Shown here: positions 1-62,337 of the stretch, piece after piece
Position numbering within the stretch: position 1 is the first letter of the stretch
How the letters are laid out: each line of letters opens with the position of its first letter
From: a virus
IMG/VR virus record: IMGVR_UViG_3300036893_000002
Span: 1-62,337 of that record
DNA length: 62,337 bases
Direction: 5' to 3' (one strand)
Program-made: the position numbers and the translations under genes
The notes under the pieces: generated by a model
What the model was told of the DNA's origin: nothing
The model's database searches: none
What the model saw: the letters and a program-made list of their open reading frames with translations, nothing else

Positions 1-3000
1 AGTCTTCAAACTCTTCCACTGATTACTATCTAAAGTGTTAATAGCAGCTATAGCTTCTCTTTCACCTTGCGAACCTTTTCTATAGAAGAAAAGATTAAGC
101 ATATCTTTGTCATCATCAGCTCCGAAGATAGCCCTAATTCTTTCATCCATACCTATCATATTAGGGCCTAACCCAGCATCAGGAGCGACTTTAATTCGCA
201 TATAAGGAGATGTCTGAATAGGATGACGGGCTACAGTAGCATATACATCCTGACCTGCTTCTAAAGCTGTTCGTATCCCCTCATCACGAATACGACTAAC
301 CATCTGCTTAGGAATCAAAGCTTCAAATGGATTGTCTGGCACAGCCCTGGTTTGTAGGAATCCAGAAAGAGCCATTGGATCCACACCACGAGCTCTATAG
401 AAACCATCCTTACCAAAGAGGACTGAGTAAGTATTCTCAAAGTGTTCAGAAATAGCTTTACCTAAAGAAGCTTGGTTTTGATTAGAAGCTCGTATAACAC
501 CGGCTAGAGACTTCTCATATTCAGTAGTACTATAAGCTAGCCCCTCACCAGGCTCCTCATAAAGATTAGAACCTCCACCATAGGCTGCTTTACCAAGGAC
601 AGGAATATGAGTGACTTCCATATCTACCCCACCAACTCTAGCCCAGACAGGCTCCTTTAGCTTAAGAGAGAAGTTCTCTTGTATATCAGTTCTTGTAGGA
701 TCAAAGATAGTTCCAGCTCTATCCTTCATAGTTCTCAAGGCTGTGTCTACTCTACCTCCCATAGCTGAACCTATATCAATCACATTACCCATAGGTTTAG
801 TAAAATCGCCAGAGACAAAGTGATGGGCAAAGGTAGCAGCCTCAGATGGATCCCCTTGGAATTGAAGGCGACTAAGTATATCTTTGATACCTCCAATATG
901 TCCAGACCTAAACATTTCAGAGAACAAATCAAAAGTAGTAGCTACACTATGAGAAACATTCCTACGAGTAGAATCCCAGAATGCAGCTGGAGCTGACATA
1001 GCATTACGCTGCATAAAGTCTAATAGGTTAGTTGATTTACTTTGGCGGAATGCCTCAAACAATTCGTCTTGAGTTCCAGGTGCTTCTCTTAAAGCCAAGT
1101 CACCTATACTATCTAAATACTTTTGAGTTCTTTCTGTAAGATATTGAATACGTTCAGATCGATATCCTCTATCTAACAAAGCTTGAGAATCTTCCACAAA
1201 GGATAAACGATCTCCCCAATGGGCCTTAATACCTTGGGCATTCAAATCGGACATATACTTATTAAGTTCATCTAAAGCATTAACACTTCCTAAAGATATA
1301 TTAACATTAGAAAGGTGTTCCGATACCTCAGCTGCCTGTTCTAATATCAATCTAAAAGGATCTGACACTTTAGCTTGAGTATAATGAAGTGGGGCTATAG
1401 CATCTACATAACTTGGTATAGCAGTCTTCGTGTTAGTTAGCTCCCCATATAAATTCATTGTATCTCTAATATTGGAGAACTCTGTATCGGTGGCAACTAT
1501 AGCTAATCCTTTTACACCAGCTACATCTACCTTAGCTCCAGTTTCTATCGGATACTTCTGTCTTAAGGTGAGCTCAACGTGATCACCAACTCGTTTTGCT
1601 TTCTCGATAAAGTTTTCTGGTGCACTGGCAGTAACAGGTTCCAAGCCAGAAAATCCAATTAGTTGATCAGGACCAAAGGCTTGAGTCTTAAATTTCTCGG
1701 TATCTATATGAAGTTCATTAACTCTAACAGTAGTTCTGGACTCCATTCCCATATTAGAATACTTCTCGTGAAGTAAGATACCACCTTCACCTAATCCACC
1801 AACTTTACGAAGATCTTGTAAGATACCTTTCTGAGCAATTGTTCCTTCAATCTTAGTCCAAGCAGCTTCAGCAGCTTCTCTTGATATTCCAGAGTCAGCC
1901 ATAATTCTATTTATAGCTGTTTCTCTATAGGCTGGGAGCTTAGCAAGATCATCAGGTAGATCTCCAAACAAAGACTTCATCTGAGGACTAATACCAGCTA
2001 CAGACATTCGTACTTCAGGCACACCACCTATAGCTTCAACAGCTGTAGTAGTAACTCTTGATCTCCAAGTAGAAGGTATAGAGTTGGCATCTAATTGAAG
2101 TTCCTTAGAGAACGATCTATAAAAAGAAGACTGCTTGGCTAAAGAAGGCATACCTCCTACTGTAAATAGTTCAGAAGAAGCATACTCATACACACCTTTT
2201 GCTGTGCCACCTTCAGAACCTATACGAGTCATACCATTAGTTAGCATCCTGTGAAGGATACCAAGTTTATCAGTAGCTGTTAGTTCACTAGAAGACTTAC
2301 CTCCAAATACAGGAAGACTTGAAGCAATTGCTGAGCGGGATCTTAGATGTAAAGCCTGAGGAGATAGGATAGATAACTGAGACTCTGTATGAGTTGCCAT
2401 CTTAAAAGGATTAAGAGGATCAACCCCACCGAAGTAGCCAGCTCGTTTTATATCTTCCTTAAGAAGTTTCCACTCATGATGTAAGTGCTGAGAGGCAAAT
2501 ATATCTAACTGAGAAACTTTCTCACCATCATAAATTCTACGTCCTACTCCTATACTTTCAAATTGTTTACCCAGTCTAACAGTTCCAGTATTGGGATCAA
2601 AGATAGGTATTGTTAATTCCTTCAACTCACCGTTAGAACGCTTTAATCTAATACCAAGTAATTTACCAGTTTCACCCTTCACAGTTTGTTCGGCCACTAC
2701 AACAGCTGACTCAACGGTCTTATTCCAAAGAGCTGATCTAATAGCATCAGCTACTTCAGGTCTCTGTGCTGATAGTAAATCAAACCCTTCGTGGAAAGAT
2801 AGTTCTTTAAGAGCTGGCTTTTCCATTACATCGGCAGCAATACTTACTTTACCAGCATCTGTAAGATTAGTAGCCCACCGCATTCTCCTATTAAACTCAT
2901 CTACGAATCTTGGATTGTTCTTGCCAGCCTCAATCATAGCAAACAACTGATCATCAGGAACAATAGGGAGGGTAGTTAGTTGAGTTTCACCAGCCAGCTG

Positions 3001-3519
3001 AGTTGGAGTAGCAGATCTTAAATGAGCTCCCTGAACAGCATAAGTTAATAAAGACTTCTTTGTAGGATCTTTGATAAGCTCTTCAAAGGTCTTAAAAGAT
3101 GCTTTGATGTCCTTACCAACCGGTTCAGTAGTAACAGAGAAGAAGTCTATAGCTGATTGGTCAACCCAGTTCTTAAGAGCTGGGTTCATATTACCTAAGT
3201 CTATACTTCCACCATCAAGAAAGTCTCTTACTTCTTTATATTGTAGCTGGGAATCCCTCTTAAAGAAGTAAGGCATTCTACGAACAAAAGCATCTCCAGC
3301 TCTATGTAACCTTGATGCTGAAGTAACTAACCCAGGAGCCGCAGCGCCCAAAGCGCCAATAATAGGAGTAGTAATAGCAGCTGTTCTAAAGTATCCCCTA
3401 TTCTCATCACTCATCTGGGCTGGAACTAAGGCCGCAGTTATACCTGTAGCTATAGCAATACCAGGATGCTTGGTAGCTAATTCAACGATAGGAGTAACGA
3501 ATTTTCCGAATAAAGGCAT
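1..3519 (-). CDS. Giant virion-block protein with two-barrel RNA polymerase signatures (3' end outside window)
   Basis: The reading frame is open from an ATG at 3519 to the window edge, giving at least 1173 residues; the C-terminus is missing. Two regions read like the catalytic barrels of multi-subunit RNA polymerases. Residues about 647-680 resemble the beta-subunit barrel, with lysines K663 and K670 in a G-x-K...G-x-K-G arrangement. Residues about 1085-1150 resemble beta': R1098-H-P1100 matches the NTP-contacting R-x-P (E. coli R425-A-P427). Then, 37 residues on, comes A-D1135-D-D1137-K-D1139, matching A-D-F-D-G-D (35 residues in E. coli). The N-terminus has two hydrophobic Gly/Ala segments (about 20-35 and 47-65), suited to membrane passage. 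It is the last visible gene of the tail operon, after the tail chaperone candidates and the 1415-residue protein. I infer a virion-packaged, single-chain RNA polymerase injected with the DNA, as known for crAss-like phages. The bridge helix and trigger loop would lie beyond the window. Confidence 0.75.
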   Translation of the reverse strand, partial: MPLFGKFVTPIVELATKHPGIAIATGITAALVPAQMSDENRGYFRTAAITTPIIGALGAAAPGLVTSASRLHRAGDAFVRRMPYFFKRDSQLQYKEVRDFLDGGSIDLGNMNPALKNWVDQSAIDFFSVTTEPVGKDIKASFKTFEELIKDPTKKSLLTYAVQGAHLRSATPTQLAGETQLTTLPIVPDDQLFAMIEAGKNNPRFVDEFNRRMRWATNLTDAGKVSIAADVMEKPALKELSFHEGFDLLSAQRPEVADAIRSALWNKTVESAVVVAEQTVKGETGKLLGIRLKRSNGELKELTIPIFDPNTGTVRLGKQFESIGVGRRIYDGEKVSQLDIFASQHLHHEWKLLKEDIKRAGYFGGVDPLNPFKMATHTESQLSILSPQALHLRSRSAIASSLPVFGGKSSSELTATDKLGILHRMLTNGMTRIGSEGGTAKGVYEYASSELFTVGGMPSLAKQSSFYRSFSKELQLDANSIPSTWRSRVTTTAVEAIGGVPEVRMSVAGISPQMKSLFGDLPDDLAKLPAYRETAINRIMADSGISREAAEAAWTKIEGTIAQKGILQDLRKVGGLGEGGILLHEKYSNMGMESRTTVRVNELHIDTEKFKTQAFGPDQLIGFSGLEPVTASAPENFIEKAKRVGDHVELTLRQKYPIETGAKVDVAGVKGLAIVATDTEFSNIRDTMNLYGELTNTKTAIPSYVDAIAPLHYTQAKVSDPFRLILEQAAEVSEHLSNVNISLGSVNALDELNKYMSDLNAQGIKAHWGDRLSFVEDSQALLDRGYRSERIQYLTERTQKYLDSIGDLALREAPGTQDELFEAFRQSKSTNLLDFMQRNAMSAPAAFWDSTRRNVSHSVATTFDLFSEMFRSGHIGGIKDILSRLQFQGDPSEAATFAHHFVSGDFTKPMGNVIDIGSAMGGRVDTALRTMKDRAGTIFDPTRTDIQENFSLKLKEPVWARVGGVDMEVTHIPVLGKAAYGGGSNLYEEPGEGLAYSTTEYEKSLAGVIRASNQNQASLGKAISEHFENTYSVLFGKDGFYRARGVDPMALSGFLQTRAVPDNPFEALIPKQMVSRIRDEGIRTALEAGQDVYATVARHPIQTSPYMRIKVAPDAGLGPNMIGMDERIRAIFGADDDKDMLNLFFYRKGSQGEREAIAAINTLDSNQWKSLKT

Positions 3520-3616
3520 TGTTGTAAATAAAGGACTTACGGTATACTTGGTAGTTAGTGTCTATTACTTAATCAAAATCGCTCATATTGACTGCCAGAG
3601 GGCTTTAAACCCTATT

Positions 3617-6600
3617 TTAATTGACGCTGTCGTTCCTATACTCATCTGAGTTCCTACGAATGTCTCTCATTATCGCTTTGTCACCTTGTTCATCTATATT
3701 GATAGTGACATTGGAACCACCAGTTCTGGAAGCCTGGGTAGAGGAAGTTACTGCTGGATTCTTGTCTTGACCTTCTTGGATTATCCTTTCAACGGTCTGC
3801 CTAATGCGTTCAGCCGTCTGCGGGGAACCACCTGATGTAAGCTCTCGAACAGCCCCGTCCACATAGGGTTTCCTCCAGAGGAGCGCAGCTCTGTCATCGT
3901 AGATGTTGAAGTCGTGGTAGTCATAGCCTTCATTTTGAACGATTTTAAGTTTGACATCCTCATAATCCAAGCCTTCAAACCATAACGGAGAATCAGCGCC
4001 GGGGAGGTTAAATCCGAGTGTTGAAAACGTTTCAGCAATCTGTTTAGATCTGACGAAGTCACCATACGATAGAGAGGTTTTAGCATTCTTATATTCTTCT
4101 AGGTTTTCTTTAGTAAATAGTATACCACCTTCTTCAATAGGAGGTGTATCTTTTCCAGCCGCTTTGGCTAAGTCAGTGTCTTGTTTAACCCACTGGGCTG
4201 TAAGGGCACGGGACATCTCGGGAGTAACAGACTTAAGAATCTGTACACGCTTCTCGGGATCTGTCTCTTGAAGGAATGCTGAGAAGTAAAGTCTTTCTCT
4301 TCGAGGTAGGGTAGTAGAAACGAACTGAGGGTTTCCAAATAGGTTCCCCCCAATATTAGTTCTTTTACTCTGGCTAGTATACCTACCCTTAGCTGTTGGA
4401 TGAACATCAGCTTGCATATAACCACGCAAGTATGCCAACTCATCTGACAGCGAATCTAATTCTCTATTATGCTGTGCTTGGTCGGAGATTACAGCTTCGC
4501 CAGAGATTCTCTTCCATAGCCCTCGAGTCCACGGACCTATCATATCGTGAATAGGATGTTGCCATCTACGCATACGAGTACCATAGACTTCCTGTTCTTG
4601 ATATTGAGCGATGGCAGTTCTCTCTTGCCATAACTTTGTATGGTAAGGGGTAGGGAGAAGACGAAGGGGGCCGCCCTCTCCCTGGAAAGATAGAGTCTCA
4701 GCATACTTGCCCAAGGCTCTACCAAACTGGCCGTACATAGCTTGGGCTTCTGAGCCAGAAAGATCTTCTCTCATCCTGGCTAAGCCTCTATCAACCATCT
4801 CTTTATTTATATTTACATCGCCATCAAATATTACGGCTCTCGCTTCAGTACCGTGTGTACCAGCTCCCTGAGGAACCACCACAGACACTGAAGTCCCCAC
4901 TCTATCCTGCAAATAATGTAATAGATCTTGTTGTTTATGTTCGACTTCTTCCACCACTTGATTAGCCGTAAAATCATTGTGCTGGCCCAAGGCAATAGCA
5001 GATAGATCAGCAGCAGATAAACCGACGGAACTAAACTGAAATGTTTTTCCAGGGAACTCCTCCAATTCTACACCTTCTAAGGTAGCCCTTTTAATCGTTC
5101 CAGTAAGACGCTCTACGGGCTCGGTGAACCTCCGTTTATCGAACTGAACAGTAGACTCTTTCATCTGTCTAACTTGCTCTTCAGTTCGTGCAAACTCGAT
5201 AGCTAATCGGGAGTCCTTTTCAGACTCCTTTCTGATCTTAGCTTTATACATCATATACTCTTTTGAGTAAGGAGCTACGTCAGCTAAGATCTTATAACGG
5301 TAGATATCTGGATATTGATCTGGTCTAAGACCTTGGAGTTCAGGATGAACAGAAGCATAACCTGCTCCAGGAAGTCTGGCACCACCTTCAGGGACTTTGA
5401 CATAAGGATCGCCAGTCCTGAAGTTAATCATATAATCTTCACCAGGCAACCACTTAGGCATGGTGTTAGGTATTTCATTAGCCTGAGCTAATAATCTTTC
5501 TGGCTGGATAAATCTACGAAGTGGTTCTGTATATCCAAAGGGAGCTACTTCACCAGGTATAGGAGCCATACCTGCACCCAACTCACGCTGGTAATAAGAA
5601 GAAGACAGATTTGTCATCTGTCTACTACCCTGAAGGATTACATCTTTACCTGGAGTTTCTTGTGGTCCGACTTCTCCATATATAGTAGTGGCAATGAAAC
5701 CAGGCAGACCTGTAAACTCAGCAAAGGTTAACGCTTCCCTTTTAATAACATCTTTAAATGAGAACTCTTCTCTGGGAGTAGAAGGAGCAAGTCCATACAA
5801 ACCAGTATTAATATCTCGCCCTTCAATCTTGATAGGATTAATCTTAAGGTCACTTAATCTATCATACACATCTTCCATTGCTTTATCTGGATCAGCAAAG
5901 AATGGTCGGCTCTTGACATGAATTATATCCCAGCCTTTACTCTTTAAATAGGCTTCTCTTTCTTTGTCTCCACTTAGTTGATGCTTAGTATGATGATAAC
6001 TGAATCCCTCAGATTCAATGGCTAATCTCTTTCCATTGTCCCCACTTACTACGAAGTCTAATCTATATTTACCTTCTGGTTCCTGAGTAGTTGCAAGATA
6101 GCCGTGTTCAGCTAAATTCTGCAGAACCATAGCTTCTAACTTAGATTCTATAACAGGACCCTTAGGCTCTAAGCGTGGACTATAAAGAGTATAGTCACTA
6201 TCATCCCACTCACCCTCATGCATCCTGACAGGTGGCTTAACAATCTTACCTATAGTAGCAGCAAGAAATGTGCCAATTAAAGGGACATTGGAAAATGCTG
6301 GAGATGTAATAGGATAAGGTCTATCTTCATAGTTCTTCTTTTCCAACCAATAAGGATCTCTTAAATATTTGATTGGATGTAATAAGGGATGATGTGCCCA
6401 GTATTCTTCCTGGGATCCGTATGTAGCAACCATCTCTGGTTTAGTCTGCATAAGACTATACCAGTGTGGTCTATAATATTTTATTCTTCCACCCTGGAAT
6501 GGGGTAGAACCTATTTCCCACCAACGGCCAGCTCTGATAGGAACATCTTCTTCACCAGAATATATACGCTCTAATTCAGGAGCTGTCTTCCGACTACCTA

Positions 6601-7864
6601 ACATTCCTGGAAGAAATGGAAGGGCAAGAACCCCTCCGATTAATGCTCCTGCTATAGCTGACTTTCTAAAAGCTGCTCTTCGTACTGGAAAAGATTCAAA
6701 CTGTTTTATACCACTGGCAACCCCAGCCCAGTGAGCAAAACCACCAATTACAGCTCCAGCAATCGGTATAGCTAAAGGACCATATTGTGGTCCCGGAACT
6801 ACAGACTCATAGAAGTCTGTTACTTTCCTGGCTCCAGGAATAGTATCAGTTAACTGAGCTCTAAGTAAATTAAGCTTAAGAGGAAGACCAGCTACTGCTT
6901 CTTCTGGTTTGTTATTAAGCTTGTAGTTTATATAACGAAGAGCAGTAACACCTAAATAAGCAGGGATAACTCTTTTGGTAAATAGCTCGTTTAATAAACC
7001 ACCACTACCAATGCCTGGAATATGGAAGAGCTTATTATAAGATCCAGATCTTAAACCTAACCCTATATCTCCAAGAAGACGTAGTGGTCGTTCAGCAGCA
7101 TCGAAAGCTATTCGAGAAGCTGTATCAACAACAGATTGAGCACCACCTATAATTCCAGGTCTACGTCCTAATAATGGCTGGAAATACTTTGATTCCCCAC
7201 CAAAGGCTTGTCTAAACGAAGAACCTTTAGTAATAGGATTACGAAGATAGGTTCCCTCTCGACGCTGCTTCCAGATGGAAGGTATTAGATCTTTCCATCC
7301 TTCAGCAAAGCTACGAATTTTAACTTCTTCTTTAAGATCAGCCCCATAGCGAGCTGATGAAGCAGCTAATCTTCCTCGTTCTGCAAACCTAATACTATAA
7401 CCAGGTTTACCCTGTAATTCTAAATAAGGTGAAGTAGGTTTAGTTCGCTTAAAGGTTAAACCTTCAGCGAACTCTCTATCCCTAGGATCTATTCCTAATA
7501 GACGCTGAATATGAGCGCCCATAGGTGTAAGCGAATCACCAAATACAAGACTCTCAGGCTTAAGAAAAACATCATCTACAAGGTGAGAAGACTGCCACTG
7601 AGATAAAGAGAAAGTCTTGAAGATACGATTTGGTGATCGTTCTTCTACCTTCTGAAGTGTATGGTATAAATTTTCAGCAAAACCTGGCCATTTCTTAGTA
7701 GCGTATTTACTACCAGCAAACACACCAATACCTGCCACTAATGCAGCAGATAATCTAAATGGACTGTTTTGGGGAACGTTTAAAAGAGGGAGGGGTTTCT
7801 TAAATCCAGTAGACAAACCATTAGCATCATTAGAATCAACGAACGTTTTGGTGTTGTCTGCCAT
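3617..7864 (-). CDS. Giant virion protein with DUF559/Vsr-like nuclease domain; tape-measure position
   Basis: The product has 1415 residues and starts at ATG 7864, 6 nt after the preceding gene. It sits where a tape measure protein is expected, directly after the two chaperone-like genes, but it lacks the long coiled-coil repeats typical of tape measures. It has several Gly/Ala-rich hydrophobic segments (about 38-52, 363-385, 400-420, 525-540). Residues about 565-670 look like a DUF559/Vsr-type PD-(D/E)xK nuclease: E577 in an ESKLE start, Y-R-L-D603-F, then E617-S-E-G620, H624-H, D633...R636, and a closing K-G644-W segment. Residues about 930-1040 loosely resemble a staphylococcal nuclease fold (DGDVNIN...MVDRGLA, N1018-A1028), but the expected catalytic Arg and Glu are not evident, so that domain may be structural. 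An injected cargo protein that cuts host or competing DNA is one inference. The C-terminal 100 codons have higher G+C than the rest. Confidence 0.7.
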   Translation of the reverse strand: MADNTKTFVDSNDANGLSTGFKKPLPLLNVPQNSPFRLSAALVAGIGVFAGSKYATKKWPGFAENLYHTLQKVEERSPNRIFKTFSLSQWQSSHLVDDVFLKPESLVFGDSLTPMGAHIQRLLGIDPRDREFAEGLTFKRTKPTSPYLELQGKPGYSIRFAERGRLAASSARYGADLKEEVKIRSFAEGWKDLIPSIWKQRREGTYLRNPITKGSSFRQAFGGESKYFQPLLGRRPGIIGGAQSVVDTASRIAFDAAERPLRLLGDIGLGLRSGSYNKLFHIPGIGSGGLLNELFTKRVIPAYLGVTALRYINYKLNNKPEEAVAGLPLKLNLLRAQLTDTIPGARKVTDFYESVVPGPQYGPLAIPIAGAVIGGFAHWAGVASGIKQFESFPVRRAAFRKSAIAGALIGGVLALPFLPGMLGSRKTAPELERIYSGEEDVPIRAGRWWEIGSTPFQGGRIKYYRPHWYSLMQTKPEMVATYGSQEEYWAHHPLLHPIKYLRDPYWLEKKNYEDRPYPITSPAFSNVPLIGTFLAATIGKIVKPPVRMHEGEWDDSDYTLYSPRLEPKGPVIESKLEAMVLQNLAEHGYLATTQEPEGKYRLDFVVSGDNGKRLAIESEGFSYHHTKHQLSGDKEREAYLKSKGWDIIHVKSRPFFADPDKAMEDVYDRLSDLKINPIKIEGRDINTGLYGLAPSTPREEFSFKDVIKREALTFAEFTGLPGFIATTIYGEVGPQETPGKDVILQGSRQMTNLSSSYYQRELGAGMAPIPGEVAPFGYTEPLRRFIQPERLLAQANEIPNTMPKWLPGEDYMINFRTGDPYVKVPEGGARLPGAGYASVHPELQGLRPDQYPDIYRYKILADVAPYSKEYMMYKAKIRKESEKDSRLAIEFARTEEQVRQMKESTVQFDKRRFTEPVERLTGTIKRATLEGVELEEFPGKTFQFSSVGLSAADLSAIALGQHNDFTANQVVEEVEHKQQDLLHYLQDRVGTSVSVVVPQGAGTHGTEARAVIFDGDVNINKEMVDRGLARMREDLSGSEAQAMYGQFGRALGKYAETLSFQGEGGPLRLLPTPYHTKLWQERTAIAQYQEQEVYGTRMRRWQHPIHDMIGPWTRGLWKRISGEAVISDQAQHNRELDSLSDELAYLRGYMQADVHPTAKGRYTSQSKRTNIGGNLFGNPQFVSTTLPRRERLYFSAFLQETDPEKRVQILKSVTPEMSRALTAQWVKQDTDLAKAAGKDTPPIEEGGILFTKENLEEYKNAKTSLSYGDFVRSKQIAETFSTLGFNLPGADSPLWFEGLDYEDVKLKIVQNEGYDYHDFNIYDDRAALLWRKPYVDGAVRELTSGGSPQTAERIRQTVERIIQEGQDKNPAVTSSTQASRTGGSNVTINIDEQGDKAIMRDIRRNSDEYRNDSVN

Positions 7865-7870
7865 GCATGT

Positions 7871-8398
7871 TTATCTTCGTTTATAGGACTTACTTTCATT
7901 CTTTCTATCAACTGCTATCTGTTGAGTTTTTGTTAATTCCTTCTTAGGTTTCTTAGCAGCTTCAGGAGAAGTATTAGGGTTTGTAGGATTCAGAGGAACA
8001 CCAGAAACAAACTCGGCTTGAGCAACTCTGGTAAGAAGAGTCTCACTATCCCAAGTGTCTATTACTTCAAAAGGTATCTTAAATACAGAAGCAACAAATG
8101 CTTGAGCACAATATAGAAAGCTTTTTACTTTCTCTCTGCTTTCAGCTAATGGTCTAGATATAGTTGTGAACTCACCAGTGAAAGGAGTATTAGTCATTTC
8201 ATTCTGGTATATCCACATCATAATACCGGCTAATAATTCAGCTGGATCAGGACCCGATATCATAACCAAATTATAAACTTCTAATGCTTTCTCAGCAGGG
8301 CAGGCTTGAAGAGATTGAATTCTTTTATATTCTCCCCAAGTGAGAGACCTCCAGGAGACACTCGTTCCTGAAGGCCAAGTGGCAAATCTAACTACCAT
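7871..8398 (-). CDS. Putative tail assembly chaperone, second of pair
   Basis: The product has 175 residues, starts at ATG 8398 and lies 5 nt after the previous gene and 6 nt before the giant protein gene. It is mostly helical with a charged Lys-rich tail (KKPKKELTKTQQ region). Two small genes between the tube genes and a giant tape-measure-like gene are the usual position of tail assembly chaperones, which coat the tape measure during tail building. The sequence itself is not recognised. No slippery heptamer or overlap joins it to the upstream gene, so the programmed frameshift common in this pair in other phages is not seen here. The function is inferred from position only. Confidence 0.55.
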   Translation of the reverse strand: MVVRFATWPSGTSVSWRSLTWGEYKRIQSLQACPAEKALEVYNLVMISGPDPAELLAGIMMWIYQNEMTNTPFTGEFTTISRPLAESREKVKSFLYCAQAFVASVFKIPFEVIDTWDSETLLTRVAQAEFVSGVPLNPTNPNTSPEAAKKPKKELTKTQQIAVDRKNESKSYKRR

Positions 8399-8403
8399 AA
8401 GGA

Positions 8404-8865
8404 TTATAGATCGGCTGAAAGCATCTCAATCTTCTTTGGATCTATGAAGTCTGAGAGCTCTGTTACTATAGCAAATAAGGTAGATGGAGTTCCTGCTGCC
8501 CCAGTCCTTAGAATTGTATCTGTAAGCTTTCCACTCTGTCCCACATTGGTCCAAAGACATGCCCTAACTATTGAAGCAATCTGCATCTCTAATTCTGGGT
8601 CAGATGTTGGAGTTGCCATACTCTGGATACCTTTCTGAATCTGAGAGAGTTCTAATCCACTAAGACCTCTAAGAATATAAGCTCTCTTACCTCCTGCCAT
8701 AGCATCAGGAGCAAAAGCTCTAATACGATTAATAGGTGCCTGAGACTTCCAGGTTAGAATCATCTCTACTGAAGGAGCCCCATCTAATGTGGCAATAAAC
8801 TCAGCCATAGTTGGGATATGTGGTTCTGCTGGTGCCGCTGTTTCTGTTACTGCTTGTTCTGTCAT
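8404..8865 (-). CDS. Putative tail assembly chaperone, first of pair
   Basis: The product has 153 residues with a strong GGAGGT ribosome site just before ATG 8865. An Ala/Glu/Pro-rich N-terminus is followed by a helical body (LSGLELSQIQKGIQS, then a conserved-looking acidic helix). Its position, size and helical character fit the first tail assembly chaperone, comparable in role to lambda gpG or the SPO1/Twort-type chaperones. A TATAAT hexamer (8883-8888, minus strand) lies about 18 nt upstream of the start and may be a promoter -10, although no convincing -35 is visible. The assignment is positional. Confidence 0.55.
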   Translation of the reverse strand: MTEQAVTETAAPAEPHIPTMAEFIATLDGAPSVEMILTWKSQAPINRIRAFAPDAMAGGKRAYILRGLSGLELSQIQKGIQSMATPTSDPELEMQIASIVRACLWTNVGQSGKLTDTILRTGAAGTPSTLFAIVTELSDFIDPKKIEMLSADL

Positions 8866-8882
8866 TGTGACCTCCAGGGTCT

Positions 8883-8888
8883 ATTATA
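8883..8888 (-). promoter_or_regulatory. TATAAT hexamer ahead of chaperone gene
   Basis: On the minus strand this reads TATAATAGAC, just upstream of the GGAGGT and ATG of the 153-residue gene. The same TATAATAGA string occurs at 33974-33979 ahead of another minus-strand gene. It is a possible -10 element. A TTGCCC lies 15 bp further upstream, which is a poor -35. Confidence 0.35.
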
Positions 8889-8890
8889 CA

Positions 8891-10288
8891 CTATCTTAAG
8901 CGACGGGCAATAAAACCGTAGCTATCTAACAAAGTCTGTCCATCTGGTGCTATAAACTGCTCATTAGATATAAGCTTACACTTCTCTATATACCTAAGTC
9001 TTTCGACTCCAGTAACTGAGTTACCAAAGGTAAGCCTTATATCGAATAATATATCTTCATATACAGCGTTAGCAATACCATTAATATTGGTATTACCCTT
9101 TAATTGTTGCTCTCGTAGATTAAAGAGCTTATTCTGTTGATCTGAACTTAGGGCTGCTACAGCTGTATAAATTTGAGAGAGTAAATTATTAGCTAACTGA
9201 GTTTGATTAACAGCCGTCCCAGAACCTATATCTTCTGAGCTAAGACCTTGTCCTGGAGCCGTAGTAGAAGAACTATTACTTGGTTGAACAGCATTAGGAT
9301 TATTATTAGCTTGCTGTATGAGACTATCCCTTGTAGCCATCATAGTTAGTATCTGAGCTATTTGATTAGCCTGGGGGGAGTTAATATTAAACCCATTACC
9401 TTGAAGATTACTATACTGTTGTAATACAGTATATAAATAACCTTCGCTAACAAAGTTAAGACTAAACTGCCCTTGAACTAATGATCTGCCTTGAGCATAG
9501 GCATCGACAAATCGACTGGCATATCCATAAGTAGGAATAGCATTATCTTGAAGCGCATACTGAATACTACTAAGCTCATCTATAAAAAGATTGCCTATAA
9601 AGATTCTCGCACCAGTAATAGTAAAATACTTGTCGTAATCTGTATTAGGGTATATAAATTCTATTGAATCTGGTTGACTGGTTATTGCTTGGCTTAGAAT
9701 AGAAGATTGGGAAGGATCAACAACAGGAGTTGTGTTACCTATTGGTGTACTACCAGAATCAGATGCTGCAACTAAAACAAACTGATATGGGTCTGTCTGT
9801 CCTGTAACTGTAAAACTTTGGTTAAAAGATATGTAACCCGATGCAGTAGCTGTTAAACTATAAGTAGCCCCTTGTATTAACGGAACATTACTGGAGGCAT
9901 TACCATTAGGATCTGAATACCCATTATCAATTTGAGCTCCAGTACTTGTAGCAAGTGACCAAGTAATACCTCCTATACCAGGAACAAAGGTCATATTAAT
10001 TGGAGCAGTGGGGGCAGAAATTGAAACTAAAAGAACGGTATATGTTGAAGGAACACTGGAGGAAACTATAGGTATATTAATAGAACTATCTGCATAACCT
10101 GTAGCTGTAACATCTATAATATAAAGAGATATTTTTCCTAAGGTAAAGGAAATCATACCATTACCATTAGTAATTAATGGTGTAGAGTCAGTATCAGAAT
10201 GATTAACCCCATCTACGAATACACTAGCTCCAGAAATACCTTGTCCAGTAGAGCTATCGTTAGCTTGTATTGTGACTTGTACACTCAT
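8891..10288 (-). CDS. Tail protein: Ig-like domains plus tube-like domain
   Basis: The product has 465 residues. Residues 1-170 form two beta-sandwich repeats of the carboxypeptidase-regulatory-like type (G-x-x-I-x-G-A-x-V near residue 20, and A-T-A-S-G-Y near 150). From about residue 215 to the end the sequence resembles the two upstream tube-like genes: a T-G-A-R-I-F-I-G strand, then Y-A-Q-G-R-x-L-V-Q-G-x-F near residues 262-275, then F-D-I-R-L-T-F-G towards the C-terminus. A Gln/Asn/Ser-rich linker separates the parts of the tube-like domain. It is probably a tail tube cap, spike or baseplate-side tube paralogue. It starts 2 nt after the preceding gene. Confidence 0.55.
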   Translation of the reverse strand: MSVQVTIQANDSSTGQGISGASVFVDGVNHSDTDSTPLITNGNGMISFTLGKISLYIIDVTATGYADSSINIPIVSSSVPSTYTVLLVSISAPTAPINMTFVPGIGGITWSLATSTGAQIDNGYSDPNGNASSNVPLIQGATYSLTATASGYISFNQSFTVTGQTDPYQFVLVAASDSGSTPIGNTTPVVDPSQSSILSQAITSQPDSIEFIYPNTDYDKYFTITGARIFIGNLFIDELSSIQYALQDNAIPTYGYASRFVDAYAQGRSLVQGQFSLNFVSEGYLYTVLQQYSNLQGNGFNINSPQANQIAQILTMMATRDSLIQQANNNPNAVQPSNSSSTTAPGQGLSSEDIGSGTAVNQTQLANNLLSQIYTAVAALSSDQQNKLFNLREQQLKGNTNINGIANAVYEDILFDIRLTFGNSVTGVERLRYIEKCKLISNEQFIAPDGQTLLDSYGFIARRLR

Positions 10289-10290
10289 AA

Positions 10291-11262
10291 TTAGGTGTAT
10301 ATATTAGTAGATGGTATAGCTGGATTGTTACTACCTTTTAGTAAACTTCCGACGGTATTAAACGGTTCATAATATGTAGATTGTACAAGAGGATTGAATA
10401 AAGAATTGTCTTTTAGTAGCATTAAAGGCGTAAAATCCGATGCCATATAGCTTATTGTCTGTTCTGAAAGTAGGTCATTGCTGGAATATACCACACCATC
10501 GGTAACAAAGTCAACCCCTAATACTCTTCTCCAGCTGGCATTCCCAAGTTCATCGGCAAATAAAAGAGTCATATTAAAAGGAGGGAGCTGATCTACTTTA
10601 ACATAGTTAGTATCTACAGAAATATCGTGAGCATTAATCTGCTGGCTCATAAGAAAACTATAAAGGATATCTACTGTAAACTGTGTAAGAACCATAGTAC
10701 CAGCGATAGTTCTTCGTCCTCTGGCAAAACCTTTTGGGTTAATATAACCAGCTGCTCTAACTGCTGACTTTTCTCTATGTATTGATATGCTAAAAGTTGT
10801 AGCTTCTACAAGTTGCTTGGTACCTGGATTAGTATTAGAGGTAGTGGTTGCATTAACTAAATCTACTATAATTTTAATATCAGACCCAGTATAGGTTGTA
10901 ATATTAGAATCACTTTCTTGGCTACCATAGACAGCCCCATTAGGATTATAAATCTGTGATCCAGTAGCACTGGTAGGGTTACTAACTAAGTCATTTAAGT
11001 TATAGGAAACATTAATATTCCCAATGGGAACACCTATACTGGCTTGTAATAGTCCAGCATTGGGATTACCAAGGGTACCTAATTGTGTCTGAGCATTCGA
11101 AACAATAGCATTCGCCTGAGCATTCAGAACTATAGGCGAAAGTTCATTTTGATTAGGTTGTTTAGTGGAAAGGGATAGTAACCCACCAGTTAATAATGAT
11201 GTTAAACCGTTGGAACTATCGGGAAATAGCCCACTAGTAACTATACTTAGGTTGGCTGACAT
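10291..11262 (-). CDS. Tail tube-like structural protein
   Basis: The product has 323 residues. About 120 low-complexity residues precede a domain beginning with G-S-D-I-K (about 126-130). That domain continues with E-A-T-T-F-S-I-S-I-H-R-E-K-S-A and G-F-A-R-G-R-R-T-I-A-G-T-M-V (178-191). The same order appears in the 229-residue gene at 11560-12249 (G-S-D-I-R...S-V-T-R-E-K-A...F-S-R-N-K-R-G-V-A-G-S-L-V). The two are therefore paralogues. This fits a tail tube or a baseplate-proximal tube-initiator protein. A terminator-like hairpin (11271-11310) separates it from the upstream 71-residue gene. Confidence 0.6.
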   Translation of the reverse strand: MSANLSIVTSGLFPDSSNGLTSLLTGGLLSLSTKQPNQNELSPIVLNAQANAIVSNAQTQLGTLGNPNAGLLQASIGVPIGNINVSYNLNDLVSNPTSATGSQIYNPNGAVYGSQESDSNITTYTGSDIKIIVDLVNATTTSNTNPGTKQLVEATTFSISIHREKSAVRAAGYINPKGFARGRRTIAGTMVLTQFTVDILYSFLMSQQINAHDISVDTNYVKVDQLPPFNMTLLFADELGNASWRRVLGVDFVTDGVVYSSNDLLSEQTISYMASDFTPLMLLKDNSLFNPLVQSTYYEPFNTVGSLLKGSNNPAIPSTNIYT

Positions 11263-11270
11263 AAGGGGTT

Positions 11271-11310
11271 AAAAGGAAAAAGGGATGCCAAGCTTGTGCC
11301 AAGGCATCCC
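11271..11310 (-). terminator. Rho-independent-type terminator, minus strand
   Basis: Read on the minus strand this is an 8-bp stem (GGGATGCC/GGCATCCC) with a 13-nt loop, followed by TTTTTCCTTTT. It lies after the 71-residue gene and before the 323-residue tube-like gene, so it would trim transcription between tail gene groups or give partial read-through. Confidence 0.75.
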
Positions 11311-11330
11311 GGTAGGTATAAAGGAAGGAA

Positions 11331-11546
11331 TTAATAACCAGCTACTATATTGCCATTTTGATCTTGTAAGTACCCGTGGGAATTCTTCCACATCTTATCA
11401 ACTGTGTTCCACAGAGCACGTTCTTTATGTCGCTGATACAGACCATAACCTACAGAAGCTCCAAGAATAGATCCAACCGCCAGTGCAGTTTGGTGAGCTT
11501 TAATGAAAGAACCAAAAGCATTCATTGCTTTATTACTATTCAACAA
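11331..11546 (-). CDS. Small glycine-zipper membrane protein
   Basis: The product has 71 residues. A near-perfect ribosome site, AAGGAGGTGACC, precedes a TTG start at 11546; an ATG at codon 8 is the alternative. Residues about 20-38 (ALAVGSILGASVGYGLY) form a Gly-zipper membrane segment, and the rest is basic and aromatic. It lies between the tube gene and a terminator. Its function is unknown. It resembles in style the other Gly/Ala-rich membrane proteins of this virion block (47.6-50.1 kb), which could assist membrane passage of DNA, but that is inference. Confidence 0.6.
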   Translation of the reverse strand: MLNSNKAMNAFGSFIKAHQTALAVGSILGASVGYGLYQRHKERALWNTVDKMWKNSHGYLQDQNGNIVAGY

Positions 11547-11559
11547 AGGTCACCTCCTT

Positions 11560-12249
11560 TTATCCGTTACCAGATATATCTGGGAAGGCTGTCTGAACTG
11601 CCTGCCAAGGTTCTACAAGTCTAGCAACCCAGGTAGCCTGCATTTCAGTAACTGCGTCGTCAATTGAAACACCTGAACCTTCATTCAAGATTTCAACTGC
11701 GAAGATCTTCATAGTAGTAGCTGCACCAATTTCATTGGTACCGGCTAATGTGATATCAAATGGAAGGATCTGATCTGAATACCAAGGAGCAGCTTCAGAC
11801 TTGAATCCAGAGACAGAGTTCAAAGGAACTTCTTGACTGTTTACTGTAGCTGGAAGCGGAATAGCAGCTGTCCTGGTAAGAGTAGAAGTAAAGATTGCTG
11901 TCTGAGAAAGGAACTGTGATGTAGCTGGAGAATAAGCTGGTCTAATATCGTCCACATTAGCAACGAAAACTCCGCTAGTCTGGTAAACAACATCTAATAG
12001 AGCGTGTCTATCAAAGTTGATCCATACTAATGAACCAGCAACACCACGCTTATTACGACTAAAAGCACGGGGATCTGGTGAACCCATTGTATAAACAGGA
12101 GCCTTTTCTCTGGTTACACTGTAGCTAATTGCCTGAATCTCAGCAAAAGGAGTATTACCGATAACCGCACGAATATCTGACCCAGAGAATGAGTTATAAG
12201 ATCGGGCGATCTCGGACTCCATTGAATTACCACCAACATTAATAGCCAT
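11560..12249 (-). CDS. Tail tube protein (probable)
   Basis: The product has 229 residues and follows the sheath gene directly, the standard place for the contractile tail tube gene. The body begins F-S-G-S-D-I-R-A-V-I-G and continues with a S-V-T-R-E-K-A strand and the loop F-S-R-N-K-R-G-V-A-G-S-L-V-W (63-76). It ends with an A-T-W-V-A-R-L-V strand. Of the three tube-like paralogues in tandem (here, 10291-11262, 8891-10288) this is the most compact and the best candidate for the main tube subunit. The tube forms the inner DNA conduit. A hairpin terminator (12288-12325) between sheath and tube may tune their ratio. Confidence 0.65.
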   Translation of the reverse strand: MAINVGGNSMESEIARSYNSFSGSDIRAVIGNTPFAEIQAISYSVTREKAPVYTMGSPDPRAFSRNKRGVAGSLVWINFDRHALLDVVYQTSGVFVANVDDIRPAYSPATSQFLSQTAIFTSTLTRTAAIPLPATVNSQEVPLNSVSGFKSEAAPWYSDQILPFDITLAGTNEIGAATTMKIFAVEILNEGSGVSIDDAVTEMQATWVARLVEPWQAVQTAFPDISGNG

Positions 12250-12287
12250 ATTATGTGACTCCTGAAAGGAACTTCTAAGGAAGGAAT

Positions 12288-12325
12288 TTTAAGAAGAAAG
12301 GAGGGAGTACTTATTAGATACTCCC
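12288..12325 (-). terminator. Hairpin terminator after sheath gene
   Basis: On the minus strand a 7-bp stem GGGAGTA/TACTCCC with a 9-nt loop is followed by TCCTTTCTTCTT. The U-tract is interrupted, so termination is probably partial. It sits between the sheath gene and the tube gene. Confidence 0.6.
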
Positions 12326-12333
12326 TCTAGATT

Positions 12334-14547
12334 TTATTGATTTAGATTAATTCCCACAGTTGCATTAAGCTGAACAAGTTCATTAGCAGGAACGAAGCTG
12401 ACCTGAATACTTGCCTGTCCAATCTTTTGCTGTGCAAGCGTAGAAGTAATCGTGAAGTTGTATGAACTTAGATAACCACGCTTCTGTAGATTTAGCAAAT
12501 CGGCATCCAAAGCAGTCTTTAAAGATGTCAATGTTAGACCATCAGTGGTGCTGTTTCCGATATAGTTGTCAGCTTCTTCTAATAGAGTCTGAACAACTAA
12601 GAACTTAATTCTCTGACGTAGAGTAAAGATATAATCAGATACTGCATTTGCAGCGGTCTTATCGTGTAATGTTACAGGTAGACTTCCAACACCCTTGTAG
12701 CGTAACATATTAATATTAGCCTGGGTTAGAGAGTCTAATTGATTCAAAGAGGCACGATATAGTTGCTGAACACCAGCTACCTGTTTATTAGTTAGAGCTT
12801 TCTGCTGATCTAATGAACTGGTTAATCCTGCCATAACACCTGCTATGTTACCTACATAGGTACCAAAGTTATTTGACATTAAGCAGTAATCACCTTGTAC
12901 GGCAATGTATGCTCCAATATCTACCTTATAACCGTTAGCATCTATTTGTGCACCACCATCGTATTCACCACTAATTGTCAGATATAGTCCTGGAGTTCGT
13001 CCAGTACCTGCGTCAGTGCAAGCTGCATTCAAACTTCCAGCAGTTGCTCCGACTAAGAGAGGAATACCAAGTAAACCAGTTCCAGAAGTAGTTGGGGGAC
13101 TTGTAACACCAGTAAGTGCGCTGTAAACTGGTAAGACACCAATCCAAGTTCTGATTGCTGATAGGTTGAAATTGCTCAAGCTAACCGGACCAGAAGTCCC
13201 GATAAACCCGAAGCAACCACCGTGATCTGCCTGAGGAGCTTCAGCAGCTGCTTCACAGAATCTTGCCAACTGATATGGAAAGTGCACTTCATGGAAACCA
13301 TTCTGTTGAACATTACCTGAACCTACTCCAGCTGCTAATCTTGGAGTTGGAGTAGTAAAAGTCTGAGTAGTAGCAGTAACTGGACTTGAATTACCCTGTA
13401 GAGCTAATGAACTATGTGATACTGTATTGTAATCCCAGAACACAGTTTCGGATGCCCACTGGTAGCAAGGATTACCGTAGTAGTCAACACCAGTCCAGAG
13501 CCAATCAAGAGCATTAGCATTGGTAGCTGGATTGTTAGTAGCTGTTGCAGAATTACTGGAAACATAATAAGCTACGTTAGGGTTGTCAGTAATGACATTT
13601 GGAGTATAGACAAAGTCAACTGGGAAACCCTGTAAGATATTCATTGCATTCTGCTGAGCAATATAGAGCTGCCTATTTGTTAATCCAATACCTGTCTGAG
13701 GGGCAACATATACTGGAACAAGATCTTGAGAAGTTGGTGATAATGCTAATAGCTGAGTGATAGTTAGAGCATTAGCAATAGTATCTGGGTTATTAGATAC
13801 AGAGTTATTAATTGGTAAACCACCAACAGCTGTTCCACTAATCGTACAATCACCTGTGTTTACATTATAAGCTGGGTCGTTGGAGTAAACCATACTTCCA
13901 TCCAGCCAGATAGAAAGTAGTCCATCATTATACCAAACCTGGTAACGAGTAAGATCAGCAGTGTCCACCTGACCAAGAACAACTGAATAACCAGCTGCTG
14001 TAGGAACTGCTATTGAACCAGTTCCGAGAACTGATTCGGTAGACACTGTAGACGAAGCTACTTTGATTACACCAGTTGATGTATTAACTGAAGTAATGGC
14101 TGACGATGTGACATTATAACCAGATGGGGTAAAACCAGTAGTAGTTAGAAGAGCACCAACAACGGCATCGTCAGGAAGTGGAGTATTAAATGTAAATGAA
14201 ATTGAACCACTTGAGTAAGTAGCTGCTGTTGCTGAACCCAAGGTTTCAGAACCAGATGTCGTAGCTCCAATTCCAGAAAGAGTTCCCTGTGCTGTTCCAA
14301 TTCTATAAAGATAAACGTTATCGCAATAGGCTCCTACTTCAGACATCGCCCGAGTAAGAGTTCCATTTAAACCGAATACTTGTGCAGCCGTAGCTTGACT
14401 AACTACCTGATAAGGACTATTAGCTGGTCCAATTGCGGAGGTACCAAGAATCAGAACTGATTGATCTGTAGGAGTATTGACTGCGGCAAGGCCACCATCA
14501 ACGGTGACTACCTGAACTCCAGGCAAGTTTTGGTAGGTAAAAGACAT
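12334..14547 (-). CDS. Contractile tail sheath protein
   Basis: The product has 737 residues. The N-terminus Y-Q-N-L-P-G-V-Q-V followed by a strand, and the S-V-L-I-L-G-T-S-A-I-G-P segment, are characteristic of phage tail sheath proteins. The C-terminal third also fits: the Y-I-A-V-Q-G-D-Y block, the long helices around residues 590-690 with R-Y-K-G-V-G-S-L-P, and the final S-I-Q-V-S-F-V-P strand. Sheath subunits polymerise around the tube and contract to drive it into the host envelope. At 737 residues it is somewhat longer than T4 gp18, with extra Ser/Thr/Asn-rich loops. It is the strongest evidence for myovirus morphology. Confidence 0.9.
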   Translation of the reverse strand: MSFTYQNLPGVQVVTVDGGLAAVNTPTDQSVLILGTSAIGPANSPYQVVSQATAAQVFGLNGTLTRAMSEVGAYCDNVYLYRIGTAQGTLSGIGATTSGSETLGSATAATYSSGSISFTFNTPLPDDAVVGALLTTTGFTPSGYNVTSSAITSVNTSTGVIKVASSTVSTESVLGTGSIAVPTAAGYSVVLGQVDTADLTRYQVWYNDGLLSIWLDGSMVYSNDPAYNVNTGDCTISGTAVGGLPINNSVSNNPDTIANALTITQLLALSPTSQDLVPVYVAPQTGIGLTNRQLYIAQQNAMNILQGFPVDFVYTPNVITDNPNVAYYVSSNSATATNNPATNANALDWLWTGVDYYGNPCYQWASETVFWDYNTVSHSSLALQGNSSPVTATTQTFTTPTPRLAAGVGSGNVQQNGFHEVHFPYQLARFCEAAAEAPQADHGGCFGFIGTSGPVSLSNFNLSAIRTWIGVLPVYSALTGVTSPPTTSGTGLLGIPLLVGATAGSLNAACTDAGTGRTPGLYLTISGEYDGGAQIDANGYKVDIGAYIAVQGDYCLMSNNFGTYVGNIAGVMAGLTSSLDQQKALTNKQVAGVQQLYRASLNQLDSLTQANINMLRYKGVGSLPVTLHDKTAANAVSDYIFTLRQRIKFLVVQTLLEEADNYIGNSTTDGLTLTSLKTALDADLLNLQKRGYLSSYNFTITSTLAQQKIGQASIQVSFVPANELVQLNATVGINLNQ

Positions 14548-14574
14548 ATCTATTAACTCCTATGAGATTCTGGT

Positions 14575-15267
14575 TTAAGGCTCAGGTATAATATACCTTT
14601 CAGCCACTTCAAATTCAGTTTGTGGATTTGGAGGTCCACCTATAGTTACTTCTAAAGTCTCAAGGGTCTTAGCCTCGAATGAACTCATTAATTCCAATCT
14701 GACATTGTAAGTCAAAGATCTACTATAAAGTTCCTGTCCATAAGCTCTTTCAAACTTGTCTTCACCACGACTACCAAATCTTAAATCGCTTACTCCTCGA
14801 GCTCTAAAAAAACTAAGATCAAAGATGTAACGCATCATAAACTTATGGAACCAAGCTGTTACTTCATTAGCTCGATCTTGGGATAAACTATAAATCGTAA
14901 AGTTAGCCAGCATATCTTCCCACCAGCCAAACGTTATTAATCTATAACGCTCTTTAGTAGGGTGTGGCTTATTTTCTCTAAGTGTTGGTCCTTTTGGAAC
15001 TCTCTGCTTACCATCAGGACTTGTGGCAGCTCGCTGACTACCACCTATATGAGATATAATTACATCAAAACTGGTCTCAAAATTACCATTGTTTTGCTTA
15101 GGATAATCCCCAGTTAAAATTGGTGCCTTCTGCCCAGGAGGTCCAGACGACTTCAAATGTAATTGAAAAGCTTCCTGAACTGCATCAAAGAATGTATTCC
15201 AATCCACAGCAGGTAAAGGAGTTCGAGTTAAATACAGAGGTTCCCCGATCTCATTAAGCTTTGCCAT
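14575..15267 (-). CDS. Putative tail terminator/tail completion protein
   Basis: The product has 230 residues, lies immediately before the sheath gene in the operon and is preceded by the TATACTAACCAG motif (15287-15298). The sequence has an N-terminal helix (W-N-T-F-F-D-A-V-Q-E-A-F), a central basic loop, and a strand-rich part ending R-S-L-T-Y-N-V-R-L-E. Size, position and this alpha/beta layout fit tail terminator or neck proteins, which cap the tube and sheath and join them to the head. I do not recognise a specific family, so the role is inferred from context. Confidence 0.45.
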   Translation of the reverse strand: MAKLNEIGEPLYLTRTPLPAVDWNTFFDAVQEAFQLHLKSSGPPGQKAPILTGDYPKQNNGNFETSFDVIISHIGGSQRAATSPDGKQRVPKGPTLRENKPHPTKERYRLITFGWWEDMLANFTIYSLSQDRANEVTAWFHKFMMRYIFDLSFFRARGVSDLRFGSRGEDKFERAYGQELYSRSLTYNVRLELMSSFEAKTLETLEVTIGGPPNPQTEFEVAERYIIPEP

Positions 15268-15286
15268 AGACGAACTCCATTCGAAA

Positions 15287-15298
15287 CTGGTTAGTATA
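15287..15298 (-). promoter_or_regulatory. TATACTAACCAG motif, copy 1
   Basis: The exact 12-mer TATACTAACCAG is on the minus strand, 20 nt upstream of the ATG at 15267. It is one of five intergenic copies in this window, all in the direction of transcription. The first six bases resemble a -10 box, but the conserved AACCAG is not part of a bacterial consensus, and no common -35 is seen. It is a candidate phage promoter. Confidence 0.55.
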
Positions 15299-15313
15299 GT
15301 CTTTTCTCTGCAC

Positions 15314-15940
15314 TTAAACAGATACCTTTTCTAACCCTAACTCAAAGTATTCTACACGTCCATAAATACCTTGATGAGGAGTCGCACTTCTTACCCTCCA
15401 AGATTCAGTTCTGGTAATAGGATAGTAGAGATTACCTTCTGGAGCTACCTTAAGTTCAAAGAGCTTATCTGGAGCTGGACGGGTAGGAATACCGTATCGT
15501 TCATAGTCTGGAATGTCATACCAATACATAAATGCCAAAGCCTTATCCGCATCTACTACACCAAAAGGAGCTAACTGACTCTGCTGAGATATTTGAGTAG
15601 AACTTCCTAATACTGAGCCGAAGTTTTTGGATATATAGACGAGTTTTTGCTGCTCAGTAAAAAGGTACCCTTCCCCATTACAATAAACACAGTTAGGATC
15701 TGGAGAACCTTGATTTGCATCAAAGCACTGACACTTAGTGTTAGATAACTTCCTATAGATAACTGGACGACCTATCCCAGCTTCCTCAAAATCACCCTGC
15801 ATTATACGGTCAAACCACTCCCTAAGGTCTATAGCAGTCATCTCAGGATACATATCTTGAGATGAACCAGTAACTACCTGACCTCCAGTTGGAGGCTGTT
15901 GGTAGTTAGCTGGTCCCTTATATATTATTTTCTGTCCCAT
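15314..15940 (-). CDS. Cys-containing head-tail connector-like protein
   Basis: The product has 208 residues. Near the middle it has a tight cysteine cluster (K-C-Q-C...N-C-V-Y-C-N-G-E-G-Y) that could bind zinc, followed by a strand-rich second half (P-A-P-D-K-L-F-E-L-K-V-A). An aspartate-linked helix D-L-R-E-W-F-D-R-I lies near residue 40. The place between the fibre block and the tail terminator-like gene suggests a neck or head-tail joining role, but no family is recognised with certainty. Its stop overlaps nothing, and its start overlaps the stop of the preceding fibre gene by 1 nt. Confidence 0.45.
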   Translation of the reverse strand: MGQKIIYKGPANYQQPPTGGQVVTGSSQDMYPEMTAIDLREWFDRIMQGDFEEAGIGRPVIYRKLSNTKCQCFDANQGSPDPNCVYCNGEGYLFTEQQKLVYISKNFGSVLGSSTQISQQSQLAPFGVVDADKALAFMYWYDIPDYERYGIPTRPAPDKLFELKVAPEGNLYYPITRTESWRVRSATPHQGIYGRVEYFELGLEKVSV

Positions 15941-17172
15941 TAGGCTGTAGTCTTGATACCAAATTCAGCTGCGTTTACACCTGATATTGTCCAGGCAGTT
16001 GTAGTATTTGGATCTACTTCAAAGAACCCTTGATAAGGAGTATAAGCATTTTCAGCTAAAGGAAAATCTGTACCATTATCAGCGACGGTCGTGCTACTCT
16101 TAGTAACCGATCTAATAGATCTGGTAGCAGAGTCGTCTTTCTGAGCTCGCATATTAACAGCAACTCCAAAAACTGAAGCTCCAGAAACAGCACCAAATGT
16201 ATATCTATCCTGATCACTTACAGTAGCATCAGATAGATAAGACTGGTTATCATCTGGTAAAGGTTCATTAATAAAGTTATAATTTGAAAGAGGTGCCTTT
16301 TGAATTAATGTCCAAGTAACGTGGTTATCTGTTGTTGTACTTCCCAAAGCACCTGTACTCCAGGTTGGAGGAGAAGAACCAGTTTTATCATCGCCAGTAA
16401 AGTTTGTTACCCTCTGGAGATTACCATTGGAGTCTATAATTTGTTGATCTGTAAACATAACTGTTGAAGCAACCCAAGAGGCAGCATTTTGTGTATAATT
16501 ATTAAGAGTACCATTACCCGTTGGAAAACTAGCTTGAATCTTAACATCACCTAAGTAAGTATTATTTACAGACCCTGATGTGTTCAACAAATACAAATCG
16601 TCGTAATATTCTACCTGTTCGGTACCATTGTTGAAAATTACACCCAACACCAACGCCGAGGCACTAGCATTTGATGTGGCTTTCGTATTCTGACCACTCA
16701 ATTGAATAATGTAGTTTCCATCCACCTTTAACTCAGCCACACCAGCACTACCATCTATTGTTACTTTAACTTCTAAGTAGTGCCATGTAGAAAAACTCAG
16801 AGCGTAGGATGTTTGAGATCCTAATAATGCAGAATAACCAGCTGCAAGACCACCACCACGGAAAAACTGAAAGTTTCCTGTTGAGGTAATTAACAAGCCA
16901 ATCTGACTTGTATTTCCATCCAAAAAACTAATTATAGGTGCCGATGCTACGGGAGAACCAGTCAACTGAAAAGCAAAGCCAGCTATTAAAGTTGTCTGGG
17001 CAGATATATTCTTTTGTAAACCAATGTTACCTCCGAATATCTTCAGAGCTGCAGAACCGTTTCTAACAATAGCCGATTGTATAGAAATCTGTGAGCCTAG
17101 TCCTAAGATAATATCGTATTTATCTAATACATTAAAATAATGATCAAACGAATCAACAAATAAAAGTGACAT
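15940..17172 (-). CDS. Lectin-like fibre protein with CBM5/12-like module, copy B
   Basis: The product has 410 residues. Residues 1-205 have a LamG/concanavalin-type beta sandwich look (D-S-F-D start, R-N-G-S-A-A-L-K, a W-H-Y-L-E-V-K-V strand, Y-Y-D-D-L-Y-L-L). Residues about 228-290 form a module with W...I-x-D-S-N-G-N-L-Q-R-V-T...P-T-W...T-x-D...V-T-W-T, resembling small carbohydrate-binding modules (CBM5/12 type). The rest is strand-rich. The product is a clear paralogue of the upstream neighbour (17184-18380), sharing domain order and the E-F-G-I/V-K C-terminus, so a tandem duplication is likely. It is probably an adhesion or decoration protein on the tail or capsid. Confidence 0.65.
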   Translation of the reverse strand: MSLLFVDSFDHYFNVLDKYDIILGLGSQISIQSAIVRNGSAALKIFGGNIGLQKNISAQTTLIAGFAFQLTGSPVASAPIISFLDGNTSQIGLLITSTGNFQFFRGGGLAAGYSALLGSQTSYALSFSTWHYLEVKVTIDGSAGVAELKVDGNYIIQLSGQNTKATSNASASALVLGVIFNNGTEQVEYYDDLYLLNTSGSVNNTYLGDVKIQASFPTGNGTLNNYTQNAASWVASTVMFTDQQIIDSNGNLQRVTNFTGDDKTGSSPPTWSTGALGSTTTDNHVTWTLIQKAPLSNYNFINEPLPDDNQSYLSDATVSDQDRYTFGAVSGASVFGVAVNMRAQKDDSATRSIRSVTKSSTTVADNGTDFPLAENAYTPYQGFFEVDPNTTTAWTISGVNAAEFGIKTTA

Positions 17173-17183
17173 AATCTCTCCTA

Positions 17184-18380
17184 TTATCCACTTACCTTAA
17201 CGCCAAATTCAGCTGCGTTTAAGTTAGTAAGGCTCCACTGAGCACTTGTATGTGGGTCAGTTTCAAATGTAGCTGAGAAACCCTGGAAGCTGTTTTGAGT
17301 GAGGGTAAAATCTGTACCGTTATCTGTTGTAGTAGCTCCACTTTTTACAGCTGCTCTAATAAGTCTGGTACCGACGTCATCTTTCTCAGCCCTAATCTTA
17401 ACAGTTACTCCCCATACAGAACTACCTGTTGCTGCTGGATATAGGTATCTATCTATATCTCCAATTGAAGCATCACTTAGCCAAGCAGGAGTATCATTCG
17501 GAGTACCACTATTTACGAAGTTATAGTTAGATAACGGACTATCCTGTATACAAGTCCATACAGCACCACCATCATTTGTAGTCAAACCTACTGTAGCATT
17601 CCAGGTTGGGTGGCTACCACTCCCGCTGGTACCGTGAGTAGTACATCTCTGAAGGTTACCATTAGAGTCTACTATATCGGCTCCTAAAGCATAAGAAGTT
17701 GAAGCTGCCCAGCTGGCGGATACCTGAGTAAAGTTATTGGTAGTACCATTAGCATTAGGAAGTACACCCACAACCTTAGTATCTCCTAAGAATGTAGTAT
17801 AAGCTCCACCATTTGTGGGATCCATTACATATAAGTCGTCCATATAACCTGAATTACTAGCACCAGCTAATCCAGTCCATACAAGCTGATTGGCTGTGCT
17901 ATTAGAACTTACTCTGGTATTCTGAGAGCTCAAACTAATCTGCTGAACACCATCTACATAGAGCTGGCAAACTCCAGCTGAAGGATCAATCGTAACTTTG
18001 ACTTCAATGTAGTGCCAAGCATTAAAAGACATCATATAACTAGATAAAGATCCTAAGGCTACAGAACCACCCCTCCAAAATTGGAATTGTCCAACAGAAT
18101 TAATATCCAGTTCAACTTGATTAGTACTGGTATCTTCAAATCTTATTAAAGCTGTTTGGCCAGCACCAGTAAGGTAGAGAGCAAACCCAACTATATATGT
18201 AGCTCTAGAAGCAAATACTAAAGTAGCCCCTGCGAAAACACCTAAAGCTAAACTATATGCTCCATTTCTAGCATGGCTATTAGTAGTATAAGTGGTTACA
18301 GAAGTCCATGGCTGTGCCAGGGTACTATTCTGATTTCCATATAGGTCAAAAGAGTCTGTAAATAAAATTGAACTTGGCAT
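17184..18380 (-). CDS. Lectin-like fibre protein with CBM5/12-like module, copy A
   Basis: The product has 398 residues and starts at ATG 18380, 15 nt after a TATACTAACCAG motif. The N-terminal half is a LamG/concanavalin-type lectin fold (F-T-D-S-F-D-L-Y, A-R-N-G-A-Y-S-L-A-L-G, W-H-Y-I-E-V-K-V). The module at about 222-282 repeats the G-A-D-I-V-D-S-N-G-N-L-Q-R-C-T...P-T-W...V-W-T pattern. A C-terminal domain ends A-E-F-G-V-K. It is a paralogue of the gene at 15940-17172. Binding of surface glycans is inferred from the folds, and no catalytic site is apparent. Confidence 0.65.
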   Translation of the reverse strand: MPSSILFTDSFDLYGNQNSTLAQPWTSVTTYTTNSHARNGAYSLALGVFAGATLVFASRATYIVGFALYLTGAGQTALIRFEDTSTNQVELDINSVGQFQFWRGGSVALGSLSSYMMSFNAWHYIEVKVTIDPSAGVCQLYVDGVQQISLSSQNTRVSSNSTANQLVWTGLAGASNSGYMDDLYVMDPTNGGAYTTFLGDTKVVGVLPNANGTTNNFTQVSASWAASTSYALGADIVDSNGNLQRCTTHGTSGSGSHPTWNATVGLTTNDGGAVWTCIQDSPLSNYNFVNSGTPNDTPAWLSDASIGDIDRYLYPAATGSSVWGVTVKIRAEKDDVGTRLIRAAVKSGATTTDNGTDFTLTQNSFQGFSATFETDPHTSAQWSLTNLNAAEFGVKVSG

Positions 18381-18395
18381 ATGTCCTCACTATCT

Positions 18396-18407
18396 CTGGT
18401 TAGTATA
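18396..18407 (-). promoter_or_regulatory. TATACTAACCAG motif, copy 2
   Basis: This is an exact minus-strand copy, 15 nt before the ATG at 18380, in the 32-nt gap after the preceding gene. Upstream of it the sequence is AT-rich (TAATTAAG) with no clear -35. Confidence 0.55.
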
Positions 18408-18412
18408 CTTAA

Positions 18413-19279
18413 TTACTGAACTGCTAATGTCTGTGGGTATAACTGCCCCATAACAGGTACAGAAGGAGTAAAAGCTGTACTCGCTAGATGGGTATTATTC
18501 CCCGTAAGGTTATTATTACCAATGGTTAGAATATGTTGACTTTCTATATAAGTATTGTTACCTGTAAAGTTATTGTTACCTGCTGTATAGGTTAATTGAG
18601 TAGCTGGAGTTACTGTATTATTAGAGATAGACACTAGAATCCCATGAGTGTCTGACCCACCATTGCTACAATTACCAACCATTTGCCAAGTTCCAGTAAA
18701 TGTAGTACTAAAAGTAAATAAAGCAGAGTTAATATTTACAGCGGAGCTATTATTAGCATATACCTGTGTTCCAGTACCAGCTCCAGAAATACCGACAGTC
18801 CAAGTACTAGAAGAGTTAGAAGGATTAAAGCATATCGCAAGAAATAAATCAGTTGAGTTTACAGTTGTAATATAGCCACTATAAAGTGCGTTCGCATAGT
18901 CTACATACCCAGATGCTCCGTCTAAAGCACCACTTGTAGGAGTTCCACTTAGCTCCAGAATATCAAGATTTATTTCCTCACCTATCGTAGATGTAACAGT
19001 AATTGTATTAGCTCCTGCGGCGCAGTTCTGAAAACCCCAAACTGTAACTTGTGAATTGCCTCCACCATTAGTTCCTTCAGGACCCTGAATTATCTGTGAA
19101 TAAGTCTGTGTCTGACTATCAGCTACAGAGAGCACACCAAGAGCGGTTGCCTTATTTACACTGGCAATAGCAACTAACATATTACCAGCAGTATTATTAC
19201 TGGTAAAAGTAGCAGCTGCGGAAGTCATTGAACTACTTGTAGCTGCTGTATTCTTATATTGGACAACAGCTACTGCCAT
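18413..19279 (-). CDS. Beta-rich fibre/decoration protein
   Basis: The product has 288 residues. It has a beta-sandwich pattern common in phage and bacterial surface proteins (N-T-A-G-N-M-L-V-A-I-A-S-V, then T-V-W-G-F-Q-N-C-A-A-G-A-N-T-I-T-V). The C-terminus carries a short tandem repeat with T-x-G-N-N-N-x-T-G-N-N-T near residues 240-275. No catalytic motif is seen. It lies in the adhesin block, 1 nt from the next gene. It is probably a structural fibre or host-contact protein. Confidence 0.55.
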   Translation of the reverse strand: MAVAVVQYKNTAATSSSMTSAAATFTSNNTAGNMLVAIASVNKATALGVLSVADSQTQTYSQIIQGPEGTNGGGNSQVTVWGFQNCAAGANTITVTSTIGEEINLDILELSGTPTSGALDGASGYVDYANALYSGYITTVNSTDLFLAICFNPSNSSSTWTVGISGAGTGTQVYANNSSAVNINSALFTFSTTFTGTWQMVGNCSNGGSDTHGILVSISNNTVTPATQLTYTAGNNNFTGNNTYIESQHILTIGNNNLTGNNTHLASTAFTPSVPVMGQLYPQTLAVQ

Positions 19280-20383
19280 TTATTCATACCTCATTAAACA
19301 AGCACCAGACTCTTCTCTTTGATATAAAGAACCTGTATTAGCTAAATATCCTACTTTAGAAGCAATGTAGTTATGATTACTACCGTATATTGAAATGGTC
19401 AGCTGGGCCCCTTCTGCAACATCATATGCACAAGCAGCAGCAAAACCTAACATAGGATTACCTAAATAACCTATTAAAGGAAATACAGGGCAGGCTGCCG
19501 TTGAACCATTAAAATTACCGGTGGTTGGTGATATAGAAGTAGTTACAAAACATAACCAAGCAAACTCTCTAGGAGTAGCCAATCCATTATAATAAGTCTG
19601 TTGAAACCATGTATTATTATTAGTTGGGGAAAAGCCAACTAAAAGAGAGAAATAAGAAGTAGTGTTATTACCACTTGTATCCTTACTACGCTCAACACCA
19701 AAAACGTTACAATAGTTAGTAGCACCTTGCCACATCATAAATCTTATTTCACCAGCATTGCCAGAAGCATAACAAGGTATTAAAGTACCACCATTATTAT
19801 TTTGGTTAGTAGCAGAAGTAGTAATTTGACCACCACTACTATTACCTGTCATTGTACCTGTACCATTAGTAGAAGTACCAGTATTTATATCTATAGCAAC
19901 AGCTGAAGAAGAGTAACCGTAACTCATCTTTATATAGATAGGAGTAGTACTAGCATAAGAATCTGTAGCCTGCCAGATTTCATAGTTAGCAACATAGCTT
20001 GATGATGGCAAAGAGGTAATTTTAGTTACTACTCCAGTTGACCCTGATTCAGCCACAGCAGAGGCATTAACTACAGTAAAGGTAGTTCCTGTAAAAGAGG
20101 TAATAACAAATGTCCCATTATTAGCTGAATGAGTCATACCTGTGATGTTTAAAGCTCGGCCATTGGCGAGAGCCAGCCCAGTAAGAGAGTTATATGTATA
20201 AATTCCATTACTACCTGATACAGATACAGCTGTTAGGTTCATACCAGACCACATAACTTGACCAGTATCATTAGTCTGAACCCATCCAAAAGTCTGAAAT
20301 GCAATGGACATAAATGTAGACCAAGATACATAGTTAGCTAAGGTTGAGTTATCTGCTGGGCAGTTTGCTGTATATGTTGCCAT
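19280..20383 (-). CDS. Fibre-block structural protein
   Basis: The product has 367 residues, beta-rich and Thr/Ser/Asn/Gly-rich. Residues about 55-110 contain a small domain with A-N-N-G-T-F-V-I-T and T-F-T-V-V-N-A-S-A. A similar N-N-G-T-F...T-V-T-V-x-N segment occurs in the 240-residue gene at 27686-28408. The C-terminal part has several aromatic motifs but no recognised enzyme site. The specific role is unknown. Its position among lectin-like proteins suggests a tail fibre or capsid decoration component. Confidence 0.5.
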   Translation of the reverse strand: MATYTANCPADNSTLANYVSWSTFMSIAFQTFGWVQTNDTGQVMWSGMNLTAVSVSGSNGIYTYNSLTGLALANGRALNITGMTHSANNGTFVITSFTGTTFTVVNASAVAESGSTGVVTKITSLPSSSYVANYEIWQATDSYASTTPIYIKMSYGYSSSAVAIDINTGTSTNGTGTMTGNSSGGQITTSATNQNNNGGTLIPCYASGNAGEIRFMMWQGATNYCNVFGVERSKDTSGNNTTSYFSLLVGFSPTNNNTWFQQTYYNGLATPREFAWLCFVTTSISPTTGNFNGSTAACPVFPLIGYLGNPMLGFAAACAYDVAEGAQLTISIYGSNHNYIASKVGYLANTGSLYQREESGACLMRYE

Positions 20384-20392
20384 TTTTTATCC

Positions 20393-21637
20393 TTATAATG
20401 TACGTCTAAACCAATCACAACTTACTAATGAAGGTCCATTACCACTTTCTAAGTCTAATCCAACACCTACTCTAGTTGGACCAGAGGTAAACCAAGCTGT
20501 TCTGCTCTCTTGGTACATTAAAAGAAAATTATGTCCATCATTAGAACAATAGTAATATAAATTAGTACCATCATCTTTGATACTTAAGTAAGCGGGAATA
20601 CTAATATTATAGGTATAACTTGGTTCGCTAGAATAGGATGTCGGACTGTTATAACGAAGTACTCCACAGTTCAGATATCCTGCACCATTTCCCATACTGA
20701 CTATAGCCATTTTTCCAGAGCTATCACTAATAACTAAACCTGAATTGCAATAATTCTGAGCTAAATGCATTGGACACCACTGAATTACGATTTGCCATGG
20801 TGTTCCAGGAGCAGCCTTATAAATATAAGACCAGCTAATACCACTATGGGCTGGAGTTGAAATACATAATAAACTATTAGCTACAGTTGCTGTAGTACTG
20901 CCTTGGTTTACCCAAGTCCAAGAACCAGACAAAGAAGAACCAGAAAATTCATCATCTACAGAACCTGCTGTAATAGGTAGTATATCAGGACTATGATATA
21001 GACTTGGTATAGCTATAGCATTTGGTAGATTATTAGTATCATAAGCCCCAAGTATATATTGATCAGTACTAGGAGTTCCTGTAGCCCCAGTAGGAACGAA
21101 AGTAAAAGTAATTGTTACAGCCTGGGATGTATCTAAGTTAGTAATCTGGTAATATATCATAGTAGATATACTAACATCAGCATTAAACCCAGGAGCTATA
21201 GGGCTCATAACCCAAGTAACTGGGAAAGAACCAGAAGTAACTTGAACATCACAACATAATCCATTCTGTGTATAAGCAGTTGGTAAAGTGCCCCAGGCTC
21301 TGGCAGCATCTGAAGCTTGGAAAGCAGCCGTAGAATAAAGCTCTACTCTTGCTTTGCAGGAGAAAGTTATTTCTAACAGATCAAAAGCATTAGCTATAGA
21401 TACAGATCCAGTAGCAATAGCATTAGTAGCCAGAGTACCTGTCGTAACTGAATTCGTACTTCTACCCGTTACAGATCCTGCGTTATTATCCCACTTACTT
21501 GTAGCAGAGTTATAGACTAATAGTTGCCCATTAGCTGGAGAGGAAATAGCTACGTCTGTAAGTCCAGCTAAAGTACTGGAACCCCCACTACCACCAGCCC
21601 CAACATTTTCAATAGAAGTTCCTGAAGGAGTAAGCAT
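20393..21637 (-). CDS. Tail fibre with C-terminal concanavalin-like domain
   Basis: The product has 414 residues. The N-terminus has the short repeat typical of phage fibre attachment regions (L-A-G-L-T-D-V-A-I-S-S-P-A-N-G-Q-L-L-V-Y-N, then W-D-N-N). From about residue 215 to the end there is a beta-sandwich of the DUF1349/concanavalin kind (D-D-E-F-S-G-S-S-L, W-T-W-V, Y-L-S-I-K-D-D-G-T-N-L-Y-Y-Y, V-G-V-G-L-D-L, C-D-W-F-R). Together these suggest a receptor-binding fibre. It is placed between two other fibre genes, and the preceding gene's stop is 1 nt away. Confidence 0.6.
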   Translation of the reverse strand: MLTPSGTSIENVGAGGSGGSSTLAGLTDVAISSPANGQLLVYNSATSKWDNNAGSVTGRSTNSVTTGTLATNAIATGSVSIANAFDLLEITFSCKARVELYSTAAFQASDAARAWGTLPTAYTQNGLCCDVQVTSGSFPVTWVMSPIAPGFNADVSISTMIYYQITNLDTSQAVTITFTFVPTGATGTPSTDQYILGAYDTNNLPNAIAIPSLYHSPDILPITAGSVDDEFSGSSLSGSWTWVNQGSTTATVANSLLCISTPAHSGISWSYIYKAAPGTPWQIVIQWCPMHLAQNYCNSGLVISDSSGKMAIVSMGNGAGYLNCGVLRYNSPTSYSSEPSYTYNISIPAYLSIKDDGTNLYYYCSNDGHNFLLMYQESRTAWFTSGPTRVGVGLDLESGNGPSLVSCDWFRRTL

Positions 21638-21638
21638 A

Positions 21639-23225
21639 TTATGTTAACTCCGTTACTACAACAGTTCCTGTACTGGCTGAAATAGCATTAATAGCACCCT
21701 TCCACACATCAGTAACAAAACTACCACCAGTTCCATCATTAGCTGAGCTACAAGCTTTAAGAACAACCGCATAAGCTGTTATAGTAGGAGTTTGACCCAA
21801 CCCAAGGAATACAACAGTAGTCCCTGTATTAATAACTATAGCTTCTCGCCGTGCTGTATTTGATGCTAAGATAGAAGCACTACTAGAAGTTACAGATGTA
21901 GCAGCTGGGGAACTACTCGTAACTGAAGTAGGGGTTGTAACTACTAAAGCGGGATCTGTTGCTAAAGCAGAAGTACTGGCTGACTTAATAGTAGCCATAT
22001 TGGATTGTATAGTTGCATCTCGTAAAGCTATACCATTACCAATATAAGTTGTTGCTTCATTGATTGATTCAACAACTCTTACAGTAGCCGTGCCAGTCCA
22101 AGCAGCAGTAGATCTAATTCTAACATTAGTAAATCCAGCTGCGCTTCCTTGCCCTGTAAAGTTATTTGTAAATGAAGATGTTGAGTAGCTAGTCCCTGTT
22201 TGGTGAATTCCTTGTGCAATCCAAGTACTAGAATCAGGAGACCATTCTACAACAAGTGTGCCCGTCCAAGTTCCTGTAACAAGAAAGCGTACAGTATTAT
22301 ATCCAGTAGATAATGCAAAAGCCGCAGTTGACCCAGCTGTTGGAGTTCCTGTAATAAAAACTTGACTATTAGCATAGGTGTTTGTTACAGAATTTGTATC
22401 TTGGGCAGTTATATTTACAGTAGATGGGGAGGTATCATTAATTGTACCTAATCCTATATTCCAAGTTCCTGACTGAGTAACGCCACCAATTGTATTAGAA
22501 CCAGATGGTAGAGCGGGCAAGGTAGCTAAAGATACAGGTTGTGTAACTTGATAAAACGTGCCAGAAACAGGCAATGGATTACTAGCGGAAACACCTACAA
22601 GATTACCACCACTATTAAAACCAGTATATCCAGCATTAGCTGGGACAGCAGAGCCTGTGAGTCCTGCTGCTGTATTACCTGAAATAGAACCAGCAGCAAT
22701 GTTAATCTTTAGATATCCATTAGAGTCTACTTGAATAGCAGCTTGCTGTTGATTAGTAAGAGTTATAGGGGTTGTATTATACTGACCACCTATAAGTAAA
22801 GATTTGGAAGCAACAGTATTTGGAATAACAGGGCCAGAAGCATCAGTTGAAACTGTACCATTAACTGTAGTAAGAGGTGCTGTATCAACTATAACGTGAC
22901 CTATAACATTAGTACCTGAAGGTAATGCTGGTAATGTAGCAATCGTTACAGCTACAGCAGAGTTAGTGATATTAACATTCTGAGTACTTGGGAAGTTAGA
23001 GACAGAAACACTTCCCTGTATGTAACCAGGATGACCAGAGGTTAAAAGTATATTAGTACCGTCTGTAATTTCTACCGAGGCTGGGAAATTACCAACACTT
23101 ACTGTTCCTGTAACAGTAACTGTCCCATCTATAAGATGATGTGGAGTATGAACTCCCGCAGTCTGAGTAGTTATTAGAGTTTGTACTGCGCTATTACTAT
23201 CTAATATAGTTATATTATTTGGCAT
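21639..23225 (-). CDS. Repetitive fibre protein (GTVSVGNFP type)
   Basis: The product has 528 residues. The N-terminal part has repeated short strands of the type V-S-V-x-N-F-P and A-T-L-P-A-L-P-S-G-(T/S)-N-x-I-G, seen in many phage fibre-like proteins. A middle beta domain (T-A-F-A-L-S-T-G-Y-N-T-V-R-F...V-E-W-S-P-D-S-S-T-W) follows, and the end is Ser/Thr-rich. There is no enzyme motif. It overlaps the preceding 1117-residue gene by 1 nt, indicating translational coupling. It is probably part of the same fibre assembly. Confidence 0.55.
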   Translation of the reverse strand: MPNNITILDSNSAVQTLITTQTAGVHTPHHLIDGTVTVTGTVSVGNFPASVEITDGTNILLTSGHPGYIQGSVSVSNFPSTQNVNITNSAVAVTIATLPALPSGTNVIGHVIVDTAPLTTVNGTVSTDASGPVIPNTVASKSLLIGGQYNTTPITLTNQQQAAIQVDSNGYLKINIAAGSISGNTAAGLTGSAVPANAGYTGFNSGGNLVGVSASNPLPVSGTFYQVTQPVSLATLPALPSGSNTIGGVTQSGTWNIGLGTINDTSPSTVNITAQDTNSVTNTYANSQVFITGTPTAGSTAAFALSTGYNTVRFLVTGTWTGTLVVEWSPDSSTWIAQGIHQTGTSYSTSSFTNNFTGQGSAAGFTNVRIRSTAAWTGTATVRVVESINEATTYIGNGIALRDATIQSNMATIKSASTSALATDPALVVTTPTSVTSSSPAATSVTSSSASILASNTARREAIVINTGTTVVFLGLGQTPTITAYAVVLKACSSANDGTGGSFVTDVWKGAINAISASTGTVVVTELT

Positions 23226-26200
23226 TAGAATCCAAGAGTAACAAGTTCACCACTCTGACAAGGTACATTGAAAGTAAGTCTACCAGTGGCACAAGCATTT
23301 GCTACAGGACCGTTGATGTATAAAGTATCAATATGTCGTCTAGAAACAGTAGCATTATAATAGAATATGTCTATATAATCCCAACCTCCACCACTTGGAG
23401 TGTATGTCAAATAGTATCTACCATCTTGTTTATCAATTATAGATATACTATCGGAACAGGGTGAATTATTCCTATCAAACAAAATAGTATTAGCACTATA
23501 CTCATAACTAAGAGGTGTACCTGGATTAACATTAAAGCTACCTATAGTTAGTCCTGTAACTGGGTTACCACTACTATCTAATATACGGAATGCTATATAC
23601 CTAAGCTTACCGATTGCACCTTCTTCTTTCATGTGGCTATATACAGTTGTAGTAGAACCAACTGAGCCACCCGTTCCTGTTGCAGTTACATTATCAACAG
23701 TACTATTTAAAACTAAACTACCAGTTGTTATACCAGCAGTTCCATAAGAGATAACTGGTTCGGTGCTAAATGTTAAACCAGTACTGCTGACGAATACATC
23801 AACACTAACGGAAGGTGTAACAGATCCTACACTGCTATTAAGTATATTACCTGTAACAGCTATAGTAGCATTGCCACTCGTGGAAACAGAATCTACGGAA
23901 CTGGTAATTACTAAGGAACCGTAAGGATCGTTATTTATAATACCATCAGCAGATATAACAACGGATGCGACCGATGATATTATTGTATTACTAGTAACTT
24001 GGGTAGATTCACCGACATTTACATTACCCATACTACTGGTAATAGCAGATCCAGTAACTGCTATAGAAGCATTACCAGATTCACTTACTGTTTCACAACT
24101 GGAAGTTATTACATTTCCAGTCCCAGCTATAGTACCACTACCAACTTCGGATGGCGAACCAGTAGAAGAGGTAATAGAAGAACCTATTACACCAATAGAG
24201 GCTGTACCGGTCTCAGAGATAGAACCTGTTGCGCTTGTTACATTATTACCAGACGCAGCTATATTAGCCGCACCAGATTCGGTAACAGTCCCAGTAGAAC
24301 TTGTAGTGGTACTACCAGTAACACTTGTAGTAGCAGAACCAGACTCACTAACTGTTCCTACACTACTGGTGGTCGTAGAACCAGTTACAGAGATAGTTGA
24401 AGTACTACTCTCAGTAATAGTTCCCGTTGAGCTGGTAAGGGTGTTTCCAGTAACAGCTATAGAACTACTATCTGATTCAGTAGTTCCCATAACTGAACTA
24501 GTAATAACATTACCAGTAGCAGCGATTGTAGCCGAACCTATTTCAGTACAAGACCCAACACTACTTGTGATAGTGTTAGAAGTTCCAGCTATAGTGGAAG
24601 TACCAGTTTCTGTAGTTGATCCTGTAGAACTGGTAATTGAAACACCAGATACAGATTCAGAGGCATTTCCTTTAGGAGCGACAGATCCAATAGAGCTTGT
24701 TACTATATTACCGGTAGCAGCAATAGTTGCTGTACCGCTTTCACTAACAGAACCAATAGAACTGGTAATCGTGTTACCAGTCACAGCAATAGAAGCAGTT
24801 CCAGTTTCAGTAGTAGTTCCAGTAGATGAGGTAATGGAATTACTAGTAGCAGCTATTGAGGCATTTCCTTTAGCTGTTACTGAACTGACTGAACTAGTTA
24901 AAGTGTTGCTTGTAGCAGCAATACTGGCAGTTCCAGTTTCAGAAATTGTTCCAGTAGAGCTGGTTATTGTATTGCCAGTCTGAGTAGTATTAGCTGCTCC
25001 AGACTCAGTAACATTACCTATACTGCTGGTTAGAGTATTACCTGTTGCAGCTATTGTTACAATGCTACTTGCAGTTACAGTGCCAATAGAACTGGTTATT
25101 ATATTACCAGTAACATTAGTAGTAGCTGTGCTAGTTTCAGATACATTCCCAGTCGAACTGGTTATCGTTGAACCAGTTGCTGCAATTAAACCTGTACCTG
25201 TTTCAGTAGTATTACCAATCGAGCTGGTAATAGAAGAACCAGTGACTGCCTTAGTAGCAGTACCTGTTTCGGTGACAGTTCCTGTACTGGAAGTTATAGT
25301 ATTCGCAGTTACATTTACTGGAGCACTACCTGATACTGTTACAGACCCAATAGTAGAAGTAACAGTATTACCTGTCGCTGCTATATTGGCTGTACCAGTT
25401 TCAGTTGTAGTACCGGTGCTACTTGTAATAGTATTGGCAGTAGCCCCAATACTATCGCTAGCACTATCAGATACAACTCCAGCAGTACTTGTTAATATAC
25501 TTCCAGTGACAGCAATAGTAGCTGTACCAGAATCAGAAACCGTGCCAGTAGAAGAAGTAACCGTTAATCCAGAAACTGCCTCATTAGCAGAACCTTTTGC
25601 AGTAACTGAACTTACAGAAGAGGTTATAGAATTACTTGTTACATTTACAGGAGCTGAGCCCGATTCAGTTATAGTTCCAGTACTGCTGGTAATAGTATTA
25701 CCAGTCTGGGCAATGTTTGCTGTACCAGATTCAGTTGAAATCCCAGTACTGGTAGTAACATTATTTCCAATCTGAGCAATATTTGCTGAGCCAGATTCTG
25801 AAACAGATCCTACTGAGAAAGTTACAGTTGAACCAGTAACCGCTATCGTAGATGAATTACTTACAACTACTGTATCAGTAGAGGAAGTAATAACATTACT
25901 AGTTGCAGCAATAGAAGAAGATACAGCTGCTATAACAGTCCCTACTGAAGAAGTTATAGTGTTGCCAGTAACAGCAACTGATGCTGAACCAACTTCAGTA
26001 GTATTACTAGTAGAAGATGTAACTGTATTACTAGTCTGAGTTATTGTAGCTGACCCAGATTCGGTAACAGTACTAGTACTGGAAGTTATTGTATTAGAAG
26101 TCTGGGAAGTAGAAGCAGAACCAACTTCAGATGGAGTTCCAGTACTACTTGTAATAGTATTGCTTGTAACGGCAATACTACTAGAACCTACTAATGTAAC

Positions 26201-26578
26201 TGATCCAACACTAGAAGTTACATTGTTACCAGTAACTGCTATATTAGCAGTTCCAGTTTCAGTAGTTGACCCAATAGAGGAAGTAATACTAGAACCTGTG
26301 GCAGCTGAAGTAGCTGATCCAGATTCGGTTGTATTACCAATAGAAGAGGTTGCTGTATTACCAGAAACTGATACAATTGCAGTTCCTGTTTCAGTTATAG
26401 ACGCAGCTGAAGAAATAATAGTTAGCTCAGAAGCAATTTGAGCAACTGCAACTGAAGCATCGCCAGTAATAGTTACTGAATATACTGAACTAGTTATAAC
26501 ACACGGAGTAGCATTTACAGTAACGCTTTGTGCATTGCCCCAAACAGCTTCTTGTCCAAGCAACGCTACTGTGGGCAT
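23225..26578 (-). CDS. Giant fibre/adhesin with about 38 tandem 22-residue repeats
   Basis: The product has 1117 residues. From about residue 25 to 870 it is built of 22-residue repeats of the form T-I-T-S-S-T-G-T-V-T-E-S-G-S-A-x-I-A-V-T-G, the spacing expected for a beta-solenoid or stacked beta-sandwich fibre shaft. It contains almost no charged residues other than Glu and no Cys in the repeats. The last about 130 residues form a separate domain (R-Y-I-A-F-R-I-L-D...I-L-F-D-R-N-N-S-P-C-S-D...D-G-R-Y-Y-L-T-Y-T-P-S). That domain is homologous to most of the 203-residue protein at 29782-30393. It may be the docking or tip domain. Recombination among repeats could change shaft length. Confidence 0.7.
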   Translation of the reverse strand: MPTVALLGQEAVWGNAQSVTVNATPCVITSSVYSVTITGDASVAVAQIASELTIISSAASITETGTAIVSVSGNTATSSIGNTTESGSATSAATGSSITSSIGSTTETGTANIAVTGNNVTSSVGSVTLVGSSSIAVTSNTITSSTGTPSEVGSASTSQTSNTITSSTSTVTESGSATITQTSNTVTSSTSNTTEVGSASVAVTGNTITSSVGTVIAAVSSSIAATSNVITSSTDTVVVSNSSTIAVTGSTVTFSVGSVSESGSANIAQIGNNVTTSTGISTESGTANIAQTGNTITSSTGTITESGSAPVNVTSNSITSSVSSVTAKGSANEAVSGLTVTSSTGTVSDSGTATIAVTGSILTSTAGVVSDSASDSIGATANTITSSTGTTTETGTANIAATGNTVTSTIGSVTVSGSAPVNVTANTITSSTGTVTETGTATKAVTGSSITSSIGNTTETGTGLIAATGSTITSSTGNVSETSTATTNVTGNIITSSIGTVTASSIVTIAATGNTLTSSIGNVTESGAANTTQTGNTITSSTGTISETGTASIAATSNTLTSSVSSVTAKGNASIAATSNSITSSTGTTTETGTASIAVTGNTITSSIGSVSESGTATIAATGNIVTSSIGSVAPKGNASESVSGVSITSSTGSTTETGTSTIAGTSNTITSSVGSCTEIGSATIAATGNVITSSVMGTTESDSSSIAVTGNTLTSSTGTITESSTSTISVTGSTTTSSVGTVSESGSATTSVTGSTTTSSTGTVTESGAANIAASGNNVTSATGSISETGTASIGVIGSSITSSTGSPSEVGSGTIAGTGNVITSSCETVSESGNASIAVTGSAITSSMGNVNVGESTQVTSNTIISSVASVVISADGIINNDPYGSLVITSSVDSVSTSGNATIAVTGNILNSSVGSVTPSVSVDVFVSSTGLTFSTEPVISYGTAGITTGSLVLNSTVDNVTATGTGGSVGSTTTVYSHMKEEGAIGKLRYIAFRILDSSGNPVTGLTIGSFNVNPGTPLSYEYSANTILFDRNNSPCSDSISIIDKQDGRYYLTYTPSGGGWDYIDIFYYNATVSRRHIDTLYINGPVANACATGRLTFNVPCQSGELVTLGF
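23990..26500 (-). repeat. 66-bp coding repeats in the fibre shaft gene
   Basis: Roughly 38 tandem units of about 66 bp (22 codons) are diverged at the DNA level but keep a strict reading period. On the opposite strand the repeat leaves long stop-free stretches, which explains the large antisense ORFs there. Confidence 0.75.
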
Positions 26579-26627
26579 ACACTTCTCCGTTTAATTATTG
26601 GAATTCTATAATTCTCACTCCTTCAGT

Positions 26628-27335
26628 TTATAGAGGTATTTCTTCCCACATAATACTGCTAGCAACGCTGATAGCCACAGGTGTAGTTGTAGCAAAGAGA
26701 CCTAAAATTGCTCCGGGAGGTACAATAAAACTTCCATCTATATTTTCAACAGCAGTAGATGGGGCTGGAGTTTGGAAACCTACTGCAGTACCAAGTAAAG
26801 CAGTATTATACATAGGTATACTTAAAGCAGAAGCTGCTACTATGTTTCCAGTATTGTTTAATCCAGTCAAAGCTACACCAGGTAACCCTTTAGCCTGAGC
26901 TCCAGATTGTAACATAGTTTTACGGTTAAAAGGCACTACAGCAGTTGTTAAAGCTGATGTTTGACCAGTGTAAGCAACCCATACTAAAGGCCCAGTACCT
27001 GTAGCCTGTAGAGCGGTCATTACCATAGAACAAACAGCTTGTAATACCACAGCATTAACGGTAGATGTGTACGGATTATATATACCACATATAGGGGTGG
27101 AAGTAGCAGCAGTAGCCAAAGTAGCACTGGTAGCATCAGCAGTGGTAAATGTAGCATTGGTTATGGCAGTAACGGTAAGAGGGCTGGAAAAGACTACCCC
27201 ACGATAAGTCGCTTCTTCAAAGCGACTACCAACGTCTTGAGATACTAATCCACCTTTACGAGCTCCTCTTAGTTCGGGATAAGTACCATCCTGAGCTGTG
27301 ATAATACCTGGTTTAACTCTTATAATTTGTGCCAT
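26628..27335 (-). CDS. Virion structural protein, beta-rich
   Basis: The product has 235 residues. The features are an R-x-x-E-A-T-Y-R-G-V-V-F segment near 38-50, a P-I-C-G-I-Y-N-P-Y-T-S-T-V-N-A-V strand pair, and an I-V-P-P-G-A-I-L-G-L-F region before the closing I-M-W-E-E-I-P. I recall this combination from uncharacterised phage structural proteins, with no known function. It lies just before the giant fibre gene. It is likely a small trimeric or decoration-type virion protein. Confidence 0.5.
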   Translation of the reverse strand: MAQIIRVKPGIITAQDGTYPELRGARKGGLVSQDVGSRFEEATYRGVVFSSPLTVTAITNATFTTADATSATLATAATSTPICGIYNPYTSTVNAVVLQAVCSMVMTALQATGTGPLVWVAYTGQTSALTTAVVPFNRKTMLQSGAQAKGLPGVALTGLNNTGNIVAASALSIPMYNTALLGTAVGFQTPAPSTAVENIDGSFIVPPGAILGLFATTTPVAISVASSIMWEEIPL

Positions 27336-27345
27336 TTTTTCCTCT

Positions 27346-27681
27346 TTATGATTCTTCTATATTTTCAGTATCGGGGGAGTCTATTTCAAAGTTTTCTCCT
27401 AGGTCTTGTGTTTCATCTAACGTCCCAGGAACAGCCCCAGCTTCTAATAACATTCTAATTATTTGAATTTCCTTTAAGATAGCTGCCAGAACAGGAACCA
27501 TCCCATCTGTATCTGACTGACCAGATATACTATTCTGAGGGATAACAAATTCACGACTGAGTTGCAGTCCTGTATCTGGATCAATACCTAGCATTTCAGA
27601 ATCAAGTTCTACTGCTGGAGTAACAGGATTCTGATACCCTATGGCAGTTCCTTCACTTAGGAAACTATTATTATCGGGCAT
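27346..27681 (-). CDS. Small acidic protein of the fibre block
   Basis: The product has 111 residues, strongly acidic at the C-terminus (E-N-I-E-E-S). A central segment I-L-K-E-I-Q-I-I-R-M-L-L-E-A could form a short coiled coil. It lies 4 nt after the 240-residue gene and 10 nt before the next, in the same operon. It has no recognised family. It may be a small assembly or connector protein. Confidence 0.5.
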   Translation of the reverse strand: MPDNNSFLSEGTAIGYQNPVTPAVELDSEMLGIDPDTGLQLSREFVIPQNSISGQSDTDGMVPVLAAILKEIQIIRMLLEAGAVPGTLDETQDLGENFEIDSPDTENIEES

Positions 27682-27685
27682 TGGT

Positions 27686-28408
27686 TTATGCTAACTGGAG
27701 AACTGCGTTACCTGCTGTCTGAGCTGGAAAAGTAATAGTAAAAGTCCCGCTAGTAGAAGAGATAGTGCTACCAAATGCTAGAACTAACACAGAAGGCTGT
27801 CCACCTAATGAAGCATTATAAATCAAAGCACCGGCTGCTGATATAGTAGCTGAAGTCCAAGAAATAGTAGCAAAAGTAGCACAAGCAGTTGATGTGCTAA
27901 GTACTGGAGTAGTGCTAACTAAAGCCATAGCATTACCAACTAAGGTACCACCAGGACCAAGACCACCGGTAACATAAGTACCTGTTGAAGTCTGTTCATT
28001 TGAAGAAGTATAGGCTGTTGTGCTGGCTCCCAAAGAGGCTGAAGCTGTATAAAGAGCAATAGCAAACACATTGCTGGTAGCAAATACTGTACCCATACCT
28101 CCTGAGTTAGCTCCATTTGGGTTGGTTACTGTAACAGTAGTAGCTGTTGAAGCTACACACATAAACGTACCGTTATTAGCAGCTGTACCAAAACCACTAA
28201 AGCAAAGGGTTAAACCAGCATAAGCATTAGCAGTACCATTAGTAAATGTTCCAGTATATACGGTTGTAGCTGTACCATTAGGCCCTAATGAACCTGAAGC
28301 AGCAGCTACAGATGAGACTGTATTGGTACCAGTAAGCACAGTAAAGTTGTGCATACCTTGTAACAGCTGGGTTTTAAATGAGTTACATACTGCCTGTGTA
28401 ATAGCCAT
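27686..28408 (-). CDS. Virion structural protein, Ala/Thr/Ser-rich
   Basis: The product has 240 residues. A short helix at the start (F-K-T-Q-L-L-Q-G-M-H-N-F) is followed by an N-N-G-T-F-M-C-V-A-S-T-A-T-T-V-T-V-T-N domain shared in pattern with the 367-residue gene at 19280-20383. Low-complexity strands follow. The F-K-x-x-L-L-x-G-x-H start and the F-A-I-A-L-Y-T-A-S-A-S-L-G strand recur in uncharacterised phage virion proteins as I recall them. The function is unknown. Its ribosome site (AGGAGAAT) overlaps the stop of the 56-codon gene upstream. Confidence 0.5.
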   Translation of the reverse strand: MAITQAVCNSFKTQLLQGMHNFTVLTGTNTVSSVAAASGSLGPNGTATTVYTGTFTNGTANAYAGLTLCFSGFGTAANNGTFMCVASTATTVTVTNPNGANSGGMGTVFATSNVFAIALYTASASLGASTTAYTSSNEQTSTGTYVTGGLGPGGTLVGNAMALVSTTPVLSTSTACATFATISWTSATISAAGALIYNASLGGQPSVLVLAFGSTISSTSGTFTITFPAQTAGNAVLQLA

Positions 28409-28411
28409 TTA

Positions 28412-28582
28412 TTATTCTCCTGTCCTTGAGCCCATCATAGCAGCTTCATCGACTATTACATTTATATCCTTTCGTAATAGTTCATTAGTCTCTGGATGGT
28501 AGTATTCTGTAGTTACTAAATCTCCGGCTGGAATCTTAGCTCGGGTTTCTTTCTTGATTTCATGACCTTGAAGTTCATACAT
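28412..28582 (-). CDS. Small hypothetical protein (56 aa)
   Basis: A short open frame fills an otherwise empty 176-nt gap. The product begins M-Y-E-L-Q-G-H-E-I-K-K-E and ends M-M-G-S-R-T-G-E, followed by tandem TAA stops. It has a K-I-P-A-G-D-L-V-T-T segment and an acidic second half with no membrane segment. Coding is supported by the exact fit between neighbours and by codon use like theirs. The function is unknown. Confidence 0.6.
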   Translation of the reverse strand: MYELQGHEIKKETRAKIPAGDLVTTEYYHPETNELLRKDINVIVDEAAMMGSRTGE

Positions 28583-28584
28583 AT

Positions 28585-29004
28585 TTAATGTCCTGGTGGT
28601 GGATAATGTATTCCTAAATAAGTTAGCACCGTGCTGATAATAAAAACAATAGTTGCTCCCACTCCGCTAAACCAATTAACCTTGGAGTCTAATTCAGTAT
28701 GCTTCTGTACTAATTCTTTGAAGTCACTTTCATCTACTTTATTATTTACTTTATCTGCCAGTAAAAGATGACTATCATTCAAATACTTCAAAGCACCTGG
28801 TTGGTTATCTTTACCAAATAGGCGCTCATTCATAGTTTCCAGAATAGTCTCTTGTCTTGTAGAGACTTCAGTAAACCTTTGATTAAGTGCTTCTATCTTG
28901 TCAGACAAATCTTGTGATTTTACATCTATTTTATCAGATAGACCTGCTGATTTCGTATCTATCTTATCGGACAAAGCCTTACGCTGACTTTCTGAATCAG
29001 ACAT
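28585..29004 (-). CDS. Coiled-coil protein with C-terminal membrane anchor (holin/hemolysin-like)
   Basis: The product has 139 residues. The first 45 residues repeat K-I-D-x-K-S-x-x-L-S-D heptads. A helical middle follows, then a single hydrophobic segment at about 109-131 (VGATIVFIISTVLTYLGIHY) and a Pro-rich tail. This layout resembles XhlA-type or other phage lysis-associated membrane proteins. It lies about 3 kb downstream of the endolysin gene. A structural tether is an alternative. Confidence 0.5.
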   Translation of the reverse strand: MSDSESQRKALSDKIDTKSAGLSDKIDVKSQDLSDKIEALNQRFTEVSTRQETILETMNERLFGKDNQPGALKYLNDSHLLLADKVNNKVDESDFKELVQKHTELDSKVNWFSGVGATIVFIISTVLTYLGIHYPPPGH

Positions 29005-29013
29005 ATTAGTCTC

Positions 29014-29781
29014 CTAGTACGAGGGTACCCTTGGCCAGGAAACCATAACGGTAGGTCCAAAGTACCTACCTATACGAGCGCCAGTAACTACAGGGGAATA
29101 GAATTTAACTGTTTTAGATCTACCGCCAGCAGAGCTAACACCCGTCATAGAGTATGTGTTGGCACCTGGGCCAGAATTCAACCACGTACGGCCTGGGGTA
29201 TTGTCAGAATCATCGTAAAGGCCCTTGGCAGCCATTCTGGGCTTCACATGACCCTTATGGCCTATATTGCCTCCACTCTTTACTGCTATCTCCCATTCAT
29301 CCATCTGTGACTTTAAATCTTTTAACTTACCAGGCATTCCTGAATCAGTTGAGAAGTCTTGTCTACCTACGGATAGATTACCTAATGTCCTATTACCTCG
29401 TACACCATTTAAGTCAAACATATTAAGCATTAACTGGTGAGCTGCGTTATAGGTAACCCAAAGCTGTCTTGCCATTAAGAAGTTCCTGAAGTGGACTTCT
29501 TGGAAGTCAGTAAAAGGAGCATAGGAAGGAGGAATCATAGGCAATGAATATGTAATAGCATCTACTTGTTTACTTGCCCAGTAAATCATTCCAGCTATCG
29601 TAAGATCAGAAAGCTTCCTAAGATAGATTCCACCATTTAGTCTTACAAGGTCAGTTGATGAATAATACGGAGACAAACCACTAGCAACCTGAAACTGAAT
29701 AGCTTCAGTTAGAACAGCTCCATTTACCAAGCCGAAACCACTAGGTAATTGAATTGTACAAACTAAGTTAGATTGGCTCAA
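29014..29781 (-). CDS. Hypothetical virion-block protein
   Basis: The product has 255 residues. It mixes helices rich in aromatic residues (A-P-F-T-D-F-Q-E-V-H-F-R-N-F-L-M-A-R-Q) with a C-terminal basic, Gly/Ser-rich tail ending G-P-T-V-M-V-S-W-P-R. No family is recognised. It starts 1 nt before the 203-residue fibre-docking-like gene ends, so the two are translationally coupled. It could be a structural partner of that protein. Confidence 0.5.
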   Translation of the reverse strand: MSQSNLVCTIQLPSGFGLVNGAVLTEAIQFQVASGLSPYYSSTDLVRLNGGIYLRKLSDLTIAGMIYWASKQVDAITYSLPMIPPSYAPFTDFQEVHFRNFLMARQLWVTYNAAHQLMLNMFDLNGVRGNRTLGNLSVGRQDFSTDSGMPGKLKDLKSQMDEWEIAVKSGGNIGHKGHVKPRMAAKGLYDDSDNTPGRTWLNSGPGANTYSMTGVSSAGGRSKTVKFYSPVVTGARIGRYFGPTVMVSWPRVPSY

Positions 29782-30393
29782 TTAAGTCACCGATACAAAG
29801 GGATATAGTACAACCGTAATATTTCCATTTACTAATACGATATGAACTGTATTGGGAGTAACTACATTTATAGAATTAACCCAATCACCATTAGTCATAA
29901 CAGGTGTATTACCTAAAGCATTATAAGACTTAGTCTTACCTAAAGTCCAATCACTAGATAGAAATACATATAAAGAGTACAGATTTGGTTTAGGTAATGT
30001 AACTCTATATTGGCCTGGAGATCCATAATCTTGATTTAATACAGCCACATTGCTGGCCGCTGTAGCTGAAGGTGATTCAATATCATCTTCATCAATACGC
30101 CTATAACTCTCAGCAGCTACCCAAATATCTACATAGTCATGCCCCATAGATGAAGGGGTATACATAATTGCATAACGCCCATCTGAGAAATTATGGAAGC
30201 TTATGACATCTGAACAGGGTGCAGAATTTCGCTCAAATATAATAGTATTCTGTGTAGGAGAATACTCGTCGGTTTCTTCAGTACTAGCTGGACTTGGGTT
30301 GATAACAAAGCTACCAAGTGTAATGTTAGTAACAGGAGTGCTACCATTCAATACACGAAAATCAATATACCTGGTTTGGCCTACATAACCCAT
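29782..30393 (-). CDS. Fibre-docking-like protein sharing a domain with the giant repeat fibre
   Basis: The product has 203 residues. Residues about 8-120 match the C-terminal domain of the 1117-residue fibre: R-Y-I-D-F-R-V-L-N-G, then F-V-I-N-P, I-I-F-E-R-N-S-A-P-C-S-D, D-G-R-Y-A-I-M-Y-T-P-S, G-x-D-Y-V-D-I. The remainder is a second strand-rich region. Because the domain stands nearly alone here, it may be an adaptor or tip module. A TATACTAACCAG motif lies 10 nt before the ATG. Confidence 0.55.
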   Translation of the reverse strand: MGYVGQTRYIDFRVLNGSTPVTNITLGSFVINPSPASTEETDEYSPTQNTIIFERNSAPCSDVISFHNFSDGRYAIMYTPSSMGHDYVDIWVAAESYRRIDEDDIESPSATAASNVAVLNQDYGSPGQYRVTLPKPNLYSLYVFLSSDWTLGKTKSYNALGNTPVMTNGDWVNSINVVTPNTVHIVLVNGNITVVLYPFVSVT

Positions 30394-30403
30394 TTTATCT
30401 CTC

Positions 30404-30415
30404 CTGGTTAGTATA
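30404..30415 (-). promoter_or_regulatory. TATACTAACCAG motif, copy 3
   Basis: This is an exact minus-strand copy between the 229-residue gene and the ATG at 30393. It is only 10 nt from the start, and the ribosome site GGAGAG falls just after it. If it is a promoter -10, the transcript would have almost no leader. Confidence 0.5.
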
Positions 30416-30422
30416 GATTATG

Positions 30423-31112
30423 TTAGATTGATGAGTCACCAGGGTTAGTAAGAGTATTCCTTTGTGTATTTGTATTGTTACTAACAAGTTGGAAGCTAGC
30501 AAACACATTACCATTAACCCTCTTTAGATATAATACAGGAGGGGTAACAGTTTGGTCGATATTCCACGATCCAAAAGAGCTATCATAAATATCTTGGACA
30601 AGAGCACAGATACTTCCACCGCCTAGTAAACTACCCACAGCTGTATTAGTAGCTAAAGCATTAGTTTTGATTATATTAGCTGTGGCATTAATAGCTTGAA
30701 CCAAAGGATCGTTCTGAGGAGGCACATACGAAGATGCTTGAAGTGTATAGGCTGCCTTAGCAACTGTAGCATCCTTTGCTACGGTAGCATCCTGTGCAAC
30801 CACGCCAGGAATGTAAGAGTCTCCAATCTGTAAAGTAGAGATATACTGGTTTGATATAACCGCTGAAGGCGACGTAGTGGCATAAGTAGTTAATCCTATA
30901 TAGTTCGCTGGGGACGTAAGTGGTACTGTAAATAAATACTTATAAACATAAGAAGTGCCTACTATATAGGTCATAGAAGCTGCTGATACTATAGGGACGG
31001 ATGGATTGGACACATCCAAAATAGTAATACTTGGACCACTTGTGACTAATGTAGATCCTGTATTTGGAATATTCAATATAAAAGTGTAGGTATCCCCTGG
31101 GTGGAAAGACAT
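30423..31112 (-). CDS. Structural protein with repeated AKDATVAK linker
   Basis: The product has 229 residues. The N-terminal 100 residues form a beta-sandwich (G-D-T-Y-T-F-I-L-N-I, then Y-V-Y-K-Y-L-F-T-V). A repeated Q-D-A-T-V-A-K-D-A-T-V-A-K stretch, a helical segment and a final strand group (V-L-Y-L-K-R-V-N-G-N-V-F-A-S-F-Q-L) follow. This order is typical of phage fibre or baseplate accessory proteins of unknown role. The GGAG ribosome site is close to ATG. Confidence 0.5.
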   Translation of the reverse strand: MSFHPGDTYTFILNIPNTGSTLVTSGPSITILDVSNPSVPIVSAASMTYIVGTSYVYKYLFTVPLTSPANYIGLTTYATTSPSAVISNQYISTLQIGDSYIPGVVAQDATVAKDATVAKAAYTLQASSYVPPQNDPLVQAINATANIIKTNALATNTAVGSLLGGGSICALVQDIYDSSFGSWNIDQTVTPPVLYLKRVNGNVFASFQLVSNNTNTQRNTLTNPGDSSI

Positions 31113-31121
31113 AATTACTCC

Positions 31122-31892
31122 TTAATGTATAAGTCCTGTAATAAATCCAGCTACAAAACCAATGCCAAACCATTTGAACTTTCCCTTGGTTGCTTCAGTT
31201 TTAGCTGCGCTAAGTTCATTTTTAGTTAACTGGAGGGTAGCTTGTGAGGCTTCAAGTTTTGCCACTCCAGCAGTATTGTCTGACTCATGAGCCTGTTTCT
31301 CCAACGACAAGGCTTGAACCTCGTTGGAAAGTTGACTCGAAGTATCTTTGAGTTCTTCATTGACATTGGCCAAGTTTGTAGTAAGGACGGGAATGGCCTC
31401 AAGTTGTTGCACCGTAACAAGGGCATCCTCCTGGCTCAGGTTGAACGAGCCGTCTTTAGCAATTGTGATCGGAAGCGGAAGTGCCACAAGAGTTGTCCAA
31501 CGGCTACTGAGTTGAGTAGGCTCCAAACTGGCATCGGTATGTTGTTGCTGGTGAAGCGCAGCATTGTTGGCTGCCACCTGGACGGAAAGATTGCTAATTT
31601 GCTGTTGTAAAGTGGCATTGGTATCTTGTAATTGTTTCAACTGGGCATTAGTCTGCGCCTGGAGTATTTGATTATTGTCGGCCAACTTCTTCGCAGTATT
31701 CTCAGACTCTGCGACCTGTTGTAGGGCAATTGAGGATTTTGCTTCAGCAATCTCTGCCCTCTTAGATTCAAATTCATAAAGACCAAATAACAAGAGACAT
31801 ACTACCAATACTATCAGAACTAGATGCTTACTGTCAAGCCAAACACCTATAGTTGATTCTATTTTAGATATTTCTGTTTGTGCTGTAGCCAT
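31122..31892 (-). CDS. Spanin-like coiled-coil membrane protein
   Basis: The product has 256 residues. A membrane segment at about 24-42 (LVLIVLVVCLLLFGLYEF) is followed by a long coiled coil (Ala/Gln/Glu/Leu-rich, about 45-125 and 165-235). A second hydrophobic stretch lies at the very end (G-I-G-F-V-A-G-F-I-T-G-L). It comes directly after the endolysin gene. This fits an inner-membrane spanin or other lysis protein that bridges the envelope, though a virion membrane protein is also possible. Codons about 50-200 have clearly higher G+C and different synonymous choice than neighbours, suggesting a recombined segment. Confidence 0.55.
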   Translation of the reverse strand: MATAQTEISKIESTIGVWLDSKHLVLIVLVVCLLLFGLYEFESKRAEIAEAKSSIALQQVAESENTAKKLADNNQILQAQTNAQLKQLQDTNATLQQQISNLSVQVAANNAALHQQQHTDASLEPTQLSSRWTTLVALPLPITIAKDGSFNLSQEDALVTVQQLEAIPVLTTNLANVNEELKDTSSQLSNEVQALSLEKQAHESDNTAGVAKLEASQATLQLTKNELSAAKTEATKGKFKWFGIGFVAGFITGLIH

Positions 31893-31895
31893 ATA

Positions 31896-32402
31896 TTACT
31901 CGTGGAAAGTAGCTTTAGCTCTATTTATCCAGCCATCAAGATACTTAGCCTTAGCTGGGTTCCTTGCTACTATATCTTGGTAATAAGCAATCTGAGCAGT
32001 CTCTAACTTATATACGAAAGTCTGTGGATCTTGAACATTGATAGCTGCTAATGTAATAGGACCTACAACACCATCTGCTGTTAGTTCCAGACAATGCTGA
32101 ACAAGTATAATAGCTTCTGTTCCATCGTTTACATCAAAGCTAAGAACCTCGGCTGCAACCATATCAGCAGTAATATCATCACCTCTAAACTTATCCCAGT
32201 ATCTTCGCCTATAAGTTACCTTAGCTATAGATAAAGCTGTACAAGAATCGCAGGTATAAAAGTTCTGACTGGCTAATTCAGGGTTCCAAGTATTAAGCAA
32301 TCCAAACCTAGTTATCCCATCAGCATCCTTTGTGACTTCACCTTTCAAAGTGCTATCTTCTAATCGTAATACCCAATCTATACACTTATTATAATCAGCC
32401 AT
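31896..32402 (-). CDS. Endolysin, GH108-type muramidase with peptidoglycan-binding domain
   Basis: The product has 168 residues. The N-terminus (C-I-D-W-V-L-R-L-E15-D) places a glutamate where GH108 (secretion-activator/zliS-like) lysozymes carry the catalytic acid. It is followed by a D-G-I-T-R-F-G-L segment and a W-D-K-F-R-G-D-D-I turn. The second half has the family pattern F-D-V-N-D-G...I-L-V-Q-H-C-L, then A-D-G-V-V-G-P-I-T-L-A-A-I (peptidoglycan-binding type 3). It should cleave the glycan backbone of peptidoglycan at lysis. There is no signal peptide, so it needs a holin; spanin-like and holin-like genes follow. Confidence 0.8.
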   Translation of the reverse strand: MADYNKCIDWVLRLEDSTLKGEVTKDADGITRFGLLNTWNPELASQNFYTCDSCTALSIAKVTYRRRYWDKFRGDDITADMVAAEVLSFDVNDGTEAIILVQHCLELTADGVVGPITLAAINVQDPQTFVYKLETAQIAYYQDIVARNPAKAKYLDGWINRAKATFHE

Positions 32403-33478
32403 TAGGCTACTCCAGTCAAGGTTACTATGATCTTATTTCCTTGTACTATATAACTTGCTGTAGCACCCATAGGAACCATAACATCAGGATCATTAAGAAT
32501 AGGTGCAATACCTATTAGAAGCTGAGTAGGATCAAAAGTATTAGTATCTATTGCTGCTGGAAATACTAATTCAATCTGCTGGGTTAAATCATTACCGACT
32601 GGGGGTCTTGGAATCACCTGAATCTGATCCGCTGTTAGCATACTAATAGGATTAGATGCTATTGGATTCTGAATTGGTGGAGTCGTAAGATTGAGAGTTC
32701 CAGTTGTGAAAGACCACTGGTACGAAGTGAGGACAGGGTTTCCCGAGACATCTTCGACGTAATTCGTCGCCAGTACCGAATCTTTACCCACAACGAGACA
32801 CGTGTAAATTTGCCCAGGTAATAAGGGGGCTGACGGTGTGAATGTCGCAGTTGTCCTATTACTGTTCGCAATTCCGCCATTGAGCCAGACGACAGGGTTG
32901 AGGGGGCCATAGTTAGTCCAGGTTACTTGGTTATCGAAAGTCGTACCACTCAAAGTCATATTAAAAGTGGGTATCGTAGAACCTGTAGTTCCAGCTACGG
33001 TACACTTCTGTAAGTTACCATTAGGATCCAATATATAGTTACCAAAGCTATAAGTAGTAGTCTGCCAATTTGGTACATCATTATCAGTAGTGCTATTACC
33101 TAATACCGTAGACCAAGTAGGAGCATAAGGAGAAGATGTTCCAGCCTGAGTAACAGTTTGGAGATTACCATTACTATCTACTATAGCATTACCAACTACA
33201 TAAGGATGACCAGCTACCCAAGTACTAAGAGTCACAGTTGAGAAAGCATAAGTACCTAAAATAAAACCCCTGCCAGGAACTGAGTCAGGGGGTTCTTCTA
33301 CTAACTGTTGTGGGGTGACTATGGCAGTTTGACTTGGACCTACTAATGTAAACGTAGCATTATTAAATGAGTCTGTATTGATAGGCTCAGAGAAAGTAAC
33401 AATTATATCAGTCCCTAATACAATATCAGTTGCATTAGGAGCTGGGATCACATTCACTACTGCTGGATTCGTTGGCAT
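32402..33478 (-). CDS. Fibre protein: Big_5-type Ig domain with two inserted CBM5/12-like modules
   Basis: The product has 358 residues. The N-terminus P-A-P-N-A-T-D-I-V-L-G-T-D-I-I-V-T-F-S-E-P-I and the later Y-Q-W-S-F-T-T-G are hallmarks of bacterial Ig-like Big_5 domains. The domain appears to be split by two tandem modules at about 85-135 and 140-200. Each has N-G-N-L-Q and P-T-(W/F), and the second also ends V-T-W-T. A second Ig-like strand set ends the protein. It overlaps the endolysin gene (TAATG) and the upstream gene by 44 nt. The region 32690-32950 is richer in G+C. A cell-surface binding role is inferred. Confidence 0.6.
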   Translation of the reverse strand: MPTNPAVVNVIPAPNATDIVLGTDIIVTFSEPINTDSFNNATFTLVGPSQTAIVTPQQLVEEPPDSVPGRGFILGTYAFSTVTLSTWVAGHPYVVGNAIVDSNGNLQTVTQAGTSSPYAPTWSTVLGNSTTDNDVPNWQTTTYSFGNYILDPNGNLQKCTVAGTTGSTIPTFNMTLSGTTFDNQVTWTNYGPLNPVVWLNGGIANSNRTTATFTPSAPLLPGQIYTCLVVGKDSVLATNYVEDVSGNPVLTSYQWSFTTGTLNLTTPPIQNPIASNPISMLTADQIQVIPRPPVGNDLTQQIELVFPAAIDTNTFDPTQLLIGIAPILNDPDVMVPMGATASYIVQGNKIIVTLTGVA

Positions 33479-33944
33479 TGGGTTCTAGGTCAGTTATTGT
33501 AATAGCACTTAAGTGCGTAGGCATTTGAATCTTCTGCTCTAACTCTGGGAATACACTAAAATCAATCTTACCTGTATCTGCTATCTGTTGACGCAGAGTT
33601 GCTTCCTGTTCTTTATCTTTAGGTGTTATTAGACAGTAGCATTTAACTCCATCTATAATCCTAAAAATAAAGAATGACTCTGGCCTGTCAGTTTCTAACT
33701 CTTTGACAGGATCCAATGCCGCATTCATTGTTTTGATTGCTTCAAGACCTACTTCGATAAGCCGCCCATCTAAGACAGCCTGGTGAAGCATGTCCATCTG
33801 GGCATTGGGAGGGACTAACGATGCAGGCATTCTGGGACCCAGCCAAAACCCACCGCACTGAAACTTCTGAGCACGTTCAGGATTAAGAGCTAAGATTTTA
33901 CCTGCATAGTTAGGTGTTGAAGGGAATTGTATTATGTTAGACAT
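33435..33944 (-). CDS. Hypothetical head/tail-block protein
   Basis: The product has 169 residues from the ATG at 33944, chosen because GGAGGT lies 8 nt upstream; an in-frame start at 33968 lacks one. It begins M-S-N-I-I-Q-F-P-S and has a helical core with P-V-K-E-L-E-T-D-R-P-E-S-F-F-I-F-R-I-I. The last 15 codons overlap the next gene in another frame. No family is recognised. Confidence 0.5.
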   Translation of the reverse strand: MSNIIQFPSTPNYAGKILALNPERAQKFQCGGFWLGPRMPASLVPPNAQMDMLHQAVLDGRLIEVGLEAIKTMNAALDPVKELETDRPESFFIFRIIDGVKCYCLITPKDKEQEATLRQQIADTGKIDFSVFPELEQKIQMPTHLSAITITDLEPNANESSSSECDPSS

Positions 33945-33973
33945 CTTTGGACCTCCATTGGGTCGCACAATCT

Positions 33974-33979
33974 ATTATA
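33974..33979 (-). promoter_or_regulatory. TATAAT hexamer
   Basis: On the minus strand it reads TATAATAGAT, 30 nt before the ATG at 33944 and in the short gap after the preceding gene. It shares TATAATAGA with the site at 8883-8888. No good -35 is seen. Confidence 0.35.
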
Positions 33980-33983
33980 CTAC

Positions 33984-34829
33984 TTATCCTACTGGAACGA
34001 AATTACCATTAGGAGCAAATGCTGTAGCTGAGATAGTGATATTGGCACCATAAGTAGCTAATGTAGAGATAGCTCCTTCATCAGTCCAAGTTATTTCACC
34101 ATCAACAGTTGTGCCACCTGATGTGCTAAACGATGGTGCTGCAGGAACATTCTCCTGATAGGTAGAAGAACTCTTGGCAATTTGCCAACCAGTTGAATGA
34201 GTAACTCCGCCAGCATCTGTGTAAGCAATTGGACCATTAGGACCAATTTCTGAATAAGAAGCATCAGTCTCAACTGTATCAGTTCCCGTTACATTAGGTG
34301 AAGAAATACCTTCGCCACCTCTTGTAGAATATCCAGCTCCTACCCAAGCATATGTTGGTGTACCACTACCAGTTGCTTGGTAAGAATTACCACCAGAATA
34401 AGCTGGCTGATCACCTGCTGGATCAGCATAATTCGGAACTGAACCAGGATAACCAAATGGCTTCTGTGAAGGTGGAATCTGAGCCTGTATCGATGGGTAT
34501 GTTACAGTCTGGATCTGGTGGCCAGTTGTAGCAGTGACTTGTTGAATATGACCATTCTGATCATAGATCTGATCTCCAATTCTGTACTGATGATCAGGCT
34601 GCCACTGTTGACCTTTAGCCTTGACGGTTACAGTTACAACACCGGTATCAGTGGTATCCGTACCTGGAGTAAATAGGCAAGACTGAGTATCCTGAGATGG
34701 AGTTAATACACCAACCCCAGTAGATCCAGAATGGGTAATTGACCAAGTTACGGTTCCACCCACTGCTGGTTGAGGTAGAACCAATGTTACATTTTGAGTA
34801 GATGGAAGTACGTATGTGGGTGCTGACAT
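33984..34829 (-). CDS. Ig-like fibre/decoration protein
   Basis: The product has 281 residues. An Ig-like domain (T-V-T-W-S-I-T-H-S-G, T-D-T-G-V-V-T-V-T-V-K-A) spans about 1-70. A module resembling the CBM5/12-like repeats of other genes here follows (W-Q-P-D-H-Q-Y-R-I-G-D-Q-I-Y-D-Q-N-G-H-I-Q-Q-V-T, 76-98). The C-terminal half is Gly/Ser/Thr-rich with several Y and W. It follows the capsid gene after a strong terminator. It is probably a capsid decoration or fibre protein; the specific role is unknown. Confidence 0.5.
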   Translation of the reverse strand: MSAPTYVLPSTQNVTLVLPQPAVGGTVTWSITHSGSTGVGVLTPSQDTQSCLFTPGTDTTDTGVVTVTVKAKGQQWQPDHQYRIGDQIYDQNGHIQQVTATTGHQIQTVTYPSIQAQIPPSQKPFGYPGSVPNYADPAGDQPAYSGGNSYQATGSGTPTYAWVGAGYSTRGGEGISSPNVTGTDTVETDASYSEIGPNGPIAYTDAGGVTHSTGWQIAKSSSTYQENVPAAPSFSTSGGTTVDGEITWTDEGAISTLATYGANITISATAFAPNGNFVPVG

Positions 34830-34861
34830 TTTTTATTCCTCTCTGAGTAATCTGTGGACAC

Positions 34862-34919
34862 AAAAAAAGAGTGGCCTTATAAATCGGCCCAGTTCCCCGA
34901 GCCGAGATAGGGCCACTCT
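34862..34919 (-). terminator. Strong terminator after the major capsid gene
   Basis: On the minus strand a 9-bp outer stem (AGAGTGGCC/GGCCACTCT) encloses a second stem-loop (GCCGA...ATCGGC type) and is followed by seven T. It is placed directly after the capsid gene, where high transcript levels must be stopped. The nested structure is more elaborate than the other terminators here. Confidence 0.85.
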
Positions 34920-34951
34920 CTAGTATTTCTAAGCTACTTTAAGCCACCAAC

Positions 34952-36316
34952 TTAGTCGTTGGATGGTAGATCTGACAAGCTTGATGCTGTTGGGTCGATT
35001 GGACTTCCACCGAAGATAGATACATTTTCGTAAGTCTGGAAGTTTCCTGCGGCCTGCTGAACACCGATGTCCATAATAGAGCGAGCTGGAAGCACGATCT
35101 CGTTTGGACGAAGCTTAATATTCTTTGCCACGCCTATTGCCTGACCTTCATTTAAGATACCAAACCCATAAGACTCTTCGATACCAATGTTACGTAGATC
35201 ATACATTGGATCATCCCACGAGTTAACATGAGGATCCTGGTCTACGATAAGAGCACCAAGGTTCTGGCTATTGAAAAGAAGTGTATTCACGACACGATTG
35301 ATTGGATCGAAATACATGAATGGGCTAACTATAATTCTAAATGGTAGACCAAGGTAATTAGGAAGCGTTGGTCCAGACTTCTGGGTCTGTGGTAGACCTG
35401 CAGTTGTTGCTGTCTGACCTCCAGTTAGTGCTCCCTGTGTATACTGACCAGTCTGACCTTGACCGAATCCGAGGTTTCCATAGTTAAAGAATGGATTGGC
35501 GAACTCGTTTGGCTTACCAGTAAAGTTGGCGAAGAAAGAACCACCACCAGCCTGGATAGCAAATTCTCTAAGGACAGGATCCTTGACCCACTGTAACCAA
35601 GACATTGGGTGAATCAACATTGTATCTGGAATGAAACCCTGCATTAGGACCTGAGCGTACATATCATATACGTCATCAGCGGTCATAGAACCATTAAACT
35701 GTCCCTTGAGGTTTCGACCAGTTGTAATACCCTTGACTGGCTGAACAGCTGCACCTGAAGTACGAGCTGCTGGAGAGTTATCAAAGATAACCGTACCAAG
35801 ACCAGTGATAAAATTGAAGATGTACTCTTCCTTGTGGCGAGCTAGAGCATTACCTGCTAGTCTCATCCAGTACTGAATCCAAGGATAAGTAGACTGTTCA
35901 ACGAAACGTTCGGAGATTCTGAGGGCCAAACCATGACGCTTGACAGTGACGCCAAAGGTCTGTGCTCCACCGACGTTGATGTTGAAGATTGGAAGTGCCA
36001 TACCGTCGCCAACTTCACGAGCAGTCAACACATCAATAGCTGGGAACACAGTCTGCATGCCAGGGACATAATCGACCCGCTGGAGTAGAGAGGTTCCAAT
36101 CAGCATAGGTTCGATACCTTCTTGGACGAAGGTTGTTAGAACCCTAGGGATTAAGAAGGCAGCATTTGGAATGTCCAAAGCGTCCTTCATCGAGATTTTC
36201 TTATTCTCGACTGGGTCAAATCCACTCGTACGGAAGATTACTTCCATACGTGCTAGGTCTGTCTTAACCTGAGCATCGTTCCAGTCGGGCTGTTCGATCT
36301 TTGCATTCTTTGGCAT
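34952..36316 (-). CDS. Major capsid protein (HK97 fold, probable)
   Basis: The product has 454 residues. It lies two small genes after the protease/scaffold, is followed by a strong terminator and has mixed alpha/beta content typical of large myovirus capsid proteins. It has an N-terminal helical part, then I-P-R-V-L-T-T-F-V-Q-E-G-I-E-P and V-T-V-K-R-H-G-L-A-L-R-I-S-E-R-F (spine-helix region). A late I-V-S-P-F-M-Y-F-D-P segment and E-S-Y-G-F-G-I-L-N-E-G-Q-A follow. The pattern resembles capsid proteins of SPO1/Twort-like and other giant myoviruses. Higher codon regularity and G+C than the fibre genes fit strong expression. Confidence 0.75.
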   Translation of the reverse strand: MPKNAKIEQPDWNDAQVKTDLARMEVIFRTSGFDPVENKKISMKDALDIPNAAFLIPRVLTTFVQEGIEPMLIGTSLLQRVDYVPGMQTVFPAIDVLTAREVGDGMALPIFNINVGGAQTFGVTVKRHGLALRISERFVEQSTYPWIQYWMRLAGNALARHKEEYIFNFITGLGTVIFDNSPAARTSGAAVQPVKGITTGRNLKGQFNGSMTADDVYDMYAQVLMQGFIPDTMLIHPMSWLQWVKDPVLREFAIQAGGGSFFANFTGKPNEFANPFFNYGNLGFGQGQTGQYTQGALTGGQTATTAGLPQTQKSGPTLPNYLGLPFRIIVSPFMYFDPINRVVNTLLFNSQNLGALIVDQDPHVNSWDDPMYDLRNIGIEESYGFGILNEGQAIGVAKNIKLRPNEIVLPARSIMDIGVQQAAGNFQTYENVSIFGGSPIDPTASSLSDLPSND

Positions 36317-36355
36317 TTACTATCTCCTAAATCAATTTGGATTACTTTGAATCTC

Positions 36356-36580
36356 TTAAGAATTTTTAGCTAAATCATCCCGAGCTGGAGCCAGCTTAAC
36401 TTCGATCTCCTGATGACAACGTTCGCACCTGAAGTTCCCTGCTATCTGTCCCTGTTCGTTCTTCTTACTTAAAAGCTTGTTACAGATCTTACGTAGATCA
36501 TTAGGTCTTGGAGCGGCACATCTTAAAGAATCGCCCTGAATTACAGCCTTTCCAATAGTAATGTAAGTCAGGAGACGCAT
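36356..36580 (-). CDS. Small zinc-ribbon protein (Com-like)
   Basis: The product has 74 residues. It has C21, C33 in I-C-N-K-L-L-S-K-K, and C52-E-R-C55 in F-R-C-E-R-C-H-Q-E-I-E-V, resembling the Mu Com-type zinc ribbon (C-N-K-L-L...C-x-R-C). In Mu this family is a translational regulator. Here the gene sits between two highly expressed head genes, so a regulatory role in translation is plausible but inferred. Nucleic-acid binding is the safest statement. Confidence 0.55.
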   Translation of the reverse strand: MRLLTYITIGKAVIQGDSLRCAAPRPNDLRKICNKLLSKKNEQGQIAGNFRCERCHQEIEVKLAPARDDLAKNS

Positions 36581-36598
36581 TGGTCCTCTCTATAGTCC

Positions 36599-36642
36599 TA
36601 AAAAACAAACAACTTCCTAACCCTTATTATCGGGCTAGGAAG
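36599..36642 (-). terminator. Terminator overlapping the stop of the 492-residue head gene
   Basis: On the minus strand the arms ACTTCCTAGCCC and GGGTTAGGAAGT pair (one G-U), with a loop containing the TAA stop, followed by TGTTTGTTTTTT. The 5' arm lies in the last codons of the head gene. Confidence 0.75.
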
Positions 36643-38105
36643 TGAATGTAGACGTAAGTTCCGTATTCTGGTCTGATGGTCTTATTCTGATCAGATGCTA
36701 ACCGAAGGATACCATCGTTAGTCAAGTTGATCATATAATCCATACCACGAGTTGCTGAACCACCAAGCTGTCCAATTGAAGGAGTCTTGGTTGTGAAAGG
36801 TCCAACAGCCTCTGTTGCACGTTCAAACTGTGTTCTTACCCTGTTGGCAAAGTCACGAATAGGATACATGCTTTCCACACCAAGGATTCTTCCACAGATT
36901 TCATCAAAGCCATTGACGGCTGAGTTATAAGGAGCAAAGTTACCAGTATCTGCACCAGAACCTGCTCTTGAAGGTACAACTGAAAGACCATTTAGTAAAT
37001 ATGGGTTGCCTGCAGTTCCGCCAGTAAAGTGCACGAAAGAACGGCCGAAGTCAGTCTGGACATAACCAGAGATACCATCAGCAGTTGCAAATGACTGTAG
37101 AGCTGTTGGAGATGCTCCAATCCAAGGCATGCGTAGGACGAAGTGGGTCTGTACAGCAGTTCCCATTTCATGCATGTAGTTATGAACTCTGAACTGTATT
37201 GGAATCATTGATTCTACTGTGTAGAAGATTCCACCAGTTGTAGAGATTAGGTTAACTCCACCTAGGAACTGGAAGACGTTCCTGATACAATAACCGATTG
37301 GTCTTGCAACTCCACTTGGCACTAGGGTACATGCCTGAGCGAAAGTAATATCACCAGAAGCTACAGTGATAACATTACCATCTGGGAATACTATAATATC
37401 GCCTACTGCGGCGTCTCCAGGGGCTGCTAAGACTTCGTATTCACCAGCGGCTGCTACTGGATTACCTGTAGCAGGATTGCGGGCAAACCCGACGTCATTC
37501 TGACCATACTGGACTGCTTGATACTGTCCCTGATAATCTCGGAAAGTACCAGCATTGAGAGTCTTAATTGTAATGTTAGTTAGACCTGTACCGAAAGAAA
37601 TTGAGTTAGAAGTTACAGCTGATAGAACATAACTACCAGAGGCTGCAGCGATTGCGGCATCAGCTCCTGCGTCAGCTAAGCTAGCAAAAGTAACTGTATC
37701 ACCAACTGCTACTCCAGCAGGAACAGCTGAAGGAGTACCAGCATAAGTAAGAGTTGCAACTCCACCAGTAATAACAAGTTGTGCACCAACGGTTGCGATA
37801 CCAGTACCACCAGTATTAGCAAAGTTAGACTTTAGAGTTGAAGTAGCTGTGGTTCCAGACTGCATACCAGCTGGGATTAGAGCTCCAGACTTATCAACGC
37901 CCACCATCTGGTGAGAACTGATAACAACCTGAGCACCTACTGGATGACCTTCATCAAGTCTTCGGCCAGGAAGCCAAGGAGCTGGATAAGGGACAGGAAG
38001 GAATGGGCGCAGTGGTTCTGATGCATCAGCATCAGGAGTGGTGTATCCCAAACGGTCTCTGCCGTATAAGGTACCACGATAATTATTATTAATATCGAGA
38101 GACAT
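36627..38105 (-). CDS. Head structural protein
   Basis: The product has 492 residues. It starts 3 nt after the protease gene and ends in its own terminator, which suggests high expression. The N-terminus is Pro-rich (F-L-P-V-P-Y-P-A-P-W-L-P-G-R). A Gly/Ala/Thr-rich beta domain lies at 80-190 and a final part with aromatic motifs (Y-G-T-Y-V-Y-I-H-F). Position between protease and capsid protein, and G+C and codon use like the capsid gene, suggest a minor capsid, vertex or decoration protein. No family is recognised. Confidence 0.6.
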   Translation of the reverse strand: MSLDINNNYRGTLYGRDRLGYTTPDADASEPLRPFLPVPYPAPWLPGRRLDEGHPVGAQVVISSHQMVGVDKSGALIPAGMQSGTTATSTLKSNFANTGGTGIATVGAQLVITGGVATLTYAGTPSAVPAGVAVGDTVTFASLADAGADAAIAAASGSYVLSAVTSNSISFGTGLTNITIKTLNAGTFRDYQGQYQAVQYGQNDVGFARNPATGNPVAAAGEYEVLAAPGDAAVGDIIVFPDGNVITVASGDITFAQACTLVPSGVARPIGYCIRNVFQFLGGVNLISTTGGIFYTVESMIPIQFRVHNYMHEMGTAVQTHFVLRMPWIGASPTALQSFATADGISGYVQTDFGRSFVHFTGGTAGNPYLLNGLSVVPSRAGSGADTGNFAPYNSAVNGFDEICGRILGVESMYPIRDFANRVRTQFERATEAVGPFTTKTPSIGQLGGSATRGMDYMINLTNDGILRLASDQNKTIRPEYGTYVYIHFLAR

Positions 38106-38108
38106 GTA

Positions 38109-40118
38109 TTACTCCTTTGAGGTCACACCTGAGGTTTTTAGTCTTGCTTCAAATAGCAGGACGCCTCTGGCTGCCTTTGGATCTTTTGGAAGTTTACGTG
38201 CTGGAGGATCAGTTTTACTGTCCTTTACGTCAGTCACGGTTGTAGTTTCAGTTGAGAGCTGGACACCATCTTTTACTTCTTTAGCTCCTGCCTCTGTTGG
38301 GCTCGTTGCAGCTGAACCACCCTGGAAAACAAAGTTGGACAGCTTAGCCAACTCATCACCCAGTGCATCTCTCAAGCTTGCCAGGCTGCGCTGTTCTCTT
38401 TCCTTAACCTTATCTTGAATCTGGGTTTCGGAAAGACCCTGGAAGCCAGCTTCTCCTGTGAGCACTTTAATTGCTACAAGTGTCGTGGCCCTATCTTTCT
38501 TCAGGCTCTTCACAAGGGACGTATTCTGTAACTGTAAAGCTTCGGAATCTGATTTAAGTGCAACAATCTGTGTTTCTAAGCGTTCATGACCTGTCATTAA
38601 GGTATCATGCTCTTCTTTGGAAAGGACGATTGAATCCTTTGGTGCATCAACTACAGGAGCTTTTGGATTCCAATGATCCAGTAATGCGGCTAAGATATTA
38701 ACAATGTGTGGCTTAACTTCTGTATCGGCAGCTGTATAAAGACCGTCAGCTACATTTACAAAACTAATTACCTCAGCTGGAACCTTTGCATCTTCAAACT
38801 TGAATGCTTCTACTGTATGTAGGGTATCAAGAAGAGTCTTTGGAGGTTCAACATTATCAGTAGCTGTCTTAGCTTCCTGTGAAATTTGGAGGCTTTCAAC
38901 ATCGACAGATGGAACTTCCAACTCGAACTGCTTCGCCTCTTCGGTTATGCGAGCTAGGTATACCTTTCTTGCATCTACCGACATATCTTGCAGAGAAGGA
39001 ATTAAAGTCTCAATTCTAGCTTCGACTTGTTCCTTTGTAATCTCTGGCTTAACTGTATCTTCTAAATTGTGCTTCTGAACGTGAGATTTCAGAGTAGTCT
39101 GAACTCTACGAACTAATTCTTTCTCACTATCTTCTTTAGGTTCAAGAGCTTTAATAGCGGTGGTAATAGCAACTGCCCTCTCTTTCGTGAGAGGGGCTTT
39201 ATTCATTTCATCTAGAAAACCTTGGAGCTCAACAAGCATTTTGCTGTCCTTAATTTCGGGTTCTGCAACCTGTATATCTGATTCATAGATCTTAGCTAAT
39301 AAGTTATCAGTCATTTCACAGGCTGTCAGTACTGTCAGTCTACGTTCTGGACGTAGGCCCATAAAGAACATCTTATTCTGCAAGCTATCTTGTAGTAATT
39401 CCTTAGAGATAACCTGAGCAAATGGATCGGCGGGGAAGTTAACGAAACTGCATTCCTTATAGAAGAAGTTACCGGCGATAAGGAACATCTTCTTACCGTC
39501 TACTAATTCTCCTAACTTATGCTCACATCGATCATCAGTTGCCCAATCGGTATGGCATGCGGAACAGATAGCTTGGTCAGTCTGAAAACCAACCGAGACT
39601 GTTAAATACTCACCTGCTAAAACCTTTCGGATAGCATCTGGGCTAGTAATCTTTAATCCTAACTCAATGTATCCTAAACCTCTATAGTCATTTATAGTCT
39701 GTAGTTTATCAAGGACTAAGTTGACTGACTTAAAGAGATCTAAACGCTTTGTAGCTGCATCAGCGTAGAAAAGCATGTCTCCAACTTCTGGGACTTCATT
39801 TCTATACTGGTGAGACAGATCAATATAACGAGCCTTGTGAACCCGTCCTATTGCTTCGCCCTCTTTATCGTGTTCCACTAAGACAGGCTTTAAAGGCATG
39901 TCTTTCTGTGTCCATTGATACACCGAATCTTGCATTCGGTCTGGGCGGTAGAATCTTTGATTACCGTTTACTATACCAGAGTGAGTAGCTTCTACTAATG
40001 TAAGTAGGCTCTTACCAGTTGTCTCTGAACTATCAGAGCAGTCAGCAAGAGTTCTCTTTCCAGGTTCAATTTCCTTAACACGGAAATTGCAGTAATCCCG
40101 CATATAAAGCAAACCCAT
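38109..40118 (-). CDS. Prohead protease fused to scaffold-like C-terminus, with zinc-site insert
   Basis: The product has 669 residues from the ATG at 40118, chosen because AGAGG lies just upstream; a longer frame to 40193 has no ribosome site. Residues about 30-230 look like a prohead maturation protease: H-S-G-I-V-N-G-N-Q-R-F-Y, V-L-V-E-H-D-K-E-G-E-A-I-G-R-V (His candidate) and Y-L-T-V-S-V-G-F (Ser candidate). The Ser strand is followed by a C185-S-A-C188-H...C198-E-H200 cluster that probably binds zinc. The remaining 440 residues are charged and helical, as in internal scaffolds. It cleaves head proteins during maturation, including probably its own scaffold part. The order portal, protease, head protein, capsid supports this. 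Confidence 0.75.
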   Translation of the reverse strand: MGLLYMRDYCNFRVKEIEPGKRTLADCSDSSETTGKSLLTLVEATHSGIVNGNQRFYRPDRMQDSVYQWTQKDMPLKPVLVEHDKEGEAIGRVHKARYIDLSHQYRNEVPEVGDMLFYADAATKRLDLFKSVNLVLDKLQTINDYRGLGYIELGLKITSPDAIRKVLAGEYLTVSVGFQTDQAICSACHTDWATDDRCEHKLGELVDGKKMFLIAGNFFYKECSFVNFPADPFAQVISKELLQDSLQNKMFFMGLRPERRLTVLTACEMTDNLLAKIYESDIQVAEPEIKDSKMLVELQGFLDEMNKAPLTKERAVAITTAIKALEPKEDSEKELVRRVQTTLKSHVQKHNLEDTVKPEITKEQVEARIETLIPSLQDMSVDARKVYLARITEEAKQFELEVPSVDVESLQISQEAKTATDNVEPPKTLLDTLHTVEAFKFEDAKVPAEVISFVNVADGLYTAADTEVKPHIVNILAALLDHWNPKAPVVDAPKDSIVLSKEEHDTLMTGHERLETQIVALKSDSEALQLQNTSLVKSLKKDRATTLVAIKVLTGEAGFQGLSETQIQDKVKEREQRSLASLRDALGDELAKLSNFVFQGGSAATSPTEAGAKEVKDGVQLSTETTTVTDVKDSKTDPPARKLPKDPKAARGVLLFEARLKTSGVTSKE

Positions 40119-40125
40119 GTTAAAA

Positions 40126-40290
40126 CTACCTCTGTGATTCAGTCGAAGGCTTGAGCTGAAGTTCAAGAACTTTACTAGCTCTCTGTTGAGCATTCATCTT
40201 AGAATGTTGAACCAAGTTACCTAATACTTGAGGAAGAGCACCATTTAATACAGCATTCTTTTGATCTCTAGTCGGTGGAACTTTCGACAT
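40126..40290 (-). CDS. Small basic protein between portal and protease
   Basis: The product has 54 residues, M-S-K-V-P-P-T-R-D-Q-K-N...S-T-E-S-Q-R. It overlaps the portal 3' end by 23 nt, and its stop overlaps the ribosome site of the protease gene, an arrangement that favours a real coupled gene. The middle is a predicted helix (L-P-Q-V-L-G-N-L-V-Q-H-S). A GAAGAA upstream is only a weak ribosome site. The function is unknown. Confidence 0.5.
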   Translation of the reverse strand: MSKVPPTRDQKNAVLNGALPQVLGNLVQHSKMNAQQRASKVLELQLKPSTESQR

Positions 40291-42421
40291 CGGTTTCTTC
40301 GGCATCTGATTCCTCTATAATTTGATCTGCAGCATTTTCTAACATAATTTGAATCATATCAGGATCAGTCGTCATTCTTACCTTATCTTTGACTGATTGG
40401 GCAAATGACTCTAACATCATTCGATCCTGGTTAGTATAGTAATTCTCAGGTGCTTCACTAATGCAAGTCTCTATATGTTTATCTATTACAGACGCTGAAG
40501 CTTTGGCCCAAGCACCTGTACTTAAGAGGTCCTCATTGGCAAGCTTCTCACGTTCTACTAATAGCTTGTCATATATCAAATTTGGATCCATAGAAGAGCG
40601 TGCCTTATGTGGATCCATATTCTTTCCGTGCTGGTTTGCAGGTCGGTTTTTATTGGAGACAGACTTCTTCCCCTTACTAGCTTTGCTAGGTCCTTTCTTA
40701 CCAGCTGCAACTTCTCCACGTAGAGCAGAGGCTTCAATCATACCCTGATTTCTAAGTGCGAGACCTTGCTGTTGTAGATCAAGAACATGCTTATGATAAT
40801 GAGTATCTTTCTCTTGAGCCTTGCTCATTGGTGAACGCTGTATCTGTCTACGAGCTTCAGCATGATCAATAAGGTGATTATTAAAGAGCTCAGTAGTATG
40901 ATTCTGCCACTTGATATGACCATCTACGTCCACATCAGGGAAGACAAGGTCAACATCAAGGATAGCATTCTGTACGGATAGATTGTCTTTACTCTCTTCA
41001 AAGAGTTCCTTTAAGATGAACATCTTGAACTGCCCACAAAACCAGCTAAGGTCAGATTTAACTCCATCTTTAAGGTTCTGAGAAACATTCTCTGCTGTAG
41101 CTCTATTACCTGTGTCAGTCTCTCCCATATCAATAGGACTGACTCCCAGACCAGTAAATATACGACTCTTATAGTGAGTCATAATAGCTTCGGGGTCTGG
41201 AGCCTCACCATTGATACCAACTACATCTACAGCAACACGCTCATCAGTTACGAACATACCTTCTTTAGGCATATTCTCAAGCTCGGCTTTAATAAGATCT
41301 ACTTCAGTAATACCATCAACCATCATTGCAGCTGGAGCATCTTCATCTCCCACTTTCACGTGGAATAGTGGAAATAGGTGATTGATAAGTAGCATTTCTA
41401 CGTTCTCTTCTAGTCGGCGCAGAGCAAAGATATCATCTCTTACAGCCGCAGTTCTTGGAGTACCATAGACATGCCCTGGCTTTACATCCCACTTAAAATG
41501 GATAACATCTTCTAGCTTATAATCTTTATACTTACGGGCACTACCATAATAACGACGCCACTTTATGATTTCACCCTTTTCATTCACAAAGGGGAATATA
41601 GAATGAGGAGGTATAATCATATAAGCAGCTACTGGTACCTTCTTACCATTCTTTTTATTAGGCACACCACTAGAGGCTTCTTCATCTCTAATCTTCAATA
41701 GGAAGACATTAGATATGCAGAGTAAGTTGTGTAGTATATCTTTAATAAAATTCTCTACAGTCATACCCATCATAGTGCCTATGGTATTTAATCTGTAGTT
41801 AATATACTTAGTAAATCTTTGGTTCTCACCCTTTATTTCAAAGCCCTGTCTGAACATAAGACTATGCTTACGTCTAAGAGCCTGCATAAGATATGATTCT
41901 GTATCAAGCATAGTATATGGTTCATACATTTCATACTCAGGAAGGATAGTACCATAATGACCATAATAGCTATTAAGGTAGTCTTTCTCTCTTTCAATCT
42001 TCTTACGAATCTTCTTTTCTAACTCAGGCATCTCTTCAGTAGAAATAGCATCTACTAATTGTAATGTATTTTTAAATGCCTGTTCTTCCTTACTTCTTGT
42101 ATTCTTGGTAAAACTATCATTTGCTTCTAAAGGAGTAGAGTTCTTGAATAGTTCATAAGCAACCTGAACACGGTCTTTGAATGATAATTCAGTTCTACTA
42201 TGTTTACTACGATCACCCAATCCAAGAAGGACAGGTTCAAATCTCTTTGACTTCTTATTATTGACTACAGCAAAAGAATGACCGTGTGGTTTACCCAGCT
42301 TCTTACGCTCAAGATTCTCATACCTTAACTGATTATTAAGTGCCTTCTGCTCGTCGAGCATAGAAATAGGCTGAACCACTGGTTCAATAACTTTCACTTT
42401 TTTAGTAGTCTTGCGTGGCAT
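40268..42421 (-). CDS. Portal protein
   Basis: The product has 717 residues. The portal core appears at about 145-470: Y-E-P-Y-T-M-L-D-T-E-S-Y-L-M-Q-A-L-R-R-K, the N-x-x-L-I-K/R-strand, W-R-R-Y-Y-G-S-A, then D-D-I-F-A-L-R-R-L-E-E-N-V-E-M-L. The S-P-I-D-M-G-E-T-D-T-G-N-R-A-T-A-E segment is typical of portal stems. The tail is a charged, Lys/Ser-rich extension. The portal forms the dodecameric DNA gate at the head vertex. It lies in the usual terminase-portal-protease-capsid order, with two unrecognised genes between it and terminase. Confidence 0.85.
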   Translation of the reverse strand: MPRKTTKKVKVIEPVVQPISMLDEQKALNNQLRYENLERKKLGKPHGHSFAVVNNKKSKRFEPVLLGLGDRSKHSRTELSFKDRVQVAYELFKNSTPLEANDSFTKNTRSKEEQAFKNTLQLVDAISTEEMPELEKKIRKKIEREKDYLNSYYGHYGTILPEYEMYEPYTMLDTESYLMQALRRKHSLMFRQGFEIKGENQRFTKYINYRLNTIGTMMGMTVENFIKDILHNLLCISNVFLLKIRDEEASSGVPNKKNGKKVPVAAYMIIPPHSIFPFVNEKGEIIKWRRYYGSARKYKDYKLEDVIHFKWDVKPGHVYGTPRTAAVRDDIFALRRLEENVEMLLINHLFPLFHVKVGDEDAPAAMMVDGITEVDLIKAELENMPKEGMFVTDERVAVDVVGINGEAPDPEAIMTHYKSRIFTGLGVSPIDMGETDTGNRATAENVSQNLKDGVKSDLSWFCGQFKMFILKELFEESKDNLSVQNAILDVDLVFPDVDVDGHIKWQNHTTELFNNHLIDHAEARRQIQRSPMSKAQEKDTHYHKHVLDLQQQGLALRNQGMIEASALRGEVAAGKKGPSKASKGKKSVSNKNRPANQHGKNMDPHKARSSMDPNLIYDKLLVEREKLANEDLLSTGAWAKASASVIDKHIETCISEAPENYYTNQDRMMLESFAQSVKDKVRMTTDPDMIQIMLENAADQIIEESDAEETDVESSTD
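40427..40438 (-). promoter_or_regulatory. TATACTAACCAG motif, copy inside portal gene
   Basis: The exact 12-mer is in the minus direction, encoding part of Y-Y-T-N-Q-D-R in the portal tail, about 310 nt before the protease start. It may be an internal promoter for protease and capsid genes, or a chance match. Confidence 0.3.
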
Positions 42422-44044
42422 TTAAACACCTAAGTTAATTGGGATCTGGAGGCTTTGTGTCGTAATTTGATTAACGCCGCCAGCTGCTAATACTGATTGA
42501 ACATTACTTGATGCTGTTGGAATAGTGGGTGGTGTAATAGTTAAGGTGCTGCCATCTAATGAATAAGATGATCCACTCTGCGATGATAATGAATTAATAA
42601 GAGTACCAAAAGACTGCAAACCCTGTACTGGAGTAACTGGGTTTGGGTTCAAACTAGAGATACTACCTACAGGCTGTGGGTTATTATTACTAATACTTAA
42701 TAATGATTGTATTATACCTATAGTAGAACTAATTGACTTTAAACTGGTAAGGAATTCTGTCTGATTTCCTTGGTTAGTTATTCTACGAATACTTAACCTT
42801 TGTAAACATTGCTGTATAAAATTATTCTGCCTAGCATTCTCAGACTGAGCCCAGGATATGTTAGCACCCATTATCTGTAGACCTTCGGGTAATCCAGATA
42901 ATGCAGACTGCTGTGCTGCTGTAGGAGTAGGTGGATTATATCCACCAGCAGCTTGAGCTACAGACCCTGTTAACCCAACATCCAAAATAGAACCTGGATT
43001 AATAGATGCCATTTGAGACATTAGTGATCCTAATGGCCCCTCAAATCCAGATGATGGGGTTACTGCTACTTGATTAACAAAATCTAAGTTACTGGTAAAG
43101 GAGAATACATCACTCAGTAATCTAGGGATAGTAAAATTATCAACACTATCGTGATTCGTCTGTAGCTGGGCCTGCTGCTGAAACGAAACCAGATTCTGCA
43201 TCATTGTTAGTAATCGTGTGAGATCACTCGTTGGCTGAGTAGACAACGTAGCCACGATAGATGGTAATGCCGTTTCAGTTGGATCGGGGGAAGCCAATAC
43301 CTGGTATATCCCCGCATAACTACTTTGCCATTGATCCAATAAGCCATTTAAAGTATCCGTTAAAGTAGAACTAACATCTATGGTAGAACCATTAAGCGCC
43401 CGTGTCGACGTGTCAGAAGGGGCCTGTGACGAAGCAAGTTGTACAGGGCTAAGCTGTGGTACAGATAATATTGGATACGTTTGTAAGGCATTTGATAGTG
43501 AGTTGAAGACAAGTTGATCTCCCATCAAAGAACGCATCAGAATAGGAGATGTCTGATCATAAACACCTGTACTCAACAAAGCATTCTCAAAAGACTTAGT
43601 TACTAATCCTATATTGGCTCTCTGTAAAGGTTGAATCTGAACTGATGAAGTAACAGGAGGATTAAGTAAGTCAAACTGTAAGAAGTTAATATCAGCTTCT
43701 AATAAGGTTGTATACATTGTCATATCCATAGAAGATGGAGGAGACGTTGTATTATATATCTGGGCTAAAGCTCGTCCCAGATCTGGATTAGCAGATAGAT
43801 CAAATGTAACACCCAAGTTCTTAACTAATGATTGTATAACCGATACTAAATACTGAGCAGTAGCTGATAGGTTATTCACTCTTACTACTAATACAGCAGC
43901 ATTACTAGCTGCAGCTGCTGCGCTTCCAAACTCACTAGATGTTGCAGTAGGAACACTAACTATAGTATTCTCTGGAGCCAATACAGACTGGCTTGGTATA
44001 GTAGGAGGAGGAGTATAAAAAAACTTAATAGGTGTAAACGACAC
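42422..44044 (-). CDS. Hypothetical structural protein between terminase and portal
   Basis: The product has 540 residues, rich in Ser, Gln, Asn and Leu. It is mostly helical with an Ala-rich early stretch (F-G-S-A-A-A-A-A-S-N-A-A-V-L-V-V) and ends in short strands. It has no enzyme motif. Codons in 43190-43460 have more G+C and different synonymous choice than the flanks. It starts 2 nt after the preceding gene and ends next to portal, so it is likely a virion or head assembly protein. Confidence 0.45.
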   Translation of the reverse strand: MSFTPIKFFYTPPPTIPSQSVLAPENTIVSVPTATSSEFGSAAAAASNAAVLVVRVNNLSATAQYLVSVIQSLVKNLGVTFDLSANPDLGRALAQIYNTTSPPSSMDMTMYTTLLEADINFLQFDLLNPPVTSSVQIQPLQRANIGLVTKSFENALLSTGVYDQTSPILMRSLMGDQLVFNSLSNALQTYPILSVPQLSPVQLASSQAPSDTSTRALNGSTIDVSSTLTDTLNGLLDQWQSSYAGIYQVLASPDPTETALPSIVATLSTQPTSDLTRLLTMMQNLVSFQQQAQLQTNHDSVDNFTIPRLLSDVFSFTSNLDFVNQVAVTPSSGFEGPLGSLMSQMASINPGSILDVGLTGSVAQAAGGYNPPTPTAAQQSALSGLPEGLQIMGANISWAQSENARQNNFIQQCLQRLSIRRITNQGNQTEFLTSLKSISSTIGIIQSLLSISNNNPQPVGSISSLNPNPVTPVQGLQSFGTLINSLSSQSGSSYSLDGSTLTITPPTIPTASSNVQSVLAAGGVNQITTQSLQIPINLGV

Positions 44045-44046
44045 AA

Positions 44047-44457
44047 TTACTCCAAAGACTGAATCGTAGAAGAAAGCTGAGTTGGATTCTGTAATATACT
44101 CTGTGGAGCTACAATTATATTTTGAATACCCACTAATGATAAGATAGATTGCCCTACTTGTCCGAATCCAGGAATCTGTAATAAGGTGGCAAGTATATTA
44201 GGATTGTTAGGAACTATATTTCTAATAACTGACCAAGCTAGTTCTAAAATCCAATGAGTTGCAGAATACATAGTCATCTCATCATTGAAATCCTGCAAAC
44301 CGTGCCAATCTTTATTCATTAGACCCTTCATAGAGTCATATTGAATCTGCTGTCTGCCTGGCCAATCTTGTAGCTTGTTTTGTAAATTCAAGCCAATTGA
44401 AACATGGAATTGATCCAAAACACTGCCTGCTAATTGATTTTGTACGCTCGATGACAT
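44047..44457 (-). CDS. Hypothetical small head-block protein
   Basis: The product has 136 residues. It contains a helical N-terminus (Q-L-A-G-S-V-L-D-Q-F-H-V-S-I-G-L-N-L-Q-N-K) and a G-L-M-N-K-D-W-H-G-L-Q-D-F segment. The ATG overlaps the terminase stop by 1 nt. There is no recognised family; it is conserved in position between terminase and portal. A small head-completion role is possible. Confidence 0.45.
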   Translation of the reverse strand: MSSSVQNQLAGSVLDQFHVSIGLNLQNKLQDWPGRQQIQYDSMKGLMNKDWHGLQDFNDEMTMYSATHWILELAWSVIRNIVPNNPNILATLLQIPGFGQVGQSILSLVGIQNIIVAPQSILQNPTQLSSTIQSLE

Positions 44458-46496
44458 TATCTATTTCCTCGTTCAGGGAATCCGAGTCCTGGAAGTGCCC
44501 CTTTGGAGTTAGCATTCCTTCTCGGTCCCACAGGTCCCAGTGGGTGAGTTCTAGAAGACCCTGCTGGAGTCTGCTGTCTAAAAACAGTGGTCCTGCTGGG
44601 AACCCTTGATACTTTGGTAGCTCTTCCCCTAGGAACAACGATAAAGCTTCGCTGGCCTGGCAAGATGATCTGAGGAGCATTATCATCTGGCTTCTCGGGT
44701 AACTGACGGCTAGGAATTTGAGAGGCGTCCTTAAGACGTTCCCGAATCTCAGCGGCTCTAGTAGCTTCCTGGTATCTATCACTAGGTCCTCCTCCTAGCT
44801 CGGCAACATGTGCAACTTGAGCCACACGCTTAATAGGTGGAGCAAAGAATAAACCATACTGTAATTCGATTCCGAGCAAAGCCAGCATAAGAGCGTCAAG
44901 GTCATGGTCTCCTTCTTTGCCACACTCATAGGTGTTAGCAAAGCCATGTTGAGACCAAGTCTTAACTCTATAAGCTCTAAGTTGAGCGTCTAATAAATCA
45001 TCGTTATCTGCAAAATGTATGAGACCCTGTTCAAATACCATGACAGCACCTTCAACCATAAAGGGCTTAGTCCTTCTCTTTACTTCCTCTTTGTCCAGGT
45101 ATTTAGTGTCTCCACGATTGGGAACCAACTTATTAGTAGTTAACTCAGCACCAAAGTCAATAACTTTAATCTCCATTAATTTCTTATCATCAGGATGGGT
45201 TGCTTTCTTACCTATTAGACGAAGTAATTCATCCTGAACATTGCCAAAGCCTTTATCAATATAGATACCATCACAATGCCAATATCTATTTATATCCCGA
45301 ATTTTATCTAAGCTATCTTGAGTTGATACTTCAGGGCCGTCTACCGTATCAGCAGCTACTATTCTACGCATCTTAGTTTTAGGGTCATATTCTACTACCC
45401 TAATACGAGTACCAGTTCCTTGTCCATTCCAATCAACTCCCATAAAATACTTCATAGTAGGAACATATCTTGTCTGCTTATACTTATAATTTACACGAGC
45501 TTTATCTACGAAGAAGGACTTAAATACTCCAGTAGCCAAATCTCCGAACTCAGCCAAGAACTCATGCCTATATACCTCATCTGTTCTGGCTTCTCTACGG
45601 CATTCCTCTTCTTTCTCTGGCGACCAGTCAGGATGCTGAGTAATAGGAGCATAGAATTCTCTATAAGACTCCAGCTGAGTACACATCTGCCAATACATTG
45701 ACCTGGCACCAGTAGGAGTAGAAGCTCCGTGAAACTCAGATTCTTTATAACGGCGTAAGAGTGGATTTACAGCTTTATAATCTCCTTCATTGAGTAGATC
45801 TTGCTCTTCAAGCCTGACACGCCTAGGTGACTGACTGCGGATAACATCTGCATCCCGACCAGACGATGACCCCGCTGTAAAGATTGAGATTGTGGATCCA
45901 TTGAAAAATTCAATCCTGTAAAATGGCTGCTGTCTCTTATTTTGAATAGTACCAGACAAATCGGGGTCTGTTTCGCATTGCCAGAGAATGTCATCAAACC
46001 ACTTCTGAGCTTGTGCTTTAGCAGGACACAATATAAGGATCTCATAGTTCTTTCTGGTCGTGACTTTATGTAGTTCTTCAATTACACCTAGTAAAGTCTT
46101 ACCCATACCTCTACCCATTCTATCTACCTTACGAGAAGCTGTGCAAGATAAGACACCCTCTTGATAATCACGAGGAATGAATGGCTGAACATCTCCATTC
46201 TCATCTTTAATACGAATATGCTTACCAGCCCAATAGATTGGATCTACTATACCACGAACATCCTCTTCAGTCAAGCCTTCAGCTTGTTTAGACTTAACTA
46301 TTCTTTCTATATCTTTTTGGTCGTAGATACCTTTACATTCTATTCGGAAGGGTTTACCTGGATATTTTTGCTGATAGATTTCATGGCACTTATTGCAGAT
46401 AGGGTTATCCATACGGCGTAAGATATCACCACCTACACCTTTGCCTGTCTTACTGACTTTCTGGATAATGGGGAGAAGAAACTCGTCTTTAGTCAT
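44457..46496 (-). CDS. Terminase large subunit
   Basis: The product has 679 residues. An N-terminal segment carries a C-N-K-C pair (near 34-37). The ATPase domain has the Walker A G128-R-G-M-G-K133-T and a Walker B-like strand with R-V-R-L-E-E. The nuclease domain begins Y-F-M-G-V-D-W-N-G-Q-G-T-G-T (catalytic Asp) and continues through D-G-I-Y-I-D-K-G-F-G-N, with D-L-D-A-L-M-L-A-L near 550. This RNase H-fold nuclease cuts concatemeric DNA while the ATPase pumps it into the prohead. A C-terminal basic Pro/Arg tail is unusual. No small subunit is recognised nearby. Confidence 0.9.
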   Translation of the reverse strand: MTKDEFLLPIIQKVSKTGKGVGGDILRRMDNPICNKCHEIYQQKYPGKPFRIECKGIYDQKDIERIVKSKQAEGLTEEDVRGIVDPIYWAGKHIRIKDENGDVQPFIPRDYQEGVLSCTASRKVDRMGRGMGKTLLGVIEELHKVTTRKNYEILILCPAKAQAQKWFDDILWQCETDPDLSGTIQNKRQQPFYRIEFFNGSTISIFTAGSSSGRDADVIRSQSPRRVRLEEQDLLNEGDYKAVNPLLRRYKESEFHGASTPTGARSMYWQMCTQLESYREFYAPITQHPDWSPEKEEECRREARTDEVYRHEFLAEFGDLATGVFKSFFVDKARVNYKYKQTRYVPTMKYFMGVDWNGQGTGTRIRVVEYDPKTKMRRIVAADTVDGPEVSTQDSLDKIRDINRYWHCDGIYIDKGFGNVQDELLRLIGKKATHPDDKKLMEIKVIDFGAELTTNKLVPNRGDTKYLDKEEVKRRTKPFMVEGAVMVFEQGLIHFADNDDLLDAQLRAYRVKTWSQHGFANTYECGKEGDHDLDALMLALLGIELQYGLFFAPPIKRVAQVAHVAELGGGPSDRYQEATRAAEIRERLKDASQIPSRQLPEKPDDNAPQIILPGQRSFIVVPRGRATKVSRVPSRTTVFRQQTPAGSSRTHPLGPVGPRRNANSKGALPGLGFPERGNR

Positions 46497-46504
46497 TTAA
46501 CTTC

Positions 46505-46816
46505 TTATACAATATGATATGTAAATGTTACACCCACGCTTACACCAGTTGACAACACAATATCAAGGGCTTCACCTTGATTAGTTACACACCAACCATC
46601 TGGATGAAATGGAATGGTTACAGTACCATTAGTTGGTAGATAAATAGTACCTGTTATAGCTTCAGCACTAGTATGAGTCTGTAAATAGACATTTACAGCA
46701 CCTGCTGCACTGACTACCATAGACATAACTTTAATAACTTTATTTTCAACTAGAGGAGCTATTGTATTAGCTCCAGAACTAGAGACGGTAGCGCATCCTT
46801 GTATGATCTCAGACAT
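46505..46816 (-). CDS. Small beta-rich decoration-type protein
   Basis: The product has 103 residues, nearly all strands: I-A-P-L-V-E-N-K-V-I-K-V, then T-G-T-I-Y-L-P-T-N-G-T-V-T-I-P-F-H-P-D-G-W, and a closing G-E-A-L-D-I-V-L...V-T-F-T-Y-H-I-V. Small proteins with this ending (G-x-x-L-x-x-x-L-S...G-x-x-x-Y) are common in tailed phages as decoration or spike-like proteins. A GGAG ribosome site precedes ATG. Confidence 0.5.
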   Translation of the reverse strand: MSEIIQGCATVSSSGANTIAPLVENKVIKVMSMVVSAAGAVNVYLQTHTSAEAITGTIYLPTNGTVTIPFHPDGWCVTNQGEALDIVLSTGVSVGVTFTYHIV

Positions 46817-46825
46817 TGAATCTCC

Positions 46826-47605
46826 TTATGCTATTACATATGCCCCAATAGAAATAGTCTTTGCATTTAGGACGCTGGAAACTACGGCCTGTAATTGAAG
46901 ACCCTGTAAATCTTGCTGTGACTGAGGTCCTATAAATAAACCACCGACATTAGCATAGGTTAACCCAGTCCATTGAGCTACCTGAACTGCTCCACCAGTA
47001 GTATTCTTATTAATAGTTAGAGTACAGCCAGCAGTGATGTCTTCAAAGAAGACTAGGATCTGAACTGAACGAGCTCCAACTGAAACCCATGGACCTGTTC
47101 CTCCAGCTGTAGCACCTTCAAGCAGTATGATAGGATCATAGTGATGACCACCATCTATATCAGCCAAGTTCATAGTCATAGGGATACCCATAACTGGACT
47201 TGCTGTGGGGAAAGCAAAAGAAGGGTATAGAACTCCACCACCTAAGTTAATAGAACAGACTATAGATGCTGAGTTAGATAGATAGGCTGTTATACTTCTT
47301 GTATCCGTCCCGCCTTCTGACAGATCTGGTGTATAAGTAACGGTAAAAGACTGGGTAGCTAAAGAAGCAACAGTAACAGGGAAGATACTTGAAGTTGGAA
47401 CAATACTAAAACTATTCTGGTTTACTGACTGAGCTGGGGAAGGTAGTGTAACAAGATCTCCTCCACCTGGAACATACATAACCCCAGTAAAGGTTACTGA
47501 AGATGCTCCATTGTTCTTAACAGTAAAAGTCTTTGTAGACGCAGTCTGCCCAGCTACCGTGGGAGGAAAAGAAACAGCCATATTATTAACGAATAAAGTT
47601 GACAT
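46826..47605 (-). CDS. Ig-like (ASH-type) virion protein
   Basis: The product has 259 residues. The first about 115 residues match the ASH/choice-of-anchor type of Ig domain (S-F-P-P-T-V-A-G-Q-T-A-S-T-K-T-F-T-V-K-N-N-G, then Q-S-F-T-V-T-Y-T-P). The rest is a second beta domain. There is no signal peptide, as expected for a virion component. It is probably a head decoration or fibre protein. It lies upstream of the 103-residue decoration-like gene in the same transcript. Confidence 0.55.
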   Translation of the reverse strand: MSTLFVNNMAVSFPPTVAGQTASTKTFTVKNNGASSVTFTGVMYVPGGGDLVTLPSPAQSVNQNSFSIVPTSSIFPVTVASLATQSFTVTYTPDLSEGGTDTRSITAYLSNSASIVCSINLGGGVLYPSFAFPTASPVMGIPMTMNLADIDGGHHYDPIILLEGATAGGTGPWVSVGARSVQILVFFEDITAGCTLTINKNTTGGAVQVAQWTGLTYANVGGLFIGPQSQQDLQGLQLQAVVSSVLNAKTISIGAYVIA

Positions 47606-47608
47606 TTG

Positions 47609-48211
47609 TTACCTCATATAAAGTGCTTCATTCCCAAGCCATCTTCGAGAATAACTTTGGGCTGAGCTCATTTCACTTACTGTACGCATGCGTAGATTAT
47701 AAGCTGTTTCTGTATCTTTATAGTCCCCGCCTAGTTCTATATGACGAAGTCTATAACCCCAATCTTTTACATATCTAACACTGCTGGCTGCCGCTCGTCC
47801 AATACCATAAGCTGGTATTACAGCTAACATACTTGCGGCAACAGCTGTCCCAGCAGTTCCAAATACAGCTGGGAGAAAGAACCGTGTAATAGGATTCATT
47901 ACCGCAGTAAGAGCAGGGAAACTGGCTATTCCAGAACTTGTCCCAACAAAAGTAGGAAGAACTTCTCCTCTACCAACTCTGGCTGAAGAGAAAGCTACTT
48001 GCGATACACCCCATAGATTCTCTGAAGTAGACCATTGTAGCTGATCCCAGTTATTAGAAAATACATCCTTTCTCATTCTACGACTGGTTTTTACATAAGA
48101 GCGACCAGGACCATAAGAAGAAAGGTCATCATTAGGATCTTGATAAGGGTTATTATAACTGATTATAGCAACCCTAACAGCATCATCTGCGAAGGCGATT
48201 AGGTTAGCCAT
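47609..48211 (-). CDS. Membrane-active virion-block protein
   Basis: The product has 200 residues. A central hydrophobic part, about 98-140 (F-P-A-L-T-A-V...V-A-A-S-M-L-A-V-I-P-A-Y-G-I-G), could form one or two membrane segments; both ends are Arg/Tyr-rich. The start overlaps the phosphoesterase stop by 1 nt. There is no recognised family. Together with the two following Gly/Ala-rich proteins of this cluster it may belong to a DNA-injection or membrane-passage set; this is inference. Confidence 0.5.
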   Translation of the reverse strand: MANLIAFADDAVRVAIISYNNPYQDPNDDLSSYGPGRSYVKTSRRMRKDVFSNNWDQLQWSTSENLWGVSQVAFSSARVGRGEVLPTFVGTSSGIASFPALTAVMNPITRFFLPAVFGTAGTAVAASMLAVIPAYGIGRAAASSVRYVKDWGYRLRHIELGGDYKDTETAYNLRMRTVSEMSSAQSYSRRWLGNEALYMR

Positions 48212-48939
48212 TAGTGATTATACCTCATTAATGTCAACTGCCCATTATGATCTTCTACTATAGCAGTTAAACTCTCTACCCAATCACCACAGTTTAAATA
48301 GAGTATATTCTTAACATACTTAAAATCTGGAGTGTGAATGTGGCCACAAATCACACCATCAGTTCCTTCTTGTATGGCTAACTCAACCAACGATTCTTCA
48401 AAGTCACTTACATAAGATACGGCACTCTTGACAGCCTTCTTTATGGAAGCTGAGAAAGACCAATATTCCCATCCAAATAATCTTCGTAACCAATTCAAGG
48501 ACATATTAAGACTTACTAACCAATCATATATAAAAGCGCCTATCTTGGCTAACCACTGGGCATGACCAATTACAGCATCAAAAACATCGCCATGTAATAC
48601 AGTTAGTTTGATACCAGCCGCACTTATAAATATGGCTCGTTCAACTATAGTTACATTACCAAATTCAAATTGTTCCAGCTGTCTAATTTCTGGATCGTGA
48701 TTACCAGGTAATACAATAAGCTTCTGCCCTGCTTTAGCTTTCTTTAATAATTGTTGTATAATAGCTGACGCTTCATTAGGCCAAACTTTACTTCTTCTAA
48801 TAGCCCAAAAGTCTAAGATGTCTCCAATCAAATACCAAGTATTAGCATCATTATTTATTAAGAAGTCCTGTAGGCCAGAGTAATTACAAGGACCTCCCAA
48901 ATGTAGATCTGAAATAAAGATAGTTCGGTAATGTGGCAT
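48211..48939 (-). CDS. Calcineurin-like metallophosphoesterase (LpxH-like)
   Basis: The product has 242 residues with all core motifs of the family: F-I-S-D11-L-H13-L, G39-D40-I-L-D, P-G-N80-H81-D, V-L-H-G-D and G-H-I-H-T-P-D. These bind two metal ions. The closest look is the UDP-2,3-diacylglucosamine pyrophosphatase (LpxH) group, but in a phage the substrate is open: lipid, nucleotide or host signal molecule. It sits inside the virion/membrane gene cluster with 1-nt overlaps on both sides, so it is expressed late with structural genes, which is odd for a metabolic enzyme. Confidence 0.75.
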   Translation of the reverse strand: MPHYRTIFISDLHLGGPCNYSGLQDFLINNDANTWYLIGDILDFWAIRRSKVWPNEASAIIQQLLKKAKAGQKLIVLPGNHDPEIRQLEQFEFGNVTIVERAIFISAAGIKLTVLHGDVFDAVIGHAQWLAKIGAFIYDWLVSLNMSLNWLRRLFGWEYWSFSASIKKAVKSAVSYVSDFEESLVELAIQEGTDGVICGHIHTPDFKYVKNILYLNCGDWVESLTAIVEDHNGQLTLMRYNH

Positions 48940-49694
48940 TATAGTCCATGAGCTCTATTATGAAGACCTAATACAATATCTCCTGATGCATTCATAGCAG
49001 TAACTCTATCTTTCATAGACTCACTTCCAGGTTGATATCCTATTCCCATTGGAGTCATATTACCAACTGCAGTTGCTTCTACTGGGTCATTATTTCCTAA
49101 TATGGCCGATGCCATTACAGGAATTCCCGCAGCTGTTATCAAAGCAGCACTCTTAGCTCCAGGAAAGGCACCTAACTTCTCATATGATTTATAGGTGCTC
49201 ATAATAGGACCACTAAAATAACCTATACCAGCTCCAGCAATAGCACCTTGCATTTTATGACCATCAGGAGCAATTAGAGCACCAGCCCCAGCTCCTAATA
49301 AACCTAACATATGAGGTTTAGATAACATCTGGTAAGCAGCATTAGGAATACCAGTAGGTATATCCTTACCAAACATCTTGAAAGTTTTAAAGCTCTTATC
49401 AGCCGCCCACAAAGATTTAAACTTATTAACTTTCATCTCAGCTGCCTTTCTTAGACCAAAGGCACCACTCTGAGCTACTCTACCACCAGCTCTTATAGCT
49501 GCTGAAGCTCCTAATCCACCTAAACCACCTAAGAAGATACCTTTACCAAACTTAGACTCCATAGACTCATCAGGATCTCCAGCTACCATTTGATAGCCAG
49601 CTCCTAAAGCCATCCCACCCAGAAGTCTACCTCTCCATGGAGTTGCCTCCACACCCTTAGCAACCATAGAGAATAAGTCGTAAATCCCAGCCAT
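48939..49694 (-). CDS. Glycine-zipper membrane protein
   Basis: The product has 251 residues. At least four Gly/Ala-rich hydrophobic segments (about 22-38, 50-68, 128-145, 150-165) are separated by basic stretches, for example L-L-G-G-M-A-L-G-A-G-Y and G-A-G-A-G-A-L-I-A-P. This is a pore-like or membrane-lining pattern rather than a transporter. The ATG overlaps the preceding stop by 1 nt. The function is unknown, and a role in genome delivery is inferred from its company. Confidence 0.55.
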   Translation of the reverse strand: MAGIYDLFSMVAKGVEATPWRGRLLGGMALGAGYQMVAGDPDESMESKFGKGIFLGGLGGLGASAAIRAGGRVAQSGAFGLRKAAEMKVNKFKSLWAADKSFKTFKMFGKDIPTGIPNAAYQMLSKPHMLGLLGAGAGALIAPDGHKMQGAIAGAGIGYFSGPIMSTYKSYEKLGAFPGAKSAALITAAGIPVMASAILGNNDPVEATAVGNMTPMGIGYQPGSESMKDRVTAMNASGDIVLGLHNRAHGL

Positions 49695-50086
49695 TAGAAT
49701 AAGCTCTTAACTAAGTTCCTCATCATTCCAGCTTTAGCCGTACCAGCCCTTCTCATAGCATTTGCCATAGGACGTGGATTACGCATCATATTACCAGCAA
49801 GAGTTTTCATCCCTGGCCCATATTTACTGGCTGCAGATGCCCCATATATACCACCGATTGCGGCAGCATTCCATGCTAGCCCAGTTCCCCAAGCTCCTAC
49901 AAGAGAACGCCCTACACCCTTTCCTTCACGCCTATCTTGTCTATAAGTATGAATTTGATGAGCAGTACCTCCAATTGCAAAAGCTGCCGCACCGGCCATG
50001 AGTGCTATATTAGGATCAATTTTACCAGGTAGTGTCTTCATATAATTCATAGCAACACTAGATCTCATTTTTGTAAAGAATGCCAT
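49694..50086 (-). CDS. Glycine-zipper membrane protein, small
   Basis: The product has 130 residues from ATG 50086, preferred over a GTG at 50092 because AGAGGTG then has normal spacing. Hydrophobic Gly/Ala segments occur at about 25-38 and 62-80, with a basic Arg/Met-rich C-terminus (M-R-N-P-R-P-M-A-N-A-M-R-R-A). A TATACTAACCAG motif lies 25 nt upstream. The style resembles the next gene, and both may act in a membrane complex. Confidence 0.5.
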   Translation of the reverse strand: MAFFTKMRSSVAMNYMKTLPGKIDPNIALMAGAAAFAIGGTAHQIHTYRQDRREGKGVGRSLVGAWGTGLAWNAAAIGGIYGASAASKYGPGMKTLAGNMMRNPRPMANAMRRAGTAKAGMMRNLVKSLF

Positions 50087-50111
50087 AGTCACACCTCTAG
50101 TTAATTCAAAT

Positions 50112-50123
50112 CTGGTTAGTATA
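50112..50123 (-). promoter_or_regulatory. TATACTAACCAG motif, copy 4
   Basis: This is an exact minus-strand copy in the 44-nt gap before the ATG at 50086. It would drive the membrane protein cluster through to the head genes. Confidence 0.55.
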
Positions 50124-50130
50124 GAATAAG

Positions 50131-51129
50131 TTATAGAGCCGAAGACATTCTTTTTGAACCATGGGCAGGGTTTTTCATACTTCTATTTTGAGTGGAGGTG
50201 TTACTATTACCTTGACCTTTACGCATTATTGATAATCCTATAACACTACCTAAAGCTGCTACAGCAGCCACAGGACCTAAAGTAGCCATTCTAAGCTCGT
50301 TCTCTACACTCATCATCGAAGAAGAAAAACCTTTACGTCCTAGTTTAGAACGTCTCATATTTACTTGTTCTATTAAACTAGCTGAAGCTTGTCTACTTGT
50401 CTTGACTCCAGCAACTTCCGCCCTTTCTAACCATTTAGGATCACCCATGTTTGACCAAGCCAGTCTTTCAGATTCAATAGACAAAGGACCTCGTTTTGGA
50501 CCCATTGCTTTAGCATTTTCATTATATAGATTCAACATATTTTCAGCTACAGGTTTAGAATGTTTCTTATTAAATATTTCTCCTAATGAGGGGGTTTTAG
50601 CTATTTCGGATTTGATAAAAGAATTATCTTTATTAGCATAATGAGCTGCATGAATACGTTCATGAGTTACACCACTAAGATTGAATGGATTACCTCCAAC
50701 CCATCCTATCAACCATCGGTTATAGACTACTGGATCAACACCAGTAAACTTAGCATGAATAATTGCTGGTGAAACTTTACTATATGTTTTGGTTGCTACT
50801 TCTCTTGACATCATATTTGTAGCTTTATTAAAATGTGCTTTTATATGCGATGGTTCTAACTGTTTTTCATGTAACGGACCAAATGATCCTTCACGTTTTG
50901 CATAACGAGATATTCTCTTTAAACTAGATTCAGTTGGTACTGCTCCTTTACTAGCCATATAAAGTATCATCTTTAAAGCACGTGAGTCTTGTACTAATCC
51001 CCCGCCAGCCATATAACCCATTGGTCCAAACATACCAATCATTTCTTTGAAGCCAACTACAGCTTCACCACGAGAGGCTAAGACAGCATCAGATAAGTTT
51101 GGTTTAAAAAAAGGATTTGAATTATTCAT
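50131..51129 (-). CDS. Virion-block protein with HExxHxxH zinc-protease-like motif
   Basis: The product has 332 residues. The central motif T-H156-E157-R-I-H160-A-A-H163 has the spacing of a zinc metalloprotease active site with a third histidine. About 60 residues later an I-E-S-E-R-L-A-W-S-N segment offers further acidic ligands. Hydrophobic segments flank it (about 30-50 and 278-300). It follows a hairpin terminator and starts the membrane protein cluster. A peptidase that cleaves virion or host envelope proteins is plausible; a non-catalytic zinc site is the alternative. No clear Shine-Dalgarno precedes the ATG. Confidence 0.5.
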   Translation of the reverse strand: MNNSNPFFKPNLSDAVLASRGEAVVGFKEMIGMFGPMGYMAGGGLVQDSRALKMILYMASKGAVPTESSLKRISRYAKREGSFGPLHEKQLEPSHIKAHFNKATNMMSREVATKTYSKVSPAIIHAKFTGVDPVVYNRWLIGWVGGNPFNLSGVTHERIHAAHYANKDNSFIKSEIAKTPSLGEIFNKKHSKPVAENMLNLYNENAKAMGPKRGPLSIESERLAWSNMGDPKWLERAEVAGVKTSRQASASLIEQVNMRRSKLGRKGFSSSMMSVENELRMATLGPVAAVAALGSVIGLSIMRKGQGNSNTSTQNRSMKNPAHGSKRMSSAL

Positions 51130-51138
51130 AAATTAGAA

Positions 51139-51158
51139 AGGGTAGCCTGAGCTACCCT
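51139..51158 (-). terminator. Short hairpin terminator
   Basis: An 8-bp stem AGGGTAGC/GCTACCCT with a 4-nt loop is followed on the minus strand by TTCTAATTT. A second tetraloop hairpin (CCTGTCC/GGACAGG, 51178-51195) lies just upstream. Both are between the 249-residue and 332-residue genes. The U-tract is weak, so processing or attenuation is possible. Confidence 0.55.
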
Positions 51159-51203
51159 ATTTGAAGGTACAGCTAATCCTGTCCTTTTGGACAGGTGGGG
51201 AAA

Positions 51204-51953
51204 TTATACTTCGATGTCAGCTATTGCATTTCTTACTTGGTCAGCTATAGCAGACTGACGAGTGCTTAGATCGTTACCATTCTTACCTTGATAAGCTTTG
51301 AGTTTTCTTGTCTTGGCTTTTTCAGTCTTTTCCATATCATCAAGTTTCATTCTTCTGGCTGTACGGATTTCCTGAATAATCTCTTGATTGGCATGAACCT
51401 TCTGTTCATAAGATAAAGCCTCACCTGTCTGTAAATCAACTTCTTTTACTGATAGATCAGTCATTGAAGCAGCTTTACCTTCAGCCATAATCAGAGTGCA
51501 TCTACGTTCCTGGACGTCCATAACAACTAGTTCTGCTATATCTGATTTCTCTGTTGCTGTAAGATCTGCTATACCTTTACCAAGATCCTTAGTCCAGTCT
51601 ACGAACTTCTCGGATACATAGTCAGATTCTATAGGACAAATATCACCAATAGGGGCTTTATGCATCTCAAAAAGAGGGCAAGTGCCTGCTACAGGACAAT
51701 GCTCACCAGCACACTTCATAGGAGCTGAAGCAGCGACTCCTAATACATTCTGGGCCTGCTTATAAATATCCATCTTCTGCTGTTCTACTTCTGTTAGCTC
51801 GATTTTCTTATTCTGAAGTAGAAAGTTAAGCAGTTTCTGTGGTGTAGTAACATCTATAACAGCTATATTAGAAACGGGAGGAGCAGGTGCCACTTCGGGG
51901 ATTGAAGTAGCACCTACTGGTTCAGGCGATGAGCTCTTTGGCTTCTTAGGCAT
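51204..51953 (-). CDS. Four-cysteine metal-site protein
   Basis: The product has 249 residues. An acidic/Pro-rich start leads to helices and then a metal-site-like cluster C81-x4-C86-x5-C92-P-L...C106-P-I-E. A charged helical C-terminus (E-V-D-L-Q-T-G-E, R-R-M-K-L-D-D-M-E-K-T-E-K) follows. I recall similar C-P-x-x-x-x-C-P-L...C-P-I-E clusters in uncharacterised proteins of other large phages encoded near terminase, but cannot name the function. Zinc or Fe-S binding is likely from the sequence. Confidence 0.5.
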   Translation of the reverse strand: MPKKPKSSSPEPVGATSIPEVAPAPPVSNIAVIDVTTPQKLLNFLLQNKKIELTEVEQQKMDIYKQAQNVLGVAASAPMKCAGEHCPVAGTCPLFEMHKAPIGDICPIESDYVSEKFVDWTKDLGKGIADLTATEKSDIAELVVMDVQERRCTLIMAEGKAASMTDLSVKEVDLQTGEALSYEQKVHANQEIIQEIRTARRMKLDDMEKTEKAKTRKLKAYQGKNGNDLSTRQSAIADQVRNAIADIEV

Positions 51954-52616
51954 TTAAACCTCTCTATCTTCGGAAGAATCCTTAATTTCAATGGCAGTTA
52001 ATTCTGCCGCTTGTTCTTCCTCTGTAGGGGGCTTAGTAATATGTTTTATAACAGCTGCCTCTAATTCTAAATCTTTAACTATAATCTTCTTAATAAGTAT
52101 ACCATCATTTGTCGATTCTATAATAACCTTACCACCTTTGATAGCGTGAGTACCAGTCTTTTCTTCAAGTAGTTCCAATAATCTTTCTAAATCTGGATCA
52201 GTAACTACAGGGGAATAATTTGCCCACTGATAATTAGGAACATTGACGATAGAAGGAGCAATAGGAACATTCCAAGTACCGCTAACATAAGTAGGGTCTC
52301 CTATATATCCAGAAGTGCCTGTAGTAATAGTACCTGTAGTAATAGCATTGTTATATAACATACCTGAACCCGCAGTATTAACCATTAGATTACCATTTGA
52401 ATCTGTAATTGAAGGTATAGTCCCTGTTGTTATATTACTATCGGCTAAATTAGATGTGCTATGAAAATTAGTCTGTGCAACAGGAACCTGAGCTCCCTGA
52501 AAACTCGTACATACTGTATCGTTTTCTCCTGGCACCCATTTCTCCTCAGTGACGACCGCTTTTTTAATTCTCTGTGCTGCTGTAGTAAAAGACCAAATTG
52601 AATTCTGCCCAGTCAT
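51954..52616 (-). CDS. Hypothetical structural-type protein
   Basis: The product has 220 residues. Asn/Thr/Gly-rich beta segments (I-T-T-G-T-I-P-S-I-T, G-Y-I-G-D-P-T-Y-V-S-G-T-W-N-V) are followed by an amphipathic C-terminal helix region. It ends K-D-S-S-E-D-R-E-V, whose purine-rich codons also serve as the ribosome site of the next gene (ATG directly after the stop). No family is recognised. Confidence 0.45.
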   Translation of the reverse strand: MTGQNSIWSFTTAAQRIKKAVVTEEKWVPGENDTVCTSFQGAQVPVAQTNFHSTSNLADSNITTGTIPSITDSNGNLMVNTAGSGMLYNNAITTGTITTGTSGYIGDPTYVSGTWNVPIAPSIVNVPNYQWANYSPVVTDPDLERLLELLEEKTGTHAIKGGKVIIESTNDGILIKKIIVKDLELEAAVIKHITKPPTEEEQAAELTAIEIKDSSEDREV

Positions 52617-53110
52617 TATACTTCTCCTAATAAAGTAGTCTGTTGATTAATAGATTCACCCAAGAAATCCTTTATTGAGCGAGCCACAATTGGATGAGGG
52701 AATACTTGTGGTCTCTTTAATACTATCTGTTCTACTGCTTGATCCCAAGTACAATGAGTCTTAAACATTAAATAAGCAGCTACTATACTTGTAGACCGAG
52801 AAATTCCAGCGTGGCAATGAACAATGATTTTCTCATTATTCTTTACAGCTGTATCTATACATAAAATACCAAATACAATATTATCAGGATGTATTGGATA
52901 TCCATCCCAAATACTAATTTGATTAATTATAAAATCCTTATCAGAAAGAACAGTATGTATTTCATCCGTACAATTAAGTATATGCTTTATACCTTCTGGG
53001 TTTTTATACGCCAGGGAAGCCGCAGCTCCAAAGGTGCCAATATAAATACAATCGGTAATCTGATCTATTGGATTAGCACCAATACTAATCATACTATAAG
53101 GATTCGTCAT
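52616..53110 (-). CDS. Dual-specificity protein phosphatase
   Basis: The product has 164 residues with the family signature H98-C99-H-A-G-I-S-R105-S-T-S, the cysteine-phosphate loop of dual-specificity (DUSP) phosphatases. The general acid D69 sits in I-W-D-G-Y-P. The N-terminal I-Y-I-G-T-F-G-A-A strand and C-terminal R-P-Q-V-F-P-H-P segment also fit. It should dephosphorylate Tyr/Ser/Thr or possibly other phosphoesters. Such enzymes are rare in phages; counteracting a host kinase response or phage protein phosphorylation are possibilities. It overlaps the upstream gene by 4 nt (ATGA). Confidence 0.8.
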   Translation of the reverse strand: MTNPYSMISIGANPIDQITDCIYIGTFGAAASLAYKNPEGIKHILNCTDEIHTVLSDKDFIINQISIWDGYPIHPDNIVFGILCIDTAVKNNEKIIVHCHAGISRSTSIVAAYLMFKTHCTWDQAVEQIVLKRPQVFPHPIVARSIKDFLGESINQQTTLLGEV

Positions 53111-53799
53111 ACTGGAAACTCCATTAGGGACTGTAACATAATATCATGAATCATCTGTCTCTCTTCCATTGACCAATAATCCCAGGCAATAGAAAAGTTA
53201 TAACCTGGTCTTAGAGAATGTAATGTCACTCTAACAGGATTAGTAGGGTCTCCTGATAATACCATAACTAAAGAAGACAATGTCTTAATCCAGGACTGAA
53301 AGATATCTACATCATATACATTAACATTTAGATAAAATCTAGTACTACCTTGTTCCCTTAGCTCTCTTTTTCTGGCCCTGAAATACATATCTGGTAAAAG
53401 ACCCCTTACAAAGGCCATATCTAATCTACCCAATTCCCCATAGACATTCTCACCCGTCCTATAAGGATATAAAACAGAAGCCTCACCTTCTGGCCTATCA
53501 AGAGGATGTCCAGAACAATACTCAGTAGACTTCATCCATATTCTATTATTAACTTCGTGTAATAGACTAATACCAGCCTGATCTATTGTAGACCAGTCTA
53601 TATTTTCTGGCCGCCCAAAAGGGAACTCCGGATCAATACTTACTTCTTGCTGGGCTCCAGGTATTTCTGAAGCAGGAACTCCAACAAATTCGGCCATAGT
53701 CTCCTGCCCTTCGGCATTGTCTCCCAAGTTCTCCATTTTAATCGATACCTCGGCAGCGGCCGGGCCAGAGATGATAGGTAAACCTTTATCATTTGACAC
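53107..53799 (-). CDS. Hypothetical protein of the leftward early-late group
   Basis: The product has 230 residues from a GTG at 53799 with AGAGGT upstream. An acidic N-terminal 55 residues is followed by a mixed alpha/beta part (F-Y-L-N-V-N-V-Y-D-V-D-I-F-Q-S-W-I, L-R-P-G-Y-N-F-S-I-A-W-D-Y-W). No motif is recognised. It overlaps the phosphatase start by 4 nt and the upstream stop by 11 nt. Confidence 0.5.
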   Translation of the reverse strand: MSNDKGLPIISGPAAAEVSIKMENLGDNAEGQETMAEFVGVPASEIPGAQQEVSIDPEFPFGRPENIDWSTIDQAGISLLHEVNNRIWMKSTEYCSGHPLDRPEGEASVLYPYRTGENVYGELGRLDMAFVRGLLPDMYFRARKRELREQGSTRFYLNVNVYDVDIFQSWIKTLSSLVMVLSGDPTNPVRVTLHSLRPGYNFSIAWDYWSMEERQMIHDIMLQSLMEFPV

Positions 53800-53989
53800 T
53801 TATACCTCTCACTGGTCCCCAAGCCATAGGCGGACCTGTTAGGATGGCTAATAAATTTGGCATTAATCTTCGTGGATGTTCATGAATCATATCTCGTACA
53901 CAATCCCACTCAGAAGAATCACTCCAAGTTCTCCAAGACAACCTATATCTCTTAGGAGGTCTATCTTCGTCCTTATATGAATAACTCAT
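53789..53989 (-). CDS. Small basic protein
   Basis: The product has 66 residues, rich in Arg and Trp (P-K-R-Y-R-L-S-W-R-T-W-S, H-E-H-P-R-R-L-M). It overlaps the next gene by 11 nt. There is no recognised family; nucleic-acid or protein binding by the basic surface is possible but unproven. Confidence 0.45.
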   Translation of the reverse strand: MSYSYKDEDRPPKRYRLSWRTWSDSSEWDCVRDMIHEHPRRLMPNLLAILTGPPMAWGPVRGISVK

Positions 53990-54024
53990 AAGTTAATAAT
54001 ACCATAAATTGTAAGAAGCACCAA

Positions 54025-54513
54025 CTATGATAGGTAAGCACTTATATATCGGTTAGGCCAGAAGGTATTTACAGCGGGTTTACAAGCAGCTATAGCAGAC
54101 TTAGTTAACTCTGGTTTACTATTTACAATACAATGAAGGTAGGCTACGAGGGATATATCACTTGGATTAGTATACTTCTCATCTATAGACTTAATAGCTA
54201 ATGCCAGCATATGACCTATAATAAACACCGACACAGCTCTATCTTTCTTACAATACTCAATCAATTCCTGGATCTGGGGAGTCTCATCAAGGATTTTACG
54301 CAGCATATCTATCCCACTTGCTAATCCACAAGTGACGGTAAATTCAATAGATTCAATGTGATCAATACAGGTCCTTAGCATTACCAAAGCCCTGCGGAGA
54401 TCTCCTTCAATGTCCCTTTCTCCATAGATCCCAGAAGCACACGATCCAGAGTATGAGCAAGGTAAGACATCCGCCAAGGTAAAGTTGTGAAGCTTCGTCA
54501 AGTCTGAAGACAT
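54025..54513 (-). CDS. Hypothetical protein, helical
   Basis: The product has 162 residues, helical with six cysteines and a central A-V-S-V-F-I-I-G-H-M-L-A-L-A-I helix. The upstream stop lies 3 nt before its ATG (tight coupling). No motif is recognised. Confidence 0.45.
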   Translation of the reverse strand: MSSDLTKLHNFTLADVLPCSYSGSCASGIYGERDIEGDLRRALVMLRTCIDHIESIEFTVTCGLASGIDMLRKILDETPQIQELIEYCKKDRAVSVFIIGHMLALAIKSIDEKYTNPSDISLVAYLHCIVNSKPELTKSAIAACKPAVNTFWPNRYISAYLS

Positions 54514-54516
54514 ACA

Positions 54517-54837
54517 TTATACAAGTCGTTCTTCTGAGTCATCATCTAAGTTAATAGAATCTAGAGTTCTATTATACTTTAAGTTATGACTCTGACAAAC
54601 AAGACCACTACCATACATACCATCCCAGTCATCACTACTTAATTGAACGTGACACTGAAGATGTTCCCTTAACCATTCGAATTCCTGTTCAGTTATATCT
54701 TTATAACACTGATCATTTATATAAGGCAGATCTGTCATTTCATTATATCTATAGACAGCATAGACAGAAGTCGGCTCCAGGAATCCCACCCGCACGCAGA
54801 ACTTCTCTGTCCCATAAATAAATAGAAATACAGGCAT
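54517..54837 (-). CDS. Hypothetical small protein
   Basis: The product has 106 residues. It starts with strands (V-F-L-F-I-Y-G-T-E-K-F-C-V-R-V-G) and has an acidic end (D-D-D-S-E-E-R-L-V). Three cysteines in the second half might bind metal. No family is recognised. An 85-nt gap upstream contains only AT-rich sequence. Confidence 0.45.
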   Translation of the reverse strand: MPVFLFIYGTEKFCVRVGFLEPTSVYAVYRYNEMTDLPYINDQCYKDITEQEFEWLREHLQCHVQLSSDDWDGMYGSGLVCQSHNLKYNRTLDSINLDDDSEERLV

Positions 54838-54922
54838 TTAAAAGCATTCTCCGCCCCGCAATTTTAAAATTCATTTTCCTAAGTCTAAGATAATCAATAA
54901 CTTAGTATGTAATATTTACACA

Positions 54923-55531
54923 CTAAACATCTCTTTCCTCTCCCATAATAGCATCAATTTCGGCTTTAACAGAAGAAGTTTCTAAGAAGATGTTCTTGTC
55001 AGCAGTTGAAAAGACCTCTTTATTGATCCCAGTGACTGGCTTCATAGCCTTAGCATGGGTCTGGCACGCAATAGAAGGGAATATGGGACACGCAAGGTCT
55101 ATCCAAGCCACTATGGGACATTCTCCGTGATCTTTCAGGAAAACGGCCTGGGACTCCAATATACGATGCTTAGAATGAGCTTCATAGTTAGGCTTATGGC
55201 CGTTTTCATACTCTGTTACCCAAGCTCCCACGGTAATGGGTATATGGCCAAGAGTCTTATTACTGGGTATCAATAGATAGAATTCCTCAGGCCCTAACGG
55301 ATCTACATCAAGGGAAGGATTAGAAGCTGAAAGATAACCAATAGGGCCAAGGATAAGATTAGAGTGTGGCATAAGAGCTTTTATTGCTGCGGCAAGAGCC
55401 ATTTGATGATTAGTCAAGCCAAGTCCTTCTGGAATAATTTCGTCAAAGATAACAGTTTGGTGTGTCTTAGGGTCAGTAAATACTGTCTTTCCATTTTCAT
55501 GGATTAGTTTACCTGGTTCCTTTTCTTCCAT
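54923..55531 (-). CDS. Hypothetical protein
   Basis: The product has 202 residues. It has strands at the start (K-L-I-H-E-N-G-K-T-V-F-T-D), a helix (N-H-Q-M-A-L-A-A-A-I-K-A-L), and two Cys near W-I-D-L-A-C-P-I-F-P-S-I-A-C. It ends G-E-E-R-D-V, similar to the upstream gene's end. No function is recognised. A GGAG ribosome site lies in the gap after the first leftward gene. Confidence 0.45.
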   Translation of the reverse strand: MEEKEPGKLIHENGKTVFTDPKTHQTVIFDEIIPEGLGLTNHQMALAAAIKALMPHSNLILGPIGYLSASNPSLDVDPLGPEEFYLLIPSNKTLGHIPITVGAWVTEYENGHKPNYEAHSKHRILESQAVFLKDHGECPIVAWIDLACPIFPSIACQTHAKAMKPVTGINKEVFSTADKNIFLETSSVKAEIDAIMGEERDV

Positions 55532-55543
55532 TTATTATCTCCT

Positions 55544-56005
55544 CTATATTTCCCTCTCTTCGCTTTCATCATACATATTTACAGCTTCTTCTGTCCTGAA
55601 GAGAATAGGTTCAGGAGAGTGATCAAGTATTGCATTATAGCGTTGGACAACATATCCAGGAGGAACAGCAGGGAAAGACGGATGGGCTAATAGGACACAT
55701 ATACAATATGTGTCATCGTCTTGGAATACCCTTGTAGGAAGAGAATCGGCTGGTATGTCAGGTGGAAGATACAACTGAGTACTACCTGTCATTATACCTA
55801 GTAATTCTGGAATAGGGATTACAAGTATCTTTTCCTGGCGGCCGTTTGCTCCATTGCTGAACAAGAATGCAGAGCTGGGCTGTGAGTTCTCCATTAACTT
55901 GGAAACAACAGCCTTAAGTTTATCTGAAGGACTTGTAAGTGAACTTGCAGGAGGGTAGATAGGCATACCATTCCAAAAGTCTTTGGAATCAGTAGTATCA
56001 CTCAT
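55544..56005 (-). CDS. Hypothetical protein, first gene of the leftward operon
   Basis: The product has 153 residues from ATG 56005, preceded by GGAGGT; an in-frame TTG at 56017 is the ribosome site region itself. It has strand-helix segments (K-I-L-V-I-P-I-P-E-L-L-G-I, D-D-T-Y-C-I-C-V-L-L-A) and an acidic tail S-E-E-R-E-I. It is the first gene after the TATACTAACCAG motif of the divergent region. The function is unknown. Confidence 0.5.
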   Translation of the reverse strand: MSDTTDSKDFWNGMPIYPPASSLTSPSDKLKAVVSKLMENSQPSSAFLFSNGANGRQEKILVIPIPELLGIMTGSTQLYLPPDIPADSLPTRVFQDDDTYCICVLLAHPSFPAVPPGYVVQRYNAILDHSPEPILFRTEEAVNMYDESEEREI

Positions 56006-56083
56006 AATTACCTCCAAGTATATAAAAGGCTTACATGCGAGAGCTAATTTCTTTTCAAGTCGATTCGATTTTATTGTATACGA

Positions 56084-56095
56084 CTGGTTAGTATA
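56084..56095 (-). promoter_or_regulatory. TATACTAACCAG motif, copy 5, head of leftward operon
   Basis: This is the exact minus-strand 12-mer at the divergence point, 78 nt before the first leftward ATG. This position is where the main leftward promoter should be, and it is the best argument that the motif is a promoter. Confidence 0.6.
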
Positions 56096-56097
56096 TA

Positions 56098-56127
56098 GAA
56101 AAGACCCTTGGCTAGTCGGGTTTTTTT
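56098..56127 (+). terminator. Terminator-like hairpin in the divergent region
   Basis: AAAAGACCC pairs with GGGTTTTTTT (one G-U), with an 11-nt loop and a T-run on the plus strand. No plus-strand gene lies upstream within the divergent region, so it may block antisense transcription out of the leftward operon or act as a leader. On the minus strand it could also terminate, but with a weaker T-run. Confidence 0.5.
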
Positions 56128-56178
56128 AAGCAACATGCGAGGCAGAAAATGCCAAGTGGTTAATAGCCTAGAGAATGA

Positions 56179-56228
56179 GAGAGTGAGAGGATTGGGATGA
56201 ACGTTTCGAGCCCACCCGGTTCACTCTC
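56179..56228 (+). other. Structured 50-nt element before the first rightward gene
   Basis: A 7-bp stem GAGAGTG/CACTCTC closes a 36-nt interior with a TGGG/CCCA inner pairing and an AACGTT palindrome. It is too short for tRNA. It lies 25 nt before the first plus-strand ATG and may be a leader structure or small RNA. A further small hairpin GGCA/TGCC lies at 56141-56153. Confidence 0.4.
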
Positions 56229-56252
56229 AAATTAAACTAAAGGAGAATGACA

Positions 56253-56423
56253 ATGAATACCATCAAGCTGTTGCGTTACTTCTACAGACTGGTCAGGTCA
56301 ATAAGAAGAGAACACAGGTCAACTTGGTATGATGCATTCGTTTACACATTCAACCATTTTGAGTTGGGTTGGGTGGAAGAATGTGATCACTTAGTGTTCA
56401 GATTTACATCTCACATATTGTAA
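56253..56423 (+). CDS. Small basic/aromatic protein, first rightward gene
   Basis: The product has 56 residues, beginning M-N-T-I-K-L-L-R-Y-F-Y-R-L and ending F-R-F-T-S-H-I-L. The start is supported by AAAGGAGAATGACA directly before ATG, the same leader seen at the next two genes. It has a high content of Arg, Tyr, Phe and His. No family is recognised. A perfect 9-bp hairpin follows the stop. Confidence 0.6.
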   Translation: MNTIKLLRYFYRLVRSIRREHRSTWYDAFVYTFNHFELGWVEECDHLVFRFTSHIL

Positions 56424-56435
56424 AGTTTCCATCTC

Positions 56436-56458
56436 ACTTAACTAGATTATAGTTAAGT
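56436..56458 (+). repeat. Intergenic perfect hairpin
   Basis: ACTTAACTA and TAGTTAAGT form a 9-bp perfect stem with a 5-nt loop, just after the 56-residue gene. There is no U-tract, so an RNA processing or stability element is more likely than a terminator. Confidence 0.6.
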
Positions 56459-56522
56459 AATGTATTTCTATAACCTATTCTTTATGAGTAGGTTATAGAA
56501 TGTACATTACACAATGTGTACA
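56458..56522 (+). promoter_or_regulatory. Composite regulatory element, copy 1 (hairpin plus TGTACA pair)
   Basis: TAATGTA/TACATTA outer arms enclose a 10-bp inner stem CTATAACCTA/TAGGTTATAG. Overlapping the 3' arm begins a 22-bp site bounded by TGTACA at 56501-56506 and 56517-56522. The ribosome site and ATG of the next gene follow. Copy 2 at 56886-56946 has the same order and spacing but different stem sequence, so the structure is what is kept. Confidence 0.65.
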
Positions 56523-56540
56523 GAGTAAAGGAGAATAACA

Positions 56541-56885
56541 ATGACGTTTCAATTCCGTCCGTTTGGTATTGGATTCACAGATCTAACAAAGGAGGACATT
56601 AAGAAAGCAGCTGTTACAACAGCATCAACTGTTGTTGGTTGCGGGATCATTGCTGTGTCCAAGTCTTTGGAATACACAGCTAATGGTCTTGTTGCTGCGG
56701 CGGATGTTGTTACGAGTGTGCATGATGGATTCATTGCTACTTCTCACAGCTATTGTGAGAAGAGCACTCCAGTTGCACAGAAGACTAACCTTTTCCTTCA
56801 TACTTACGCCGAGAAGTGTGCGATGAAGCGTAAGGAGAGGATGGTAAAGTATCATGCTGTTCACATGTCTAAAGTGAACAATTAG
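56541..56885 (+). CDS. Hypothetical protein
   Basis: The product has 114 residues with the leader AAAGGAGAATAACA before ATG. A helix rich in Ala/Thr/Val (K-K-A-A-V-T-T-A-S-T-V-V-G-C-G-I-I-A-V) is followed by helical, basic, Cys/His-containing sequence ending K-Y-H-A-V-H-M-S-K-V. No family is recognised. It is flanked by two copies of the composite hairpin/TGTACA element. Confidence 0.6.
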   Translation: MTFQFRPFGIGFTDLTKEDIKKAAVTTASTVVGCGIIAVSKSLEYTANGLVAAADVVTSVHDGFIATSHSYCEKSTPVAQKTNLFLHTYAEKCAMKRKERMVKYHAVHMSKVNN

Positions 56886-56946
56886 TAATGTATCTTACCA
56901 GCCTATTCGCAGTAGGCTGGTGAATGTACATTATGTAATATGTACA
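56886..56946 (+). promoter_or_regulatory. Composite regulatory element, copy 2
   Basis: TAATGTA/TACATTA arms enclose a 9-bp stem ACCAGCCTA/TAGGCTGGT. A TGTACA pair at 56925-56930 and 56941-56946 gives the same 22-bp span as copy 1. It is followed by AAGGAGAATACCA and ATG. The stem is fully changed relative to copy 1 yet still pairs, which is compensatory-type evidence for a real RNA structure. Confidence 0.65.
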
Positions 56947-56965
56947 GATTACAAGGAGAATACCA

Positions 56966-57127
56966 ATGACTGCATCTATGCGTCGGCGTATCTTTGGAAC
57001 AGAGGATATGTACAAGCCTGTTGTGGTTCGGACTGTTCCACCTCCGACCACATTCAAGCTGGGGAGGATTGCTGTTATCACTGTTGACAAGAACTGGAAG
57101 CCTCTTGTCAGAAAGGAGGGCAAGTAA
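56966..57127 (+). CDS. Small basic protein
   Basis: The product has 53 residues starting M-T-A-S-M-R-R-R-I-F-G and ending L-V-R-K-E-G-K. It has strands (V-V-V-R-T-V, R-I-A-V-I-T-V) that could form a small beta barrel. The start follows AAGGAGAATACCA. The stop is 1 nt before the next ATG. The function is unknown. Confidence 0.6.
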   Translation: MTASMRRRIFGTEDMYKPVVVRTVPPPTTFKLGRIAVITVDKNWKPLVRKEGK

Positions 57128-57128
57128 T

Positions 57129-57251
57129 ATGGATCAGTTCACTCAAGCAGCTGAGAAGTTGGTGTTCATTGCTCCATTATTGCCGTGGATTGGCATGGCA
57201 ATAACGGTAGTGGTAGTGACAGTGTGGTCCCACATCGTGGGGAAGGAGTAG
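57129..57251 (+). CDS. Single-span small membrane protein
   Basis: The product has 40 residues. A hydrophobic stretch from about 11 to 33 (LVFIAPLLPWIGMAITVVVVTVW) forms one membrane helix with a short charged end. The upstream stop is coupled (TAATATG), and AAGGAGGGCAAG provides the ribosome site. Small membrane proteins of this kind in phages include holins, antiholins and host-modifying peptides; which applies cannot be told. Confidence 0.6.
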   Translation: MDQFTQAAEKLVFIAPLLPWIGMAITVVVVTVWSHIVGKE

Positions 57252-57289
57252 CAAGGATCTTAATGAAGCATTGTCTCATTGAGATCTTG
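57252..57289 (+). repeat. Intergenic long hairpin
   Basis: CAAGGATCTTAATGA pairs with TCATTGAGATCTTG (one bulge and one mismatch) around a 10-nt loop. It lies directly after the membrane protein stop, with no T-run following. Confidence 0.6.
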
Positions 57290-57356
57290 AACTCGTTGTT
57301 AGGCTCACGTTTTACCGTGGTAGATGTAGAAGTATAAGTCTAAGGAGAATAACGTG

Positions 57357-57587
57357 ATGAAAAGCTATTTGGTTGACATTGACCTTGCCGTTACGTCTTA
57401 TCAGTCCTTGCTACCGTATATTCATTTGTTAGGGAGGCGAAAGGGATATTTTGAGGCTAAAACCACGAATAATCAGAGTGCTGTATTTCGTGGTTTTATC
57501 TCCAACCTGTCCGAGCTTGAGAAGATCTGTAAGGACTTGGAACACATCGGTGGGTATTACCACTGTACTGTTCGAGTTATGTTGTAA
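57357..57587 (+). CDS. Hypothetical small protein
   Basis: The product has 76 residues from ATG 57357 (AAGGAGAA is 7 nt upstream; GTG at 57354 is the alternative). The pattern strand-helix-strand-helix-strand (Y-L-V-D-I-D-L-A, S-E-L-E-K-I-C-K-D-L-E, H-C-T-V-R-V) suggests a compact alpha/beta domain, perhaps ferredoxin-like. No family is recognised. Confidence 0.6.
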   Translation: MKSYLVDIDLAVTSYQSLLPYIHLLGRRKGYFEAKTTNNQSAVFRGFISNLSELEKICKDLEHIGGYYHCTVRVML

Positions 57588-57652
57588 TTGTATTTGCTGT
57601 ATGCATGGCGGGAGCTAGCTCCGGCTAAGTCTAGCACACCAAGAGGTGAGTT

Positions 57653-60607
57653 ATGAATCAGAAATATCATTTGATTATGAATGGCAGTAAGAGGGATCCT
57701 ATTATTCTTAGGACCCCGCATGTGGAGGGTCAGAAGTATAACTCAGCCACGATGTTCCACGAGATATATGACAGGCGTCAGTTCTTGGAACAGCTTGGTA
57801 TTCCATTTGCGATGGCTACCGTGACTGAGAGGTCACAAGCCGAAGACTTGTTGTTGAATGGTCGAATGATCAATGGTGAGCATTGGTTTGCTCCTATTGG
57901 TTATACCAGGGATGATAGCGCAGTGTTCATTCTCACTCTGGGGGATTATACTCCAGAGCATATGTTGGAGCTGTTGGGTATGAGAATGAATGAAGATCCA
58001 AAGCTTCTGCGTACTAACCTTGCAAAGTGGGATCACACTTTCAAGGTCAGTAAGTATATGAAGCGGCTTTGGTCACATCATCGTAGTTATATCCAGGGTA
58101 CCGTGATTGAAGACCTGGGTGATGTGATCAAGGTTAAACTGGACAATGGTGAGGACATTACCGTTCGCTATGCCGATTATGGCAAGCTGGTGGACGGTAT
58201 GAACCTGGTGGCCAGTCGTTTGATGAGTGTATTACCAGTCAGTGATGAAGTCAAGCTCAGTGCTGATACTGGCACTGGTTTGCGTCTCACTGTGTTGAGT
58301 CCGAAAGGATTCAGCAAGGGTCATGCTATTGTGCTGGGTGATTTGGAGTATGACCTGGTGTTATTCAATAGCAAGAAGTTGCTGTTTGGTGACCGGTTTA
58401 CATTGGGTATGGATGCCCTGCATTCTGGTGGGCTATATACCGATGCTCAATCGATCATCAATTTCCAGATGTATAACACACCTATGTTGGGTGAGTGGGC
58501 TGAGAAGTTTATGAGAGAAGTGCTGGATGCTATCCAGGACGAAGAGAAGATTCGTCATATGTTGGGTGCATACGGCATTGACTTTCATAAGGACTCAGCG
58601 ACTGGTCAGTATTATGATAAGGAGAAGGGATGGGCACTGGAGCGTATGCTACAGGGGGGTGTTGGCATTAAGCAACACCCAGCTGGCGTACGTAAGGTAA
58701 GTAACTTGTTTATGAAAACAGTAATGTCCTGTGAGTATGGCCCGAGTGATAGCAAGGGTCGTACTCGCTCATTGCGTATACCTGTGCCTCCTGAGTGTGG
58801 TTGTGCCAGGTATATTATGGTTGATCCAACTATCTTTGATACCACTGGTACACCATCATTAGCTGGAGTTTTGCGTGGCTATGATTGTGCTGTCCGTGGT
58901 CATCAGGGTGAGGTGGTTATCCATCGGCAGCCTAATGCACATCGTGGTGAGGCTGTGAAATTGGATGCTGTTGCTAACCCATGGCTTATGAGTATGGATA
59001 CCGGTACATTCATATTTGTAAGTTGTGATTCAATTGAAGAGGTCTGTGAAGTACAGGGTGGTGGCGATCAGGATGATCGGGAGGTGATTTACACCGACAA
59101 GCGTATGGTGGATCACCTCAAGTCATTGCCTACGTATTTTGTGGAGCCTAAGCAGGTAAAGAAAGAAGTAAAGCAGGTGCCAAATAGGTTTATGGATTTG
59201 GCATCTATACCTGTGTATGACAAGCGTCAACTGATTACGATCATAGCTAATCAGGAACAACAACGTGTGAACATTGGTCAGGCTGTCAATCCTATTATGT
59301 TTGACACTCTGATCACTGATGAGCGTCGTCAGATTATGGATTATCTGTATACACTCATTGGTAATCCAACTATGGATCAGGCCAAGCTACAGAAGGCCTG
59401 GGATGTATTGGAGGAGTTCAAGGGTAATAGGTTAATTACTATTGCCTCTAACCTGGAACAGATCATTGATGCTGTGAAGCGTGATGGTGCTGATGTCAGG
59501 GCATACGCTAAACAGATCCTTGATTTCTGGGCCTGGTTGCCAGTATGTCCTGAAGTGTTCTTGAGAGGAGGGTTTGAGAATCGTGGTAGGCTACCAATAT
59601 CTCGTCGAGATGAGAATCATCCTATTGTAGTCAAGACCAATCTTGACTATGTATTTGATGATATCAAGAAGATGAGACAGGAGTTGGAGGATATGGTAAC
59701 TATTCTCACTTGGCAGATGTGTGAACATCCGTCAATGGAGATCTTGACAGATCCAACTCGAACGGCAGCAAGGCCAACTGCTCTTGCCATTAAGATGTTT
59801 TATGGTGAGCAGTTAAGGGAGATTATGGCTAAGGTGCCTGAGGATGACATTGATGGACGTATTCAAGGCTTTATCAAAGTCGATGAGAATACGTACAATC
59901 AGTTCAAGGATCATCCGCAGATCATTGATGCTATGGTTGAGCTGTATGCGATTGTGTATGATCGTGTACAGCCGACGGCTCCTATCGATGAGCAGACTGG
60001 TCGTCCCAAGCCTTATCCTGATGGTATCTTGTGGGGACCGAGGATGAGTGGGTTGACTATTGAAATGCTTGATAGGGTGGGGCTTGCAGGAAGGTATGTG
60101 GAAGCTACCATCTACAAACAACAACGGAAGTATTTCCGTCATGCTGTCCTTGATGTCAATATCAAGGATGGTGTGATTACACAGGAGGGTACCAATGTGG
60201 AGATTGGTATGATTGATCCAATTGCGGATGGTAAAGCCAAGCTGGATCATGGCTTGGTTAAGGTGCCATCTCATTTGGTAATACCGAAGCTACGCATTCC
60301 ACCTCCCTCTGTGAGTGTGTATACCGTTGTAAATGGTATGTTTACACGCAATGCCACACCAGAGGAGGTGCAGGCCTGGACGTTGCATGGTGTCAAGCAA
60401 GAGCATGTGCATCTGAAACCATATAAGTATATGGGTGCTGATATGGTTGAAGAGCATGCTGTTGCTGTTGTATTAGTGGATAGTGGTGTTGTGATTGGTA
60501 ATTTGACGAGAGAAGATGCTCCTCAGATTACCGAGCTCACAGAAGGGTGGTTGACTCGTGGTAATACACCAAGGACAATGCGTGTCATTGTCAAGGGAGG
60601 GAGATAA
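57653..60607 (+). CDS. QDE-1/RDR-like two-barrel RNA polymerase homologue with altered metal loop
   Basis: The product has 984 residues with GAGGTGAG before the ATG. The first barrel signature is S-P-K218-G-F-S-K222-G-H-A-I-V, then L-F-N-S-K241-K242-L-L-F. The cellular RdRP (RDR/QDE-1) pattern is G-x-x-K-G-V-V...R-x-S-x-x-K-F. The second barrel begins G-E-V-V-I-H-R425-Q-P-N-A-H-R-G-E-A-V-K-L-D-A-V, matching N-P-C-L-H-P-G-D-V-R-x-L-x-A-V of the family. Then, 47 residues on, comes G-G-G-D472-Q-D474-D475-R476, where RDRs have G-x-D-L-D-G-D. The third metal aspartate is thus Arg. Helices 490-720 and a C-terminal beta-rich part are unassigned. I infer a non-virion phage RNA polymerase or a regulator derived from one. 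It is followed at 1 nt by the 123-residue gene. Confidence 0.7.
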   Translation: MNQKYHLIMNGSKRDPIILRTPHVEGQKYNSATMFHEIYDRRQFLEQLGIPFAMATVTERSQAEDLLLNGRMINGEHWFAPIGYTRDDSAVFILTLGDYTPEHMLELLGMRMNEDPKLLRTNLAKWDHTFKVSKYMKRLWSHHRSYIQGTVIEDLGDVIKVKLDNGEDITVRYADYGKLVDGMNLVASRLMSVLPVSDEVKLSADTGTGLRLTVLSPKGFSKGHAIVLGDLEYDLVLFNSKKLLFGDRFTLGMDALHSGGLYTDAQSIINFQMYNTPMLGEWAEKFMREVLDAIQDEEKIRHMLGAYGIDFHKDSATGQYYDKEKGWALERMLQGGVGIKQHPAGVRKVSNLFMKTVMSCEYGPSDSKGRTRSLRIPVPPECGCARYIMVDPTIFDTTGTPSLAGVLRGYDCAVRGHQGEVVIHRQPNAHRGEAVKLDAVANPWLMSMDTGTFIFVSCDSIEEVCEVQGGGDQDDREVIYTDKRMVDHLKSLPTYFVEPKQVKKEVKQVPNRFMDLASIPVYDKRQLITIIANQEQQRVNIGQAVNPIMFDTLITDERRQIMDYLYTLIGNPTMDQAKLQKAWDVLEEFKGNRLITIASNLEQIIDAVKRDGADVRAYAKQILDFWAWLPVCPEVFLRGGFENRGRLPISRRDENHPIVVKTNLDYVFDDIKKMRQELEDMVTILTWQMCEHPSMEILTDPTRTAARPTALAIKMFYGEQLREIMAKVPEDDIDGRIQGFIKVDENTYNQFKDHPQIIDAMVELYAIVYDRVQPTAPIDEQTGRPKPYPDGILWGPRMSGLTIEMLDRVGLAGRYVEATIYKQQRKYFRHAVLDVNIKDGVITQEGTNVEIGMIDPIADGKAKLDHGLVKVPSHLVIPKLRIPPPSVSVYTVVNGMFTRNATPEEVQAWTLHGVKQEHVHLKPYKYMGADMVEEHAVAVVLVDSGVVIGNLTREDAPQITELTEGWLTRGNTPRTMRVIVKGGR

Positions 60608-60608
60608 T

Positions 60609-60980
60609 ATGTCAAGTGCAGCTAAAGACCCTCTTTTTATGTATATGGCACGTTTGACTGGTGTTCAAGCAAAGAAGTTATCTCAATTCTTCGAGGATGT
60701 TGGTAGACGTCCTTGGGAGGATAACACTAACGCTCGTGATGCCTTACTTTTATCTCACAGGTTAAAAGTATGGTATATGAAGAAAGGAAAGAATGGTGTC
60801 CCCGAAGACACAATGGAGAAGTTTGTGTTCAAGATGTGGGAGTGGACATTCATAATTGCCTGGTTGAGTGCTGAATTAAAAAGAAACCCAGGTGATTTTG
60901 GAATGGAGGAGATACTTGAACAAGTCCAAATGAGTGAATTAATGGTGCCTGATATACTGAAATTAGGGCACTATGAATAG
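60609..60980 (+). CDS. Helical protein coupled to the RDR-like gene
   Basis: The product has 123 residues from ATG 60609, 1 nt after the 984-residue gene stop, with GGGAG as ribosome site. It is all-helical (L-T-G-V-Q-A-K-K-L-S-Q-F-F-E-D-V, F-K-M-W-E-W-T-F-I-I-A-W-L-S-A). Tight coupling suggests a partner protein of the polymerase-like enzyme. There is no recognised family. Confidence 0.55.
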   Translation: MSSAAKDPLFMYMARLTGVQAKKLSQFFEDVGRRPWEDNTNARDALLLSHRLKVWYMKKGKNGVPEDTMEKFVFKMWEWTFIIAWLSAELKRNPGDFGMEEILEQVQMSELMVPDILKLGHYE

Positions 60981-61009
60981 CTCGTAATTGTTTGGATTTG
61001 TGGGGATCT

Positions 61010-61033
61010 GGTGGCCATAGATAATATGGTCAC
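61010..61033 (+). repeat. Intergenic hairpin after the polymerase-like gene pair
   Basis: GGTGGCCAT and ATGGTCACC pair (one mismatch) with a 6-nt loop, 30 nt after the stop. It is followed by AT-rich sequence but no T-run. It lies in the 166-nt gap before the next gene; the rest of that gap shows nothing clear. Confidence 0.5.
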
Positions 61034-61146
61034 CATTTACGTGTATATGGCTGGATTTTCAGCTATTTGCACGGGTAAAAACAGGCCAAGTAGAAGGTGT
61101 ATTTTGGAGTAAAACATACCCAGAAATGGGACTCAAGGAGAATCAA

Positions 61147-61617
61147 ATGGACAATCGATTCGCAACTCTGATACCACGTCAGACTCACATCCTCATGCAG
61201 AAACCACCGGTAAGCGATCTGTTGGTGACTGTACGGGTGTTGGCTGACAACAATGTCCAGGGTGACGAAGTGGTCACAGGCATTGGCAAGGGAACCAAGG
61301 ACTCCACATTCACTATCAAGCGTGGGGAGTTCGTGGTTGGACGAGGCATACGTGGATGTCAGTTCACATTCCTCGGTACCTTGGCTGATAAGGCTGTGGA
61401 ACAGGGGATCAAAGTGGGAACTGTGCTACGTATCGATGGGTTACCACACGGCAGGGTTAATGCCTTTGGTAATGACTTCGAGCGTAAACCTGTGGTTTAT
61501 GTTGACTGGTTTGAGATTGTCAGTCAACCTGAACCAAAGAGTGGGATGGCTCATATCGATGACAAGGGAGGGATTGAGCCATTGCCTGGCGAGAAGCTCC
61601 AGAAAGTCGGGGAATAA
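61147..61617 (+). CDS. Hypothetical protein, possibly OB-fold-like
   Basis: The product has 156 residues from ATG 61147 with AAGGAGAATCAA upstream. Strand-rich sequence (L-L-V-T-V-R-V-L-A, T-F-T-I-K-R-G-E-F-V-V-G-R-G, V-V-Y-V-D-W-F-E-I-V) with Gly turns suggests an OB-like or other small barrel. It has higher G+C than its neighbours and uses C-ending codons more often. It is not a recognised ssDNA-binding protein; the function is open. Confidence 0.55.
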   Translation: MDNRFATLIPRQTHILMQKPPVSDLLVTVRVLADNNVQGDEVVTGIGKGTKDSTFTIKRGEFVVGRGIRGCQFTFLGTLADKAVEQGIKVGTVLRIDGLPHGRVNAFGNDFERKPVVYVDWFEIVSQPEPKSGMAHIDDKGGIEPLPGEKLQKVGE

Positions 61618-61625
61618 AGCCAGGT

Positions 61626-61686
61626 AAGTAAAGGTATGGGCTTGTATGTATTTATGAGATACATATGAGCCCATATTTCTTTACTT
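61626..61686 (+). terminator. Long hairpin after the 156-residue gene
   Basis: Three stacked arms pair: AAGTAAAG/CTTTACTT, TATGGGCT/AGCCCATA and TGTAT/ATACA. There is no T-run after it. It probably acts as an RNA end-protection, processing or bidirectional termination structure. Confidence 0.55.
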
Positions 61687-61980
61687 GAGTGGGCATAGAT
61701 CTGGAAGTATCAGGAGTATCCTGGATCTATGTAGATGGCCTCTAGAATGGTGTTTAAACGCTATTAGAGGCTATTAGAGCGATGAGAGATAAAGGTTCTA
61801 GGTATCCTGAATATGCCTGGTCTTTTGATCTCTTATTGTTCCACACATCTACCCTATAATCCTAACCTATCCTATAATCTTATGGGATAGTGTAATTGGA
61901 ATCTACCCAGTCCCTGGGAGCTTATTAGATTCTAATAGCCCTGAATCAGCTCGGGTTTTTCCTGATTTGAAAGGAGATGT
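61687..61980 (+). promoter_or_regulatory. Gene-free leader with promoter-like boxes and three stacked hairpins
   Basis: No coding frame is convincing here. Seen in order: an inverted repeat CATAGATC/GATCTATG; CCTCTA/TAGAGG and a tandem CTATTAGAG; two TATAAT boxes 18 bp apart (61855-61860, 61873-61878), the second inside CTATCC/GGATAG; hairpins CCCAG/CTGGG (61906-61918) and TATTAG/CTAATA (61923-61937); and a CCC-GA/TC-GGG hairpin followed by TTTTT (61939-61960). The last is terminator-like and lies 20 nt before the ATG of the helix-turn-helix gene, so attenuation or autoregulation is possible. Confidence 0.5.
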
Positions 61981-62337
61981 ATGTTTAAACCAGATACAAT
62001 GACCATTCGCCCCGTTACCAGAGGTGAATTTGATCCTCTGGTTATTGATCGGTTGAGGTTGACGAACATTGATCTTGAGATGGCAGCAGATTATGCTGCT
62101 ATTGATGCCGCTGAGGCTGAAAAGGAGAAGGCAATGCATATCGAAGATAATGGTGGCCCTCTGGCTAATGCTCGTAAGAGAGCATATGAGACAAGTGAAG
62201 AGACTATGCTTCATATCCTTTCTTCAGTGGGAGATGGAAGGATTGAGCACGTTGCTGAACAGCTTAAGATTGACAAAGGATTCATATCAGCTACCAAGTA
62301 TTTGAGAGACGAGCTTGGAGTCAGTTTGAATCAGGCT
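61981..62337 (+). CDS. Helix-turn-helix protein, 3' end outside window
   Basis: The frame is open from ATG 61981 (AAAGGAGATGT upstream) to the window end, 119 codons. The N-terminal 70 residues are acidic and helical. Residues 79-115 read as a winged-helix or helix-turn-helix unit (M-L-H-I-L-S-S-V-G-D-G-R-I-E-H-V-A-E-Q-L-K-I, then F-I-S-A-T-K-Y-L-R-D-E-L-G-V-S). This is a DNA-binding regulator candidate. The structured leader supports regulated expression. Confidence 0.55.
   Translation, partial: MFKPDTMTIRPVTRGEFDPLVIDRLRLTNIDLEMAADYAAIDAAEAEKEKAMHIEDNGGPLANARKRAYETSEETMLHILSSVGDGRIEHVAEQLKIDKGFISATKYLRDELGVSLNQA

Follow-up and report, generated by a model that had tools for sequence, protein, structure and literature searches.

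At the left end of the viral DNA analysed here, amid tail genes, lies a gene (gene 1) whose product is very probably a relative of cellular RNA polymerase in one chain. By analogy with characterised phages, this location suggests that the particle probably contains a transcription enzyme of the phage's own, which is injected together with the DNA. The reading that we consider likely as a whole is that the tail carries the gene 1 product, a DNA-dependent RNA polymerase of the two-barrel (cellular) type with a single chain; its packaging, ejection and activity are what we infer. The stretch examined (the window) is a complete IMG/VR record, a linear fragment of 62,337 bases. If the reading is true, tail-borne cellular-type RNA polymerases are not confined to the crAss-like phages and a single group of thermophilic phages, but occur in a wide range of large phages with contractile tails that are related to 0305phi8-36; for these, the polymerase described in the literature searched is solely a gene outside the tail block (PMC2147016). 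The proposed link between tape measure and virion polymerase would then become testable in the cultured phages KLEB27-3 and ME3, and the gene 1 family would supply natural variation within an active-site loop usually treated as fixed.

Active-site residues and their conservation

The gene 1 frame starts at an ATG at position 3519 and is still open at base 1, giving 1173 aa; the C-terminus lies beyond the contig end, the window copy being cut at its left edge. K663 and K670 had been named as part of a beta-like signature, and R1098-H-P together with D1135, D1137 and D1139 as part of a beta'-like one. All of these residues were found at those numbers, the beta-like stretch reading G661-A-K663-V-D-V-A-G-V-K670-G671, and the distance from the arginine to the first aspartate is 37, as claimed. 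When the gene 1 protein was shuffled, so that composition alone was kept, the pattern R.P.{30,42}[AG]D.D.D appeared in 20 of 20,000 shuffles. Hence the beta'-like pattern, judged from the gene 1 sequence alone, is uncommon and suggestive, and is not conclusive by itself. Several hydrophobic N-terminal segments had also been proposed; one stretch (46-67) was confirmed, and no other passed a simple hydropathy cut.

In direct searches the gene 1 protein matched nothing among phage records, in PHROGs or in Pfam, gave nothing useful in NCBIfam and one meaningless match (E 2) among PDB sequences, and a viral scan with its own peptides found no relative. A terminase search led to a 215-kb relative (G012) that encodes a full-length, 1589-aa homolog (53% identity), in which GADDDKD is intact. 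Gene 2, the neighbour of gene 1, was used as a marker for locating further relatives; its homologs include those in G012 and in Moorella phage MTATph1, with which it shares blocks at 25%. Patterns taken from gene 2 retrieved viral loci together with their downstream gene, 59 at first and 21 afterwards, and 16 relatives of gene 1, most of them reached through gene 2, were found by profile search and aligned (A8). Other large phages have relatives with the same active-site residues at this place, and none of these is labelled a polymerase in those annotated records that were checked. A description of the family was not found in the literature searched, and some members may have been listed earlier with PMC10770324. 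Scans of genome contigs found no host for the phage.

Every relative that extends far enough retains K663, R1098, P1100, D1135, D1137 and D1139 (23-53% identity; L109 ends before the R1098..D1139 region and is left out of the statement for that region), and K670 is kept within one residue in the relatives inspected. When the window protein was aligned with three relatives, down to 26% identity (A6), K663, G668, V669, K670, R1098, P1100, A1134, D1135, D1137 and D1139 were invariant. An 11-member alignment has 46 of 1173 positions kept in at least 10 members, and these include the six positions K663, R1098, P1100, D1135, D1137 and D1139; the chance that all six fall among the 46 would be about 3e-9 if positions were independent, which strictly they are not. 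The motif-bearing end is the best-conserved part of gene 1 against its nearest relative, with 85% compared to 53% overall. Among six near-identical relatives dN/dS was 0.04-0.06, which indicates strong purifying selection on gene 1 in those six.

The metal loop is spelled DDDKD in the window and L036, DVDKD in L115, DHDKD in L113, DDDLD in L038 and DFDAD in L040. Ordinary DxDGD forms also occur, namely DTDGD (L098), DADGD (L100, L101) and DMDGD (L108). DDDKD had been singled out as an unusual variant, but it is less odd than claimed, because variation is limited to the x letters and none of the three aspartates changes. To judge from these alignments, selection maintains the aspartate triad, and the loop can be spelled in several ways, of which DDDKD is one. 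An RxP..DxDxD arrangement was also found in more distant loci, in the gene after gene 2, with the forms GDYDGD (L045), ADSDGD (L041), ADVDGD (L070) and GDVDMD (L094).

Predicted fold and profile matches

AlphaFold2 was run on the window gene 1 protein with a 17-sequence alignment and gave a model with pLDDT 71 and pTM 0.54, in which residues 1-136 are poorly predicted. In a Foldseek search against the PDB, the 50 matches listed were solely RNA polymerase large subunits (E 3e-5 to 1e-3). They comprised Rpb2/beta-type chains (vaccinia, Pol I, Pol III) as well as Rpb1/beta'-type chains (bacterial beta', the AR9 and phiKZ non-virion enzymes, Pol II). A model of L036 residues 400-1589, with the complete C-terminal half, likewise had solely RNA polymerase large subunits among its 50 listed PDB matches. 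Structure models and profile searches had been proposed as the way in which the original prediction could fail; both were run, and among the matches listed the models found RNA polymerase large subunits solely. Whole-chain TM-scores were low (about 0.1-0.3), which we count against a polymerase, although low values are expected where only the core is shared. The Rpb2/beta and Rpb1/beta' matches together point to two double-psi beta-barrels in the gene 1 protein.

Among predicted viral structures, tail or unnamed phage proteins came first, the best match being a 'minor tail protein' (E 5e-17) and the second best an ME3 protein with the length of ME3_36; known viral RNA polymerases ranked lower. 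The gene 1 family profile, which does not depend on any structure model, was compared with PDB sequences and ranked Pol I rpa1 and bacterial beta' first (E 0.08-0.17), with R-x-P placed on R-x-P and DxDxD on DFDGD. Taken by themselves, these sequence matches fall short of significance, which also counts against the reading, and a profile of the beta-type region alone matched no PDB sequence. Taken together, the residues and the predicted fold indicate that the gene 1 protein belongs to the two-barrel superfamily.

Tail-gene neighbourhood, second polymerase and alternative readings

The features are collected in Table 1. Window and G012 have the same gene order: sheath, tube genes, two small chaperone-like ORFs, gene 2 and gene 1. 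The order of beta-type before beta'-type parts in one chain, previously proposed, holds for the window and for full-length relatives, and the place in the tail block, also proposed, holds for the window, G012 and ME3. Gene 1 had also been put at the end of the tail operon, which proved wrong, as a 1951-aa baseplate-type gene comes next in G012, the nearest relative.

Table 1. Positions of the features discussed (window coordinates unless a locus is named)
Feature	Position	Strand	Basis
Gene 1, probable virion RNA polymerase with two barrels in a single chain	1..3519	-	Conserved residues; AlphaFold and Foldseek; full-length relative of 1589 aa
Beta-like signature G661-A-K663..G668-V-K670-G671	1507..1539	-	K663 invariant, K670 kept within one residue (members inspected)
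Beta'-like signature R1098-H-P1100..A1134-D1135-D-D1137-K-D1139	103..228	-	R, P and three D invariant; in register with R-x-P..DFDGD of bacterial beta' and Pol I rpa1
Gene 2, large tail protein preceding gene 1, containing an inserted MTES_1575-type nuclease domain	3617..7864	-	Pfam PF18741 E=1e-18; homologs in G012 and Moorella phage
Gene 2 loci with exchangeable nuclease parts	3617-7864; L017 3005-7930; L019 30512-34441	- (window)	
Two small ORFs (175 and 153 aa), tail-chaperone position	7871..8865	-	Position and size; ME3 has a putative tail chaperonin there
Probable second (non-virion) RNA polymerase, QDE-1/YonO-like	57653..60607	+	PF05183 E=0.044 at 415-534; motifs kept in homolog
Promoter-like 12-mer TATACTAACCAG, six copies, same strand	15287-15298, 18396-18407, 30404-30415, 40427-40438, 50112-50123, 56084-56095	-	

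The nuclease parts of gene 2 appear exchangeable, with an MTES_1575 endonuclease in mid-protein in the window and, by eye, a DEDD-exonuclease-like N-terminus in G012; a DEDD-like domain was also seen by eye in the gene after the gene 2 counterpart of MTATph1. A nuclease reading of gene 1 was dropped because such domains sit in gene 2 or its counterparts. Next to the structural block, on its terminase side, two small Gly/Ala-rich proteins with a membrane-seeking look (48939-50092, minus strand) are possible ejection helpers. The minus-strand frame 23225-26578 encodes a 1117-aa protein of short Thr/Ser-rich repeats (TSSTGxxxESGxAxIAxTGN-like), the C-terminal tail of which is common to the protein at 29782-30393. 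A dual-specificity-phosphatase-like protein (HCHAGISRS) and a metallophosphatase-like protein were noted by eye among the structural genes, also on the minus strand (52616-53110 and 48211-48939).

The probable second polymerase lies divergent from the structural block and has homologs (L015, L016) at 44% identity. HRQPN, GGGDQDD, IGxxVN and IDAVKxxGAD are kept in a 44% identical homolog. The PF05183 match has E=0.044 and was not detected in L016, the protein matches no PDB sequence, and its motif is GDQDD where the core type has DxDGD. The regions upstream of the two second-polymerase genes showed no promoter in common. A 12-mer, TATACTAA[C/T]CAG, is present in six copies in the window and in ten in G012, where 0.1 would be expected for an exact 11-mer; the G012 form, TATACTAATCAG, differs from the window form by one fixed base. 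The copies have the sense of the surrounding genes and often lie 22-43 nt before a gene start, with no conserved -35 box near them. Because the 12-mer precedes structural genes in the window, it would fit a promoter of the second polymerase or of a phage sigma factor better than one of the virion enzyme.

A sister cluster of 46 sequences (L042-L093) occupies the same place, in the gene after gene 2, and lacks the canonical RxP..DxDxD, which we count against the polymerase reading. Its aligned representatives have a near-invariant GG[FY]D[LM]DDK, and in most of them RQP[TS]G stands some 20 residues further on, so that RxP comes after, not before, the GGFDLDDK-like motif. Judged by these motifs, the cluster may consist of inactive or rearranged polymerases, or of something else. 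It also bears on the alternative that the gene 1 protein is a tape measure or another ejected tail protein, descended from a polymerase and no longer catalytic, whose fold was kept for structure or passage. This is improbable in our view. Gene 1 holds the place that was called tape measure in 0305phi8-36 (PMC2147016), the letters of the metal loop drift, and the sister group has GGFDLDDK; however, at 23-28% identity, where most other positions have changed, relatives retain the arginine, all three aspartates and the beta-type lysine, and members with a plain DxDGD exist.

An active polymerase could also be made late and act inside the cell on late genes, without being packaged, since a position in the structural operon is no proof of packaging. 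We hold this to be quite improbable: the known single-chain polymerases of tail or virion blocks, gp96 and gp66, are virion proteins (PMC10770324; gp66 by mass spectrometry), and the phage already encodes a separate probable non-virion polymerase. Very improbable is the idea that the two-barrel enzyme uses a different template or makes a different product, as an RNA-templated polymerase or an enzyme of primase-like type would. The same fold occurs in QDE-1-type enzymes and in archaeal PolD (PMC10770324), and the sequence leaves template and product unfixed, but the structure matches listed are DNA-dependent RNA polymerases, as are the characterised virion relatives. Chance matches in an unrelated tail protein, a thought prompted by the 0.1% of shuffles with the beta'-like pattern and by direct family searches that find nothing, are hardly credible, because exactly these residues are conserved across relatives and two structure searches give RNA polymerases.

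On the preferred reading, that of a DNA-dependent RNA polymerase carried in the tail, the gene 1 protein would become part of the tail structure or be loaded along with the tape measure. When the phage infects, the protein would leave with the DNA and transcribe the first DNA to enter, so that host RNA polymerase would not be needed. The second polymerase would be among the first products and would then serve later promoters, possibly TATACTAAYCAG. Packaging, ejection with the DNA, host-independent first transcription and the handover to the second polymerase are proposed here by analogy with P23-45 and the crAss-like phages. Catalysis would be of the two-metal type, with D1135, D1137 and D1139 holding Mg2+ and K663, K670 and R1098 contacting RNA and nucleotide, and the residues between the aspartates would be free to drift. 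More speculatively, and with rather less than even confidence, a whole old lineage of large contractile-tailed phages might have an RNA polymerase as the protein in tape-measure position, with the metal loop recoded in some branches (DDDKD, GDHDQD, perhaps GGFDLDDK, with motif order changed), so that the enzymes there would have altered chemistry or be on the way to serving solely as a tail ruler.

Comparison with known systems

Two cultured phages have motif-bearing counterparts of gene 1 in the tail block. In Acinetobacter phage ME3 the same order was found, with the putative chaperonin ME3_33, ME3_34, ME3_35, ME3_36 and the baseplate hub ME3_37; ME3_36, annotated as hypothetical, is in exactly the place of gene 1 and has SREPAQ..GGDHDQD. 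In Bacillus phage KLEB27-3, whose host is Bacillus australimaris, gp034 lies in the tail block just before a putative baseplate gene and has NRYPT..KADYDGD; its single Pfam match, at the motif, is PF00623 RNA_pol_Rpb1_2 (Rpb1 domain 2; E 0.015), and its annotation labels it a structural protein, a label given without stated basis. Both are too diverged from gene 1 for sequence search, with the motifs GDHDQD and ADYDGD, and gp034 has 2,434 aa.

In Bacillus phage 0305phi8-36, whose virion proteins have been surveyed by mass spectrometry, the gene before the hub is orf146, and the agreement of its length with that of the tail led to its assignment as tape measure (PMC2147016). Gene 1 comes one gene after the chaperone-like ORFs, as does orf146 (PMC2147016), and this assignment makes a structural role of the gene 1 protein likely as well. 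The RdRP-family, PF05183-like polymerase of that phage, orf99, is encoded on the other arm (PMC2147016). Compared by its published description, orf99 may well be the counterpart of the second polymerase of the window, not of the tail-block gene.

The virion RNA polymerase of Thermus phage P23-45, gp96, is fused to the tape measure (PMC10770324) and works on an RNA-DNA scaffold. As is predicted for gene 1, gp96 has two barrels in a single chain; it is likewise encoded in the tail block, and P23-45 also has a separate non-virion polymerase (PMC10770324). The spacing of RNP..DFDGD in gp96 is 38, compared to 37 in gene 1. In gp96, however, the polymerase forms the N-terminal portion of a tape measure of 5,002 aa, which belongs to a long tail of the non-contractile kind, whereas gene 1 and its relatives are separate genes for about 1,500-1,760 aa in sheath-bearing phages, and the metal loop is DFDGD in gp96 and DDDKD in gene 1. 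With hhalign in local mode the two gave P 0.028 at the motif, so kinship is not significant. The virion RNA polymerase gp66 of crAss-like phage phi14:2, annotated as a virion protein by mass spectrometry, is also a single chain encoded in the virion block, with a RIP..DFDID spacing of 39; in contrast to gene 1 it has 2,180 aa and belongs to a short-tailed phage, and hhalign detected no sequence kinship between the two. By analogy, the gene 1 protein would work like gp96 and gp66.

The multisubunit virion RNA polymerases of phiKZ and AR9 likewise have a two-barrel active site and are virion enzymes, as gene 1 would be. Their enzyme is split over several polypeptides, whereas gene 1 has both parts in one chain and thus is not of the phiKZ multisubunit kind. 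Collectively, we place the gene 1 family as a new lineage beside the known virion polymerases gp96 and gp66, the new features being the separate gene and the drifted metal-loop sequence.
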